Source: Xanthomonas sacchari (GTDB taxonomy: Bacteria; Pseudomonadota; Gammaproteobacteria; Xanthomonadales; Xanthomonadaceae). Taken from it: a stretch of DNA of 64,000 nt. Positions 1-64,000 of the stretch are shown piece by piece. The stretch lies in contig NZ_CP100647.1 of assembly GCF_024266585.1 (NCBI RefSeq), forward strand, positions 4,197,001 to 4,261,000, in the 5' to 3' direction. The notes under the pieces were generated by a model. The model saw nothing but the letters and a program-made list of their open reading frames with translations. It made no database searches and was not told the DNA's origin. The position numbers and the translations under genes are program-made. Every line of letters begins with the position of its first letter. The first letter of the stretch is position 1.

Positions 1-10
1 GCATGAAGAT

Positions 11-29
11 GATAATGATTCTCAATACT
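11..29. promoter_or_regulatory. Fur-box-like site at the left edge
   Basis: The stretch beginning GATAATGAT and continuing TCTCAATAC matches 14 of 19 positions of the Fur consensus, with the left half perfect. It most likely serves an iron-regulated gene lying left of the window and read leftward. The aldo/keto reductase to the right ends here, so it is not the target. A possible minus-strand ATG sits at bases 4–2, but too little is visible to call a gene. Confidence 0.5.
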
Positions 30-173
30 TAATCAAGACCCATTCTCGCCCATTTCGATTCGCGGTTGCGATCAAGATCGCAAGATCAAAAGATGCAAAA
101 AATCGAAGGCACCTCTCCCGACTCGGCCACCGCACCGCCGCCGCTTGGCGCGGCGGCGGCGCCCCTGCCGCCC

Positions 174-1145
174 TCACTCCAGCGCGGACTCGACCCGGCC
201 CCACCATGCCGCATCGTCGCGCTCGGCCAGTTCCAGCGCGGCCAGGTTCTCCAGCAACTGCGCGACCCGGCTGGCGCCGAGGATCACCGTGGACACGTGC
301 GGGTTGCGCAGGCACCAGGCGATCGCCAGCGCCGCCGGCGCCACCCCCTCGGCCGCGGCCAGCGCGGTGAAGGCGCGCGCGCGCTCGACCCGGCGCTGCG
401 CGGGCGGCCCGATCACCTCCTGCTGCAGCCAGGCATTGCGCTCCTGGCCCAGCCGCGAGGCCGGATCGATGCCGTCGTTGTACTTGCCGGTGAGCAGGCC
501 CGAGGCCAGCGGCGACCAGATGGTGGTGCCCAGGCCCAGTTCGGCGTACAGCGGTGCGTACTCCTGCTCCACGCGCTCGCGGTGCAGCAGGTTGTACTGC
601 GGCTGCTCCATCGACGGGCCGTGCAGGCCCAGCGCGCGCGCCACCTGCGCCGCCTCGCGGATGCGCTCGGCCGGCCACTCGGAGGTGCCCCAGTACAGCA
701 CCTTGCCCTGGCGGATCAGCGCGTCCATCGCGCGCACGGTTTCCTCCACCGGCGTGTCCGGATCGGGGCGGTGGCAGTAGTACAGGTCCAGGTAATCCAC
801 CCGCAGGCGCTTGAGCGCCGCATGGCAGGCGTCGGTGACGTGCTTGCGCGAGAGCCCGCGCTGGGTCGGGCGCGGCGACTCCACGGCGCCGAAGTAGACT
901 TTGCTGGACACGCAGAAGCCGTCGCGCGGCAGGCGCAGGTCGGCGATCACGTCGCCCATCACCTGCTCGGCGCGGCCGTGCGCGTAGACCTCGGCGTTGT
1001 CGAAGAAGTTGATGCCGTGGTCCCAGGCGGCGGCGATCAGGTTGCGCGCTTCGTCGCGGCCGGTCTGCCCGCCGAAGTTGATCCAGGCACCGAACGACAG
1101 CGCCGACAGCTGCAACCCGGTGGTCCCGAGGCGACGGTAATGCAT
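174..1145 (-). CDS. Aldo/keto reductase, Kv-beta-like (AKR6)
   Basis: A 323-residue NADPH-dependent cytosolic oxidoreductase of the TIM-barrel aldo/keto reductase family. The catalytic tetrad is visible: Asp49 and Tyr54 in FDNAEVY, Lys82 in SSKVYF, and His125 in YYCHRPD. The segments FGGQ, AEVYAHGRAEQVMG, RGLSRKH and LLTGKYNDGI closely resemble voltage-gated K+ channel beta subunits. Those eukaryotic subunits have Asn where this protein has the catalytic His, so a full enzyme is expected; the aldehyde substrate is unknown. The ATG start is preceded by a strong AGGAGGAG ribosome site. A much longer upstream frame exists but lacks such a site. Confidence 0.9.
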   Translation of the reverse strand: MHYRRLGTTGLQLSALSFGAWINFGGQTGRDEARNLIAAAWDHGINFFDNAEVYAHGRAEQVMGDVIADLRLPRDGFCVSSKVYFGAVESPRPTQRGLSRKHVTDACHAALKRLRVDYLDLYYCHRPDPDTPVEETVRAMDALIRQGKVLYWGTSEWPAERIREAAQVARALGLHGPSMEQPQYNLLHRERVEQEYAPLYAELGLGTTIWSPLASGLLTGKYNDGIDPASRLGQERNAWLQQEVIGPPAQRRVERARAFTALAAAEGVAPAALAIAWCLRNPHVSTVILGASRVAQLLENLAALELAERDDAAWWGRVESALE

Positions 1146-1252
1146 GGCAACTCCTCCTGCTGAGCGAACCCGCGGCATGGCCGGGGACGGCCACACAGTG
1201 TAGCGGTGCCGCCCGGCATCGCCCCGCCAGCGGCAGGGCCCCCGCTCTTGCG

Positions 1253-1280
1253 AATCCCCAATCCCGAATCCCCAATCCCC
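1253..1280. repeat. AATCCCC heptad repeat
   Basis: Four head-to-tail copies of the heptad AATCCCC, one imperfect, lie between the divergent aldo/keto reductase and transporter genes. The same heptad recurs near 54.6 kb and 55.3 kb, so it is a dispersed simple repeat of this genome rather than a site specific to these genes. Confidence 0.7.
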
Positions 1281-1359
1281 GACTGAACACGCCTCGCCTT
1301 GCCGGCCGTCACCCCCTGCACTAGGCTTCCCGTCTTTGGTCGGGGACCCGGGGACGCAG

Positions 1360-2658
1360 ATGGTCGAAGGATTGGGAAGGATCGGCTTCGGCCTGTTCGG
1401 GTTGGCGGTGTTGATCGGGATCACCTGGCTGTTCTCCAACAACCGCCGGGCGGTGGACTGGAAGCTGGTCGCGACCGGCCTGGTCCTGCAGATCGGCTTC
1501 GCCTCGCTGGTGCTGCTGGTACCGGGCGGGCGCGAGGTGTTCGACTGGCTCGGCCAGGTGTTCGTGAAGGTGCTGAGCTTCGTCAACGAAGGCTCCAGCT
1601 TCATCTTCGGCAACCTGCTCGACACCAAGACCTACGGCTTCATCTTCGCCTTCCAGGTGCTGCCGACCATCATCTTCTTCTCCGCGCTGATGGGCGTGCT
1701 GTACCACCTGGGGGTGATGCAGGCGGTGGTGCGGGTGATGGCCTGGGCGATCACCAAGGTGATGCGCGTGTCCGGCGCCGAGACCACCAGCGTCTGCGCC
1801 AGCGTGTTCATCGGCCAGACCGAGGCGCCGCTGACGGTGCGCCCGTACATCCCGCGCATGACCGAGTCCGAGCTGCTGACGATGATGATCGGCGGCATGG
1901 CGCACATCGCCGGCGGCGTGCTGGCAGCCTACGTGGGCATGCTCGGCGGCGGCGATCCGGCGCAGCAGGCGTTCTACGCCAAGCATCTGCTGGCGGCCAG
2001 CATCATGGCCGCGCCGGCGACGCTGGTGGTGGCCAAGCTGCTGATCCCGGAGACCGGCACGCCGCTGACCCGCGGCACGGTCAAGATGGAAGTGGAGAAG
2101 ACCACCAGCAACGTGATCGACGCCGCCGCCGCCGGCGCCGGCGACGGCCTGCGCCTGGCGCTGAACATCGGCGCGATGCTGCTGGCCTTCATCGCCCTGA
2201 TCGCGCTGGTCAACGCGCCGCTGACCTGGCTCGGCGACGTCACCGGGCTGGCCGCCGTGCTCGGCCGCCCGACCAACCTGTCCACCATCTTCGGCTACGT
2301 GCTGGCGCCGGTGGCCTGGGTGATCGGCACGCCGTGGCCGGATGCGACCACGGTCGGCTCGCTGATCGGCCAGAAGGTGGTCATCAACGAGTTCGTCGCG
2401 TATACCGAGCTGTCGCGCATCGTCCAGGGCCAGGTGCCGGGCGTGAGCCTGAGCGCGGAAGGCCGGCTGGTCGCCACCTACGCGCTGTGCGGCTTCGCCA
2501 ACTTCAGCTCGATCGCGATCCAGATCGGCGGTATCGGCGGCCTGGCCCCGGAGCGCCGCCACGACCTGGCCCGCTTCGGCCTGCGCGCGGTACTGGGCGG
2601 CTCGATCGCCACCTTCATGACCGCGACCATCGCCGGGGTGCTGTCGCATTTCGCCTGA
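1360..2658 (+). CDS. NupC-like concentrative nucleoside transporter
   Basis: A 432-residue inner-membrane protein of the CNT family, which imports nucleosides with sodium or protons. Two nucleoside-binding signatures are present: GQTEAPL (Gln153–Glu155 region) and NEFVAYTEL. Hydrophobic segments run along the whole length, as expected for the family, and the size is typical. I chose ATG 1360, which gives the usual short N-terminus before the first membrane segment; an in-frame TTG 24 bases upstream is less likely. A PfkB sugar kinase follows after 61 bases, so imported nucleosides or their ribose are probably phosphorylated next. No nucleoside hydrolase is in the window. Confidence 0.92.
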   Translation: MVEGLGRIGFGLFGLAVLIGITWLFSNNRRAVDWKLVATGLVLQIGFASLVLLVPGGREVFDWLGQVFVKVLSFVNEGSSFIFGNLLDTKTYGFIFAFQVLPTIIFFSALMGVLYHLGVMQAVVRVMAWAITKVMRVSGAETTSVCASVFIGQTEAPLTVRPYIPRMTESELLTMMIGGMAHIAGGVLAAYVGMLGGGDPAQQAFYAKHLLAASIMAAPATLVVAKLLIPETGTPLTRGTVKMEVEKTTSNVIDAAAAGAGDGLRLALNIGAMLLAFIALIALVNAPLTWLGDVTGLAAVLGRPTNLSTIFGYVLAPVAWVIGTPWPDATTVGSLIGQKVVINEFVAYTELSRIVQGQVPGVSLSAEGRLVATYALCGFANFSSIAIQIGGIGGLAPERRHDLARFGLRAVLGGSIATFMTATIAGVLSHFA

Positions 2659-2719
2659 GCCGGTCGCTGCGTTCGCTATACCGTTTTTCCTTTTTTCAGT
2701 TCCAGTCGAGAAGTAGTAC

Positions 2720-3682
2720 ATGCCTATGAGTTCGGTCATCGTCGTCGGTTCGTTCAATGTCGACCATGTGTGGCGGTGCGAGAATCTGCCCGCAGCGGGG
2801 GCGACCATCGCCGGCCGCTACAGCACCGGCCCCGGCGGCAAGGGCTTCAACCAGGCGGTGGCGGCGGCCCGCGCCGGCGCGCGCACCAGCTTCGTCTGCG
2901 CGCTCGGCGACGATGCCGGCGGCGCGATGGCGCGCGGCCTGGCGGCGCAGGACGGCATCGCCCTGGTCGCCGAGGCCAGCACCGAGCCGACCGGTACCGG
3001 CGGCATCTACGTCGACGGCCACGGCCGCAACACCATCGTCATCGGCGCCGGCGCCAATGCCGCGCTGAGCCTGGACTTCGTGCAGGCGCAGCGCCCGCTG
3101 CTGGGCTCGGCGCGGGTACTGCTGGCGCAGCTGGAGTCGCCGATCGAGACCATCGAGGCCACCCTGGCGCTGGCGCGCGAAGCCGGCCTGACCACGGTGC
3201 TCAACGCCGCCCCGGCCAACGCGCAGACCAGCATCGGCCTGCTCAAGCTGGCCGACGTGCTGACCCCCAACGAGACCGAGTTCGCCGCCCTGCTGGCGCG
3301 TCACGTCGGCGTGCGCGTGGACGCCGACGACGTCGCCGCCACCGATGGCGGCAGCCTGCACGCGCTGTGCCGCAAGCTGCTGCCGGGTGGCACCGTGGTG
3401 GTGACGCTGGGCGCGGTCGGCGCGTTCATCTCGCATCCGGAGGAGCGCCTGCTCGGCGACACCCAGCCCTACTACCGGATCGGCGCCGAAGCCGCGCACA
3501 CCGTGGACACCACCGGTGCCGGCGATGCCTTCAACGGCGCCCTGGTGGCCTCGCTGGCGCAATCGCCGAACGCCACGTTCGCCACCCACGTGCGCTTCGC
3601 CAACCATTACGCGGCGCGCTCCACCGAAGCCGAAGGCGCGGCGGCGTCGATGCCGCGGTTGACCCCGGACAGCGCCGGCTGA
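2720..3682 (+). CDS. PfkB-family carbohydrate kinase, ribokinase-like
   Basis: A 320-residue cytosolic kinase of the ribokinase/PfkB fold. The N-terminal signature GGKGFNQAVA and the C-terminal ATP/catalytic signature DTTGAGDAFNGAL are intact, with catalytic Asp269. The N-terminus VIVVGSFNVD is typical of ribokinases. It lies directly downstream of the nucleoside transporter and is probably co-transcribed. Ribose or a nucleoside is the likely substrate; adenosine kinase or another sugar kinase cannot be excluded from sequence alone. A pyrimidine-rich stretch (TTTTTCCTTTTTT) precedes the start and the ribosome site is weak. Confidence 0.85.
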   Translation: MPMSSVIVVGSFNVDHVWRCENLPAAGATIAGRYSTGPGGKGFNQAVAAARAGARTSFVCALGDDAGGAMARGLAAQDGIALVAEASTEPTGTGGIYVDGHGRNTIVIGAGANAALSLDFVQAQRPLLGSARVLLAQLESPIETIEATLALAREAGLTTVLNAAPANAQTSIGLLKLADVLTPNETEFAALLARHVGVRVDADDVAATDGGSLHALCRKLLPGGTVVVTLGAVGAFISHPEERLLGDTQPYYRIGAEAAHTVDTTGAGDAFNGALVASLAQSPNATFATHVRFANHYAARSTEAEGAAASMPRLTPDSAG

Positions 3683-3771
3683 GGCATCGGCGCCTCCCCC
3701 GATCCAGCGCCGCCGCGCAATCGCGCACCACATCACATTACGTGCCGGGATGCGGCATGCAATGTCCGGCG

Positions 3772-3799
3772 TTGACACAATAATAATTCTCATTAACAT
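3772..3799 (+). promoter_or_regulatory. Fur-controlled promoter of the siderophore receptor
   Basis: A perfect -35 box TTGACA at 3772–3777 is followed after 16 bases by TAACAT (-10, 4 of 6). A Fur-box-like element at 3779–3797, ending TCATTAAC, matches 14 of 19 consensus positions and covers the spacer and -10. Fur with iron would therefore block RNA polymerase, giving expression under iron starvation. The receptor starts 31 bases downstream. Confidence 0.75.
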
Positions 3800-3829
3800 C
3801 CGCAGCCACTTCGTCACCTGGCTGAACCG

Positions 3830-5950
3830 ATGTCCCCACACCCGCTCTCCACCGCGCTCGCCCTGAGCCTGCTCGGCAGCTGTGCCCTGCCCGCCGCCCA
3901 TGCCCAGACGGTGGTCGACCTCGACCGGGTCAGCGTGTCGGCCAGCACCAGCCGCATGCCGGAGTCGGCGGCGGCGCTGCCGAACACCATCACCGTCATC
4001 GACCAGGCGCAACTGCGCCAGCAACTGGCGCTGACCCAGGACCTGTCGCAGGTGCTGGCCAACCTGATCCCCTCGTTCTCGCCCTCGCGGCAGAAGCTGA
4101 CCACCAGCGGCGAGACGCTGCGCGGACGCAAGCCGCTGTACCTGATCGACGGCATCCCGCAGTCCACCCCGCTGCGCGAGGGCGGCCGCGACGGACACAC
4201 CATCGACCCGGCGATGATCGAGCGCATCGAGGTGATCCACGGCGCCAATGCGCTGCAGGGCCTGGGCGCCTCCGGCGGCATCATCAACATCATCACCAAG
4301 CGCGCGCCGCGCCAGGATGGGCAGAGCTTCCAGGACATCGCCGTGGCCGGCAGCAGCGCGCTGCCGCACCGCAGCGACAGTACCGGCGAGCGCGCCTCGT
4401 ATCTGTTCGGCACCCGTCAGGGCGCGTTCGATGCGGTCGCCGGCGTGTCCTATGCGCGCGAAGGCCTCTACTACGACGGCAACGGCCAGGCAGTCGGCGT
4501 GCAGGACATCCAGGGCGACCTGATGGACGCCAGCAGCCACGACCTGTTCGCCAAGCTCGGCTGGAACCTCGATCCGCAGCGCCGGCTGCAACTCAACGCC
4601 AACCGCTACACGCTGCAGGGCGACAACGACTACCTCACCGTTCCCGGCGACATCGCCAGCGGCCGCCCGGCCACCTCGCGGCGCGGCGAGAAGATCACCG
4701 AGGCGCCGCGCAACCGCTCCACCTCGGTCAGCCTGGACTACACCGACAACGCGCTGGCCGGCGGCTACCTGCAAGCGCAGGCGTACTGGGTGGACTTCGC
4801 CGGGCGCTACGGCGGCACCACCTTCGCCAACCTGCTCAACGACGGCCGCAGCGTGCTCGACCAGTCGCAGAACACCTCGCGCAAGGTCGGCGCCAAGACC
4901 AGTTGGTCGCGCGGCGACCTGTTCGGGCTGCCGCTGCGCGCCACGCTCGGCCTGGACCTGGCCAGCGACCGCACTTACCAGGAACTGGTGCGCAGCGGCC
5001 TGAAGTGGGTGCCGGCGACGACCTACCGCTCGCTGTCGCCGTTCGTGCAGGCCGAGTATCGCCTCGCGCCGCAGTGGACGCTCAGCGCCGGCCTGCGCTA
5101 CGAGCGCGGCACGCTGGAGGTGAACGACTTCACCACCATCCCCAGCAACAACGGCGGCCAGTTCGTGCGCGGTGGCAAACCCACCACCACCGAGACCCTG
5201 CCCAACGTGGGCCTGGTCTGGGACGCCACCGAGGCGCTGAAGCTGTACGCGTCCTATTCCGAAGGCTACACCGTGGCCGACATCGGCCGCGTGTTGCGCT
5301 CCATCAACGTGCCGAACCAGCGCGTGGACACCCTGGTGGACCTGCGCCCGGTAATTTCCGACAACCGCGAGATCGGCGCGGACTACGAGGATGGGCGCTG
5401 GCTGATCCACGCCGCCTACTACTGGTCCGATGCCAAGCGTGGCACCCGCCTGGACTACGACCCCGCCACCCAGAGCTATCGCGTGGCGCGCGAGCGCACC
5501 GAGATCCAGGGCTTCGAGGGCACCGCCACCTGGCAGGCCGCCGAAGGCACCCGCCTGGGGGTGGGCTACGCCACCGCCGATGCGCGCTACGACAGCAACG
5601 GCGATGGCCGCGTCGACAGCGACATGCCCGGTGCCAGCGTCAGCCCGGACCGCGTGACCGCGTTCTGGCAGCAGCAGTGGACGCCGGGCATCTCCACGCG
5701 CCTGCAGGGCAGTCGCGCGGTCAGCCGCCGCTTCGACCTGCGCGGCACGCAGGTGGCGCAGTTCGATGGCTACACCACGTTCGACCTGCAGACCAGCATC
5801 GCGCTGCCGCGGGGACAACTGAGCGTGGGCGTGGAGAACCTGTTCGATCGCCAGTACCTGAGCTATTACGCGCAGACCACGCCGCGCAACGATACCTACA
5901 CCGCCGGTCGCGGGCGGGTGCTGACGGTCGGCTGGAACGTGCGCTTCTGA
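3830..5950 (+). CDS. TonB-dependent siderophore receptor, IutA-like
   Basis: A 706-residue outer-membrane receptor that imports a ferric siderophore using TonB energy. A signal peptide ends near residue 25 (AAHAQ). The plug domain (about 30–155) carries RGRKPLYLIDGIP, IDPAMIERIEVIHGANALQG and GGIINIITKR, and the remainder is beta-barrel ending in an aromatic-rich strand (VGWNVRF). The plug resembles IutA/PvuA-type receptors for carboxylate or hydroxamate siderophores; the exact ligand cannot be told. No siderophore biosynthesis genes are nearby, so it may take up foreign siderophores. It stands alone behind a Fur-type promoter. Confidence 0.9.
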   Translation: MSPHPLSTALALSLLGSCALPAAHAQTVVDLDRVSVSASTSRMPESAAALPNTITVIDQAQLRQQLALTQDLSQVLANLIPSFSPSRQKLTTSGETLRGRKPLYLIDGIPQSTPLREGGRDGHTIDPAMIERIEVIHGANALQGLGASGGIINIITKRAPRQDGQSFQDIAVAGSSALPHRSDSTGERASYLFGTRQGAFDAVAGVSYAREGLYYDGNGQAVGVQDIQGDLMDASSHDLFAKLGWNLDPQRRLQLNANRYTLQGDNDYLTVPGDIASGRPATSRRGEKITEAPRNRSTSVSLDYTDNALAGGYLQAQAYWVDFAGRYGGTTFANLLNDGRSVLDQSQNTSRKVGAKTSWSRGDLFGLPLRATLGLDLASDRTYQELVRSGLKWVPATTYRSLSPFVQAEYRLAPQWTLSAGLRYERGTLEVNDFTTIPSNNGGQFVRGGKPTTTETLPNVGLVWDATEALKLYASYSEGYTVADIGRVLRSINVPNQRVDTLVDLRPVISDNREIGADYEDGRWLIHAAYYWSDAKRGTRLDYDPATQSYRVARERTEIQGFEGTATWQAAEGTRLGVGYATADARYDSNGDGRVDSDMPGASVSPDRVTAFWQQQWTPGISTRLQGSRAVSRRFDLRGTQVAQFDGYTTFDLQTSIALPRGQLSVGVENLFDRQYLSYYAQTTPRNDTYTAGRGRVLTVGWNVRF

Positions 5951-6547
5951 GGCGCCGGCTCGGCCAGGGCCGCATCGGAAGCACCCGGCCATGTCTCTGG
6001 CGGCCCGAGGCAACCCCGCCGGCCGCCTGGTCACGCTGAGGGCGCACGCACCGCCACCGATCCGCGACGGCAGCGGCACAGGTTCCGCGCGATACAAACG
6101 GATCCGCTGAACCGCACATGCCCCCGCGCCCGCGGCGCGGGCGATGTCCTCGCCCGCGCGCCGCCGCGCCGGCCTGCCGACCGCGCCGCGCCGCGCTGTC
6201 GTCACGTGGCCCTTGTCGCGTCTCGCGCACCGGCGGGACGCACAGGCACGCATCGCCAACACGCGCTGCGGCCTGCATCACGCACGCGCCGTGTCCCTCC
6301 ACACCTCCGCAGCGAGGCGCCGGCCTCGCTCGCGCAGGGCATGACGCGTGCGCCGGCCGTTACGCAGCGCAGCGCCGTCGATTTCCGTAAACACCGACGC
6401 GCAACGTGCGGCCGTTCGCATTCGTGGTCCGCGCACGCTTGCTAGATTCGCCGCCGCTTCGGCAACGCCGGTTCGCCTGGTCGCATCGCGCGACCGCGTG
6501 CGCGTGCGCGGCCATGCATCCCTCCCCCCAAGAGATGGATTCCCCCG
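5951..6547. other. 597-base gap without a recognisable gene
   Basis: GC-rich sequence between the receptor and the GH98 gene. Several frames are open but none has codon use, a ribosome site or motifs that convince. The only structure I see is a perfect 10-bp hairpin at 6135–6159 (GCGCGGGCGA, 5-base loop) with no T-tract, which may end receptor transcription by a factor-dependent route. Confidence 0.5.
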
Positions 6548-8923
6548 ATGAAGACGCAGCGAGAATGGAACAAATGCGCCGTGCTGGGCATATGCTTGAG
6601 CCTGCTGTTGAGCGCATGCGGCGGTGACAACGACGACCGCAGCGCCTCGACCGCGCAGCAGGGCGCAGCCGCCCCCATTCCCACGGCGTGGTCGGCGACG
6701 TCGCGCGCGCAGTCACCGGCCACTGCACCGCAGACCGACGCCACCACCGCCGACGCGGGCGACGGCGGCGACAACGACAGCGTCGCCTTGCGCCGTCCGC
6801 TGTCGCCGAGCCAGCCGATGTTCCTGATCCATGCGGACACCTGGAATTCGGCCGATCCGCAGAAGATCATCGACCTGATCCCGGCGGACCTGCGCCCGTA
6901 CGCGGTGTTGCTGATTTCCCTGTCGATCAACCATCAGGGCGCCACCGGCAACCAGTGCAACTGGCTGCAGGTCGAGAACGGCGTGGAAACCGCGCGGTCG
7001 TGGATGAAGACCGCGGCCGCCAACGGCATCTGGGCGATGATCCAGCCATCCAGCGGCGGCTTCAGCCACTTTCCGGACTACGCGCCGGATGCGGATCTGG
7101 AATCGACCGTCTACGGCGAGTTCTTCCGCGACTATCCCAACTTCATCGGCTTCAACTACGCCGAGCAGTTCTGGGGCTTCGACCAACCCTGCTCGGGTTC
7201 GGCAGCGCAGCGCTGGGAGCACTGGTCCAACCTGCTCAAACTCACCAACAAGTATGGCGGCTATCTGACGGTCAGCTTCACCGGCGGCTTCTGGGGGGCG
7301 AACATCAACCCGCTGGCGATGGTCAAGCGCAACGAACGCCTGCGCACCGCGTTCGGCGCCTATGCCAAGAACTTCATCATCGAAGAGAAGTTCACCAGCA
7401 ACTACGGCTTCCACGACATCGAGAGCGTGAGCCTGGGCATGTACCTGTCCGGCTTCGCCGGCCACTACGGCATCCGCCCCGACCGCACCGGCTGGTATAG
7501 CAGCGACAACAGCGACTATCCGGTCCAGGCCGGCTCGCCGCACCTGATCGAACATCTGGCCTTCACCGGCGAGACCGTGTTCGACGGCCCGGAACAGATC
7601 CGGCTGGACGCGGTGCACACCCTGCCGAACGCGACCACCGCCGACGGCTACAGCAGCCGGCGCTGGGAGTTCTACCCGCATTTCCGCAACATCCAGCTGG
7701 ACATCTACCGCAAGATCCTGGACGGCACGCTGCGCATCCTCAACCGCCAGGAGGTGATCGACCGCTCCAAGGTCGTGATCGTCAACGACACCACCACCGG
7801 CGACGACAGGAACCTGTACTCCTCGCCGGAAAGCCTGTTCTCCGGGTTGTACCTGCTCGACGGCGATGGCACCTACCTCAACCAGCACAGCTGGTACAAG
7901 AAGACCGGGCGCTACCCGGCCATTCCGACCGTGTGGCAGCTGACCGACGCGACCGCGCGCTCGTTCAAGGTGCAGATCGCCAAGACCGGCTACGCGGCGC
8001 GCTGGCCGACCCTGGACGCCAAGCTCGCCGAACTCAATGCGCTGTTCCCGCAGGAGTACAGCGGCGACATCTATGCCGGGCGCCAGGACAACACCTGGGT
8101 GACCTACAACCCCTCCAAGGCCAACCAGAACGCGAGCGGCACCATTCCGCTCAAGTACAACAGTTGCGCCGCGGTCAGCGTGAACTACGCGCCCTACACC
8201 AGCGGGGTGATCAAGGAGTTCGCGGACACGCTGTCGATCTACCTGACCAACTTCGACTCCCCGGACGGGGCGCTGAAGACCGACACGATCGACATCGACG
8301 GCGCCAGCACCACGCCGACCTTCAGCTTCGTCGATCGCGGCGACCACCAACCCAGTACGGTGACCAGCACCGCGACCGCCGACGGACTGACCCTGCGCGT
8401 GGCCCACAACGGGCCGCTGGACATCACCGTGCACTGCACCGGCAACGCCAGCGGGGGACGCCTGAGCGGGGCGCCCGAGGCGACCGTGCAGGCGCCGTCG
8501 GCACCGCCCGCATATACCGGCGTGCAGCAGTACGAGGCGGAGAACTTCGATTTCCGCAACATCCGCAGCCAGGTCGAGAACGGCGTCTCCGGCCCGATAC
8601 GCAACTACCAGGGCCTGGGCTACGTGGATTTCGGCACCGGCGCTGCCGCCAGCATCCGCACCGACGTCCGCGTCGCCAGCGCCGGCACCTATCAGGTGCA
8701 GACCCGCTACTCGACCGCCGGCGCGAGCGTGGGCAACGTCGATCTCTACGTCAACGGAGTCAAGGTCGGTACGCCGCTGTTCGCGCAGACCGCCTCGGCC
8801 AGCGACTGGGCGACGCTGCAGCAGCCGGTCACGCTCAATGCCGGCAGCAACCGCATCGAGTTCCGTGCCAGCGCGACACGGCCGGCATCGCTGTACCTGG
8901 ACAACATCCGCATCTCGCAATGA
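6548..8923 (+). CDS. Secreted lipoprotein glycoside hydrolase, GH98 with C-terminal CBM
   Basis: A 791-residue exported enzyme. Residues 1–24 are a lipoprotein signal with lipobox LLSAC (Cys24), followed by a low-complexity Asp/Ala/Thr linker to about residue 85. The central region is GH98-like (MFLIHADTW, FIGFNYAEQFWGFD, FIIEEKF); Glu206 and Glu279/280 are the best candidates for catalytic acids, by position only. Residues about 660–791 form a CBM6/35-type carbohydrate-binding module opening with YEAENF. GH98 members act as endo-beta-galactosidases or endoxylanases; in a plant-associated bacterium xylan is the more likely target, as an inference. It is monocistronic, with a palindrome directly after the stop. 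Confidence 0.75.
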   Translation: MKTQREWNKCAVLGICLSLLLSACGGDNDDRSASTAQQGAAAPIPTAWSATSRAQSPATAPQTDATTADAGDGGDNDSVALRRPLSPSQPMFLIHADTWNSADPQKIIDLIPADLRPYAVLLISLSINHQGATGNQCNWLQVENGVETARSWMKTAAANGIWAMIQPSSGGFSHFPDYAPDADLESTVYGEFFRDYPNFIGFNYAEQFWGFDQPCSGSAAQRWEHWSNLLKLTNKYGGYLTVSFTGGFWGANINPLAMVKRNERLRTAFGAYAKNFIIEEKFTSNYGFHDIESVSLGMYLSGFAGHYGIRPDRTGWYSSDNSDYPVQAGSPHLIEHLAFTGETVFDGPEQIRLDAVHTLPNATTADGYSSRRWEFYPHFRNIQLDIYRKILDGTLRILNRQEVIDRSKVVIVNDTTTGDDRNLYSSPESLFSGLYLLDGDGTYLNQHSWYKKTGRYPAIPTVWQLTDATARSFKVQIAKTGYAARWPTLDAKLAELNALFPQEYSGDIYAGRQDNTWVTYNPSKANQNASGTIPLKYNSCAAVSVNYAPYTSGVIKEFADTLSIYLTNFDSPDGALKTDTIDIDGASTTPTFSFVDRGDHQPSTVTSTATADGLTLRVAHNGPLDITVHCTGNASGGRLSGAPEATVQAPSAPPAYTGVQQYEAENFDFRNIRSQVENGVSGPIRNYQGLGYVDFGTGAAASIRTDVRVASAGTYQVQTRYSTAGASVGNVDLYVNGVKVGTPLFAQTASASDWATLQQPVTLNAGSNRIEFRASATRPASLYLDNIRISQ

Positions 8924-8930
8924 GCCCGAC

Positions 8931-8956
8931 GTGCCGCTGTCGCGCGACAGCGGCAC
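8931..8956. terminator. 26-base perfect palindrome after the GH98 gene
   Basis: Starting 7 bases after the stop, GTGCCGCTGTCG and its exact complement form a 26-base perfect palindrome, an extremely stable hairpin. No T-run follows, so it is either a weak intrinsic terminator or a 3'-end stabiliser. Confidence 0.5.
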
Positions 8957-9093
8957 GCGCAGCGGCCGGCCGATGACGCCGACCGTGGGGACCGCGTTCG
9001 CGGCGGCAGGCAGCCGCCGCAGCGGCCGCGCCGCGGACGGCCTCCCGCGGGGCGCCCCCCGGCGGACGATGTCCCGCCAGCCGCCAGCCGCCA

Positions 9094-9123
9094 GACGCCT
9101 CCCGGGAGCGCTCGGGAGGCGTC
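9094..9123. terminator. 11-bp hairpin before dusB
   Basis: GACGCCTCCCG and its exact complement flank an 8-base loop. The hairpin lies between the GH98 palindrome and dusB and would insulate the two transcripts. There is no T-tract on either strand. Confidence 0.45.
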
Positions 9124-9151
9124 GCACAAGCCGCCCCGCTACACTAGCGGC

Positions 9152-10150
9152 ATGCGCATCGGCCCCTACACGATCGAACCGAAGGTGATCCTGGCGCCCA
9201 TGGCCGGGGTCACCGACAAGCCGTTCCGGCTGCTGTGCAAGCGCCTGGGCGCCGGCCTGGCGGTGTCGGAGATGACCATCTCCGACCCGCGCTTCTGGCA
9301 GACCCGCAAGTCGCTGCAGCGCATGGACCATGCCGGCGAGCCGGACCCGGTCAGCGTGCAGATCGCCGGCACCGAACCGCAGCAACTGGCCGAGGCCGCG
9401 CGCTACAACGCCGACCACGGCGCGCAACTGATCGACATCAACATGGGCTGCCCGGCGAAGAAGGTGTGCAACGCCTGGGCCGGTTCGGCGCTGATGCGCG
9501 ACGAGGCGCTGGTGGCGCGCATCCTCACTGCGGTGGTGAAGGCCTCGCCGGTCCCGGTGACGCTGAAGATCCGCACCGGCTGGGACTGCGACCACCGCAA
9601 TGGCCCGGTCATCGCGCGCATCGCCGAGGACTGCGGCATCGCCGCGCTGGCGGTGCACGGGCGCACCCGCGACCAGCACTACAGCGGCCAGGCCGAGTAC
9701 GCCACCATCGCCCAGATCAAGGCGATGCTGCGCATCCCGGTAATCGCCAATGGCGACATCGACTCGCCGCAGAAGGCGGCGCAGGTGCTGGCCGCGACCG
9801 GCGCCGACGCGGTGATGGTCGGGCGCGCGGCGCAGGGCCGGCCGTGGATCTTCGGCGAGATCGCGCACTACCTGGCCACCGGCGAGCTACGTCCGGCGCC
9901 GTCGCTGGCGTGCGTGCGCGACACCCTGCTCGGCCACCTGCAGGCGCTGCACGATTTCTACGGCGAGGCGCAGGGCGTGCGCATCGCCCGCAAGCACCTG
10001 GGCTGGTACGCCAAGGACCGGCCCGAGAACGCCGCGTTCCGCGCCGTGGTCAACCGCGCCGAGAGCGCGCAGGCGCAACTGGCGCTGACCGCCGAGTACT
10101 TCGACGCGCTGATCGCCGGCGTGCCGCCGGCCCTGTCCGCCGCCGCCTGA
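9152..10150 (+). CDS. dusB: tRNA-dihydrouridine synthase B
   Basis: A 332-residue FMN enzyme that reduces uridine to dihydrouridine in tRNA D-loops. Diagnostic pieces are LAPMAGVTDKPFR at the N-terminus, INMGCPAKKVC with catalytic Cys100, KIRTGWD, VHGRTRDQ, IANGDID and MVGRAAQGRPW at the FMN phosphate site. The length is normal. In many gamma-proteobacteria dusB precedes fis; here a methyltransferase follows after 24 bases instead. No ribosome site is visible, and a TACACT box lies only six bases before the ATG, so the transcript may be leaderless. Confidence 0.95.
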   Translation: MRIGPYTIEPKVILAPMAGVTDKPFRLLCKRLGAGLAVSEMTISDPRFWQTRKSLQRMDHAGEPDPVSVQIAGTEPQQLAEAARYNADHGAQLIDINMGCPAKKVCNAWAGSALMRDEALVARILTAVVKASPVPVTLKIRTGWDCDHRNGPVIARIAEDCGIAALAVHGRTRDQHYSGQAEYATIAQIKAMLRIPVIANGDIDSPQKAAQVLAATGADAVMVGRAAQGRPWIFGEIAHYLATGELRPAPSLACVRDTLLGHLQALHDFYGEAQGVRIARKHLGWYAKDRPENAAFRAVVNRAESAQAQLALTAEYFDALIAGVPPALSAAA

Positions 10151-10174
10151 CGTCATTCTCCCCGGAGCACCGCC

Positions 10175-11002
10175 ATGGGTTCGTCTGCCGACACCCCGAC
10201 CTATCTGCACGGCTATTCCGAAACCGAACAGGCACGCCTGCTGAAACAGGCGCGCTTGCTGGAAGCCACCCTGTTCAACCAGATCGACTACACCGGCGCG
10301 CGGCGCCTGCTGGAAGTGGGCAGCGGCGTCGGTGCGCAGACCGAAGTGCTGCTGCGGCGCTTCCCGGAGCTGCATGTCACCGGCATCGACCTGAGCGAGG
10401 CGCAGCTGCAGGCCGCGCGCGACAACCTGCAGCGCATGCCCTGGTGCCAGGACCGCTACACCCTGCAGCAGGCCGACGCCGGCGACCTGCCGTTCCAGCC
10501 GCGCAGCTTCGATGCCGCGTTCCTGTGCTGGGTGCTGGAGCACGTGCCGTCGCCGGCGCGCGTGCTCAGCGAAGTGCGACGGGTGCTGGCGCCGGGATCG
10601 CCGGTGTACGTGACCGAGGTGATGAACGCCTCGTTCCTGCTGCACCCGTACTCGCCGAACGTGTGGCGCTACTGGATGGCGTTCAACGACTTCCAGTATG
10701 ACCACGGCGGCGATCCCTTCGTCGGTGCCAAGCTCGGCAACCTGCTGCTGGCCGGCGGCTATCGCGACGTCAGCACCGAGATCAAGACCCTGCACCTGGA
10801 CAACCGCGAACCGGCACGGCGCAAGACCATGATCGGGTTCTGGGAAGAGTTGCTGCTGTCGGCGGCCGAACGGCTGCTGCAGGCCGGCGCGGTGGACGCG
10901 GAGACCGTGGCCGGCATGCGCCGGGAAATGGCCCAGGTGCAGAGCGACCCGGACGCGGTGTTCTTCTATTCGTTCGTGCAGGCGCACGCGACGGTGTATT
11001 GA
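10175..11002 (+). CDS. Class I SAM-dependent methyltransferase
   Basis: A 275-residue cytosolic methyltransferase of the Rossmann type. Motif I is LLEVGSGVGAQT (around residues 48–59), followed by an acidic strand end TGIDLSEAQL and the motif IV region FDAAFLCWVLEHVP. The C-terminal third is less typical and may hold substrate specificity. The substrate is unknown. It follows dusB closely and is probably in the same transcript, but nothing shows that it modifies tRNA. Confidence 0.8.
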   Translation: MGSSADTPTYLHGYSETEQARLLKQARLLEATLFNQIDYTGARRLLEVGSGVGAQTEVLLRRFPELHVTGIDLSEAQLQAARDNLQRMPWCQDRYTLQQADAGDLPFQPRSFDAAFLCWVLEHVPSPARVLSEVRRVLAPGSPVYVTEVMNASFLLHPYSPNVWRYWMAFNDFQYDHGGDPFVGAKLGNLLLAGGYRDVSTEIKTLHLDNREPARRKTMIGFWEELLLSAAERLLQAGAVDAETVAGMRREMAQVQSDPDAVFFYSFVQAHATVY

Positions 11003-11018
11003 GTCGCTTTCATGGCGC

Positions 11019-11225
11019 TCACCGCGTCGCTGGCGCTTGCGCGCTCACCGGCGCGGGCGATGCCGGCTCTGTCCACAGATCCGCCGCCACATCCGCGCCA
11101 GTGCTGCGCGGACGTGCCCGCGTGCTACCAGCGCCCGATACGCTGCCTGCAGCTACCCCAGGGCGATTGCTTGCCAGCCGTTGCCCTGCTTCCGCGCCAC
11201 CGCGACGTTGAAGTTGTCGCACGCA
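11019..11225 (-). pseudogene. Decayed 3' end of the membrane hydrolase gene
   Basis: This stretch matches the 3' end of the intact gene at 12771–13844, including the stop position and the peptide WTEPAS.APVSAQ (compare WTEPASHAPVSAQ). An upstream part, VAVARKQGNGW (compare FAVARQQGDGW), is in another frame, so the copy has at least one frameshift as well as a large 5' truncation. It is not expected to make a functional protein and marks the left end of a tandem duplication. Confidence 0.75.
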
Positions 11226-11341
11226 ACTACTTTGCTGGCGATGCGGAGAAGGCTTGACTCAGGCGCCTCCAGAAGCCCGGATCGGCGCTGCGCCTGCACA
11301 CCAGATAGCGGCGACATGTCCGCATTCTCGGTGTGTCTGAT

Positions 11342-11377
11342 AAACAAAGGCGTCCCCCAGCGGGAACGCCTTTGTTT
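11342..11377. terminator. Bidirectional intrinsic terminator
   Basis: AAACAAAGGCGT and its exact complement flank a 12-base loop. On the minus strand the stem ends in a T-rich TTTGTTTAT, giving a good terminator for the leftward secreted-protein gene at 11420. The A-rich/T-rich arms also make it plausible for rightward transcription. Confidence 0.8.
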
Positions 11378-11419
11378 ACTTCATCTGCACTGCCCGAAGC
11401 AAGAGCACGGGGAAGATTT

Positions 11420-12091
11420 TTATTTTGCGTAGAGTGGGAAATATCCTTCCGAAGCGAGCTCTTGATAGACTGCATATGATACGGCAGCCCCAATTCCACC
11501 GCTGCCAGAGAAAAAGGAACCGATCGAATCGGACGCTGAGACAATCAACCAGCCCTTTTTCGGGTCCGGTTTCGATGTGGTGCTTACCGCAAATTTGGAC
11601 CAATAGCGCGCGGAGTGTCTCACCACGCTCAACGCACCCAGAACCAGCGCGCCATTCTTCGACCTGGCATCGAGCCGCGCGATGCCTTCCTGTTCCAATT
11701 CCTCGAATTGCACCGCCGCCGCGTCCAGGCCCTCGGCGTTCTGCACAATCTGGTCCACTCGCACGATGAACGAGAACTCGTAGGCACTGAGCTGCTGACG
11801 CAGTTCGGCCAGGTTTTCGGTCATCGGGCGGAGCGGATCGATGGCATCGATCATGGGCTGCTGCGTGGCGATAAAGCGCTCCAGCGGCATGCCGGGGTTG
11901 TAGCCGCACTTCTCGACCAGCACGGCCAGGGCCTCGTCGGGCGAGGCGTTGGTGTCCATCAGGCAGCCCAGGTACATGTTGTGCTGGATGCCTACCTGAT
12001 CGAGCGGATTCTCGGCCGCCAGCACGGGCGCGGTACCGAAGGCACTACCGACCAGGAGGGTGGCGGTCGCGGCAAAGAGCTTTTTGTTCAT
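11420..12091 (-). CDS. Secreted protein of unknown function, paralogue A
   Basis: A 223-residue exported protein I do not recognise. MNKKLFAATATLLVGSAFGTAPVLAA is a clear signal peptide. The mature part has conserved blocks GIQHNMYLGCLMD, EKCGY.PGMPLERF and SAYEFSFI, shared with the second copy at 13996–14664, and two cysteines that could pair in the periplasm. From about residue 175 the two copies diverge completely; this one ends in a Gly/Ser-rich hydrophobic stretch (SFFSGSGGIGAAVSYAV). A terminator follows. The two genes share upstream sequence (TTCAGGCTAGGCAG), so regulation may be common. Confidence 0.75.
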   Translation of the reverse strand: MNKKLFAATATLLVGSAFGTAPVLAAENPLDQVGIQHNMYLGCLMDTNASPDEALAVLVEKCGYNPGMPLERFIATQQPMIDAIDPLRPMTENLAELRQQLSAYEFSFIVRVDQIVQNAEGLDAAAVQFEELEQEGIARLDARSKNGALVLGALSVVRHSARYWSKFAVSTTSKPDPKKGWLIVSASDSIGSFFSGSGGIGAAVSYAVYQELASEGYFPLYAK

Positions 12092-12567
12092 CAACGTTCT
12101 CATGTAATGGATGGAGGGTGGCCCAGATCTTCCGACGTTCCCGCGGAGGACCCAGGCGAGGCGACCACAGCGCATCGGCACACGGCGCGATGCGACGGTT
12201 TCAGGCTAGGCAGATCTGCGGCGACGCACGAGGACGAAACCGGGTCGAGACGGGAACGAACCGGGTCGAATTGGCGAATCGATGGCACCGTCACCACATC
12301 GCGCAAACGCGGCCCCTGGCTTCCGGCGGACACTCCATTATTGAGGAATCAATGCCTTGCGCCGATTCGTTCCCGATCCATCGCCGCGGATGCGCTGGAA
12401 TCGCGGCGTCGCTGCTACGCGGCTGTTGCGGGCCTTGTGGTTAGGAAGCTCACCTACCCACCAGCGTCTCGCCGCCCATGCCGTGCTGGCCGCACCGCGG
12501 CCGCCGGCGCGCATTCCATCGCCGCGGCCCTTCGAGCTTGCCGTTAGCCGTCTACAGCCGAGACACC
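12092..12567. other. Shared upstream region of the duplicated locus
   Basis: No gene. The stretch resembles 14665–15025: both hold GCATCGGCACAC, TTCAGGCTAGGCAG and GGATGCGCTGG in the same order. It is therefore the promoter/intergenic part of the left duplicated unit, between a leftward secreted-protein gene and a rightward small-protein remnant. Confidence 0.6.
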
Positions 12568-12738
12568 CCACCCTGCCGCCGGACTGCTGCCTGGAGCGGG
12601 ATCACAGGCCGGAGGTGGTGACGAAGTTTGATTTCAACCGGGAATCACCGCGGCAGCTGACGGCCACGTGCGGGGCAGCCGACCACGAGACGCCTAACTC
12701 GAATGCCCTGGCAACCATTGCCGCTTGTTGCGACTTGG
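12568..12738 (+). pseudogene. Remnant of the small periplasmic protein gene
   Basis: Translation gives LPPDCCLERDHRPEVV, KFDF and NALATIAACC, clearly matching the intact gene at 15026–15412 (LPPDWCLEQDQEPEVV, KFDF, NTLNTIAAYC). The frame is still open here, but the ATG and recognisable signal peptide are gone and the last third is missing: the homology stops about 33 bases before the 3' end of the neighbouring hydrolase gene. It is a truncated copy. Confidence 0.8.
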
Positions 12739-12770
12739 CTTCGGCAGCGCCACGCTCCATTGCGCCGCGC

Positions 12771-13844
12771 TCAACGCATCGCGGCAGGTACCTGCGCGCT
12801 CACCGGCGCGTGCGATGCCGGTTCGGTCCAGATCCGTTGCCACATCCGCGCCAGCGCCGCACCAATCTGCCCACGTGCCACCGGCGCCCGGTACGCCGCC
12901 TGCATCTGCCGCGGCGGCATCGCCGCCCAGCCGTCGCCCTGCTGTCGCGCCACGGCGAAGTTGAAGTTGTAGTCCGGTTCCAGGCCCATGCGCAGGTCGC
13001 TGAGCACCAGTTCGCCATCCTTGACCTGCGCGCGCATGAAGCCGCGGTTGAACCACGTCAGGCGCTGCACCGCGGGCAGGTCGCGCACCTGCGCCAGCGC
13101 CTGGGTGTTGGAGGGACAGCCCTGGAAGCGCATCGGCCCGTGGTCGGCGACCAACGAGCGCTCGCCGATCACGTAGCCGCTCGGGGTCATCGCCACCACC
13201 CGCCACAGCAGCGTGTTGAACGGCATCGGCACCGAGAAGCGCGGCGCCTGCGCCAGGCCCATCGCCGCCAGCGCACGGTCGGCCTCGCGGTCGACCAGAT
13301 GCTTGGCCAGCAGCGACCAGCCCAGGTAGGTGCTGCTCAGCAGCAGCCCGACCAGCAAGGCCTGCTGCGCCACGCGGCGCGCGCGGGCGAACCAGGCGAT
13401 GGCGCAGGCCAGCAGCAGCCACAGCGTGTAGACGGGATCGATGATGAACACGCTCGACCACATCGTCGGCGGCGGCCGCAGCGGCCACCACAGCTGCGTG
13501 CCGTAGACAGTGAACGCATCCAGCAACGGATGGGTGATCAGCGCCAGTTGGATCGCCCAGAACCAGCGCCGCGGCGCCTCGGCGACCCGCCCGTGGCCGA
13601 AGCGGCGGAACAGCCACCAGACCAGCCAGCCGAGCAGCGGCAGCACGAACAACGAATGGCTGAAACTGCGATGCACTGTCATCAGCGTGACCGGATCGCG
13701 GGTCAGCGGCAGCAGGATCAGCGAATCGAGGTCGGGCACGGTGCCGAGTGCGGCACCGGCGAGCAGTGCCGCACGCCGATGCGCGGCCGGCGCGATGGCC
13801 GCAGCAATGGCGCCGCCGAGCACGATCTGGGTAAGGGAATCCAT
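12771..13844 (-). CDS. YdjM-like membrane-bound metal-dependent hydrolase
   Basis: A 357-residue inner-membrane protein. MDSLTQIVLGGAIAAAI, GTVPDLDSL, HRSFSHSL and ITHPLLDAFT are the His/Asp metal-site signatures of the YdjM (PF04307) family, spread among several hydrophobic helices in residues 1–190. The C-terminal 160 residues look soluble. E. coli YdjM is LexA-controlled, but I see no LexA box here. The substrate is unknown. It sits between the two secreted paralogues, with a degraded copy of its 3' end at 11019. Confidence 0.8.
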   Translation of the reverse strand: MDSLTQIVLGGAIAAAIAPAAHRRAALLAGAALGTVPDLDSLILLPLTRDPVTLMTVHRSFSHSLFVLPLLGWLVWWLFRRFGHGRVAEAPRRWFWAIQLALITHPLLDAFTVYGTQLWWPLRPPPTMWSSVFIIDPVYTLWLLLACAIAWFARARRVAQQALLVGLLLSSTYLGWSLLAKHLVDREADRALAAMGLAQAPRFSVPMPFNTLLWRVVAMTPSGYVIGERSLVADHGPMRFQGCPSNTQALAQVRDLPAVQRLTWFNRGFMRAQVKDGELVLSDLRMGLEPDYNFNFAVARQQGDGWAAMPPRQMQAAYRAPVARGQIGAALARMWQRIWTEPASHAPVSAQVPAAMR

Positions 13845-13943
13845 CGGCCGATGCTAGCAGCGATGCGGGGATGCATGCGTGGCGGGAGCGGTGTCGATAA
13901 CGTCGGTCAGACCGGGACCCTCGCTCACGAACAGGGAGTAAAG

Positions 13944-13968
13944 AAAGGCATCCCGCCGGGATGCCCTT
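13944..13968 (-). terminator. Intrinsic terminator of secreted paralogue B
   Basis: GGCATCCC and GGGATGCC pair around a three-base loop, extended by an A/T pair region. On the minus strand the stem is followed by TTTCTTTAC. It lies 28 bases after the stop of the gene at 13996, in the same relative place as the terminator after paralogue A. Confidence 0.75.
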
Positions 13969-13995
13969 CCCTTCCGCTGTGCTTGGCTTGGATCA

Positions 13996-14664
13996 CTAAT
14001 CTTTGAATACAGCGGCATGAACGGACTGAGACTGAGAGGACGCCTCTCCGACGTCGAAGGACTCGACGAAGCCACCTACGTCGGCAAAGACAACAGACAG
14101 CCATTTCCAGAACCCGCCCCTCTTCGCCGTGGTGCCGCCGCTGGCAGCGAACTCACCGCTTTCGGCCGCGCGTTTTGACCAGTAGCGATTGGAATGCCGG
14201 GCGACGCTCAGCCCACCCAGGATCAACGCACCGCTATCCGACTTGGCATCGAGCCGATCGATGGCTTCCCGCTCCAGTGCTTCCAACTGCCGCGCCGCAA
14301 CATCCATGTCCTCGGCGTTCTCGGCGATCTTGTCCATCCGTTCAATGAACGAGAATTCGTATGCACTGAAAACCTTGCGCATTCCTGCCAGGTTTTCGCT
14401 CAACGGCCGTGACGGGTCGTACGCATCGATGGTGGGCTGATGCAGAGCGACGAACCTTTCCAGCGGCATGCCCGGGTCGTAGCCGCACTTTTCGACCACA
14501 ACCACCAAGGAATCCTTGGCAGGTGCATTCAGGTCCATCAGGCAGCCCAGGTACATGTTGTGCTGGATACCTGCATGATCCATCGGGTTCTCAGCCGCCA
14601 GCGCAGGGGCGCCAACGACACTGCCCGCCAGCAGGGCGGTTGCGACAAGGAACTTCTTCTTCAT
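13996..14664 (-). CDS. Secreted protein of unknown function, paralogue B
   Basis: A 222-residue exported protein, not recognised. The signal peptide is MKKKFLVATALLAGSVVGAPALAA. It shares with paralogue A the blocks GIQHNMYLGCLMD, EKCGYDPGMPLERF, SAYEFSFIERMDK and LARLDAKS-like/RHSNRYWSK regions up to about residue 170. The last 50 residues (Gly/Ser/Trp-rich, then FADVGGFVESF) are unlike A. Two conserved cysteines suggest an extracytoplasmic disulfide. The leftward hydrolase gene lies downstream with a terminator between. Confidence 0.75.
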   Translation of the reverse strand: MKKKFLVATALLAGSVVGAPALAAENPMDHAGIQHNMYLGCLMDLNAPAKDSLVVVVEKCGYDPGMPLERFVALHQPTIDAYDPSRPLSENLAGMRKVFSAYEFSFIERMDKIAENAEDMDVAARQLEALEREAIDRLDAKSDSGALILGGLSVARHSNRYWSKRAAESGEFAASGGTTAKRGGFWKWLSVVFADVGGFVESFDVGEASSQSQSVHAAVFKD

Positions 14665-15025
14665 GAGCGTTCTCTCGCTATATGGAAGGGATTGGAGATG
14701 GCTGGGTGCATAGATCGCCCCGGGGGATGGCCACCGCCGCATCGGCACACGCTGCGATCCGGCGATTTCAGGCTAGGCAGGGCGTCGGCGCAGCACGAGG
14801 GCGAAGCCGGGCCGCCCGCGGAACGAACCGGGCGGGATTGGCGAGGCAGAGTGCGGCGGCAGGCCTGCACCGGGCGCGCGCTGCACCTGTGGCGCGAATG
14901 CCACCATCCTGGAAATCAATGCGTTAGGCGGATTTGTTCCCGGTCTATACCCGTGGATGCGCTGGCATCCGCCGCGGCGCCGCTCGTAGGCTGCTGGTCC
15001 CTTCTCTGCGTATTGCGAGATTCCG
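14665..15025. other. Divergent promoter region of the right duplicated unit
   Basis: No gene seen. It lies between the leftward paralogue B and the rightward small periplasmic protein, and carries GCATCGGCACAC, TTCAGGCTAGGCAG and GGATGCGCTGGCATCC, matching 12092–12567. Conservation between the two diverged units makes these blocks candidate regulatory elements. Confidence 0.55.
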
Positions 15026-15412
15026 ATGCCTGCCTACCGCTCCATCTTCCACACCACACTCGTCGCGGTGCTGCTGACCCTTCCCCTGATCGCCCACGGC
15101 CACGACACCTTGCCACCGGACTGGTGCCTGGAGCAGGACCAGGAACCGGAGGTCGTGGTGAAGTTCGATTTCGACGGCGAGCAATTGCGGCAGACGATGG
15201 ACAAGTGCGGGGTGGTCGATAGCCACGAGCCCTACACGAATACGCTGAACACCATCGCCGCCTATTGCGAGGTGGTGGCGCCGTCGCGATCGGCCAAGCC
15301 CATCGTGCTCGGCCCGACGACGTTCCTGGCCCGCGACCACCACAGCAGCTATCGCATGGAACACGGCTTGAAAGGCGCGTGCGTGGTCTGCCCGGCCAAG
15401 CGCGGGCGCTGA
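15026..15412 (+). CDS. Small cysteine-containing periplasmic protein
   Basis: A 128-residue protein with a signal peptide (cleavage near residue 25, LIAHGHD) and a mature domain opening LPPDWCLEQDQEPEVVV. Five cysteines (DWC, DKC, AYC, GAC, VCP) suggest disulfides, and the end is basic (CPAKRGR). I do not recognise the family. A truncated copy lies at 12568, so this gene is part of the duplicated unit with the hydrolase and the secreted protein. Confidence 0.7.
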   Translation: MPAYRSIFHTTLVAVLLTLPLIAHGHDTLPPDWCLEQDQEPEVVVKFDFDGEQLRQTMDKCGVVDSHEPYTNTLNTIAAYCEVVAPSRSAKPIVLGPTTFLARDHHSSYRMEHGLKGACVVCPAKRGR

Positions 15413-15478
15413 CGCACCGTGCAGGCGCGCGCGCTCCTCAATGCGGCCAACGATCGCCAGCAGGAATGCCGGGCACGC

Positions 15479-17602
15479 TCAGCCGAGCGCGTCCCGGCGG
15501 GTGTAGGCCAGCACCGTGTCGATCCTGGACTGCAAGGCGGCGCGCGCCTCTGCCGAGATTCCGTCGCACTGCGCGAGCACGAAATAGGCCGAGCGCAGCA
15601 CGTCCCGCCAGCGCGGGTTGCGTGGCAACTTGGCGACCGCCAGGTAGCGCTCCATCGCCCGCGCGCGCAGGCGGCCGTCGTCGATGTTCACGCGCCAGAT
15701 CCGGCTGCGCTCGGCCAGTTCCAGCCGGCCGGTCGCCGTGGCGCGCTCCCAGGTGTCGATGACCGCCAGCATCAAGTCGACCAGCGCGCGCCGGAACGCG
15801 TCGCGCAACGCAGGCGCGGCGGCCTCCTCGTGCACGTCCTCGGCCTGCGCGGTGTCCGACGCCGCGTCACGGTCGCGTTCCTGCAGGCCGAGGACGACCA
15901 GGCCATCGCCGCCCCGCCAGGGCGCGAGGGTGGCGGCGAGCGGCGTGCCGTGCCGCGCCACGACCTCGAGGCGCTGCGCGGTGCTGTCCTCCATCCGCTC
16001 CAGCGCCGCCTGCAACGCCGGGCGGTCGCTCTCGGCAATGCAGGCGAACACCGCCTGCCCCACCGGGTCGGCGGCGTCCGCCCCGCCGAGCAGCAGGCGG
16101 CCGGCACGATTGGTGGCCAGCACCTGACCGTCGGCATCGAGCAGGCACAGCGCATCCTCGCGGCTGTCGAGCAGCGTCTGCAGCAGGCTGCGATCCTCGG
16201 CCAGCGCGTCCGCCTCGCGCCGATAGCGCGCGAGTTGCTCCTCGTGGCGGACCTGGCGCGCGGCTTGCAGCACGCGTTCGCGCTGCCGGCGACGCTGCAG
16301 CAACAGCCAGCCGCCGAGCACGGCGGCGACGCCGGATACCAGCGCCAGCCACAGCAGCAGCGTGCGTTGACGCAGCTGCGCCTTGCGCAGACGGTTCTCG
16401 CTCTGCAAGGCGTCGATGGTGCGCTGCTTCTCGGCGGTGTCGAAGCGGATGCGCAGCCAGTCCAGCTGGCGATCGTGCTGCGCGCGCACCAGCGCGGCGG
16501 CTTCCGCATTCGCGCGCCGCAGCGTGGCGATGGCTGCCACCGTATCGCCACTGGTTTCCTGCAGCCGCGCCAGCTCCTCCAGCAATGGCACCCGCACCGG
16601 ATCGCCGCCAGCGGTGGCCGCCAGCGCCGCGCGCAGGCGTGCCGCGGCAGCAGCGGCATTGCCTTCGAGCCGGGCGGTTCGCGCCAGTTGCAACTGCAGC
16701 GCAGACGGCAACGGCAGCGCCCATGCCTCGGCCAGGGCCAGCGCACTGGAGCTCCAGCGTTGCGCCTGCGCCACATCGCCAAGTGCCAGGGCCGCGCGGA
16801 TCAGGCCGTCATGCACCCGCAGTTCGTACACCCGGCGTCCCTGCGCGCGGTACACGGCCAGGGCCTCCCGTAACCAGGCCAGCGCCTGCTGCGTGTCGCC
16901 GCTGTCCAGCGCCAGCTCGGCCATGGTTTCCTGCACGTGCGCGGCCTCGATGGCGTCGCCCTGCGCGCGGTTGGCGGCGAGCGCGTCGCGGTAGTAGCGC
17001 ATCGCCGTGGCCGGCTCGCGCAATTCGCGATACACGTCGGCGATATTGGTCAGCACGGACGCCGACACCGCGCCGCGGGCGCGCTGCAGGTCGAGGCTGA
17101 GCATCAGGTGCCGCAGGGCATCGCGAAAATCGCCGAGACGGCGCAGCGCCGCGCCGACATTGTTCAGATCGCGCGCCTCGCCTGCGCGATCGCCCCGCGA
17201 CCGGGACAGCGCCACCGCGCACTCGAAGCGTTCGAGCGCCTGCGGAATGCGTTCGCGACGGAAGTCGAGAATGCCGCGGCGGCGGGTGAGTTCGTAGCGC
17301 AAGCGGGTATCGCCGGCATCGCCGATGTTGGACGCGGCGCAGTCCAGCGCCTGTTCGGCAGCGTCGAGGCGACCGCCATCGAGCTGTTGCTTGGCACGCG
17401 CGAACAATGCCTCGACCCGCGCAGCGCCCGCCGCATGCGGCGTCGACACGCCAGCCTGCTGCACGCACAGCAGCGGATCGGGAAGCGGACGCGGCGCCGC
17501 GGGCTCCGCGCAGCCATAGACCGTGTTCTGCGCGATCGAGGCCGCGCTCGCGGCGAGCAGGACACCCAGGCAGGCCAATCGCAGGCATGCCCGCGATCGC
17601 AT
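15479..17602 (-). CDS. TPR/PAS membrane sensor protein
   Basis: A 707-residue protein. A signal peptide or first membrane segment (residues 1–25) leads into a periplasmic domain of TPR-like repeats (about 60–400; for example ALERFECAVALSRSRGD, AMRYYRDALAANRAQGD). A membrane helix (about 413–436) is followed by a short coiled coil and a PAS-like domain (about 455–590, DALCLLDADGQVLATNRAGR). The C-terminal domain has ERSRIWRVNIDDGRLRARAM and KLPRNPRWRDVLRSAYFVL, seen in Xanthomonas TPR sensor proteins. No kinase, GGDEF or HTH is visible, so the output is unknown. I chose the ATG that begins the signal peptide; an upstream extension in frame is unlikely. Confidence 0.7.
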   Translation of the reverse strand: MRSRACLRLACLGVLLAASAASIAQNTVYGCAEPAAPRPLPDPLLCVQQAGVSTPHAAGAARVEALFARAKQQLDGGRLDAAEQALDCAASNIGDAGDTRLRYELTRRRGILDFRRERIPQALERFECAVALSRSRGDRAGEARDLNNVGAALRRLGDFRDALRHLMLSLDLQRARGAVSASVLTNIADVYRELREPATAMRYYRDALAANRAQGDAIEAAHVQETMAELALDSGDTQQALAWLREALAVYRAQGRRVYELRVHDGLIRAALALGDVAQAQRWSSSALALAEAWALPLPSALQLQLARTARLEGNAAAAAARLRAALAATAGGDPVRVPLLEELARLQETSGDTVAAIATLRRANAEAAALVRAQHDRQLDWLRIRFDTAEKQRTIDALQSENRLRKAQLRQRTLLLWLALVSGVAAVLGGWLLLQRRRQRERVLQAARQVRHEEQLARYRREADALAEDRSLLQTLLDSREDALCLLDADGQVLATNRAGRLLLGGADAADPVGQAVFACIAESDRPALQAALERMEDSTAQRLEVVARHGTPLAATLAPWRGGDGLVVLGLQERDRDAASDTAQAEDVHEEAAAPALRDAFRRALVDLMLAVIDTWERATATGRLELAERSRIWRVNIDDGRLRARAMERYLAVAKLPRNPRWRDVLRSAYFVLAQCDGISAEARAALQSRIDTVLAYTRRDALG

Positions 17603-18075
17603 GCCTGCCGCCGTGGCCTGCGCCAGGACGGGCTCGCCGGAAACGGCGAACCCGTCCAAGCCGAGCCACGTCCCCACCGATCTGCGCGACCGGCCGCACA
17701 ACGCCTTCCCTGGTTTCACGGTCTCCACGACTCCAGAACTGATCGGGATGCGGCGCACGCGCGCCACAGCGACATGGATCAGCGCCACGCCCGGACGCGA
17801 ACGTGGGTTCCTGCCTGGGCATGCGGCGCCGACGCACCGCAGTAGACCCGATGCCACGCGAGCCGGGCAAGCGCGCGCGGAGGCGATGCACACCCCATAC
17901 GGGCCATCGTGGAATGGCGGTCACGCAGGGTTCTACGCTTCCGTCCAGGGCAGGTGCGGCGGCGCCGCGGCCGGGCCGAGCGCGGCGGGGACAACGGCAC
18001 GGCGCGCGCAGGCGCGGCAGCAGTCGACGGCACCAACATGCCGGGCCGTGCAGCGCCGCCCGGCGATCGCCGGCC
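17603..18075. other. 473-base gap without a recognisable gene
   Basis: GC-rich sequence upstream of the TPR/PAS gene and downstream of the phosphoesterase. Open frames exist on both strands, but none has a convincing start, ribosome site or motif. It presumably holds the TPR/PAS promoter. Confidence 0.4.
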
Positions 18076-18894
18076 TCAGGCTGCCCGCGGCCAGGCGCTC
18101 TCCTGCACCAGCCGCAGGCGCGGCGGCAGTTCGCGCAGCACCTCGCCACGGTGCGAGAGCAGGCGTAGCGTACCGTCGGCGTCCTCGGCGAGCGCAGTCA
18201 GGCTTTCCACCCAATCGCCGTCGTTGGCGTAGACCAGGCCGTCGCGTTCGAACAGCCCGGCGCGGTGCACGTGGCCGCAGATCACCCCGTCCAGGCCGCG
18301 GCGGCGCGCATCGTCCAGGCCGGCGGCGACGAAGCGTTCGATGTAGCGCTCGGCCGCGCCGCTCTGCCGCTTCAGGTAATCGGCCAGCGACCAATAGCGC
18401 ATGCCCAGGCGGCGGCGCACGCGGTTGGTCAGCTGGTTGCCGGTGAGGATGCGGTAGTACAGCCAGTCGCCGAACTTCTCCTGCAGGCCGCCGAACTGGG
18501 TCACGCTGTCGTAGTCGTCGCCGTGCACCACCAGCAGCCGGCGCCCGTCGGCGGTGGCGTGCACCGCGCGCCGGCGCACCTGCATCGCCGGCAACGCCAG
18601 CCCGCAGAAGCGGCGGATCGGCCGGTCGTGGTTGCCGGGCACGTAGATCAGTTCGGTGCCGCCGCGGGCCAGCGCGTGCAGCGCATCGACCACGCGCTGG
18701 TGCGCCGCGCTCCACACCGCGCGGCGCTGCGCCATCCACCAGAAGTCGACGATGTCGCCGACCAGGTACAGCTGTTCGCAGCGCAGGCCGCCGAGGAAGT
18801 CGGCCAATTCGCGCGCATGGCAATGCGGTGCGCCCAGGTGCACGTCGGAGACGAACACCGCGCGGCGCGGCGACAGGCTGCTGACCGGATTCAT
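18076..18894 (-). CDS. LpxH-like UDP-2,3-diacylglucosamine diphosphatase / metallophosphoesterase
   Basis: A 272-residue calcineurin-like phosphoesterase. All metal-site motifs are present: SDVHLG, GDIVDFW, GNHD, VHGDD and GHVH. The pattern with DFWW and the YYRILTGNQL insertion fits the LpxH2-type group that cleaves UDP-diacylglucosamine or related lipids, at the membrane surface. Its ATG overlaps the stop of the upstream acyltransferase as ATGA, so the two are translationally coupled and probably act on the same membrane lipids. It may be a paralogue of a separate true lpxH; I cannot tell. Confidence 0.75.
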   Translation of the reverse strand: MNPVSSLSPRRAVFVSDVHLGAPHCHARELADFLGGLRCEQLYLVGDIVDFWWMAQRRAVWSAAHQRVVDALHALARGGTELIYVPGNHDRPIRRFCGLALPAMQVRRRAVHATADGRRLLVVHGDDYDSVTQFGGLQEKFGDWLYYRILTGNQLTNRVRRRLGMRYWSLADYLKRQSGAAERYIERFVAAGLDDARRRGLDGVICGHVHRAGLFERDGLVYANDGDWVESLTALAEDADGTLRLLSHRGEVLRELPPRLRLVQESAWPRAA

Positions 18895-20606
18895 GCCACC
18901 ACCTCTGCTTCGTTGCGGGGACGTTCGAGGTAGCGCGCGCGCTTCTTGCTGCGGATGCGCTGCAGGTCCAGCTCGATCAGGCCGTCGATCGCATCGTTGA
19001 ACGCGGGGTCCACGCCGAAGGCGAGGAAGCGCGCGCCGCCGGGCTCGCATAGATCGGTGTACTGCTTGTAGAGCATCGGCACCGCCGCGCCCAGCGCGTC
19101 GAGGTTGCCCTTGAGCACCTTGAAGGCGGTGTCGGCGTCCAGTGCGTCGAACGCCGGCGGCGCTTCCGGATACGGAAACGGCCGCGCCGAGGCGGCTTCG
19201 CCGCTGGCGTCGCCGTAGTAGCGCGCGTAGTAGGCCACGATCTGCTCGCGCGCTTCATACGGCAGTGCGGCGCTGATCGACACCGCGCCGAACAGGTAGC
19301 GCACCTGCGGATGGTCTTGTAGATAGGCGCCGATACCCTGCCACAGGTAGTCGATGCTGCGGCTGCCCCAGTAGTCCGGCACCACGAAGCTGCGGCCCAG
19401 CTCCATGCCCGCGGCGATGCGCGGCAGCATGCCCTCGCCGTAGCGGAACAGTTCGGCGGTGTAGAAGCCGGCCAGGCCGCGCTCGGCCAGCACCGGCGCG
19501 CCGCGGGCGACCCGGTAGGCGCCGACCACGCGCGTGGCGGCGCCGTCCCACAGCACGATGTGCTCGTACCAGGTGTCGTAGTCGTCCAGGTCCAGCCGGC
19601 GGCCGGTGCCCTCGCCGACCGCGCGGAAGGTCAGTTCGCGCAGGCGCCCGATCTCGCGCAACAACGCCGAGCCGGCGCGCAGCCGGCCGACACGGATCTG
19701 CTTGCCGTCCAGGGTGTGGCCGAGGCTGCGCAGGCCGGCCACTTCCACCGCCAGCTGCGCCGGGTCCTCGGCGGCGACCAGCGCCTCTTCGCTCGGCGCG
19801 GCCTGCCCGCCGCTGCGGCCGAGCGCATACAGCTCGCTGCGCAGGCGCCGCATCAGCTCGGCTTCGGGCAGCTCCTGCGACAGCGCACGGGCACGCCCCA
19901 GGCTGAGCGCGATGCGGCGCTCGCGGCGGGCGAACATCTCCCGCGCCAGCAGCGCGGTCCCGGCCGGCTTGAACAGCGCCGAGGCGCCGTAGAACAGCGC
20001 CGAGTTGCGCGCGTGGATGCGCACCGGCAGCACCGGCGCGGCGGTGCGCAGGGCGAAACGCAGGAAGCCGCGGCGCCAGCGCCCGTCGGCGACCCCGCCC
20101 CAGCCCAGCCGCGAGACCTCGCCGGCCGGGAACACGATCACGCATTGCTCCTGCGCCAGCGCCTGTTCGATCGCCCGCACGCTGGCCGGCGACGGCGCGC
20201 CGCCGAGGATGCGCACTGGCAGCAGCAGCTCGCGCAGGCCTTCCAGCGCCCACAGGAAATCGTTGGCGACGATCTTCACGTCGCGCCGCACCTGGCCCAC
20301 GCAGTCCAGCAGCGCCAGCGCGTCCAGGGCGCCAGAGGGATGGTTGGCGACGATCAGCAGGCGCCCGCGCGCCGGGATGCACTCGGCCGCGGTCGGCGCG
20401 ACCACGTAGCGGGCCTGCAGGAAATCCAGTCCGGCCTGGACCAGGGCGAACCCGCGCAGGTCGCGGTTGGCCTCCAGGAACGCGTCCAGCGCGTCCAGTC
20501 CGGACCATTTCTGCAGGCCGCGCAGCAATGGCCGGACCAGCCGCGAGCGGCGTCCGGCAAACCAGTGCGGGTAGCGGTCCTGAAGACGGCGTTCGAGTGC
20601 GAGCAC
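18891..20606 (-). CDS. Bifunctional acyltransferase, OlsF-like ornithine-lipid synthase
   Basis: A 571-residue fusion. The N-terminal half (about 60–260) is a PlsC-type O-acyltransferase with a variant active site NHPSGALD and the substrate motif FPAGEVSR. The C-terminal half (about 300–540) is a GNAT/OlsB-like N-acyltransferase (IRVGRLR, LRELTFRAVGEGTG, LFRYGEG, ELGRSFVVP). This order matches OlsF, which makes ornithine lipid in one polypeptide. I chose the GTG at 20606 because AAGGGGG lies six bases upstream; an ATG 60 bases earlier has no site. The hydrolase downstream overlaps its stop. Ornithine as acceptor is inferred from the family; glycine or another amino acid is possible. Confidence 0.75.
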   Translation of the reverse strand: MLALERRLQDRYPHWFAGRRSRLVRPLLRGLQKWSGLDALDAFLEANRDLRGFALVQAGLDFLQARYVVAPTAAECIPARGRLLIVANHPSGALDALALLDCVGQVRRDVKIVANDFLWALEGLRELLLPVRILGGAPSPASVRAIEQALAQEQCVIVFPAGEVSRLGWGGVADGRWRRGFLRFALRTAAPVLPVRIHARNSALFYGASALFKPAGTALLAREMFARRERRIALSLGRARALSQELPEAELMRRLRSELYALGRSGGQAAPSEEALVAAEDPAQLAVEVAGLRSLGHTLDGKQIRVGRLRAGSALLREIGRLRELTFRAVGEGTGRRLDLDDYDTWYEHIVLWDGAATRVVGAYRVARGAPVLAERGLAGFYTAELFRYGEGMLPRIAAGMELGRSFVVPDYWGSRSIDYLWQGIGAYLQDHPQVRYLFGAVSISAALPYEAREQIVAYYARYYGDASGEAASARPFPYPEAPPAFDALDADTAFKVLKGNLDALGAAVPMLYKQYTDLCEPGGARFLAFGVDPAFNDAIDGLIELDLQRIRSKKRARYLERPRNEAEVVA

Positions 20607-20812
20607 GGCAAGCCCCCTTGCTGACTGCGCACAGCTTCGGCCGCGGCGGCGACACCGATCTTGCAATCTGACTACGGCAAAGTGACGGGCGCACCGCGGC
20701 GCGGCAACCGGTTAACCTTGGACAACGTCCGCCCCGGGCAGCATGCACGTCGCCCGGCGCCCGTGTATCATGCGCCTCCATCTTTTCATCCGAATACAAG
20801 GATATAGCCGCG

Positions 20813-22024
20813 ATGTCCAGCTATCTCTTCACCTCCGAGTCGGTCTCCGAAGGCCACCCGGACAAGATCGCCGATCAGATCTCCGATGCGGTGCTCGACG
20901 CGATCCTGACCCAGGACAAGCGCGCGCGCGTGGCCTGCGAAACCCTGGTCAAGACCGGTGTGGCGATCGTCGCCGGCGAGATCACCACCAGCGCCTGGAT
21001 CGACCTGGAAGCGCTGACCCGCAAGGTGATCCTGGACATCGGCTACAACAGCTCCGACGTCGGCTTCGACGGCGAGACCTGCGGCGTGCTCAACCTGATC
21101 GGCAAGCAGTCGCCGGACATCAACCAGGGCGTGGACCGCAAGAAGCCGGAAGAACAGGGCGCCGGCGACCAGGGCCTGATGTTCGGCTACGCCACCCGCG
21201 AGACCGACAGCTTCATGCCGGCCGCCATCCACCTGTCGCACCGCCTGGTCGAACAGCAGGCCAAGGTGCGCAAGAAGAAGAACTCGCCGCTGGCGTGGCT
21301 GCGCCCGGACGCCAAGAGCCAGGTCACCCTGCGCTACGAGGACGGCGTGGCGACCGCGATCGACGCGGTGGTGCTGTCCACCCAGCACGATCCGGACATC
21401 AAGCAGAAGCACCTGGTCGAAGCCGTGCGCGAGGAAATCCTCAAGCCGGTGCTGCCGGCCAAGTGGCTGCACAAGGGCACCAAGTTCCACATCAACCCGA
21501 CCGGCAAGTTCGTGATCGGCGGGCCGGTGGGCGACTGCGGCCTGACCGGGCGCAAGATCATCGTCGACACCTACGGCGGCTGGGCGCGCCACGGCGGCGG
21601 CGCGTTCTCCGGCAAGGACCCGTCCAAGGTCGACCGTTCGGCCGCCTACGCCGCGCGCTACGTCGCCAAGAACGTGGTCGCCGCCGGCCTGGCCGACCGC
21701 TGCGAAGTGCAGGTCTCCTACGCCATCGGCGTGGCCGAGCCGACCTCGATCTCGGTCACCACCTTCGGCACCGGCAAGATCGCCGACGACAAGATCGAGA
21801 AGCTGATCCGCAAGCATTTCGACCTGCGTCCGTTCGGCATCATCCAGATGCTCGACCTGATCCACCCGATGTACCAGCAGACCGCTTCGTACGGCCATTT
21901 CGGCCGCACCCCGAAGGCCTTCACCTACACCGACGGCACCGGCGCCCAACACCAGGCCACCGCGTTCTCGTGGGAGAAGACCGACCGCGCCGAGGCGCTG
22001 CGCGCGGACGCCAAGCTGAAGTAA
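20813..22024 (+). CDS. metK: S-adenosylmethionine synthetase
   Basis: A 403-residue cytosolic enzyme making S-adenosylmethionine from methionine and ATP. All signatures are present: [13 protein letters not shown] at the N-terminus, [12 protein letters not shown] (ATP site), and [16 protein letters not shown] (P-loop-like). Near full identity to family motifs and a normal length leave little doubt. The ribosome site AAGGA is 11 bases upstream. A TATCAT box at 20766–20771 is a possible -10. With ahcY and metF it covers most of the activated-methyl cycle. Confidence 0.98.
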
Positions 22025-22045
22025 GCCTGCCTGCCGCGCTTGCGA

Positions 22046-22081
22046 CGCAGAACGGGCCGCACTGCGGCCTGTTCTGCGTTT
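22046..22081 (+). terminator. Terminator after metK
   Basis: CGCAGAACGGGCCGCA pairs with TGCGGCCTGTTCTGCG (one G·U), a 15–16 bp stem closing 21 bases after the metK stop, followed by GTTTG. A stable intrinsic terminator with a short T-run. Confidence 0.75.
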
Positions 22082-22164
22082 GGGGGATGGGAACTGGCCA
22101 GTGGCGGGAACTGGCAACGGCCATGCAGGCAGGGGCGTGTCATGCCGCAGGAACGCGTTCGCGC

Positions 22165-22330
22165 AGGAGCGGCTTCGGCCGCGACAGGCCTTGGTGGGAA
22201 CGCGCATCGCAACGGAAGTCGCTCCGCAGGCATGGGCTTGGCCTCCTTGTGGGAGGGACTTCAGTCCCGACGACGGAGCGTGTCACTCGGCGTTCGGCTT
22301 CGCTTGCCGCGGCTGCATGACAGTTGACGC
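22165..22330. repeat. Composite REP-like dispersed repeat
   Basis: In order it contains GGAGCGGCTTCGGCCGCGAC, then GTGGGAGGGACTTCAGTCCC (22249–22268), then CGCGGCTGCATGACAGT. The same three blocks recur in the same order at 55390–55566, and a related hairpin is at 50824. Each block is an imperfect palindrome, as in REP elements of Xanthomonas. The rest of the 22082–22539 gap is non-coding and also carries four copies of GCGTGTCA in either orientation. Confidence 0.7.
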
Positions 22331-22539
22331 TCACAGGCAGGCACGTGCGCCGCCGCATCGTCGGTTTGCGCTTAAGGGCGGCCGTCCGGGCGGCATGGCA
22401 TGCGCTTCACCCTAGAGCGTGTCACCCCTTCCCGAGGATGCCGCGTCTGCCAGGCCCAACCCGAAGGGCCGCGATTGCTCGGGGATTGATGACACGCCCT
22501 GGTCCGCCAGGCAGCAGCGAGTGTCACGGCGGGAGCGGT

Positions 22540-23778
22540 TCAGCCGCGCCGCTGCAGCGCCGCCTGCAGCAACGACTGGAACTTCGGCAGCGGGCATAGC
22601 CCGGTCGCCGGGTCGCTGCAACCGGGAATCTGCAGGGTCTGCAGCAGCGGCGGATGGCGCAGGCTCAACGGAGCCAGCGTGCGCAGCTGGTCCAGCGACT
22701 GCGCCTGGTAGCGCACGCGCACGTAGCGCTGGCCATCGTGCGGGCCGCGCAGCTGCTCCACCACCAGCGCGCCGCCCGGAGGCGCGTCGTCGCGACCAAA
22801 ACCGGGCAACTGGAAGTGCAGGTCGAGCAGGCCGCTGAGCGCGGCGATGTGGGTGTCGCTGGCGACCAGCACGCTCAGCCGTGGCGCGTCGGCCGCGCCC
22901 AGCGTGTCCAGCAGGCGGTGCGCCAGCGGCGCGCCCGCGCGCGCGGCCATGTACTGCGGCCGTGCATAGATCTCGAACAGCAAGGCATGCAGCCGCGACA
23001 CCGCGGCGATGCGCGCCGGGGTCGCGCGGCCCCAGCCGACCTGGTCCAGCGGCATGCCCTCGGCGTATTGCAGGATGAACACCTCGGCCGTGCCGGAGGT
23101 CAGATCCAGCGGCCCGTGCAGGGCCAGGCTGCGGCCGTTCGCGCCCGGCGTCAGCGACGAGGGCATGTGCGCGAAGTCGCAGCGCTGCGCGCAGCCGAGG
23201 ATCTCCTGCATGACGCGGAGTTCGCGCGCATACGGCGCCAGCACCGCACCCGGACCGCCGGTCTGGCGCTGGATCGAGGCCACCGCGGCGGCGGCATCGA
23301 AGTCCACCGCGCCCGCTTCCACCGGACGGAACAGCGGGTCGTCGCTGCCCTCGGCCTGGTGGCCGGCCTGCAGATGGCAGCCGGGCGCCAGGGTGTCGGC
23401 CAGCAGCTGCGCGCTGACGATGGTGCGCTGGTCGGTGTTGGCGTAAATACTGACCGTGCCGTCGGCGGGGCAGCCCTTGGCCGGCAGCACGCCATCGCGC
23501 AGCAGCCATTGCCGGGTGTAGTCGCCGCTGCGCTCCACCGCGGTGCGGCCGTGTGCCGTGAGCAGGCTCGGCGGCGTGTCCCACACCGGCCAGGGTTGCG
23601 GCGCCAGCGCGGCGGCCGCGGCCTCGCCCGGCAGCGGCGCGCGCACGCCGTGACGGAACAGCATCCACACCTTTTCCACCTGCAGCGCGGGCGCGGCCTT
23701 GGGCGCAGGCCGTGCCTGCGCACCCAACGTCGCCATCACCAGCACGACCCATAACATCCAGCGCGTACCTGTTTTCAT
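22540..23778 (-). CDS. Periplasmic histidine-type acid phosphatase (phytase-like)
   Basis: A 412-residue exported phosphatase. The signal peptide is MKTGTRWMLWVVLVMATLGAQA, followed by VEKVWMLFRHGVRAP, the RHGxRxP phosphohistidine motif of the AppA/Agp branch. Four or more cysteines suggest disulfides. The usual proton-donor HD motif appears as VASDTHIAAL: the Asp is kept but the His is replaced by Ser. Likely substrates are sugar or inositol phosphates. The start is the second of two adjacent ATGs, with GGGG a few bases upstream. It follows the phospholipase and receptor in the same direction, so the three probably form an operon. Confidence 0.8.
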   Translation of the reverse strand: MKTGTRWMLWVVLVMATLGAQARPAPKAAPALQVEKVWMLFRHGVRAPLPGEAAAAALAPQPWPVWDTPPSLLTAHGRTAVERSGDYTRQWLLRDGVLPAKGCPADGTVSIYANTDQRTIVSAQLLADTLAPGCHLQAGHQAEGSDDPLFRPVEAGAVDFDAAAAVASIQRQTGGPGAVLAPYARELRVMQEILGCAQRCDFAHMPSSLTPGANGRSLALHGPLDLTSGTAEVFILQYAEGMPLDQVGWGRATPARIAAVSRLHALLFEIYARPQYMAARAGAPLAHRLLDTLGAADAPRLSVLVASDTHIAALSGLLDLHFQLPGFGRDDAPPGGALVVEQLRGPHDGQRYVRVRYQAQSLDQLRTLAPLSLRHPPLLQTLQIPGCSDPATGLCPLPKFQSLLQAALQRRG

Positions 23779-23801
23779 CATCGTCCCCAACATGGAAAGT
23801 C

Positions 23802-24917
23802 TCACGGTGCGGTCGCACCGCACGCGGCCGTGACCCGGTCGCAGCGCAGGCCGGTGGCGATGCCGAGCCAGTAGCCCAGCCGCTGCGAATCCGGCGCGCC
23901 GGCGTAGTAATCGGTGCTGATCCACTGCGCGCCGGCCTCCAGCGCCGCCTGCGCGCGGCGCCGATCGTGCGCGCGTGCCTCGCGGCCTTCAGCGTCGGCG
24001 CGCGTGCGCACCACGAAGCCCTGCGCGACCAGCGCGCGGACGCGCGGCGCCTCGGCAAGCGGATCCTCGATCGACAGCACCGCCGCCTCGGGCTGGTCCG
24101 GCGCGTACCAGCCGAACATCATGCGACCGCGCAGCGATGGATGATCCTGTCGGTACAGCGCCTCGTGCCGCGGATTGCCATCGAGCACAAACAGCATGCG
24201 GCCGCGCGCCTGCGCCACGCGCGGCCAGGCATGCGCCAGCACCGCGTCGCGCAGGCTCGGCGCGTCGCCGCGCACGTCGTCGGGCACGATCAACCGCGCA
24301 CGCCCGACGACCTCGGCGATGTCGCGGTCCAGCGCGTCCAGGTCGTTGGCGTCGAAAGCGGAACGGTGCGGCCACAGGCCCGGCACCGGATCGAAATCCA
24401 CCGCATTGACCAGCACCACCAGCGGCGTGTGCCGCGGGTGCGCGCGCGACCAGGCGGCGAGGATCGCCAGGCAGTCGCGGAAGCGCAGGCAATGGCTGGC
24501 GTAGTCCAGGCCCGGCTGGTGCAGGACCTTGGCGCCCGGTGCGCGCATGCTCGCGCGGGTCGCCGCATCTGCGTGCGCATACGGCGCGGCATACAGGCCG
24601 CCATGCGGATCGGCGGCCACGTCGAGTTCGAGTTGCCGCAGTCCCAGCGCGAGCTGGGCCTGCAGCGAAGGATGGCCATAGGCCAGTGCCGGCCATTCGG
24701 CGGCGGCGTGCACCTGCAGGCGCCGCCGCACCTGTGCGGTCGGTACCGGTCGATAGCTGTTGTGCGAGCCGAGCAGTTGCACCTGGTCCAGGCGTAGACC
24801 GTCGATCGGCAGCGCCGTCGGCGCGTCCGCCGCGTGGGCGGACGCCGGCAGGCCCGCCAGCATCAGGCAGACGAGCAGGACCGCGAGGCAAACAACGCCC
24901 CACCCGCCGCGCGGCAC
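23802..24917 (-). CDS. Secreted PI-PLC-like phospholipase (Ca2+-dependent PI-PLC family)
   Basis: A 371-residue exported protein of the phosphatidylinositol-specific phospholipase C superfamily (PF16670-like). QLLGSHNSYR near the mature N-terminus carries the first catalytic His, followed by LRQLELDV with metal-binding acidic residues, VLVNAVDFDP and LFVLDGNPRHE. C-terminal QWISTDYYAG fits the closing barrel strand. I chose the GTG at 24917 because it gives a proper signal peptide (VVCLAVLLVCLMLAG..ASAHA); ATG 24863 would give only a stub. It lies between a TonB receptor and a phosphatase in the same direction, with gaps of 47 and 23 bases. Confidence 0.75.
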   Translation of the reverse strand: MPRGGWGVVCLAVLLVCLMLAGLPASAHAADAPTALPIDGLRLDQVQLLGSHNSYRPVPTAQVRRRLQVHAAAEWPALAYGHPSLQAQLALGLRQLELDVAADPHGGLYAAPYAHADAATRASMRAPGAKVLHQPGLDYASHCLRFRDCLAILAAWSRAHPRHTPLVVLVNAVDFDPVPGLWPHRSAFDANDLDALDRDIAEVVGRARLIVPDDVRGDAPSLRDAVLAHAWPRVAQARGRMLFVLDGNPRHEALYRQDHPSLRGRMMFGWYAPDQPEAAVLSIEDPLAEAPRVRALVAQGFVVRTRADAEGREARAHDRRRAQAALEAGAQWISTDYYAGAPDSQRLGYWLGIATGLRCDRVTAACGATAP

Positions 24918-24964
24918 AAGGCCACGCGGCGGGTGACGACGTCCAGCGTGCGCCGGTGCCCGGT

Positions 24965-27751
24965 TCAGAACGTGTACTTCACGTTCAACAGCGCAGTGCG
25001 GCCGGCATCGACGATGTCGGAAATCGCGGTGCTGTTGCGGCCCACGTGCGCCCAGTAGCTCAGGCGGTTGGTGAGGTTGGCCACCGACAGGTCGGCGCGC
25101 AGGTGCTCGTTGAAGGTGTAGCCGACGTGCAGGTCCACGCGGGTGATCGGCTTGACCCACAGATCGTCCCAGCTCGCGCCGCGGTTGTAGTAGTCGTACA
25201 CCGAGACGTATTCGCCGGAATAGTGGTAGGCCAGGTTCACCGACAGCGGACCCTTCTCGTAGAACAGCTCGGCGTTGGCCATCAGGTCCGGCGCATTCTG
25301 GATGCGCTCGTCGTGGAAGCCATCCATGCCCAGGTCGACGCGGGTGCTTTGGCGGGTGAGGTTGGCGCCGATGCCGAAGCCGTCCAGCGGCGCCGGCATG
25401 CCCTGCAGGGTCTGCCGCACCGCGGCCTCGACGCCGAGCACCTTGCCGTCGCCGCCGTTCTGCGGCCGCACGTAGCGCACGTTGCCGGCGCCGGCGCTGC
25501 TGCCGGCGTTGGCCGGATCCGAACCGCTCTCGTAGATGTAGTCGGTCAGGCGCTTGTAGTAGCCGGCCAGCATCGCGTGGCCGCCATGGCCGTTGTCCCA
25601 CTCGCCGGACAGGTCCACGTTGAGCGACTTGATCGGCTTCAGGTCCGGGTTGCCCTCGGTGATGACCGTGGTGCCGTCGCTGGAGACGTCGTAGTTGGCG
25701 CCGCCGCCGAGCTGCACCAGCGCCGGCCGGGTGTAGCTGGTCCACACCGAGGCGCGGTACACCGCGTTGCCGTCGCCCGGGCGGTAGTTCAGGAACACGC
25801 TCGGCAGCGGCACGTCGTAGCTGGTGTGGTTGCTGCTGAAGAAGCCCGGCAGCTCGTTGCCGTTGGCGTCCTCGGGCATGGTCCAGAAGGTGTTGCGGAT
25901 GCTGGTGTGCTCGAAGCGCACGCCCGGGATCACTTCCAGGTCGCCGCTGCGGAAGGTGGCCATCGCATACGCCGAGGTCACGGCTTCGTCGCCGCGCATG
26001 GTGGCGCAGTTCTGGTTGTTGATCGCCAGGCTGCCGCAGGTGTCGAAGCTGGCCGCGGTCAGGTGCTGGGCGATCATCGCCTTCAGCCCGCCGTTGCTGA
26101 GCTTGACCGTCGGCCACGCATACTTGCCCGGGTACACCGCATCGTACTGGCCGACCACCAGGCCGGTGTCGCGCAGCAGGGTGCCGTCGGTGAACTTGCT
26201 GTTGGTCCAGTCGCGCGAGGTGAAGTCGCGCGAGCTGTCGACGTACTTCACGCCGAACTGGACGTTGCTCAGCGCGCCCTGGTCGAAGTCGTAGCGCACG
26301 TCGAACTTGGCGCCGCCCTTGGTCTGGCCGCTGTAGGACTTGGTCAACTGGCCGTAGCGGCGCGCGTACAGGCTGCCGATGTCGCTGGCCTGGGCCTGGA
26401 TCGCTGGGGTCAGCAGCGGCTTGGGGAAGCCCTCACTGTCGTAGCCGGAGAAGGTGTTGGCGCCGCCGTAGGGGAACTGGGTGGAGGCGTACTGGTCCAC
26501 GCGCGCGGAGATTTCCACGTGGTCCGGGCGATCGTTGTCGCCGTAGCTGTAGAACAGGTTCGGCGACAGCGTCCAGTTGCCCAGTTGCTTGTCGGCGCCG
26601 AACTGGAAGGTGGCCAGGTCCGCCACTTCCGGATTGGTCTCGTACCAGTAGCGCACCGCCACGCGGTTGATCTGCGGCTGGTACACGCCGGTGGTGCCGA
26701 TCTGCACCAGGCTGACGTTGGCCGGCACCAGCTGGGTGTAGCCGGTGTTCTGCTCGGTCTTGGCGTAGGCGTAGGTGGCGCGCGCGTACAGCTGCAGGCT
26801 CGGGTCGACGTGCCAGTCGAAGGACACGTTGCCGCCGTAGCGCTTGGTGTCGCCGGCGGAGTAGCCGATGTTGGCGCCGGTGGCCAGCAGCAGGTCCTGC
26901 GGATCGTAGCCGGGCGCCGGCTGGCCGTTGGCGGTGGTGCGCGAGAAATACTTCCTGCCCCAGTCGCCGCGCGAGGCGGCGGCATTGGCCACTTCGCTGT
27001 TCACGTAATGGCGCTCGTCGTAGTACGCGCTGGTATACACGCCGAACTGGTTGTCGGCGCCGAACTTGGCATGGAACTCGCCGGCCGCGCCCTTGCCCAG
27101 GCCGTCGTCGCCGTAGTCGCGCGCACGGCTTTCCATGCGCCCGCTGGCGGTGACGCTGCCGCCCATCGCCTCGCTGTAGTCGAAGCCGCTGGGGGTGCGG
27201 TAGTCGATGGTGCCACCGATCGCATCGCCGTCCATCGCCGCGGTGGAGGTCTTGTTCAACACGATGGTCTGCAGGCCCGACGGCGGCAGCAGGCTCAGCT
27301 GCACGCTGCGGCTGTAGGGCAGGCCCTGGGCGACGTTGACGCCGTTGATCAGGTTGACGTTGTATTCGGCGTTGAGGCCGCGCACCGAGGCGAACATGCC
27401 CTCGCCGCGCGCGGCGCCGTCGACGCCGCCGAAGTACGACTGCCCGGTGTTGACCACGTTGACGCCCGGCAGCAGGCCCAGCGCCTCGGCGATGTTGTGC
27501 ACGGCGGTGTACTTCAGGTCGTCGGCCGACAGCACGTTGGCCGTGTTGGTCGCCGCCATCTGCATGTCCGCGGCGTTGTAGCGGGTGACGGCGACGGTGA
27601 TCTTGTCCAGGGTCTTGGCGCTGGCGTCGGAGGCGGTGTTCTGCGTCTCCTGCGCGTCCTGCGCCTGGGCCAAGGCCATCGGCGCGACACCGAGCAACGC
27701 TGCGGCGATCGCCCGCGACAGGCGTTTTTGAAGATGGATCGAGTGCGACAT
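24965..27751 (-). CDS. TonB-dependent receptor, phosphoester-linked locus
   Basis: A 928-residue outer-membrane receptor of the large TIGR01782-like group common in Xanthomonas and Caulobacter. The signal peptide ends near residue 30 (PMALAQAQ). The plug has LPGVNVVNTGQSY, GMFASVRGLNAEYNVNLING and GDAIGGTIDYRTPSGF, and the barrel ends LLNVKYTF. There is no STN domain, so it does not signal to a sigma factor. Its partners downstream are a PI-PLC-like enzyme and a histidine acid phosphatase, which suggests uptake of an inositol phosphate or related product; this is inference. The long in-frame upstream extension has no signal peptide and is rejected as the start. Confidence 0.85.
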   Translation of the reverse strand: MSHSIHLQKRLSRAIAAALLGVAPMALAQAQDAQETQNTASDASAKTLDKITVAVTRYNAADMQMAATNTANVLSADDLKYTAVHNIAEALGLLPGVNVVNTGQSYFGGVDGAARGEGMFASVRGLNAEYNVNLINGVNVAQGLPYSRSVQLSLLPPSGLQTIVLNKTSTAAMDGDAIGGTIDYRTPSGFDYSEAMGGSVTASGRMESRARDYGDDGLGKGAAGEFHAKFGADNQFGVYTSAYYDERHYVNSEVANAAASRGDWGRKYFSRTTANGQPAPGYDPQDLLLATGANIGYSAGDTKRYGGNVSFDWHVDPSLQLYARATYAYAKTEQNTGYTQLVPANVSLVQIGTTGVYQPQINRVAVRYWYETNPEVADLATFQFGADKQLGNWTLSPNLFYSYGDNDRPDHVEISARVDQYASTQFPYGGANTFSGYDSEGFPKPLLTPAIQAQASDIGSLYARRYGQLTKSYSGQTKGGAKFDVRYDFDQGALSNVQFGVKYVDSSRDFTSRDWTNSKFTDGTLLRDTGLVVGQYDAVYPGKYAWPTVKLSNGGLKAMIAQHLTAASFDTCGSLAINNQNCATMRGDEAVTSAYAMATFRSGDLEVIPGVRFEHTSIRNTFWTMPEDANGNELPGFFSSNHTSYDVPLPSVFLNYRPGDGNAVYRASVWTSYTRPALVQLGGGANYDVSSDGTTVITEGNPDLKPIKSLNVDLSGEWDNGHGGHAMLAGYYKRLTDYIYESGSDPANAGSSAGAGNVRYVRPQNGGDGKVLGVEAAVRQTLQGMPAPLDGFGIGANLTRQSTRVDLGMDGFHDERIQNAPDLMANAELFYEKGPLSVNLAYHYSGEYVSVYDYYNRGASWDDLWVKPITRVDLHVGYTFNEHLRADLSVANLTNRLSYWAHVGRNSTAISDIVDAGRTALLNVKYTF

Positions 27752-27873
27752 GAAAAATCCGAACGTAGGCGCGGCCGACGGAAGCGCTCCGCAGGCCGGG
27801 CAATGGAGGGGAGAGAGGCCGTGATCGCGTTCACGGCGGCGGGCATTGTTCGGGGTGCGTGGCTGCAATTTGA

Positions 27874-27887
27874 TGACAACGATGTCA
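27874..27887. promoter_or_regulatory. Inverted repeat upstream of the TonB receptor
   Basis: TGACA and TGTCA flank four bases, a perfect inverted repeat about 123 bases before the receptor start in the otherwise gene-free 27752–28122 gap. It may be an operator. It is not a convincing Pho box, because direct CTGTCAT repeats at the right spacing are absent. Confidence 0.3.
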
Positions 27888-28122
27888 CTTGAAACCAATG
27901 CACCTCGGTTCGACGCGTTTCCTGCGCAATTCGGCACAACCAGGATGCGTCGCCGTGCGACCCTGCTGCCGTGGCACCGATGCAGCGCAGTCGCTGGCCG
28001 CTGCCGGCGACGCCTGGGTCAACGCGCCCGCACGCGCCGCGTCGCGGTCGGCATGGCGCGACCACGCCGTGCCGCCGGCGCCCTCCGCGGCGCAGGCGCA
28101 CCACCGCCCGCCGCAGGCAGCG

Positions 28123-30072
28123 TCACCGCGGCGTGGCGGCGTCGACCTGCAACTGCGCGTGCAGGATGCGGCGGATCTCCAGGATCGCCTGCGGCGTCTC
28201 CTGCACGCTGTGACCCGAGGTGACCACCAGTTCGGATAGCGCGCCCGGCAGATGCGCGCTGCGGTACGGCACCAGCCCATCGTCGGACTCGGCCAGCGGC
28301 ACCGCCGGATCGCGGCGGGCGATGATGGTGTGGTAGCGCACCGCCGGCGCGATCGGCAGGTCCGCCGCCGCGCGCACGAACGGATCGGTGTCGCGCAGGT
28401 TGTCGATGCTGTTGGGCACGCGGATCGGCGCGCCATCGGGGCCGTCGATGCCCTGCAGCAAGGTATTCAACCGATCAAGCAGCGCCACCGGCAGGCGCAC
28501 CAGGCGCGCGGCCAGGCGCCCGAGGCGGCCTTCGGCGAAGGCGGTGCCACGCTGCGGCGCGGCGATGAAGATGGCCCGGTCCACCTGCGGCAGCGGCGCG
28601 AAGCGCAGCAGCGGCTGCAACTGCGCCAACGCCTGCGGGTCCAGCGGGCGCCGGTCGCCGCGCGCGCCGATCAGGTCGTTCCACAGCGTGTCGCCGGAGT
28701 CGCTGACCAGCAGGCGCCCGATCACCCCGCCCATGCTGTGGCCGATCAGGACCATGTGCCGCGAGGCCGGCGCCTGCCCCTGCGGATCGAAGTGACGCAG
28801 GGTCTGCTGCAGCAGCGCGGCGATCTGCGCGCGGTTCCAGGCGATCGGCATGTTGGTCGGGTAGTAGACCTGCCAGATCTGGTAGTGGCGGCGCAGTTGT
28901 TCGTCGCCCATCAATTCGTTGGCGACGTTGACCCAGGCCTCCGGACTGCTGGCCAGGCCGTGCAGCATCAGAATGATGCGCCGGTCCGGATCGTACGGCT
29001 GCATCAGGTACAGATGCGGCTGGTCGATGCCGGCCTTGCGGCCGAGCATGGAGCGCAGCGACTGCCGCGCGAAGCCGGAACGGGCCAGCCACAGGCCGTA
29101 GGCGGCGGTGAAGTTGGCCGCCAGCGGCAGGCGCTGGCCGTGCACCTCGACCTCGCCGTCGCGGTACGGATCGCAGGGCGCCACCACCACGCTGCGGGTG
29201 TCCAGCACCTGCGCCAGGCTGTCGCCGTCGAAGCGCAGCAGCACCGTGGTCGGCGCATACGGCATTTCGCTGAACGCCGGCGCGTGCGGGTCCGGCGCGG
29301 CCTTGGCCGCGATCGTCGCGGTCGGGTCGCCGACCTTGGCGGGGGCGATCTCCGCGACCAGTTCGGCGCCGAAGCCATCGCGCCGGTAGGTGCTGCGCAG
29401 GCCATCGAAGCGCAGCGTCGACGCCGGCAGCATCGCGTCCGGCCGTGCCACCCCGCCGGGCAGGCGGAAGCTGCCCATGTCCGCGCGCACCAGCCAGCCG
29501 GCCGTGCGCAGCGTGTCCTCGTCGTGCAGTTCGCCGCTGGCGCTGCCGGCACGCCAACGCAGGAACAGCTGGCCGACCACCTGCTGCACCGCGTAGTTGT
29601 AGTAGTCGCGCACCTGGGTCTGCCGATCCTCGAAGGCGCGCGCGCTGGCCGGGCGCGGGGTGTAGAACAGGTAGGCGTAGGCGTAGCGCGCCGCCTCCAG
29701 CCACGCCTGCAGCGTCGCATCGTCCAGCGCCCTCGCCTGCCGCGGCGTGCGCGCATTGGCCGCATGCACCCACAGCTCCGACAGGGTTGCCAGCCGCCGC
29801 TCCTGATCCAGCCCCTGCAATGCGCGCAGCTGCGTGGCGCAGGCCGGAACGTCCGCCTCGCAGGTCTTGGGATCGAGCGCGAGGACGCGCAACGTCTCCA
29901 GGCTGGCATCGCTGAGCCTGCCCGTGCTGAGCACATCGCCGCGCTGGGTGGCGATGTAGTCAGCGGCGCTGCGCGACTGCACGCTGACCATCGCGCAGCC
30001 GGCGCCGAGCAGCAGCGCGGCGGCCAGCAGCGCCGCGCCCGTGCGACGCACCAGGCGTGCGCGCAGGGTCAT
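28123..30072 (-). CDS. Lipoprotein alpha/beta hydrolase (lipase-like)
   Basis: A 649-residue exported hydrolase. The lipobox LLLGAGC puts the lipidated Cys at residue 26. Residues about 370–640 form an alpha/beta-hydrolase fold with the oxyanion segment ILMLHGLASSPEAW, nucleophile elbow LIGHSMGG, DDGLVPY and a late His in VTSGHSVQET. The 340-residue N-terminal part is unusual for a lipase and not recognised. Its ATG overlaps the stop of the DUF4105 gene as ATGA, so it is translationally coupled and in the tetR operon. A triacylglycerol, phospholipid or peptidoglycan-linked substrate is possible. Confidence 0.8.
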   Translation of the reverse strand: MTLRARLVRRTGAALLAAALLLGAGCAMVSVQSRSAADYIATQRGDVLSTGRLSDASLETLRVLALDPKTCEADVPACATQLRALQGLDQERRLATLSELWVHAANARTPRQARALDDATLQAWLEAARYAYAYLFYTPRPASARAFEDRQTQVRDYYNYAVQQVVGQLFLRWRAGSASGELHDEDTLRTAGWLVRADMGSFRLPGGVARPDAMLPASTLRFDGLRSTYRRDGFGAELVAEIAPAKVGDPTATIAAKAAPDPHAPAFSEMPYAPTTVLLRFDGDSLAQVLDTRSVVVAPCDPYRDGEVEVHGQRLPLAANFTAAYGLWLARSGFARQSLRSMLGRKAGIDQPHLYLMQPYDPDRRIILMLHGLASSPEAWVNVANELMGDEQLRRHYQIWQVYYPTNMPIAWNRAQIAALLQQTLRHFDPQGQAPASRHMVLIGHSMGGVIGRLLVSDSGDTLWNDLIGARGDRRPLDPQALAQLQPLLRFAPLPQVDRAIFIAAPQRGTAFAEGRLGRLAARLVRLPVALLDRLNTLLQGIDGPDGAPIRVPNSIDNLRDTDPFVRAAADLPIAPAVRYHTIIARRDPAVPLAESDDGLVPYRSAHLPGALSELVVTSGHSVQETPQAILEIRRILHAQLQVDAATPR

Positions 30073-31136
30073 GGCGCGGCGGCGGGATCGTCGCCAGGAA
30101 TGCCGGCGCGGATACGCGTGGAGAAGTCGGCGCCGGCACCGGCCTGGCGGGCGCGCTCGCCGATGCGGCCGCGCGCGCGCAGCGTGGCCAGGCTGTAGCC
30201 GGGCACGAAACCGTGCTGCGCGTACACGTAGGACGGCAGGTAGCCGGACAGCAGCAGGCGGACGTCGAGCGGCAGCGCCGGGTCCAGCTTGCGCGCCAGT
30301 TCGAACACGATGGTGGTGCAGTTGCTGGTGACGGTGTTGTAGAACCGCGGCGCGCGCTGCAGCTGCTGCGCCTGCGCCACATAGCCCAGGAACAACTGGC
30401 GCAGCTGCGCGCGCGAGAGGTTGAGCCGGTACAGGTACACGTCCTCGCCGCGCACGTTGCTGCGCACGGCGAGGATGTCGCGCTCGTCGGCGGCGACCAT
30501 CACCTGCTCGAAATTGCGGAAGAACCCGGCCAGCGCCGAGAACGCCTCGTCGCGTTCCTTGCGGATCTCCAGCGAGAACACCACGCGGCGGCCGTCGTCG
30601 AAGCCGAACGAGACCAGGGTGTGGGCGATCGCCGGCCCCATCCAGTACGACAGCGCCAGGTCCGCCGAGGCCAGCCGCTCCAGGTCGTAGCGGCGGGTCT
30701 CCCAGCGCGGGGTGTAGTCGCGCTCGCTGCGCCAGGCGAAGTTGCGCACGTTGTGCAAGGTCACCACCTGCCCGTCCACCTGCGGCTGCAGCAGTTGCGC
30801 GACATCGTCGGCCCAGTCGCGGTTCTGCTGCGGCTGCAGCGCCGCCCAGCCCACCGCCATGCCGGCGCAGCCGAGCGCGAACAGCAGCGGCAGCACGCGG
30901 TACTCGCGCGGGTGCCGCAGCCCCCACACCGCCGCGCCGCCCAGCGCCGCCCACAGCAGCGCCGAGCCGTAGCGCACCACCGCGCCGGTATGCGGCAGGT
31001 AGGCCAGGAACAGCGCGCCCCACAGGCTGGCGGCGAGCACCGCCAGCATCGCCAGCGCGCGCGCCAGCCGCCAGGGCCAGGCCGGGCGCGGCGTGCCGGT
31101 CTGCGCCGCGGCGCGGCGTGGCGCGACGTCGCTCAC
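30069..31136 (-). CDS. DUF4105 membrane protein
   Basis: A 355-residue protein with three N-terminal hydrophobic segments (about 25–100) and a periplasmic DUF4105 domain (about 110–330). Typical family pieces are VTLHNVRNFAWRSERDYTPRW, ALSYWMGPAIAHTLVSFGF, VYLYRLNL and YNTVTSNCTTIVFEL, the last holding a Cys that is probably catalytic in this NlpC/P60-like superfamily. It starts with GTG, which overlaps the stop of the tetR gene (GTGA), and its own stop overlaps the next ATG. Related domains lie in Lnb-type proteins; the function here is unknown. Confidence 0.8.
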   Translation of the reverse strand: MSDVAPRRAAAQTGTPRPAWPWRLARALAMLAVLAASLWGALFLAYLPHTGAVVRYGSALLWAALGGAAVWGLRHPREYRVLPLLFALGCAGMAVGWAALQPQQNRDWADDVAQLLQPQVDGQVVTLHNVRNFAWRSERDYTPRWETRRYDLERLASADLALSYWMGPAIAHTLVSFGFDDGRRVVFSLEIRKERDEAFSALAGFFRNFEQVMVAADERDILAVRSNVRGEDVYLYRLNLSRAQLRQLFLGYVAQAQQLQRAPRFYNTVTSNCTTIVFELARKLDPALPLDVRLLLSGYLPSYVYAQHGFVPGYSLATLRARGRIGERARQAGAGADFSTRIRAGIPGDDPAAAP

Positions 31137-31699
31137 AAGTCAGCCGCCGCGGCAGGCGTGGCCAGGGCGTGGCACAGCAGGCGGCAGCCGCGTTGCGCCA
31201 GCGCCTTGCGCTCGGCCTCGTCGCTGCCGCGCTGGCAGGCGCCAAGCATGTCCATCACCAGGGCCAGTTCCTGCTCGCCCAGGTCCGCACGGCACAGGCC
31301 GGCGTCGATCGCACGCTGCAGGAACGGCAGCAGGATCGCCATGCCCCGCGCGTGCGCCGCGGCGATCGTCGGATGCGCGCGCGGCATCGACCGCCAGTAG
31401 TCGGCCAGCGGCGCCGACATCGCGATGTGTTCGGCCACGTCGTGCAGCAGCAGGAACAGGCCGTCCGGGCGCGTGCCGATCTCGCGCGCGCAGCCCTCCA
31501 GGCCGTCCAGGCCGCGATCCAGCAGCGCCGCGATCAGCTCGGTACGGTCGGCGAAATGCCGGTACAGGGTGGCGCGGCCGAGGCCGGCGCGCTCCACCAC
31601 CAGTTCCAGCGGCGCCAGCACGCCATGCGCGCAGAACACCTCGTCGGCAGCGTCCAGCAACAGGCGGCGGCGTTGGGCGGTATCGGCTCGCATCTCCAT
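31133..31699 (-). CDS. TetR-family transcriptional regulator
   Basis: A 188-residue repressor-type protein. The N-terminal helix-turn-helix is RRRLLLDAADEVFCAHG..APLELVVERAGLGRATLYRHFADR, and the C-terminal half would bind an unknown ligand. The most upstream ATG (31708) overlaps the -10 box, so I use the next one at 31699, where the message would be leaderless. A perfect inverted repeat, CGGACAA-TT-TTGTCCG, covers the promoter and suggests autoregulation. The DUF4105 and hydrolase genes follow with overlapping stop/start codons. Confidence 0.85.
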   Translation of the reverse strand: MEMRADTAQRRRLLLDAADEVFCAHGVLAPLELVVERAGLGRATLYRHFADRTELIAALLDRGLDGLEGCAREIGTRPDGLFLLLHDVAEHIAMSAPLADYWRSMPRAHPTIAAAHARGMAILLPFLQRAIDAGLCRADLGEQELALVMDMLGACQRGSDEAERKALAQRGCRLLCHALATPAAAADL

Positions 31700-31706
31700 G
31701 CGCGGC

Positions 31707-31734
31707 ATTATCGGACAATTTTGTCCGCCCGCAA
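31707..31734 (-). promoter_or_regulatory. tetR promoter with overlapping operator
   Basis: Read on the minus strand: -35 TTGCGG (31734–31729), 16-base spacer, -10 GATAAT (31712–31707, 5 of 6). The palindrome CGGACAA..TTGTCCG at 31712–31727 fills the spacer. A start point about seven bases on falls at the ATG at 31699, so the transcript is predicted to be leaderless. Confidence 0.65.
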
Positions 31735-31789
31735 GCGGACCATGGCTGGGACGTCCGGCACGGCCCGGCGGCGCCCCGTCGGGCGGGCC

Positions 31790-34504
31790 TCAGCCGGTGT
31801 TCTGCACGCCTTGGGCGACGCCGTTGACGCAGGCCACCAGCGCCCGCAGCAGGTCCTCGTCCTCGCCCCCGGTGGCGCGCCAGCGCTGCAGCAGGTCCAC
31901 CTGCAGCACGCTGATCGGGTCGATGTACGGATTGCGCAGGCGGATCGACAGCGCCAGGCGCGGGTCGTGCTGCAGCAGCGACGCCTGCCCGGTCAGCGCC
32001 TTCACCCAGCCCTTGGTCAGCGCCAGTTCGTCGCGGATGCGCGGGAAGAAACGTTCGTGCAGCGGCCCGGACAGTCGCGAGAACATCTCGGCGATGTTGA
32101 GGTCGCCCTTGGACAGGACCATGGCGATGTCGTCGAGGAAGGTGCGGAAGAACGGCCAGTCGGCGGCCATCGCCCGCAGCGCGTCCTCGTGCCCGGCATC
32201 CACCGCCGCCTGCAGGCCGCTGCCCACGCCGTACCAGCCCGGGATCACCGCGCGCGCCTGGCTCCAGGCGAACACCCAGGGAATCGCGCGCAGGTTGGAC
32301 AGCGCCGCATCCTGGCCGAGCCGCCGCGACGGCCGCGAGCCCAGGGTCATGCGCTCGATCACGTCGATCGGCGTGGCCAGGCGGAAGTAGCGCATGAACT
32401 CGGCATCGCCGACGAAGTCGCGATACGCCTGGCTGCTGCGCTCGGCGACCAGGTCCATCACCGGCCGCCAGTCGTCCTCGCGCGTGTCGGCCGCGCGCGG
32501 GCGCAGGCTCGACAGCAGCACCGCGCCGGTCATCTGTTCCAGCGAACGCAGCGCCAGCGCGCGAATGCCGTACTTGCGGTGGATCACCTCGCCCTGCTCG
32601 GTCACCCGCAGCCGCCCGTCGACGCTGCCGCGCGGCGCCGCCTCCAGCGCGCGCGTGGTCTTGCCGCCGCCGCGCACGATCGAGCCGCCGCGGCCGTGGA
32701 AGAAGGTCAGGCGGATGCCCAGTTCGGCCGCCGCCTCCAGCAGTTCCACCTGCGCACGCTGCAGGCCCCAGCGCGAGGCGGCGATGCCGCCGTCCTTGCC
32801 GCTGTCGGAATAGCCGAGCATCACCATCTGCACGTCGTCGCGCGCGGCCAGGTGGCGGCGGTAGACCGGATCGGCGAGCAGGTCGCGCAGGGTCGCGGTG
32901 CCGCCGCGCAGGTCGTCCACGGTCTCGAACAGCGGCACGATGTCCAGCGGCACCGCGCCATCGGCGTCGACCAGGCCGCCGCGGCGCGCCAGCGCCAGCA
33001 CGGTCAGCACGTCGGCGCGGTCGTGCGCCATCGAGATGATGTAGCTGCCCAGCGCATCGGCGCCGTGCCGTGCGCGCGCGTCGGCGAGCGCGGCGAACAC
33101 CGCATCCAGCCGCGCGTTGCCCTCGTCGCCGGCCGCCGGCAGCGCCTGCTCGCCGCCGGCGTAGGGGCCGAGCAGGCGCGCGCGCTCCTCCACGGCCCGC
33201 GCGTCCCAGTCCTGCGTGTCCAGCGCGGCGGCGACCGCGCGCGCATGCACGCTGGACTCCTGGCGCACGTCCAGCCGGGCCAGGTGGAACCCGAAGCTGC
33301 GCACCCGCCACAGCAGGCGCCGCACCGCGAACCAACCGGCGTGCAGGCCCTTGTTGGCCTGCAGGCTGTCCAGGATCAGCTGCAGGTCGTGCTCCAGTTC
33401 GGCCGGCGCGGCATAGGCGCCCGGCGCATCGTCCAGGGTGGCCTGCAGGCGCGCGCGCATCAGGTCGTTGAGCAGGCGGTAGGGCATGTCGCCATGGCGC
33501 GGCCGCGAGCGCGCCGCGGCCTTGGGCAGCAACTGGCGATACCGTTCGAGCTGTTCCAGCAGCGGCGCGCTGACCGCGACCAGGGTGGTCGACTGGCTGA
33601 GCAGGCTGGCGAGCTGCCATAGCTCCTTCAGATAGCGCTCCAGCACCGCGCGCCGCTGCGCGTCGAGGGTGGCGGTGATGGTGGCGGCATCGACGTTGGG
33701 GTTGCCGTCCATGTCGCCGCCGACCCAGGTGCCGAAGCGCAGCAGCCGCGGCAGGGCCAGCGCCTGCCCGTAGGTCTGTTCGATGGCGTGCTCCAGGGTC
33801 TCGTACATCACCGGGATCACCCGGTACAGCACCTGGGTCAGGTAGAAGCCGACGTGCTCGCGCTCGTCCTCCACGGTGGGACGCACCGGCGAGGAGTCGG
33901 CGGTCTGCCACGAGGCGGTCAGCGCCATGCGGAAGCGCGCCGCGTCGGTGGCGCGCTCGCCCGGGGTGCGCAGGCCGTCGAGGTTGTCGACCAGGCTGGC
34001 GACCATCAACTGTTCCTTTTCCAGCAGCGCGCGCCGCACCGCCTCGGTCGGATGCGCGGTGAACACCGGCTCGACGTCGATGCGCGGCAGCCAGTCGCGC
34101 AGTTCCTCCACGCCGACGCCCTGCGCCTTGAGCCGGCGCAAGGCGTCGTGCAGGCCGTCCGGCTGCGGCGTGTCGGCGCTGCTGCGCTGGTAGTCGCGAC
34201 GGCGGCGGATGCGGTGCACGCGCTCGGCGATGTTGACCACCTGGAAATAGGTGCTGAAGGCGCGCACCAGCGCTTCGGCATCGCGCGGCGCGCGGCCGGC
34301 GAGCTGTTCGCTCAGCGAGGACAGCGGCGCGGCGCGCTCGCGACGTGCGATGGCGGTGGTGCGGATGCGTTCGATCTCGTCCAGGAACTGCGCCGAGACC
34401 TGTTCGGCGAGCAGGTCGCCCACCAGGGCGCCGAGGCGGCGCACGTCGTCGCGTAGGGGAAGGTCGGGCGTGGCGAAGACGATACTGCTGCGGGACTCGT
34501 TCAT
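31790..34504 (-). CDS. ppc: Phosphoenolpyruvate carboxylase
   Basis: A 904-residue cytosolic enzyme that carboxylates phosphoenolpyruvate to oxaloacetate to refill the TCA cycle. Active-site motifs are intact: VFTAHPTEA with the catalytic His, [24 protein letters not shown], and the C-terminus [17 protein letters not shown]. The length matches bacterial PEPC. Two in-frame ATGs lie upstream within 36 bases; MNESRSS is the usual-looking start but no good ribosome site marks any. It stands alone, facing the same way as its neighbours. Confidence 0.97.
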
Positions 34505-34665
34505 CGGGAAACGCATGGCTCGGCAGTGGGGGCGCCGCAAGCCTAACCGAAAAGGACCACCTTCCCGCCGGCCGCGGCGACGGTTTCAAAGCGAACCATT
34601 TGCCCGGTACGGCAGCGCCCCTGCACCCCGGCCGCGCGGACGCGCAGCCGGGGTGCAGGCACAGC

Positions 34666-37215
<2,550 letters not shown>

Positions 37216-37305
37216 CTCTCGCCTCTCCTTCGCCTCGATCGAGCCGACGACGGTAGCAGGGCCTGCGCCGCACGCCCCCTGTCGATGGTTGGGCCGGCGC
37301 GCGTG

Positions 37306-37336
37306 TTCAAGCGCCACACGTGGCAGCCGCTATAAT
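37306..37336 (+). promoter_or_regulatory. ahcY promoter
   Basis: A perfect TATAAT at 37331–37336, with a weak -35 TTCAAG 19 bases upstream. Transcription would begin near 37343, just before the riboswitch, so the whole aptamer is in the leader. Confidence 0.7.
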
Positions 37337-37353
37337 CGATCACCCCTTGCGCC

Positions 37354-37442
37354 GAGGGGCGCTGCGACCGGATCGAGACCGGAGTCCCCGTCTCCAGACC
37401 CGGCCAGGCTCGGCGCGAGGCTTGAGCGACAACGGCGCCCGG
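37354..37442 (+). ncRNA. S-adenosylhomocysteine (SAH) riboswitch
   Basis: The leader has the conserved SAH-riboswitch blocks in order: GGGGCGCTGCGAC (37356–37368), CCAGGCTCGG (37404–37413) and AACGGCGCCC (37431–37440). The first and last pair to form P1 (GGGCGC/GCGCCC). SAH riboswitches switch on ahcY when SAH accumulates, and this one ends 38 bases before the ahcY start. Family and position agree, so the call is firm; the expression platform is not resolved. Confidence 0.9.
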
Positions 37443-37480
37443 ACTTCGCGAGTTTCTCGCCATTGACCGGAGCTTTATCG

Positions 37481-38926
<1,446 letters not shown>

Positions 38927-38958
38927 GCCATCGGCAAGACATCGCCATGCAGACAGGA

Positions 38959-38985
38959 ACGGGCGCCGCGAGGCGCCCGTTTTTT
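38959..38985 (+). terminator. Rho-independent terminator of ahcY
   Basis: ACGGGCGCC and GGCGCCCGT pair around GCGA and are followed by TTTTTT. A textbook terminator 32 bases after the ahcY stop. Confidence 0.95.
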
Positions 38986-39093
38986 GTGCGATCGGCGCTG
39001 CGCGCGCGTGGAGGAAGGGAGCTGGAAATCGTACGGAGCGAAAAACCGCAGACATCGCCACCTTCCGCCAATCCTGCTCCAAGCGGCCTTTTC

Positions 39094-39249
39094 CGGCCAG
39101 TTGGCCGACGCGTCTGTCCAGCTAGGTCATCTGCACCACACCTGCGCTACGGGGACCTGGCGTTGTATCGCGATGTGGACGTGACCGATACGGTGATCGT
39201 GCTGGCCATCCGCGCACAGCGGGAGGCGGGCTATGCGCGCGACGCATGA
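39094..39249 (+). pseudogene. Remnant of a ParE/RelE-type toxin gene
   Basis: The last 35 codons before the TGA read LRYGDLALYRDVDVT, then DTVIVLAIRAQREAGY, the typical C-terminal strand pair of ParE-family toxins (ALYR, VLAIRxQREAGY). Further upstream only RPVGRRV fits the family, and no start codon, antitoxin or N-terminal helices are visible. It is a broken toxin–antitoxin fragment. Confidence 0.6.
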
Positions 39250-39274
39250 AACACCAGCGGCGCGATCACGATCT

Positions 39275-39400
39275 TAGCCACCAGTTGGCGCCGGCCTCCG
39301 AAACGCTACGCTGCGCCGATCGCCCGCGATCCGGCAACACGCCTTCATCGCCGTCCTCCATCTCCAGCGCGTTGCGCGACAGGGTGATCGGTGCCAACGG
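39275..39400 (-). pseudogene. Fragment of the DUF3228 gene
   Basis: This stretch resembles the 3' end of the intact gene at 50161–50718: CCAGTTGGCG, CTACGCTGCGCCGAT, CTCCAGCGCGTTGCGC and GGGTGATCGGTGCCA have near-identical partners in the same order and direction. It lies 10.8 kb from the intact gene, lacks the 5' half and has lost its frame. Confidence 0.65.
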
Positions 39401-39505
39401 CAGCGCGTTCTGCCCCGCACGGCCGCCCCCACTGCCCTCACCAAGCCGACCGATGCGCAGGCAATCCTCTCGCCCGCCTGCGCCGCATCCGCACCTGCGC
39501 TATCA

Positions 39506-39524
39506 TTGGATGATAATCATTCGC
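39506..39524. promoter_or_regulatory. Fur box upstream of tonB
   Basis: The site contains GATAATCATT, a perfect 10-base match to the Fur core, and 13 of 19 consensus positions overall. It ends 14 bases before the tonB start, where bound Fur would block initiation. Confidence 0.7.
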
Positions 39525-39538
39525 ATTAATCCGCAGAC

Positions 39539-40306
39539 ATGGCGTTCGCCGCGGCCACCGTCCCTTCCCGCTCGACCTGGCGCCACGAGGCCCTGCCGCG
39601 TGCGCTCGCGGCCGGCATCGCCATCGGCGCGCATCTGGCGCTGGCGTGGCTGCTGTTCGGCATCGCCACGGCGCCACCGCCGTTGCCGCCGCCCCAGGAA
39701 TCGGTGCGGATGCGCCTGACCCTGCTGCCGCCTGCGGCGCCGCCGATGCCGGTGGCGCCGAAGGAGGCGCCGCAACCGCGCCCGGAGCAGGCGGCGACGC
39801 GGCAGACGCGGCGACCGCCGGCCGTGCAGCCCCCGCCGGTGCAGCGCCCCACCGCGCGCCCATTGCCGGCATCGCCGCCACTGCCGCAGCCCGCGGCCGA
39901 TGCGCTGGCGCACCACCCCGGCACCGATCCCAGCGCCGCCACTGCCGATGCGCCGCAGGCGGCGGAGGCGGCGGCGCCGTCCTCGCCGCCGCTGCCGCCG
40001 GCAGCGCAGGCGGCCGGCACCAGCGACCCGAACTGGGAAGGCAAGGTACTGGCGCGGCTGCACCAGTTCCGCCGCTACCCGCGGCAGGCGCGCAATCGCC
40101 GCCAGGAGGGCGTGGCCTACGTGCGTGCGCGGCTCGACCGGCAGGGCCGTGTGCTGTCGGCGACGATCCGCCACGGCAGCGGCTACGCCCTGCTCGACCA
40201 GGAGGCCCTGCAGACCTTCCTGCGCGCGCAGCCGCTGCCGCGCGCGCCGGACACGCTGCCGGACCCGGTCGAAGTCGACGTTCCGGTCGAATTCTTCCTG
40301 CGCTGA
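39539..40306 (+). CDS. TonB-family energy transducer
   Basis: A 255-residue inner-membrane protein. One N-terminal membrane helix (about 23–45, AAGIAIGAHLALAWLLFGIA) is followed by a Pro/Ala-rich periplasm-spanning region (about 48–160) and a C-terminal TonB domain (RRYPRQARNRRQEGVAYVRARLDRQG split by the usual loop; SGYALLDQEAL). It carries proton-motive energy to outer-membrane receptors. No exbB/exbD is adjacent. With a Fur box in front and an STN receptor convergent downstream, it is probably a dedicated TonB for iron uptake. Confidence 0.85.
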   Translation: MAFAAATVPSRSTWRHEALPRALAAGIAIGAHLALAWLLFGIATAPPPLPPPQESVRMRLTLLPPAAPPMPVAPKEAPQPRPEQAATRQTRRPPAVQPPPVQRPTARPLPASPPLPQPAADALAHHPGTDPSAATADAPQAAEAAAPSSPPLPPAAQAAGTSDPNWEGKVLARLHQFRRYPRQARNRRQEGVAYVRARLDRQGRVLSATIRHGSGYALLDQEALQTFLRAQPLPRAPDTLPDPVEVDVPVEFFLR

Positions 40307-40408
40307 GCCGGCGCCGGTGCTGGCGCGCGGCAGAGCGGCCGCTGCGGGCTCCGGCGCAGCGCGTGCCCGCGCCCCACTCGCGCGTGCGCAGTCCGGGCGC
40401 AGCGGCGC

Positions 40409-41635
40409 CTACAAGGTATCCAGGAACGCGGTGATCGCCTCCAGCTCGCTCCGGTGCAGGTCCAGCGGTTGCAGCAGCGGGTCTGGCTGCGGAAACAGCG
40501 GGTCGCCCAGCTGCGCCGGCCTGGGCTTGGGCCGCGGCATGCCGACGTTGTACAGGTTGACGATGCCGCGCAAGTCGGCGAACCCGCCGTTGTGCATCCA
40601 CGGCCCGGTCTTGCCGACGCCGCGCAGCGAGGGCGTGCGGAACTTGCCGCTGTCGGCGGGATCGCCGGTGACCTCGTAGCGGCCCAGGTCCTGCCGCGCG
40701 CGGCCGTAGAAATGCAGGCCCAGGTTGTGGAAGCCGTTGTCGGTCAGCGCCGGCCCGCTGTGGCAGTTCATGCAGCGCGCGTGGGTGCGGAACAGATGCA
40801 GCCCCCACACCTGCTGGTCGCTGAGCAGGTCGCGCCGCCCCTCCAGGAAGCGGTCGAAGCGGTTGGCGCGCGGGACCAGGCTGCGCTGGTACGCCGCCAG
40901 CGCCTGCGCGAGTTGCTGCGCGTCGATGCGCCGCGTCCCGAACACGCGCTGGAACTGCGCCGGGTAGTCCGCACTGCGGTTCAGCCGCCGCAACAGCGCG
41001 GCGATGTCGAAATCCATTTCCTTGCGATCGACGATGGGATGCAGCGCCTGCTCTTCCAGGGTGCGCGCGCGTCCGTCCCAGAACAGCGGCTGCGCATAGG
41101 CCGCCATCGCCACGCTCATCGCGTTGCGCCGCCCGCGCTGGCGGGCGTTGCCGAACGGCACGCTGCGGCCGTCGCCCCAGCCCAGTTCGCGGTCGTGGCA
41201 ACTGGCGCAGGCGATCTGCCCGGAGCGCGACAGGCGCGGATCCTCGAACAGCATGCGGCCCAAGGCGATCTTGTCCGGCGTACCGGGATTGTCCGGCGGC
41301 TCCGGGGTCCTCGCCGGCAGCGGTGCCAGCTCGCTCCACTGCGCGCCGTCGGCCACCTGCGGTGCCGGCCACTGCGCGATGGGCTGGGCATACACCCGGC
41401 GCAGGCAGGCATAGTCGATCGTCGCTGCGCTCGCCGCGATGCGGCTACGGCAGTACGCCAACGCCGCATCAGCCTCCGCCGCGGCGGCCGCAGGCGCCGG
41501 CGTGACCGCCTGCGGCGCTGCCGCCAGCCCGGCCAGCAGCAGCGCAAGGCAGTACCGGCGCACACGCCTGCGCCGGCCGCGCGCCGCCCCCTGCGGCGCA
41601 TCGGCCGGCGCCCGCTCCTGCACGCACTCGCGCAT
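40409..41635 (-). CDS. Di-heme cytochrome c peroxidase (MauG/CcpA family)
   Basis: A 408-residue exported protein with two c-type heme sites: CASCHD and CMNCHS. A basic N-terminus leads into a hydrophobic signal segment (CLALLLAGLAAAPQAV). Other family pieces are LGRMLFEDPRLS, RNAMSVAMAAYAQPLFWDGR and FRTPSLRGVGKTGPWMHNGGF. It reduces peroxide or oxidises a partner in the periplasm. Its ATG shares one base with the receptor's stop (TGATG), so it is translationally coupled to an iron-type TonB receptor, an uncommon pairing. Confidence 0.88.
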   Translation of the reverse strand: MRECVQERAPADAPQGAARGRRRRVRRYCLALLLAGLAAAPQAVTPAPAAAAAEADAALAYCRSRIAASAATIDYACLRRVYAQPIAQWPAPQVADGAQWSELAPLPARTPEPPDNPGTPDKIALGRMLFEDPRLSRSGQIACASCHDRELGWGDGRSVPFGNARQRGRRNAMSVAMAAYAQPLFWDGRARTLEEQALHPIVDRKEMDFDIAALLRRLNRSADYPAQFQRVFGTRRIDAQQLAQALAAYQRSLVPRANRFDRFLEGRRDLLSDQQVWGLHLFRTHARCMNCHSGPALTDNGFHNLGLHFYGRARQDLGRYEVTGDPADSGKFRTPSLRGVGKTGPWMHNGGFADLRGIVNLYNVGMPRPKPRPAQLGDPLFPQPDPLLQPLDLHRSELEAITAFLDTL

Positions 41636-44391
41636 CAGAAGCGGTAACCGGCTTCCAGCCAATAGCTGCGCCCGGCTTCGTAGTAGGCGGAATTGCCAGC
41701 GCCGACGATGGGGTTGGCCCGGTTGAGCACGTTCATCGCCTCCAGCCGCGCGTAGACCTGTTGCGCGCGCGGCAGCTCGACGCTGTATTCCAGGGTGGTA
41801 TCGAGGCTGAAGGAGCGCGGATAGACCACGTCGGCATAGACGTCGAGGGTCTGTCCCTGGTAGTCGGCGCTGCCGCGCTGCAGGATGTTGCGGAAGCCGG
41901 CGCGGTAGCGCAGGAAATTGCTCCACAGCAGTTCGCCGGGTCCCAGCGCAAGCCGCGTCTGCGTGGACAGGCGTGCGTTCCACCGGCGTGCGAAGTCGGT
42001 GGCCGGCAGGTCGTACAGCCACGTCGGCTGTCCCTTGTACAGCACCAGCGCGTCCGCGGCGTCGTTCCAGCTTGACTGGTAATCGGAGTAGTTGCGCCGG
42101 CTGTCGGTGTAGTCGAACGCGAACTGCGCCTGCGTGGTGCTGCCGCCCCACACCAGCGGCGCCTGCGGCGCCACGCTCAGGGTGTAGACCGCGCTGCGGC
42201 TGCGGCCCTTGTTGACGTACTCGTAGACATTCGTGGCGTAGGCGCCGCTGGCATCGTTGCTGCGGACCGACTGGCGCAGCACTTCGTCGCGGTTGTCGCG
42301 GTTGACGTACTTCAGGCCGATCTCCATGCCTGCCCAGCGCTGGTCCACGCCCACCGTCCATTCGTCGGTATGGGGAATGTCGACGTCGGCCAGGCGGTTG
42401 CTGGAGCCGCCGCTGGTACCGGTGACGCTGTCCCAGGCGGTGCGGCTGCTGCTGCGGGTCTTGGTCAGGCCCAGGCGCTCGCGCCCTTCGCGCAGCAGAT
42501 AGCTGAAGAAGTTGCGCCCGTAGTAGCGGTTGAGGCCGGCGCTGAGCACCGTCGCGCGGTCGCCGCGCAGGTCCCACGAGGCGGCCAGGCGCGGCGCCAG
42601 CGTGGCCCTGTCCCAGATGTCGTCCTGGTCCAGGCGCAAGCCCGGACGCAGGCTGAGGTCGCCGATGCGGATGTCGTCCTGCAGCCACGCCGCCCATTCG
42701 TCGCCGCTGACCGCGAACGCACCCGCGCGGTAGATCGTCAGGCGCCGGAAGTACTGCCCGCGGCCGGCGATCAGCGTGCCGGACGTGGCCGCCACCGGCG
42801 ACAGCGAACAGCTGTCGCTGTCCACGCGCCCGTCGGCGGTGGTGCAACTGGTCGTGGCGTAGGGTTGCAGATAGGAGAAGTGGTCGTTGAGGCGGGCGTA
42901 GTTCGCCTTGCGGCGCTGATAGGACACGCCGGCTTGCAGTGCATGGTGGGTCGCGCCCCAGGCGACGGCTTCGCGGTCGAGCTGGAACTGGTAGCCGAGC
43001 TTGCGATCGTGCTGGTCGACGTTGCCCCAGCTGCCCTCGAAACTGCTGTTGTTGACGCCCCAGTCGTAGGCTGCCGACTTCGCCCAGGCCTTCCAATAGT
43101 TCACCTGGCTGCGCCGCGAGCTCTCCAGGTCGCTGTAGCTGAGCGTGTTGCGCAAACGCCAGGCACCGTGCTCGGCATTGGCGCGCAGGCTCAGCACCGG
43201 GCCGCCGGACTTCAGGTCGAACCAGGCGTTGTTGGCGTTCTGGATGAAGTAGCGGTCGTCGCTGGGCGCATAGGCGAGGCTGGCGCCAAGCTCCAGGCCG
43301 CTCTCGCCGCGCCAGTCCGCGGCCAGGGTGACCGCGCTGTTTTCGCGCGTTTGCGTCTTGCGGTTGCTGTCGCTGCGGCTGAGGTTGCCGGCGGTGTAGC
43401 CGCGCAGCGGAATCTCCGAGCGCGTGCGCAGCAGCGTGCCGACCAGGCCGAGGCCGGACGCGGTCCGCCCTTCCAGGCGCAGGCCGAACTTGGCCTTGTC
43501 GTAGCGCGGCTGGTAGGACGCGCTGGCCGATTGCGCGAAGCTCTGCTCCTGGCCCGTCGGCACGATGATCTCGTCCCAGGCCGAACGCGCCATCCGCCAC
43601 CAGAGCTTGCCGCGCAGCGCATCGCCGGCCTTGCGGGTCTGCGCATCGACCACGCCGCCGGTGAAGTTGCCGAAGGCCGCCGGCACGTTGCTGTCGTAGA
43701 CGGTCACGCTCTCCAGCAGATCGGTGTCCACCGCCACGCCTTGGGAGTGGCTGGGCACGTCGGCGAAATGGTTGGGGTTGTCGAAGGTCGGATCGATGTC
43801 GTTGTTGAAGCTCACCCCGTCCAGCAGGAACAGGTTCTGGTAGAACGGCGCGCCGTTGATGCTGATGTCGGCGGGACGGATCTCGCCCATGTTGCGCGAA
43901 CTGCGCGCGGTCTCGCTGAACTGCACGGCCGGATCGATCCGCAGCAGCGTGGCGATGTCGCCGTCGCCCTTCGGCGCGCCTTCGAGGTAAGCCTGGTCCA
44001 GCGCCATTCCCTCCGAATACGGAAACGTCCGCTGCGCGCCGATGCGCAGCGGCGCGAACGGCAGCGCCGCGGCGCCGGCCGGGGCCGGCACCAGGGTGTA
44101 GCTGCCGTCGGCACGTGCGATCAGGCGCAGGCCCGATCCCGCCAGCAGGCGCTCCAGGCCCTCGCGGTCGTCGACCTGCCCGTGCAGCGGCGGCGCCTGC
44201 CGGCCCTCGGTCAGCGCGGGATCGAACGCCAGCGCGATGCCGCGCTGCCCGGCGAAGGTGCTCAGGGCACTGCCGAGAGGACCGGCCGGCAGATCGACCG
44301 GGGCGCTCTGCGCGCGGGCGAGGGACGGTGGCACGGCGGCGAGGGCGACGGCCAGCAGGCTGACGCGGATGGGACGTGGGAGGCGACGCAT
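41635..44391 (-). CDS. TonB-dependent receptor with STN signalling domain (FecA-type)
   Basis: A 918-residue outer-membrane receptor. After the signal peptide (to about residue 27, SLARAQ) comes an STN domain (about 30–105, LDLPAG-like DLPAGPLGSALSTFAGQ and LLAGSGLRLIARADGSYTL in part), which talks to FecR. The plug has GEIRPADISINGAPFYQNLFLLDG in pieces and VAAFGNFTGGVV-like text, and the barrel ends YWLEAGYRF. It sits directly downstream of fecI/fecR, so it should both import a ligand and signal its arrival. I chose ATG 44391, which gives a standard signal peptide; a GTG 42 bases upstream is possible. Confidence 0.88.
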   Translation of the reverse strand: MRRLPRPIRVSLLAVALAAVPPSLARAQSAPVDLPAGPLGSALSTFAGQRGIALAFDPALTEGRQAPPLHGQVDDREGLERLLAGSGLRLIARADGSYTLVPAPAGAAALPFAPLRIGAQRTFPYSEGMALDQAYLEGAPKGDGDIATLLRIDPAVQFSETARSSRNMGEIRPADISINGAPFYQNLFLLDGVSFNNDIDPTFDNPNHFADVPSHSQGVAVDTDLLESVTVYDSNVPAAFGNFTGGVVDAQTRKAGDALRGKLWWRMARSAWDEIIVPTGQEQSFAQSASASYQPRYDKAKFGLRLEGRTASGLGLVGTLLRTRSEIPLRGYTAGNLSRSDSNRKTQTRENSAVTLAADWRGESGLELGASLAYAPSDDRYFIQNANNAWFDLKSGGPVLSLRANAEHGAWRLRNTLSYSDLESSRRSQVNYWKAWAKSAAYDWGVNNSSFEGSWGNVDQHDRKLGYQFQLDREAVAWGATHHALQAGVSYQRRKANYARLNDHFSYLQPYATTSCTTADGRVDSDSCSLSPVAATSGTLIAGRGQYFRRLTIYRAGAFAVSGDEWAAWLQDDIRIGDLSLRPGLRLDQDDIWDRATLAPRLAASWDLRGDRATVLSAGLNRYYGRNFFSYLLREGRERLGLTKTRSSSRTAWDSVTGTSGGSSNRLADVDIPHTDEWTVGVDQRWAGMEIGLKYVNRDNRDEVLRQSVRSNDASGAYATNVYEYVNKGRSRSAVYTLSVAPQAPLVWGGSTTQAQFAFDYTDSRRNYSDYQSSWNDAADALVLYKGQPTWLYDLPATDFARRWNARLSTQTRLALGPGELLWSNFLRYRAGFRNILQRGSADYQGQTLDVYADVVYPRSFSLDTTLEYSVELPRAQQVYARLEAMNVLNRANPIVGAGNSAYYEAGRSYWLEAGYRF

Positions 44392-44451
44392 GGGCGATGG
44401 GACTCGACGAAGAAGGATTCGCAGCCTTGCCACGCGAGTCGCGAAAAAGTG

Positions 44452-45450
44452 TCAGCGCGCTTGCGTAGGCGCGCGCTCGCGCGGCGCCAGCGTGGTCCAC
44501 CAGCCGTCCGCCTGCCGCCGCACGCGCACCGGATAGGTCGCTTCCAGCAGCGCCAGGCTGCGCTCGGGATCATCCAGCGGGAACGCGCCGGACACCCGCA
44601 GCCCGGCAAGCGCCGGATCGCAGCGCAGCACGCCGCGACGGTAGCGGCCCAGTTCGCGCAACAGGTCCGCCAGCGGCCACGCATCGGCGACCAGCATGCC
44701 GCGCGTCCAGGCGGCGGTTCCCGGCGCGATCGCCCGCAGCGCGCCGCAGTGGCGGCGATCGAAACGCAACGCCTGCCCGGCCGGCACCCGGCACGGACGC
44801 GCGGCCGCCGCGCCCGGCTGCGCCAACACCGCGCCCTCCAGCACCACCACGCCGGTGCCGCGGGCATCGGCGCGCACCTCGAACCGCGTGCCCAGCGCCT
44901 GCAGCGCGCCATCGGCGGTCGTCACCCGGAATGCGCGGGCGGGGCGCTGCGGGTCCGCCGCGGTCGTCACCAGGATCCTGCCGTGGCGCAGGCGCAGCAG
45001 ACGCTGCTGCGCGTCGAAGGCCACCTGTAGCGCGGTGTCCGTATCTAGCTCAAGCAGGCTCGCATCGTCCAGGCGCAGCCGCCGGCGTTCGCCGACCGCC
45101 GTCTGCAGCGTCGCGCCGGCCGGCGACCGCTCCAGCCACTGCCAGCCCAGCCACGCGCCGGGCGCCAGCAGCAGCAACGCGCCCATGGACTTGATCGCCG
45201 CGCGGCGCCCGCCACGCGACGGGCGGTCCAGCACCGGCCGCGCCAGCGTCGCCGGCACCGCTGCGATCAGGTCGTGCAGGCGTTCCACACGCGCCCAGGC
45301 GCGGGCGTGATCGGGGTGCTGCGCACGCCAGCGCGCGCAGGCGGCGTGCTCGGCCTCGCCGGCGCCGTCGTCGCCCAGCCGGACCAGCCACTCCACCGCC
45401 TGCTCCAGGACACGCGGATCCAGCGCCGCGCCCGCCGGCTCAGGGCGCAT
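44452..45450 (-). CDS. FecR-family anti-sigma regulator
   Basis: A 332-residue inner-membrane protein. The N-terminal cytoplasmic domain (about 15–80; EWLVRLGDDGAGEAEHAAC, WRAQHPDHARAWARVERL) holds the sigma factor, one membrane helix (about 88–108) crosses, and the periplasmic FecR domain (about 115–330) senses the receptor's STN domain. The family piece AVGERRRLRLDDASLLELDTDT is recognisable in parts. It overlaps the sigma-factor gene by 11 bases and is followed by the receptor after 60 bases. Confidence 0.9.
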   Translation of the reverse strand: MRPEPAGAALDPRVLEQAVEWLVRLGDDGAGEAEHAACARWRAQHPDHARAWARVERLHDLIAAVPATLARPVLDRPSRGGRRAAIKSMGALLLLAPGAWLGWQWLERSPAGATLQTAVGERRRLRLDDASLLELDTDTALQVAFDAQQRLLRLRHGRILVTTAADPQRPARAFRVTTADGALQALGTRFEVRADARGTGVVVLEGAVLAQPGAAAARPCRVPAGQALRFDRRHCGALRAIAPGTAAWTRGMLVADAWPLADLLRELGRYRRGVLRCDPALAGLRVSGAFPLDDPERSLALLEATYPVRVRRQADGWWTTLAPRERAPTQAR

Positions 45451-45934
45451 GCAGCAGGCAACCGAGCAGGGCGCGCTTCATGTGCCGCTTGACCGTGCTG
45501 AGCGACACCCCCAGCCGGCAGGCGATCTCGGCGTAACCGAGCCCGTCGAACTGCGACAGCAGGAACACCCGGCGCGCCTGCGCGGGCAGGCCGTCGAGCA
45601 TCGCGTCGATCGCCTCCAGCGCCTCGCGCACCAGCGCCTGCTGTTCGGCCGACGGCATCGCCGCCTCCGGCAGCGCCGCCAGCCGTTGCAGATAGGCACG
45701 CTCCAAGGATTGCCGCCGGCACCAGTTGGCCATCAGGCCCTTGGCGACGGTGGTCAGATAGGCGCGCGGCTCGTGCAGGCGGGAGAGGTCGCGTCCGCTG
45801 AGCAGGCGCGCGAAGGTGTCCTGCGCCAGGTCGGCGGCGACGTCGCGGCAGCCCAGGCGCCCGGCGAGCCAGCGCTGCAGCCAGGGCTGATGATCACGGT
45901 AGAGCTGACCGAGCAAATCCCGATGGAGAAGCAT
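45440..45934 (-). CDS. FecI-type ECF sigma factor
   Basis: A 164-residue sigma-70 factor with only regions 2 and 4. Region 2 has DLAQDTFARLL and RAYLTTVAKGLMANWCRR; region 4 has LLSQFDGLGYAEIACRLGVSLSTVKRHMKRAL. FecI-type factors direct transcription of the adjacent receptor when FecR signals ligand. The frame extends further upstream without a good start; MLLHRD with GGAGAAG in front is the start used. A Fur-like box lies 63 bases upstream. Confidence 0.92.
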   Translation of the reverse strand: MLLHRDLLGQLYRDHQPWLQRWLAGRLGCRDVAADLAQDTFARLLSGRDLSRLHEPRAYLTTVAKGLMANWCRRQSLERAYLQRLAALPEAAMPSAEQQALVREALEAIDAMLDGLPAQARRVFLLSQFDGLGYAEIACRLGVSLSTVKRHMKRALLGCLLHAP

Positions 45935-46382
45935 GCGACCCCCGAGCGAAGCGGCGTGGGGCCGCTTCGACGCGCGTGGCTCGCCCCTGAACAAAAGAAA
46001 ACGATTCTTATTTACTTTAACGTCCGGCGTCAATGCGTGGCGGCGGGTGCCCTGCCCTGCCCTGCCCTGCCCGGCGCGGCGCGGCCGGCATGCCTGCCGC
46101 GCGATCGCGTCGCCGTGGCGGCGGCGCGACTGCCCAAGCGCTCCGCGGAGTGCGATGGCCTCGGCTGCCCGTCCCCTGCCAGCGCCCCGCTTCCGCCCCG
46201 TGTCCGGCGCATCAAGGTGCGGCCACCAGTTCGCTTCGTGCGCCCGGAACGCCTCGCTACGACGGCAGGCGGCGCGGTCTGCTGCCGGTCTCTTCGATGC
46301 GCAACGCATGGCGCAGATGGCGATCGCACCACGCTTCAGCACCACCTGCGCGCGTTGCTGGCGGCGAAGGGCGCCGCATCCG
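45935..46382. other. 448-base gap: fecI promoter region, otherwise no gene
   Basis: The fecI-proximal part is AT-richer and holds the Fur-like box at 45997–46015. The remainder is GC-rich and holds a short tandem repeat, GCCCT four to five times (46049–46072), with no convincing reading frame. Confidence 0.5.
45997..46015. promoter_or_regulatory. Fur-box-like site upstream of fecI
   Basis: On the minus strand the site reads GTAAATAAGAATCGTTTTC and matches 13 of 19 consensus positions. It would place the sigma factor, and through it the whole fecIR–receptor set, under iron control. Confidence 0.55.
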
Positions 46383-47165
46383 CTACAGCGTGAAACTGCG
46401 CTTGATCGTGAACGCCCAGGCGCCGTCGATCGGATTGGATACATGCACCCGGCCATCGCCGTCGGCCACGCCGGTGGTGTAGCGGCGGTACACCCCGGCG
46501 CTGTTCCAGGCGCGCGCGTAGCTCAGCGCGAACTCGGTGCCGCGCCAGGTGCGGCTCAGGCCCAGGCGCGCATCGGTCCAGCCGTAGTCGGCGAAATGGC
46601 GCACGTGCTGGTGGCCGGCATGCACGCTCGCCTGCCAGTCCGGTGCCAGCGGCAGCGTGGCGTCCAATGCCAGGTAGCCGGAGCCGCGCGAATGCCGGCC
46701 CTGGCCGACGCCCAGCGTGGCGCTGTTGTAGCCGAAATAGTCGCGGGTCCAGGTGCTGGCGTAAGACAACTCCAGCGTGCGCCAGCGCCCGGCGACGATC
46801 GCCTCGCCGTAGTCGTAGCGGGTGCCGCTGGCGCTCATGCGCGCGCCGGGATAGGCGTAGTGGTAGACCCCGGCGCGCCAGCCCCAGTCGCCGCGGCTGG
46901 CCGCGTAGCCGGCGTACACGTCCCACTCCAGGTGCCCGCCTTCGATGAAGTACGGGCTCACCCCCGACGCCCAGGTGCCGGCGAACCAACCGCTGTCGCT
47001 GGCCACGTCCAGCCCGCCCTGCAGCACCGGCCGGCCCCAGCTCTGCTCGAACCCGCGCGAGACGTAGTTCGAGGTCGCCGCCAGATTGGCGCTGGCGGTC
47101 CCGGCCCAGGCCGGTGCGGCGCTGCCCAGCGCCACCGCCAGCGCTACCGTACGCGCCGGCCTCAC
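46383..47165 (-). CDS. TorF-like outer-membrane protein (TIGR02001 family)
   Basis: A 260-residue exported beta-barrel protein. It starts with GTG and a signal peptide ([16 protein letters not shown]), then [36 protein letters not shown] and [15 protein letters not shown], as in the TIGR02001 family, and ends IKRSFTL. The function of the family is not established. The GTG overlaps the stop of the upstream chemoreceptor gene (GTGA), so its translation depends on that gene. Confidence 0.75.
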
Positions 47166-49687
47166 GACACCAGTTCCAGCCGCGCCCGGCCCGACGCGGG
47201 CGCGGCGAGCTTGAACAGCGCCACCGCGCGTTGCAGTTCCTCGGCCTGATCCTCCATCGCCCGCGCCGCCGCGGTGGCCTCCTCGACCAGCGCGGCGTTC
47301 TGCTGGGTCACCTCGTCCATCTGCACGATGGTCTTGCCCACCTGTTCGATGCCGGCGCTCTGTTCCTGCGAGGCGGCGGCGATCTCGCGCATGATGTCGG
47401 TGACCCGGCGCACGCTGGCCACCACCTCGCGCATGGTGTCGCCGGCGCCGTTGACCAGCGCGGTGCCGTCGTCGATCTTGCCGACCGAGGCATCGATCAG
47501 GCCCTTGATCTCGTGCGCGGCGGTCGCCGAGCGCTGCGCCAGCGCGCGCACCTCGCTCGCCACCACCGCGAAGCCGCGGCCCTGCTCGCCGGCGCGCGCC
47601 GCCTCCACTGCGGCATTGAGCGCCAGGATGTTGGTCTGGAAGGCGATGCCGTCGATCACGCCGATGATCTCGGCCATCTTCTTCGACGCGTCGGAAATCC
47701 CGGACATGGTCTCCACCACCTGCTCGACCACCGTACCGCCGCGCGAGGCCACGTCGGCGGTGTCCTGGGCCAGGCGGCTGGCCTGGTGCGCATGCTCGGC
47801 GTTCTGCTTCACCGTGGCGGTCAGTTCCTCCATCGAGGCCGCGGTCTCTTCCAGATTGGCCGCCTGCTGCTCGGTGCGGCGCGACAGGTCGTCGTTGCCG
47901 GCGGCGATCTCGCTGGCGGCGGTGTTGATCGCGGTGGTGGCCTGCTGGATGCGGCCGACGATGCCAGTCAGCTGCTCCACGGTGGCATTGGCGTCGTCGC
48001 GCATCTGCGCGAACACGCCATGGAACTCGCCGTGCATGCGCGCGGTGAGATCGCCCTGGGCCACGGCGCGCAACAGCGCCGACAGGGCCGAGAGGTTGCC
48101 TTCGGTCAGCTCCATCAGGCCGTTCAGCCCGACCACCATGCCGCGGAAGTCGTACTGGAAGCGCTCGGCGTCGCCGCGCCGGGAGAAATCGCCCGAGGCC
48201 GCGGCCTGCGCCAGTTCGGTGATGGCCTGGTTGATCGCCTGCAGGCTGCGCTTGGTCGTGCGCATCGCCTCGGTGATCGCCGCCTTTTCGCCCGGCAGCG
48301 GTTCCATGTCCACCTGCATGTTGCCGATCGCGTACTGCGCCATCACCTCGACCAGGCGCCGCTGCACGTCCACGTGCGCGGCGACCAGCGCGTTGGTGCC
48401 GTGGACCATGCGCCCGTACTCGCCGGGGAAGCGCGCGGCGTCCATCCGGTAGCTCATCTCGCCGGCGTCGTGGCGCTGCGCCATCTCCGCCTGCGCCTGC
48501 ATCACCGCCTGCAGCTGCGCCTGCATGCTGCCCATCGCGTCCAGCAACTGGCCCAGTTCGTCGTCGCGACGGTGCCGGACCTGGCTGTCCAGGCGCCCGG
48601 CGGCGACCGCGGAGGACACCCGCACCGCCTCGGCCAGCGGGTCGAGCACCTGCCGGCGCAGCAGCAGGTACAGCGCGCCGCTCAGCAACAGCGCCGAAAG
48701 CAGGCCGACCGCGGCGATGGTCCACAACAGCGCGCGCGCCTTGGCCATCACCAGTGCGTACGGCACCGAGATGCCCAGCGCGAACGCCTGCGGCGCATCG
48801 CCGATCTTCAGCGGCACGAACACGCTCAGCGCGTCCTCGCCGTCGCTGCGGCGATGGTCGAACACCACCTGGCCCTTGGCCACGCGCGCCAGCATGTCCT
48901 TCGACCAGGCGTCGTTGCGGGTCTTGCCGACCTGCTGCGGATCGCGGCTGGCCATCACCACGCCCCGCGGCGACAGCAGACTGGCATAGCCCTCGCCCAT
49001 CGGCCGCAGCGCGGCGATGCGCCGCTGCAGGGTATCGAGGGTGAAGTCGACGGTGACCACGCCCAGGAAACGGCCGTTCTCCAGAATCGGCGTGGCCAGC
49101 GTGGTCATCAGCGTGTCCTTGCCGGCCACCGGGTAGTAGTACGGCTCGATCACCACCGGCTTGTGCGTGTTGCGCGCCAGCAGGTACCAGTCGCCGTCGC
49201 CGGGCTTCTCGTAGTCGCGCAGCGCCTCGCGGACCAGCGTGCCGTTCTGCCGCGACCACCAGGTCATGTAGCGGCCGGTGGCGTCGTGGCCCTCGGCGCC
49301 GACAAAGCCTTTGTCGTTGCCGTCGAACGCGTCCGGCTCCCACATGGTGCTGATGCCCAACCACTGCGGATGCGCGTCGAGCTGGCTGCGCAACACTGCC
49401 GTGGCGGTGTCACGCGACAGGCCGCCGGCGCCGTGCTGCACGCGGAAGCTGTTGGCCAGCGCCTCGCTGGCGTCGAAGGCCACGCCGATCTCGCGCGACA
49501 CGCGCTGCGCTTCCAGTTGCGCCAGGTTCTCGATGCTGGTGCGCGAGGTCGACAGCAGCGCGTCGCTGCTGCGCCAGTAGATGATCATCGCGGTCAGGCC
49601 GAAGCAGGCCAGCGCGAGCAGGCCGGTACCCAGCATCAGGCGTTTGGCGACGCTGCCGCGACGGCGATGCGGCGAGGGAGTGGACAT
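47162..49687 (-). CDS. Methyl-accepting chemotaxis protein with dCache-type sensor
   Basis: An 841-residue inner-membrane chemoreceptor. TM1 is about 17–38, followed by a large periplasmic Cache-type domain (about 40–310; [31 protein letters not shown]), TM2 (about 317–344), a HAMP domain and a long linker with a second HAMP-like segment. The signalling domain has the hairpin tip [21 protein letters not shown] (about 697–717). No NWETF receptor tail is present. The ligand is unknown; Cache domains of this type often bind amino acids or organic acids. The stop overlaps the start of the TorF-like gene. Confidence 0.93.
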
Positions 49688-50160
49688 GACGACTTCCTTG
49701 GCAGGGGGAGGGATACGGTCTTGGGGTCACACGCCGCGCCGTCTCCGTCGCCGATGGCCCGCCAGGGACGCCTTCCCCACCGGGCCACGACGCGCCGCCG
49801 GACATCACCTCCGGGTGCTGCTGCATGCGCCCCACCCTCTGGCTATCGTCCCGCCATCCGCAAACTTGATGGCCGCTCCGCGCCAAGCCGATGAATGGGC
49901 AGAGGTTCCCGGTGAAAACGCGCGGTAGCGCGCAGTTCCCTGCTGCACGTTTGCGCTGGTGAACAGCCGGGTGCACGGGTGCAACGCGGCGTGCCGACAG
50001 CAGCACAGCAGCAACGGGGAACGGATGACGACGGCTGCGTAGGTGCGTGGCCGAGCGCCAGGCGCTCACGCCCGTGCGCAGTAAGGGCAGCTGCGCGCGG
50101 CGCGTACGCAACGCGCTGTGCGGCCGGCAAGGCAGCGCGCGCGGACGGCGCGCGCTGCGC
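49688..50160. other. 473-base gap without a recognisable gene
   Basis: Between the chemoreceptor start and the DUF3228 stop. It presumably contains the chemoreceptor promoter; I see no clear -35/-10 pair, repeat or credible reading frame. Confidence 0.4.
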
Positions 50161-50718
50161 TTACGGACGCCAGTTGGCGTTGTGTTCCCAGAACGCCACG
50201 CTGCGCCGATAAGCGTCGCGATCCAGCGGTACGCCCGAGCCACCCTCCTCCACGCCCAGCGCATTGCGCAGCATGGTGATCGGCGCCATCGGAATCTCCT
50301 GCGGCTCGGCGGTGTACAGGCAACCGACCACGCCCCAGTCGGCCTCGATCGGCGCGCCCTCGTGCGCGAGTTGCGCGCGGCTGTAGAGGATCGGCAGCAG
50401 GTACTCGGCCACCGGCGGCTCGACGCCCTCGAACCAGCGCACCAGCACCGGCAACTCCTCACGGCTGCGCGCCTCGTAGCCGGAACGCAGCAGGCGCCGG
50501 TTGGCGTCGGTGATCGGCACGGTCAGGCAGCGCGTCGAGGTCCAGTTGCGGTGCACGTGCAGCTTGCAGAACGGCGCGTAGCCGTCCAGCACCTGCAGCG
50601 GCGCATGCGCGTTGAGGTGCTGCTCGAACTGCTCCGGCGTGCAATCCTGGATCGCATTGCGGCGCCCATCGCGCGGGAACAGGCGGGTGCGGGCGAACGG
50701 CGTGAGGACGATGGACAT
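50161..50718 (-). CDS. DUF3228 family protein
   Basis: A 185-residue cytosolic protein of unknown function. The segments ELPVLVRWFEGVEPP, EAPIEADWGVVGCL-like text and PITMLRNALGVEEGGSG suit the DUF3228 family. There is no signal peptide or membrane segment. The start MSIVLTPFART is chosen because the upstream frame is non-coding in character. A broken copy of its 3' end lies at 39275–39400. Confidence 0.6.
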   Translation of the reverse strand: MSIVLTPFARTRLFPRDGRRNAIQDCTPEQFEQHLNAHAPLQVLDGYAPFCKLHVHRNWTSTRCLTVPITDANRRLLRSGYEARSREELPVLVRWFEGVEPPVAEYLLPILYSRAQLAHEGAPIEADWGVVGCLYTAEPQEIPMAPITMLRNALGVEEGGSGVPLDRDAYRRSVAFWEHNANWRP

Positions 50719-50823
50719 GGCGTCGTGGCGAACGAGGGCGCACCAGCGTAGCGCGCGGCAGGGCCAGTGCCCACCGCTGCCACCGTCGCCGCGCCGGCAA
50801 ACCCCGGTGTTCGGAGACCCCAC

Positions 50824-50890
50824 GTAGCAGCGGCTTCAGCCGCGACAGGCGCTATCGGTAACGCCCTGCGTGGCTGAAGCCGCTCCTACA
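50824..50890. repeat. REP-like hairpin
   Basis: GTAGCAGCGGCTTCAGCCGC and its near-complement GCGTGGCTGAAGCCGCTCC with TAC form a long stem around a 15–17 base loop. It is located between two leftward genes, just after the stop of the M14-like peptidase's upstream neighbour, and is related to the elements at 22.2 and 55.4 kb. Confidence 0.75.
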
Positions 50891-50911
50891 GGGCACGCAG
50901 CCGGCTTGCGG

Positions 50912-51832
50912 CTACGGATGCGCCAGGGCGTAGTCGATCGCCGCGCGCACCGCCGCCACCTGTGCGGCGTTGCACTGCTGCGGCGTGGCGCTGGCGCTGT
51001 CCGGGTAGACCTCGGTGGTGGTGGCGTAGCGCGCGTCGGTGATGCCCGCGCACAGCCCCAGCCGCTTCACCGGATAGTTGATGACCCCCGGCGCCGCCAG
51101 CGGCGTGCCGATGAGTTCGCCGGCGGCGTCGGCCGGGGCGATATGGGTGACCTGCGCCACCGCGGCCAGCACCGCCTGCTGGAACGCCGGCTGCGGATTG
51201 TCGCTGTCGCCGACCAGGTAGAAGCCGTCGGGAATGCCGCCGGGCGCGTAGGCGACGCCATCGCGCGCGGCCAGCGCCGGGCGGAACTCGGACTCGTCGC
51301 TGTCGGTGGTCTCGTGCAGGTCGATGTGCATGCGCACCCGATCGCGCAGCGGCGCGACCAGGCGCAGCAGCGCCGCCGACTCCTGCGCCGGGCTGTCGGC
51401 GCGGAACGAACGGTTGGGATCCAACGCATCGGCGTTCCAGCGGTGGATGCGCTCGTACGCCCAGGGACTCACGCACGGCGCCACCAGCACGTTGGCGCGG
51501 CCGGCGTAGTCCTCGGCATGCTGCTGTGCGAACTGCAACGCGCCGTGCACGCCGCTGGTCTCGTAGCCGTGCACGCCGCCGGTGACCAGCATGCACGGCA
51601 GCGCATCGTCCCAGCCGCGGCTGCGCAGCGCCAGCAGCGGATAGCGCGCCTGCGCGTACGCCAGTTCGCCGTACTCGACCACCTCCCATGGCCCGCGCAG
51701 GCGCTCGATGGCCGCGACCACCTCGTCCTGGTAGCTGCGCCGGCGCGGCTGCGTGGCCAGCCAGGCCGCCTTCTCGGCGGCGCCCCAGGGCACGCCGGGG
51801 GTTCCGATCGGATAGAAGGCTGCACTGGTCAT
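50912..51832 (-). CDS. M14-family zinc carboxypeptidase-like protein
   Basis: A 306-residue cytosolic protein with the M14 metal and catalytic pattern: GGVHGYETSG (HxxE), DPNRSF, and RMHIDLHETTDSD. It resembles the DUF2817/succinylglutamate-desuccinylase-like branch rather than digestive carboxypeptidases. The lack of a signal peptide argues for an intracellular amide or peptide substrate. ATG 51832 is used; the 68 residues in frame upstream are Arg-rich and not coding in character. Confidence 0.75.
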   Translation of the reverse strand: MTSAAFYPIGTPGVPWGAAEKAAWLATQPRRRSYQDEVVAAIERLRGPWEVVEYGELAYAQARYPLLALRSRGWDDALPCMLVTGGVHGYETSGVHGALQFAQQHAEDYAGRANVLVAPCVSPWAYERIHRWNADALDPNRSFRADSPAQESAALLRLVAPLRDRVRMHIDLHETTDSDESEFRPALAARDGVAYAPGGIPDGFYLVGDSDNPQPAFQQAVLAAVAQVTHIAPADAAGELIGTPLAAPGVINYPVKRLGLCAGITDARYATTTEVYPDSASATPQQCNAAQVAAVRAAIDYALAHP

Positions 51833-52111
51833 GGGGCGGCTCCGCGTCGACAGGTGAGGGCGGCGACTGTAGCAAAGCGCACCGGCGGCGACGCCGCATA
51901 CAACGGAAACCCGGCATCGGTAACGCACCCGCGCGGAAGCGGATACCGATCCCGCTTTCGCGCGCTGTCGCCATGAATACGTATGTAGCGCGCGCATGTT
52001 GCGCCGCGATGCGCGCTTAGCATCCTCCCGCCGCACGCCAGCCGCGCGGCGACCTCACGCCCCTGTCCGGCAGGCGCCGTGCCTGTGCCCACGCAACGAG
52101 GAGATCGAACG

Positions 52112-53536
52112 ATGCGCGTCCCATCCGCTGCAAATCGTCTGCTGCGCCTGCATCGCTGGCGCGGCCTGCTGGTCGGCCTGCTGCTGCTCCTGGCCACCGC
52201 CAGCGCCCAGGCCGACGTCATCCTGCACGCGTTCAACTGGCGCTACGCCACCGTGGAAGCGCGCGCCGCGCAGATCGCCGCCGCCGGCTACCGCAAGGTG
52301 CTGGTGGCGCCGGCCTACCGCTCGCAGGGCGACGCCTGGTGGGCGCGCTACCAGCCGCAGGACATGCGCCTGATCGACAACCCGCTCGGCGACACCGATG
52401 CCTTCGCCAGCATGGTGCAGGCGCTGAAGGCGGTCGGCGTGGAGACCTATGCCGACGTGGTGCTCAACCACATGGCCAACGAGGCGGCCACGCGCGCGGA
52501 CCTGAACTACCCGGGCAGCGCGGTACTCGGCCAGTACGCCGCCAATCCGCAGCGCTATGCGTCGCTGCGGCTGTTCGGCGACCTGTCGCAGAATTTCCTC
52601 AGCGCCAGCGATTTCGGCCCGGCGCAGTGCATCACCGACTACAACGATTCCTACCAGGTGCGCACCTACCGCATCTGCGGCGGCGGCAGCGATCCCGGCC
52701 TGCCGGACCTGGGCGGCAACGACTGGGTGGTGCAGCAGCAGCGCAACTACCTGCTGGCGCTGAAGGCGCTGGGCGTGACCGGCTTCCGCATCGACGCGGC
52801 CAAGCACATGACCTTCGACCATCTGAACAAGGTGCTCGACGCGCAGGTGCGCGCCGGCGTGCTGGTGTTCGGCGAGGTGATCACCGGCGGCGGCAGCGGC
52901 AATGCCGACTACGACCAGTTCCTGGCGCCGTACCTGCAGGCCACCCCGCACGCGGCCTACGACTTCCCGCTGTTCAATTCGGTGCGCAACGCCTTCGCCT
53001 ACGGCGGCAGCATGGACCTGCTGGTGGATCCGGGCGCCTATGGCCAGGCGCTGCCGGGCGCGCGTGCAGTGACCTTCGCCATCACCCACGACATCCCCAA
53101 CAACGCCGGTTTCCGCTACGCGATCATGGATCCGGTCGACGAGACCCTGGCCTACGCCTACCTGCTCGGCCGCGACGGCGGCGTGCCGATGGTGTACTCG
53201 GACAACAACGAGAGCGGCGACAACCGCTGGGTCAACGCCTACCAGCGCGAGGACCTCAAGCGCATGGTCGGCTTCCACAACGCCGCGCAGGGCCGCGACA
53301 TGCAGGTGCTGGCGCACGGTGCCTGCTACCTGCTGTTCCGCCGCGGCGACCTGGGCATCGTCGGCATCAACAAGTGCGGCGACACCGTCACCGCCGCGGT
53401 GCCGATGAACGGCAGCGTGCTGCGCTGGAACGTCGACTACACCGATGCGCTGGGCTCCGGCAGCGTGGTGCGCATTTCCAGCGGCAGCTACACCTTCAGC
53501 CTGCCGCCGCGGCAGGCGCGGATGTGGCAGCGCTGA
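52112..53536 (+). CDS. Secreted alpha-amylase (GH13)
   Basis: A 474-residue exported enzyme that cuts alpha-1,4 glucans. The signal peptide ends near residue 34 (ATASAQAD). GH13 active-site regions are VVLNH, GFRIDAAKH (nucleophile Asp228), VFGEVITG (acid/base Glu255) and ITHDIPNN (Asp327). The C-terminal beta domain closes SLPPRQARMWQR. The start has GAGGAGA nine bases upstream. No starch-binding module is attached. It stands alone, followed by a hairpin. Confidence 0.92.
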   Translation: MRVPSAANRLLRLHRWRGLLVGLLLLLATASAQADVILHAFNWRYATVEARAAQIAAAGYRKVLVAPAYRSQGDAWWARYQPQDMRLIDNPLGDTDAFASMVQALKAVGVETYADVVLNHMANEAATRADLNYPGSAVLGQYAANPQRYASLRLFGDLSQNFLSASDFGPAQCITDYNDSYQVRTYRICGGGSDPGLPDLGGNDWVVQQQRNYLLALKALGVTGFRIDAAKHMTFDHLNKVLDAQVRAGVLVFGEVITGGGSGNADYDQFLAPYLQATPHAAYDFPLFNSVRNAFAYGGSMDLLVDPGAYGQALPGARAVTFAITHDIPNNAGFRYAIMDPVDETLAYAYLLGRDGGVPMVYSDNNESGDNRWVNAYQREDLKRMVGFHNAAQGRDMQVLAHGACYLLFRRGDLGIVGINKCGDTVTAAVPMNGSVLRWNVDYTDALGSGSVVRISSGSYTFSLPPRQARMWQR

Positions 53537-53552
53537 GCTTGTGCGCCGGAGC

Positions 53553-53572
53553 GGCGCGCCCCGAGGCGCGCC
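53553..53572. terminator. Hairpin after the amylase gene
   Basis: Two self-complementary GGCGCGCC blocks separated by CCGA form an 8-bp stem 17 bases after the amylase stop. There is no T-tract, so intrinsic termination would be weak. Confidence 0.4.
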
Positions 53573-53643
53573 CAGCGGGGACAGCATCGCCGATCCGGGC
53601 GGCGCGGTGGCGGCGGCCGCGCCGATGCGGCGGCCAGCGCTTC

Positions 53644-53674
53644 TTGCACATCCATCCGGATGAAGAGATATACT
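53644..53674 (+). promoter_or_regulatory. metF promoter
   Basis: TTGCAC (53644–53649) and TATACT (53669–53674) are separated by 19 bases, with the palindrome CATCCGGATG (53653–53662) in the spacer. The predicted start near 53682 lies after the upstream ATG (53660), so the gene must begin at 53702. Confidence 0.55.
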
Positions 53675-53701
53675 GACCGCATTGCCCGCCGCGCTGCGCC
53701 C

Positions 53702-54544
53702 ATGACCGCCATCAGCTTCGAGTTCTATCCGCCCAAGACCGACGAACAGCGCGCGCAGCTCGACCGCACCGCCGCGCGGTTGAAGGCCCACGCGCCGGAG
53801 TACGTGTCCTGCACCTTCGGCGCCGGCGGCTCGACCCTGAGCTACACCTCCGAGACCGTGCGCCACCTCAAGCAGCACCATCGCTTCGAGGCCGCGCCGC
53901 ACCTGTCCTGCGTGGGCGGCAGCCGCGAGGAGATCCGCGAACTGCTCAAGCTGTATCGCGCCATCGGCTGCCGCCGCCTGGTCGCGCTGCGCGGCGACCT
54001 GCCGTCCGGCATGGGCCACCCGGGCGACCTGCGCTACGCCGCCGACCTGATCGCCTTCATCCGCGCCGAGCACGGCGATGCCTTCCGCCTGGAAGTGGGC
54101 GCGTACCCGGAGACGCATCCGCAGGCCAACGACGCGCTCAGCGACCTGCGCCACTTCAAGGCCAAGGTCGACGCCGGCGCCGATGCGGCCATCACCCAGT
54201 ACTTCTACAACGCCGACGCCTACTTCCACTTCGTCGACGCGGTGCGCAAGCTCGGCGTGCAGATCCCGATCGTGCCCGGCATCATGCCGATCTCCAACTT
54301 CAGCCAGCTGCGCCGCTTCTCCGAGCAGTGCGGCGCGGAAATCCCGCGCTGGATCGGCAAGCGCATGCAGGCCTACGGCGACGATGCCGAGGCCATCCGC
54401 GAGTTCGGTGCAGACGTGGTCGCCACGCTGTGCCAGCGCCTGATCGACGGCGGCGCGCCCGGGCTGCATTTCTACACGCTCAACCTGGCCAAGCCGACCA
54501 CCAGCGTGCTGGCGCGCCTGCGCTCAGCCGGCGGCGCCGGCTGA
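53702..54544 (+). CDS. metF: 5,10-methylenetetrahydrofolate reductase
   Basis: A 280-residue cytosolic flavoenzyme making 5-methyl-THF, the methyl donor for methionine synthesis. Signatures are SFEFYPPKTDEQ at the start, SCTFGAGGST, LVALRGDLP, VGAYPETHP and QYFYNADAYF. I use ATG 53702, because the earlier in-frame ATG (53660) lies inside the promoter and the family begins directly before the SFEFYPP segment. With metK and ahcY in this window it supplies the methyl cycle. Confidence 0.95.
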   Translation: MTAISFEFYPPKTDEQRAQLDRTAARLKAHAPEYVSCTFGAGGSTLSYTSETVRHLKQHHRFEAAPHLSCVGGSREEIRELLKLYRAIGCRRLVALRGDLPSGMGHPGDLRYAADLIAFIRAEHGDAFRLEVGAYPETHPQANDALSDLRHFKAKVDAGADAAITQYFYNADAYFHFVDAVRKLGVQIPIVPGIMPISNFSQLRRFSEQCGAEIPRWIGKRMQAYGDDAEAIREFGADVVATLCQRLIDGGAPGLHFYTLNLAKPTTSVLARLRSAGGAG

Positions 54545-54570
54545 GCGTCGCGGCCCCTGTGCGGCCGCTC

Positions 54571-54671
54571 GGGATTGGGGATTGGGGATTGGGGATTGGG
54601 GATTGGCAACAGCGGCGCACATGCGCGCCGACCCCGCTTTGGCGAATCCCCAATCCCCAATCCCCAATCCC
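54571..54671. repeat. Inverted GGGGATT heptad arrays
   Basis: About five copies of GGGGATT (54571–54606) are followed, after a 38-base loop, by about four copies of its complement AATCCCC (54645–54671). The arms can form a 27-bp or longer stem downstream of metF. The same heptad occurs at 1253–1280 and 55338–55353. Confidence 0.8.
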
Positions 54672-54726
54672 GGCGTTCCTAAGGCATTCGCCCAGCAGTC
54701 ACGCCAGCTGCGGCTACCCTGCGCCG

Positions 54727-55332
54727 ATGCGCGCCCTTCCGCCGATGCCGCTGCTCCTGTGCCTGTGCATGTTCGCGCTGCCCGCCGCGGCGCAGCGGGT
54801 GAATCGCTGCAGCGGCCCCGACGGCACCACCGTGTTCAGCGATCGCCGCTGCGAGGACGTCGGCGCGATCGACCGACTGCCGCCACCGGCCGCGCCCGGC
54901 AACGTCGGCGGCAGCACCGGCGATCCGGCGCCGCCGCAGTGCGTGCGCCGGCTCAGCGTGCTGGCACAGCAGATCCGCACCGCGGTGGCGACCCGCGACG
55001 TCAACCGGCTGTCGGCGCTGTACTGGTGGAACGGCGTCTCCGACGCCGGCGCGCAACGCATTCTCGACCGGCTCGACGCGATCGTGCGCCGTCCGCTGGT
55101 CGCGATCGTGCCGGTATTGCCGGACGACGCGGCAGAGACCGCGGCCGCCACGCCCGCCGCAGCCGCGGAAACGCCGATGCCGGGCACGCCGGACGGCGAC
55201 GGCACCGACGGCCCACCGCGCCGGCGCGCGACCGGCCTGCGCCTGCAACAGACCTTGAGCGGCAGCATTACCCCGGCGTCCACCGTGCTGGGGCTGCGCC
55301 GGCAGTACGACTGTTTCTGGATCAGTTTTTGA
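54727..55332 (+). CDS. Exported DUF4124-like protein
   Basis: A 201-residue secreted protein. The signal peptide (MRALPPMPLLLCLCMFALPAAAQ) leads directly into NRCSGPDGTTVFSDRRCEDV, the cysteine-paired DUF4124 motif found in many Xanthomonas exported proteins. The middle (140–165) is low-complexity Ala/Pro/Thr. The C-terminal part (LRLQQTLSGSITPAST, YDCFWISF) is unrecognised. The function is unknown. Confidence 0.7.
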   Translation: MRALPPMPLLLCLCMFALPAAAQRVNRCSGPDGTTVFSDRRCEDVGAIDRLPPPAAPGNVGGSTGDPAPPQCVRRLSVLAQQIRTAVATRDVNRLSALYWWNGVSDAGAQRILDRLDAIVRRPLVAIVPVLPDDAAETAAATPAAAAETPMPGTPDGDGTDGPPRRRATGLRLQQTLSGSITPASTVLGLRRQYDCFWISF

Positions 55333-55389
55333 GAGGCGGGGATTGGGGATTCGCGACGGCGACTTGCCCGTACGCGCCTCCCCTTCGCG

Positions 55390-55566
55390 CAGGAGCAGTT
55401 TTAGCCGCGGCGTGTCGGCAATCCGATGTGGCGGCTGGAGCCGCTCCCACAGGTGTGGCGCCAGCCTCGTCGGAGGATCACTGTGGGAGGACTTCAGTCC
55501 CGACGCATTGCGCCATCGGACAGCGCGCTCCTTCGCGCGTCGCGGCTGCATGACAGTCGACTCCTG
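55390..55566. repeat. Composite REP-like dispersed repeat
   Basis: This copy has GGAGCAGTTTTAGCCGC paired with GCGGCTGGAGCCGCTCC, then GTGGGAGGACTTCAGTCCCG (55483–55502), then CGCGGCTGCATGACAGTCGA (55541–55560). Order and spacing resemble the element at 22165–22330. It fills the gap between two convergent genes, the usual place for REP elements. Confidence 0.75.
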
Positions 55567-55591
55567 CGGGAAGCGGTTGTTGCCGCCCGAC

Positions 55592-56554
55592 TCATGCCAC
55601 ATCGGCCGCCAACGGCCATAGTCCGCGGATCGCGGCGATGCCCTGGCCGCCGTGGCGGCGCGCCTCGGCCACCTGGGTCGGCGCCAGGCCACCGATCGGG
55701 TAGATCGGCAGGGCGACCTGCTCGCGCAGGCGCTCGAACGCTTCCCAGCCCAGCGTTGCGGCGCCCGGATGGCTCGCGGTGGCCGCCAGCGGCCCCACCA
55801 CCGCGAAATCGCAGCCGAGGCGCTGCGCCGCCTGCAATTCCTCGAGACTGTGGCAGGACGCGGCCACCGGCTGCCCGTCCGGCAACGGACGCGCCTGCCA
55901 CTGCGGCAGCTGCTCCGCGCCCAGGTGCACGCCCACGCCCAGTTCCTGCGCCAGCGCCACGTCGCGGTTGAGCAGCACCTGTGCGCCACGCGTCGCGCAC
56001 AGCGCCGCCGCGGTCCGCGCCAGTGGCGCCCATTGCTCGGCCGGCAGGCCGCGCGCGCGCAACTGCACGCGGCGCACGCCGGCGTCCAGCGCGCGCTCCA
56101 GCGCCGTCAACCAGGGGCCTGGCTCGGCCGGCTCCGGCGTCACCAGGTAGCAGGCGGGCTGGCGCAGCATCGCCACCACCGGCTGGTCGGCCGGCGGCAT
56201 CGGGTAGCGGCCCAGCTTGTCCGCGGCCACCCAGGTCAGCGCCTGGCCCTCGCGGCCGCGCGGCGTGCCCTTCCACGACAGTACCTGGCGCACTTCCAGG
56301 CGCAGCCGCTTGTCCGGATAGCGCTGCGGCACCTCCATCAGCCAGTCGCCGACCACCGCCTCGATGCCCAGCTCCTCCTGCAGTTCGCGCACCAGCGCCT
56401 GCTCCGAGGTTTCGCCGGGCTCGCGCTTGCCGCCGGGGAATTCCCACAGGCCGGCCAGGTCGCGGCCCTCGGTGCGGCGGGCGAGCAGGATACGGCCGCG
56501 CGCATCGGTGATGACGCCGGCGACGACATGGATGGATCTGAGCGGTTCGGACAT
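55592..56554 (-). CDS. Nudix hydrolase / thiamine-phosphate-synthase-like fusion
   Basis: A 320-residue cytosolic protein. The N-terminal MutT-type domain (about 8–130) has an intact Nudix box, GKREPGETSEQALVREL followed by QEELGI, and probably cleans 8-oxo-dGTP from the nucleotide pool. The C-terminal domain (about 135–318) is ThiE-like (VQLRARGL, LLNRDVALAQELGVGVHLG, DFAVVGPLAATASHPG, PIYPIGGL). This fusion is a known family located near secA, as in E. coli where mutT follows secA. Whether the ThiE part is active is uncertain. Confidence 0.88.
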   Translation of the reverse strand: MSEPLRSIHVVAGVITDARGRILLARRTEGRDLAGLWEFPGGKREPGETSEQALVRELQEELGIEAVVGDWLMEVPQRYPDKRLRLEVRQVLSWKGTPRGREGQALTWVAADKLGRYPMPPADQPVVAMLRQPACYLVTPEPAEPGPWLTALERALDAGVRRVQLRARGLPAEQWAPLARTAAALCATRGAQVLLNRDVALAQELGVGVHLGAEQLPQWQARPLPDGQPVAASCHSLEELQAAQRLGCDFAVVGPLAATASHPGAATLGWEAFERLREQVALPIYPIGGLAPTQVAEARRHGGQGIAAIRGLWPLAADVA

Positions 56555-56837
56555 GGCGCAAGCTTGCCGTTTCCGGCGCCGCCAGCGCAATGAACCCGGT
56601 TCACATCGGCGCGATCGGCCATGAAGGGCCGCCCCGCGCAGCCGGGCGATCCAGGGCCAGGCGGTGCGCTGCGCGAGGACGTGCCTTGATCGCCGGATCC
56701 TGCCAGGCCGGCACAAAACCAGGATCGGGGCGGGCGTCAGGCGTGCGCAGGCCGGCCTGTCGCGCGGCGGCCCCGCCGCTCGGCGCCGTGCTGCCGCGTG
56801 CCTGGCGGCGGCGCCGCGCGTCCGCAGCGCCATTCGC

Positions 56838-57212
56838 TCAGGCGTCCAGGCGGTGACCGATCCGCCACAGCACGCCGCCGGGATCGTGCAGGGTGAAGTC
56901 GCGCATACCCCAGGGCCGATCCTCTGGATCGCCCAGGCGCGCGCCGTAGAGGCCGGCCAGGTCGGTCGCCTGCAGGCGCCGCCACCAGGCATCGGCGTCC
57001 TCCACCCACAGATGCAGGACGAGATGGTGCGCCAAGCCTTCGTGGTAGAAATCCTGCAGCAGGAACGCGCAGCGATCGCCATGGCGGAAGCAGATCAGGC
57101 CGTCGCCGAGCGGCTCGGGCGCAAATCCCAGTGCCGCGTAGAACCGCGCCGACAGCGCGACATCGCGCGCCGGCACGAACACCTTCAGTTCCAGGCTGGG
57201 GGACGGTTGCAC
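56838..57212 (-). CDS. VOC-family (glyoxalase/bleomycin-resistance fold) protein
   Basis: A 124-residue cytosolic protein with the paired beta-alpha-beta-beta-beta units of the vicinal oxygen chelate superfamily: LELKVFVPARDVALSARFY near the start, HLVLHLWVEDADAWW in the middle and FTLHDPGGVLWRIGHR at the end. The His and Glu/Asp positions could bind a metal. The substrate is unknown; it is too generic to call glyoxalase I or an antibiotic-binding protein. Confidence 0.8.
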   Translation of the reverse strand: MQPSPSLELKVFVPARDVALSARFYAALGFAPEPLGDGLICFRHGDRCAFLLQDFYHEGLAHHLVLHLWVEDADAWWRRLQATDLAGLYGARLGDPEDRPWGMRDFTLHDPGGVLWRIGHRLDA

Positions 57213-57427
57213 GGCAGGCCTCGAGAGGCAATGGCGAGATCGGCCACCCTACCCGCCGCTGGCGCGATGCGCCACGCCACCGAGCGCATCGTCCCGCGTC
57301 CCTCCCAGAAACAGAACGCCCTGCGCGAGGCGGGGCGGTTCGCAAAAGCGTGGGCAATGCCGGCAGCGCGTTCGGGACACGGCCCCTTCAGCTAGGGGCG
57401 CGCCGAGTCTGCGACGCCAACCGCGAG

Positions 57428-57451
57428 GCTGCTGCGCGATCGCGCAGCAGC
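57428..57451. terminator. Perfect 24-base palindrome after secA
   Basis: GCTGCTGCGCGA and its exact complement start four bases after the secA stop. There is no T-run on the secA-sense strand. Likely a 3' hairpin of the secA transcript. Confidence 0.5.
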
Positions 57452-57455
57452 GCGC

Positions 57456-60197
<2,742 letters not shown>

Positions 60198-60361
60198 TGA
60201 AGGAACCGGTTGGAAAGGAACGCCTCTACGGCCCGATCCCCCATGGAATCGACGGGCCGCAAACGAAACAGGGCGCGAGGCGCCCTGTCGATGGCAAAGC
60301 ACATTGTAGCTTGGGGCGGCGCCCGGCGATTCAAGCGCCGCCACGCCGCCCCCGGCGCGGC

Positions 60362-61309
60362 TCAACCGCGGCCGCGGCGGCCCACCGGGATGGCGCCATC
60401 GCCGAGGAACTTGGCCGGGTTCACCACCACCCCGTCCTTCCACACCTCGAAATGCACGTGGGCGCCAGTGGAACGGCCGGTGGAGCCGGCCTTGGCCACT
60501 TCCTGGCCGGCCCGCACCAGGTCGCCGACCTTCACCGACAGCCGCGAATTGTGCGCGTAGCGGGTGACATAGCCGTTGCCGTGGTCGACCTCGACCACGT
60601 TGCCGTAGCCGCCGCGCACCCCGGAGTAGCTGACCACGCCGTCGGCCACCGCCAGCACCGGGTCGCCGACGTTGGCGTGGAAGTCGATGCCCTTGTGGTT
60701 GCCGGTGCCGCGGCCGAACGGATCGGCGCGGCCGCCGAAGGCCGAGGTGATGTAGCTGTTGCGGATCGGCATCCGCGAAGGCACCGCGTTCTGGTCCAAC
60801 TGGTGGTCGAACAGCAGCGACTCGAGCACCGACAACTGCTGGCCGGAGGTGGCGAACTTCTGCTGCAGCCCGTCCAGTTCCTTGCCCAGCTGCTGCGCGG
60901 GCATGTCGTGGCTGGGTTCGTCGTCGCCGCCGCCGACGCCGACCGGCTGGTCGAAATCGAACTCGCCGTCCTGCAACTTGCCCATGCGGGTCAGGCGCTC
61001 GCCGAGCGCGTTGAGCCGGGTCGCCTGCGCCTGCAGCTCGCCCAGCCGCGCCGCCAGGGCGTTGACCTGGGTCTGCGCGTCGCGGCGCACCTGCGCCAGC
61101 TCCTGGTCCTGCCGCTCCAGCTTGGCGCGCATCTGCGCCGAACCACCCCACCCCGCCGCGGCGCCGACGCCGATGCCGAGTACCATGCCGAGGCCGAGCA
61201 CCGCACCGAGCGCGGCGAGGGGGCGACGATCGGCGTACTCGCGCAATCGCCACGGCAACGTTTTGACCCCCTTTTCACTGGAACGGATTACGATCTTCTT
61301 GAACGTCAT
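60362..61309 (-). CDS. M23-family peptidase, membrane-anchored
   Basis: A 315-residue protein. One N-terminal membrane helix (about 32–55, [19 protein letters not shown]) is followed by a coiled coil (about 58–115) and a periplasmic LytM/M23 domain (about 195–300) with NHKGIDFHA (HxxxD) and GAHVHFEVW (HxH) zinc ligands, so it is probably an active peptidoglycan endopeptidase. An in-frame ATG 12 bases upstream (61321) is possible; it would overlap the start of the divergent DUF721 gene. Its position next to secA is conserved in Xanthomonas. Confidence 0.9.
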
Positions 61310-61319
61310 ATGAGTTTTC

Positions 61320-61796
61320 ATGTCTAAGCGAAAGTCCGGCGAAGGCCATACCGCTACGCCGCAGCCGGCGTTGGACGCCGCACTGGCGGACAAGGCGGGC
61401 GACCCGTTGCGCCGCGCCTTGTGGCTCGACGCGCTGGACCGGCAGTTACGCCCCCATCTGCCGCCGAACCTGGCCTCCCGTTGCCGGTTGGCCAATGTGA
61501 ACGGCGAACAGCTCGTTTTTCTCGTTGAGTCTCCGGTCTGGCACGCCCGGGTCAGGCTGGCCGAGGCCGACATCCTTGCTGCGGCCCGTTCCCTCGGGCT
61601 GAAAGCCACCAAAGTGACCGTCAAGACGGCGACTGCGCCCGCGCATTCCCCAATGCATCAGGCAAGAAGCACGCCAGCTCCGGTGTCCGCGGCCACGCAC
61701 AAGGGTTTGCGCGAGGCCCTGGCTTCCCTGCAAGACGTTGGCTCCGCAACGCCCGATGCGACCACGGGCTCCGACCGCGGCCGTCGACGTACGTAG
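61320..61796 (+). CDS. DUF721 protein
   Basis: A 158-residue cytosolic protein. The DUF721 core (about 25–95) is PLRRALWLDALDRQLRPHLPP, then NVNGEQLVFLVESPVWHARVRL and ILAAARSLGL. The tail is Ser/Thr/Pro-rich and basic. The role is unknown; a nucleic-acid-binding function is often suggested for the family. It starts only 10 bases from the divergent M23 gene and is transcribed opposite to its neighbours. It occupies the place that secM holds between lpxC and secA in E. coli, without resembling SecM. Confidence 0.85.
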   Translation: MSKRKSGEGHTATPQPALDAALADKAGDPLRRALWLDALDRQLRPHLPPNLASRCRLANVNGEQLVFLVESPVWHARVRLAEADILAAARSLGLKATKVTVKTATAPAHSPMHQARSTPAPVSAATHKGLREALASLQDVGSATPDATTGSDRGRRRT

Positions 61797-61939
61797 ACAC
61801 GCCGCGACCGACGCATCCTAGCGGGCGCCGGGCGTCAGGTCGTTATCGATTCGTTAAATCGACGTTAAGGGAAAAAGAAGGAACGGCCGATTGCCGATTC
61901 CGTGATACCGACCCGGCCGATCGGCCGGGCTGAATGGGT

Positions 61940-62854
61940 TCAGGCGTAAGCCGCCGCCCCATAGGCCACCGGCGCCTGCTGCGCGGCGGATTCGAAGCTG
62001 ACCCATTCCCAGGCCGCCTGCTCGGCGAGCAGCGCGCGGACCAGCTTGTTGTTGAGCGCGTGGCCGGACTTGTAGCCCTCGTAAGCACCCAGGATCGCGC
62101 CGCCGGCCAGGTACAGGTCGCCGATCGCATCGAGGATCTTGTGGCGCACGAACTCGTCGGCGTAGCGCAGGCCGTCGTCGTTGAGCACGCGGAACTCGTC
62201 GAGCACGATGGCGTTGTCCATCGACCCGCCCAGGCCCAGGTTGCGTTCGCGCATGTACTCCAGGTCGCGCATGAAGCCGAAGGTGCGCGCGCGGGAGATT
62301 TCCTTGATGTAGGCCATCGTCGAGAACTCGATCTCCTGGCGCGACTGCTTGGCCGGGATCATCGGGTGGTCGAACTGGATGGTGAAACCGAGCTTGTAGC
62401 CGCCGTCGTACGGCATGAAGCGGGCGACCTTGTCGCCGTCGCGCACTTCCACCTCGCGCTTGATGCGGATGAAGCGCTTGGCCTTGTCCTGCTCGACGAT
62501 GCCCGCCGACTGCAGCAGGAACACGAACGGACCGGCCGAGCCGTCCATGATCGGCAGCTCGGCCGAGGACAGTTCGACGATCGCGTTGTCCACGCCGAGG
62601 CCGGCCATCGCCGACATCAGGTGTTCCACGGTCTGGATCTTGGCCTGGCCGCGGCTCAGGCCGGTGCACAGCGTGGTCTCGGTGACCAGCTCGGCATCGG
62701 CCGGCACGTCCACCGCCGGATCCAGGTCCACGCGCCGGAACACGATGCCGTGGTCGGCCGGTGCGGGGCGCAGGGTCATGTAGACCTTGTCGCCGCTGTG
62801 CAGGCCCACGCCGGTGGCGCGGATCGTGTTCTTGAGAGTGCGTTGCTGGGTCAT
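61940..62854 (-). CDS. lpxC: UDP-3-O-acyl-N-acetylglucosamine deacetylase
   Basis: A 304-residue zinc deacetylase, the committed step of lipid A synthesis in the cytosol. Signatures: [23 protein letters not shown] (zinc His), [10 protein letters not shown], and [16 protein letters not shown] (zinc His and Asp). The length matches E. coli LpxC. ATG 62854 gives the conserved N-terminus (MTQQRTLKN). A terminator separates it from ftsZ, so it has its own promoter; the leader carries an 8-bp hairpin at 62873–62899. Confidence 0.98.
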
Positions 62855-62872
62855 GGCAGACAGTCTGGAAAC

Positions 62873-62899
62873 GTCTGTTCGCACGGGAACTGAACAGAC
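62873..62899 (-). promoter_or_regulatory. Stem-loop in the lpxC leader
   Basis: GTCTGTTC and GAACAGAC, exact complements, flank 11 bases. The hairpin ends 18 bases before the lpxC start, close enough to affect translation. Upstream on the minus strand, TTAAAA and TATTCT separated by 17 bases are a possible promoter. Confidence 0.4.
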
Positions 62900-62990
62900 A
62901 ACGAGAATATCACGCGTTTAGCCAAATTTTAACAAAGCGGTCACAGCATCCCATGGGTGCAACGCTGGCCCGTGCCGGCGTCGCCGTCGC

Positions 62991-63020
62991 AAAAACCTGC
63001 CGGGTCGCGGGGACCCGGCA
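62991..63020 (-). terminator. Rho-independent terminator of ftsZ
   Basis: On the minus strand TGCCGGGTC and GACCCGGCA pair around a five-base loop, followed by GGTTTTTG. It lies about 225 bases beyond the ftsZ stop and separates ftsZ from lpxC. Two more hairpins lie between (63082–63099, and a perfect 10-bp stem at 63182–63203). Confidence 0.85.
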
Positions 63021-63115
63021 GCAAGGGACACGGCACGCCGGCCAGGGAGGCGCTCCCGGACGGCGGTGTTGCGTGTTGCGGGCCGGCGCGCACGCCGGCC
63101 GATGACACGTCGACC

Positions 63116-63137
63116 TCAGTCGGCCTGGCGGCGCAGG
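63116..63137 (-). repeat. Duplicated last codons of ftsZ
   Basis: This 22-base stretch is identical to 63244–63265, the 3' end of ftsZ encoding the RRQAD ending and the stop. It lies 128 bases downstream. The flanks on both sides differ. Confidence 0.8.
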
Positions 63138-63243
63138 GCGGGCCGCTTGCTTGCGAAGCACCGCTTCGCGAGCGGCCCCGCGCCCGGCCATGGATGGCCG
63201 GGCAGGCCCATCCGCAAGCCGGACGGCTGCGCCAGGGACGGCA

Positions 63244-64000
63244 TCAGTCGGCCTGGCGGCGCAGGAACGCCGGAATATCCAGGTAGTCGCTCGGCAGGTC
63301 GGCCGCGGCCGGTGCCGGGGCGGACGCCGCCGCGCCCATGCCGTCGCCGCTCGGACGGCGCAGGCCCAGGCCCATCGCACCGCCGACCGCCTTGGACACG
63401 GCGTCGCCGCCGTGGTCGAAGTCGCCGAACTCCGGCTGGCCGGTGGTGGCGTTGCGCACCAGCTTGATCGGCGCGCGCTGCTCCGGACGCTGCGACTGGC
63501 GCGACACCGCGCGGTTCAGGCCGGTGGCGACCACGGTCACGCGCACTTCGTCCTGCATGTCCGGATCCAGCACGGTGCCGACCACCACGGTGGCGTCCTC
63601 GGAGGAGAAGCCCTCGATGGTGCGGCCGATCTCGTCGAACTCGGCCATGGTGAAGTCCGGGCCGGCGGTGATGTTGACCAGGATGCCGTTGGCGCCGGCC
63701 AGGTTGACGTCGTCCAGCAGCGGGTTCTGGATCGCCGCTTCGGCCGCGGCCTGCGCGCGGTCGTCGCCGCGGGCCGAGCCGGTGCCCATCATCGCCAGGC
63801 CCATTTCCGACATCACCGTGCGCACGTCGGCGAAGTCGACGTTGATCAGGCCCGGACGCACGATCAGGTCGGCGATGCCCTGCACCGCGCCCTGCAGCAC
63901 GTCGTTGGCGGCGCGGAACGCCTGGATCATGGTGGCGTTGCGGCCGAGCACGGTGATCAGCTTCTCGTTGGGAATGGTGATCAGCGAGTCGCAGTGCTGG
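63244..64000 (-). CDS. ftsZ: Cell division protein FtsZ (3' part; 5' end outside the window)
   Basis: The C-terminal 251 codons of the tubulin-like GTPase that forms the division ring; the GTP-binding half lies beyond the right edge. Recognisable parts are [38 protein letters not shown] and [10 protein letters not shown] from the C-terminal tubulin-like domain. A variable linker (about the last 80 residues) leads to the conserved tail [14 protein letters not shown], which binds FtsA and ZipA. The frame is open to the end of the window. Confidence 0.97.

Follow-up and report, generated by a model that had tools for sequence, protein, structure and literature searches.

The window, the 64,000-nucleotide stretch of DNA from a Xanthomonas genome analysed here, holds two consecutive copies of a three-gene unit: a hydrolase gene, a gene for a predicted secreted protein (SEC; SECL in the left unit, SECR in the right) and a gene for a small, predicted exported protein (SMALL). 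Next to the right unit lies a gene for a putative regulator with TPR and PAS parts (TPRPAS). The features are:

11038–11217, minus strand: hydrolase 3'-end stub of the left unit, codons ~292–354, frameshifted
11340–11379, minus strand: terminator-like hairpin behind SECL (−30.4 kcal/mol, z −7.5)
11420–12091, minus strand: SECL, left secreted-protein gene, 223 aa, intact
12235–12266, minus strand: SEC-type repeat element ahead of SECL, one mismatch from the pattern; the SMALL-trained matrix detects it too
12365–12384, plus strand: SMALL-type repeat element retained ahead of the dead SMALL copy, two mismatches
12564–12738 (start approximate), plus strand: remnant of SMALL, head and tail gone (from alignment to the intact copy)
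12771–13844, minus strand: YdjM-family (PF04307) hydrolase, 357 aa, intact (Pfam E 1.8e-30); backbone gene, judged a bystander
13935–13975, minus strand: terminator-like hairpin behind SECR (−24.9 kcal/mol, z −4.4)
13996–14664, minus strand: SECR, right secreted-protein gene, 222 aa; modelled as all-helical, with a variable hairpin of two helices at the C-terminus
14802–14833, minus strand: SEC-type repeat element ahead of SECR, two mismatches; low score of 9.0 under the SMALL-trained matrix
14930–14951, plus strand: SMALL-type repeat element, a pair of 11-bp direct repeats that begins 96 bp before the SMALL start
15026–15412, plus strand: SMALL, predicted exported, 128 aa; mature N-terminal His, HH..Y and five invariant Cys including CxxC (from conservation)
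15479–17602, minus strand: TPRPAS, 707 aa, TPR, membrane span, PAS and ChiS-family DNA-binding domain (from Pfam, fold and hydropathy); convergent with SMALL

The preliminary description proposed that the three-gene locus is duplicated in tandem, and blastn bears this out: positions 11003–12770 match 12771–15478 in three collinear blocks of preserved order and 71–81% identity. These blocks cover the 3' end of the hydrolase gene (11038–11217 against 12793–12970, 81%), the secreted-protein gene with its upstream region (11594–12425 against 14173–14996, 71%) and the small gene (12574–12733 against 15111–15270, 72%). The left segment, reversed as a control, gave no blastn match to the right segment, and blocks 1 and 2 were recovered by a genome-wide search as well. 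All three genes of the right unit are intact, as described.

The partner that the preliminary description overlooked is the adjacent TPR-PAS gene (15479–17602), outside the interval that it covered. In Luteimonas aquatica and the 10 SEC-bearing genomes of the genus, LpxH and the hydrolase flank a block of TPRPAS, SMALL on the opposite strand and one or two SEC genes, and outside the genus SMALL homologues also lie tail to tail with TPRPAS homologues. Among 297 family genomes, a profile of the TPRPAS C-terminal domain (A4) was positive in 44 and a profile of SMALL (A5) in 43; all 43 SMALL genomes fall within the 44, and G546 has the regulator domain only. A convergent SMALL lies within 1 kb of 66 of the 73 regulator hits (seven are unpaired), and 68 of the 74 SMALL hits are paired with a regulator (six are unpaired). 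Full-size SEC occurs in 26 of the 297 genomes, every one within the 44 (hypergeometric p 6.5e-26, ignoring relatedness; the genomes are related, and counts across them are not independent), and we found no full-size SEC without the regulator in this set. SEC fragments occur in two genus genomes lacking the regulator; the full-size count omits those in G007 and G009 (28 genomes match, 26 are counted). As far as gene content tells, the genes that travel together are those for a predicted membrane-anchored DNA-binding sensor, SMALL and one or more secreted proteins, the last having a conserved control sequence in common with SMALL.

We also surveyed 69 cassettes for such secreted proteins, or cargo, with a heuristic that required a signal-like start, a position divergent from SMALL and codon bias; the survey omits L197 and four SMALL hits with E above 1e-8. 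SEC-like cargo divergent from SMALL was present in 17 of the 69 and a second family, of YYGSAW/ARIG type, in 15. Smaller families appeared in 2–4 cassettes each, and 19 cassettes gave no candidate. The families were formed by single linkage, which may chain families, and their borders are rough; cluster 4 consists of regulator paralogues, cluster 6 is the hydrolase and cluster 8 is probably an artefact. In four genomes (G635, G613, G539 and G031) a single contig holds at least two regulator genes and at least two SMALL genes. These data support a cassette that retains regulator and SMALL while its cargo, within rough family borders, changes.

Pfam identifies the TPR and PAS parts of TPRPAS, and its DNA-binding domain, which is encoded at 15482–15823 and runs to the stop codon, has a helix–sheet–helix fold like that of ChiS (PDB 7kpo). 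The single hydropathy peak, at residues 404–427 of a 698-aa fragment and followed by RRRQR, is the predicted membrane anchor. Five residues are critical in ChiS (R1068, R1074, K1078, R1090 and R1092), and four of these positions are Arg or Lys in all 25 regulator rows; the position of R1068, described as poorly conserved in the ChiS paper, is Asp or Glu in all 25, which counts against the regulator reading given below. No histidine kinase or receiver domain was detected in TPRPAS by Pfam, and we rejected on this ground its assignment as an orthologue of ChiS, a hybrid histidine kinase. The NCBIfam histidine-kinase models match its TPR and PAS parts, far below cut-offs.

In 19 SMALL promoters from outside the genus, a Gibbs sampler found two 11-bp direct repeats, approximately RATTNRTTCCC-GNTTTRTTCCC, at 441 bits against 256–278 in six shuffled sets (15 restarts for the real set, 6 for the shuffled). 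A rerun at equal effort (15 restarts for each) gave 446 against 263–272 bits in ten shuffled sets; both runs omit L178, L180 and L197, which are near-duplicates or short. The sites lie 101–144 bases ahead of the SMALL domain in 18 of the 19 promoters (−206 in one), and in 10 genus genomes the element begins 95–96 bases ahead of intact SMALL (95 in L. aquatica). When 42 SMALL promoters from 32 further loci, some sharing genomes with the training loci, were scored against first-order Markov shuffles, 36 were positive at p<0.05 and 31 at p≤0.01; the six that failed are four weak SMALL hits (E 4e-9 or worse), L229 664 and L228 18403. Matrix scores of at least 12 were reached upstream of SMALL in 31 of 42 cases vs 2 of 41 downstream.

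Within the window, a matrix score of at least 14 was reached only at the SMALL and SECL promoters, and none of five control genes carried the element. Across the whole genome, with 3 mismatches allowed, the SEC-type pattern hits the two SEC promoters and nothing else (control 0). With 2 allowed, the SMALL-type pattern hits only the live and dead SMALL promoters; at 3 mismatches it finds nine further places, the control three matches in all. Matrix fits are weaker at cargo promoters than at SMALL promoters, on which the matrix was trained: 7 of 14 non-SEC cargo upstream regions were positive at p<0.05 and 5 of 14 at p≤0.01, in a scan with the same type of shuffles that omits L178, L180 and L194 and read the cargo strand of intergenic regions whose other strand supplied training sites. 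For SEC in other genera, the element was present at p<0.05 in 4 of 6 cases beside a cassette; for SEC without an adjacent cassette, in 8 of 15.

Another regulator could bind these repeats, for example an unrelated two-component regulator, with TPRPAS acting elsewhere; indeed, OmpR/PhoB-type regulators, too, typically bind direct repeats of 11 bp. We consider this unlikely, since the repeats follow regulator–SMALL cassettes across many genera and cargo types and every full-size SEC among the 297 genomes comes with the regulator. We infer instead that TPRPAS binds at these sites, their conservation being indirect evidence, and regulates both SEC and SMALL; SMALL would be the protein that partners it in the periplasm.

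Each genus genome has one intact SMALL, with 92–97% identity in the four closest genomes, and searches of Pfam and PDB with its sequence gave no match. Signal peptides, like the TPR topology, were assessed by eye and hydropathy. In all 27 SMALL rows a His directly follows the Ala or Gly of a signal-peptidase-like site (cleavage by eye), and C34, C61, C81, H105, H106, C119 and C122 are also invariant. His is the first mature residue in 2.6% of signal-peptide-cleaved proteins (PMC12537917); therefore its constancy in SMALL suggests a function, which we hypothesize is most simply metal binding.

SEC proteins have a signal-like start, a core ENPxDxxGIxHNxYLxC and invariant C41 and C60. The predicted structure is all-helical (pLDDT 88.9), and a structure search with this model returned no significant match. 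The system, which the preliminary description put forward as an undescribed exported one, stands as a predicted exported system outside the database families. The last ~40 residues vary between members; the model folds them into a helical hairpin, and in many members from outside the genus they are Gly/Ala-rich. SEC might be a membrane-active secreted protein, a rather doubtful suggestion. Three comparisons among SECL orthologues gave omega (dN/dS) of 0.16–0.24 for the N-terminal 162-residue part and 0.41–0.92 for the C-terminal part. The split is less clear between the paralogues SECL and SECR, the comparison first proposed (0.26 N-terminal, 0.38 C-terminal); G013a–G014a gave 0.73 and 0.57 at very low divergence, and SECR–G012R gave 0.28 and a C-terminal value undefined through saturation.

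A faster-changing, often Gly/Ala-rich C-terminus in SEC, and the adjacency of two predicted exported proteins, might also be expected of a toxin–immunity pair in which SEC is the secreted toxin and SMALL its periplasmic immunity protein. However, the SEC variants do not each have a cognate immunity gene: genus genomes hold 1 to 4 SEC genes per single intact SMALL, 17 of the 43 SMALL genomes have no full-size SEC, SMALL adjoins other cargo families, and the left unit lost SMALL but kept SEC. We regard such a pairing as quite improbable, and continue to treat SMALL as the putative partner of TPRPAS.

The link of the exported system to the YdjM-like membrane hydrolase, drawn in the preliminary description, did not hold up. 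The hydrolase gene does neighbour SEC in L. aquatica and in the 10 genus genomes that carry SEC, and the duplicated unit took in its 3' end. However, the hydrolase is matched in 36 of the 60 relatives and, within the genus, in 18 of 20 genomes (including G010 and G017, where it is broken or partial), whereas full-size SEC is present in 10 of these 20. In G018, G005, G011, G007 and G009 the order LpxH–hydrolase–DusA continues without SEC, SMALL or TPRPAS, with a methyltransferase (MT) between hydrolase and DusA in all of these but G011. Among the 21 stretches with SEC that were scanned outside the genus, the hydrolase lies in one, that of L. aquatica, and no repeat element was found upstream of the hydrolase (p 0.35). 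A functional tie is thus hardly credible; judged by gene order, the hydrolase is a bystander and its adjacency to SEC is synteny. Adjacency can mislead, and here the true partner lay one gene beyond the interval first described.

The left unit was described as asymmetrically decayed, which holds in that only SEC is intact. Its hydrolase is, as noted earlier, a frameshifted 3' stub, split over two frames, but a start near codon 292 recurs in G012 and G019, so the stub appears to stem from a single old breakpoint that these genomes share, not from gradual decay in this one. A broken version of the stub is present in G008 and a weak match only in G006; at the threshold used it was not found in G003 and G004. 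The SMALL copy, called headless, has indeed lost its signal peptide, but its tail is gone too; in G019 the left copy still has its head and lacks the tail. The duplication is old. SECL has retained its own terminator-like hairpin and conserved promoter elements, as reported. Its orthologues, 8 rows covering 7 species, group in one clade (support 100/100), separate from the remaining SEC rows, with omega of 0.30–0.46 in eight comparisons among them, in agreement with the proposed selective keeping of this gene. The idea that a recent duplication left SECL behind as a neutral relic, as its dead neighbours might suggest, has almost nothing to recommend it, given this clade, these omega values and a promoter element nearer to the pattern than that of SECR, unless the clade is itself an artefact, for instance through gene conversion. 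Most likely, the left unit is a tandem copy that keeps only SEC and its promoter elements and serves as a second regulated output gene.

On this sequence evidence, we think it probable that the locus is a transmembrane-transcription-regulator cassette, sited between lpxH and the hydrolase gene, in which TPRPAS controls SMALL and the secreted proteins through the 11-bp repeats. TPRPAS would sit in the inner membrane, its TPR part predicted to face outward and its PAS and ChiS-family DNA-binding domain inward. It most likely binds the direct-repeat arrays in the divergent SEC–SMALL promoter region, sites identified by their conservation, and once bound would control the SMALL and secreted-protein genes. 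SMALL, tail to tail with the regulator gene, would by analogy with the chitin-binding protein of ChiS be the most likely periplasmic partner, perhaps metal-loaded via its N-terminal histidine. SEC would be the exported output, its N-terminal helical domain conserved and its C-terminal helical hairpin changing faster, and the left unit would supply SECL as a second such gene. Metal sensing by SMALL and a role of SEC as a membrane-active agent are speculative.

A wider and rather doubtful possibility is that this is an undescribed Xanthomonadales-wide platform, in which metal- or redox-loaded SMALL gates a ChiS-type regulator driving swappable exported proteins, some acting on neighbouring cells, and in which cassettes multiply in tandem and swap cargo behind the same promoter. 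The swappable cargo of such a platform would comprise SEC, YYGSAW-type, GCCRC-type, MDDED-type and other proteins. If the metal-sensing reading is true, a large group of soil and plant bacteria would link chemistry in the periplasm, by way of a regulator bound to the membrane, with the release of a variety of secreted proteins.

Among known systems, the hydrolase at 12771–13844 is a clear member of the YdjM family (PF04307) and stands outside the cassette. SMALL resembles the exported metalloproteins with an N-terminal histidine (histidine brace, CopC, LPMO, DUF4198 and anglerases; PMC12537917) in having an invariant His first in its mature chain, with cleavage placed by eye, and another invariant His pair. 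It differs from them in its five invariant Cys and in matching no Pfam or PDB sequence, and its metal binding is putative. ChiS of Vibrio cholerae (PDB 7kpo; PMC8092284, PMC11856585) is a transmembrane transcription regulator that shares with TPRPAS a C-terminal helix–sheet–helix DNA-binding domain, a PAS domain, a membrane anchor (predicted for TPRPAS) and a probable periplasmic protein partner. In contrast to ChiS, TPRPAS has a TPR part and no detected histidine kinase or receiver domain, its probable partner SMALL matches no known family, and its putative targets are secreted proteins rather than chitin genes. TPR/PAS proteins with a ChiS-family DNA-binding domain, the same type of domain combination as TPRPAS, appear among the architectures in the Fig. 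5 legend of PMC8092284. That legend gives this class as architectures alone, whereas partner, operator and targets are proposals of the present analysis, in which one group of TPR-bearing ChiS-family regulators gains a near-constant partner, a defined candidate operator and candidate targets.

Four genes of the SEC secreted-protein family lie at a single locus in the compared genome G008 (scanned stretch L112, 7816–13492), and the SEC-type repeat element, a conserved promoter element, was found upstream of three of them. The SEC gene without this element upstream is the one that lies directly 3’ of another SEC gene.

Short SEC fragments were also seen in two Xanthomonas genomes without the cassette, G007 (contig C1, 3440083–3440223) and G009 (contig C12, 34945–35073), in both of which the hydrolase locus lies elsewhere. 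These fragments could be leftovers of lost copies. The YdjM-family hydrolase gene itself is broken into pieces in G010 (L106, 7791–8760), and in G017 a fragment alone remains (L108, 7524–7640).

Two other open frames were noted in the window:

12357–14006 (+), an open frame of 549 codons that overlaps the hydrolase gene on the opposite strand and crosses the remnant of SMALL, the small exported protein gene; probably an artefact of GC-rich DNA

6548–8923 (+), a gene adjoining dusA and encoding a 791-aa lipoprotein-like secreted protein, whose C terminus is possibly carbohydrate-binding

Arrays of regulator and SMALL genes in which the secreted proteins differ occupy L184 (G635, 1–14001) and L228 (G613, 4328–18882). 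One cargo type, marked by a YMDDED-like motif and Asn runs, was found in both L184 and L183. In L234, a candidate cargo of 684 aa is encoded divergently from the adjoining SMALL gene (501–914), and its sequence appears to resemble that of a large secreted protease.
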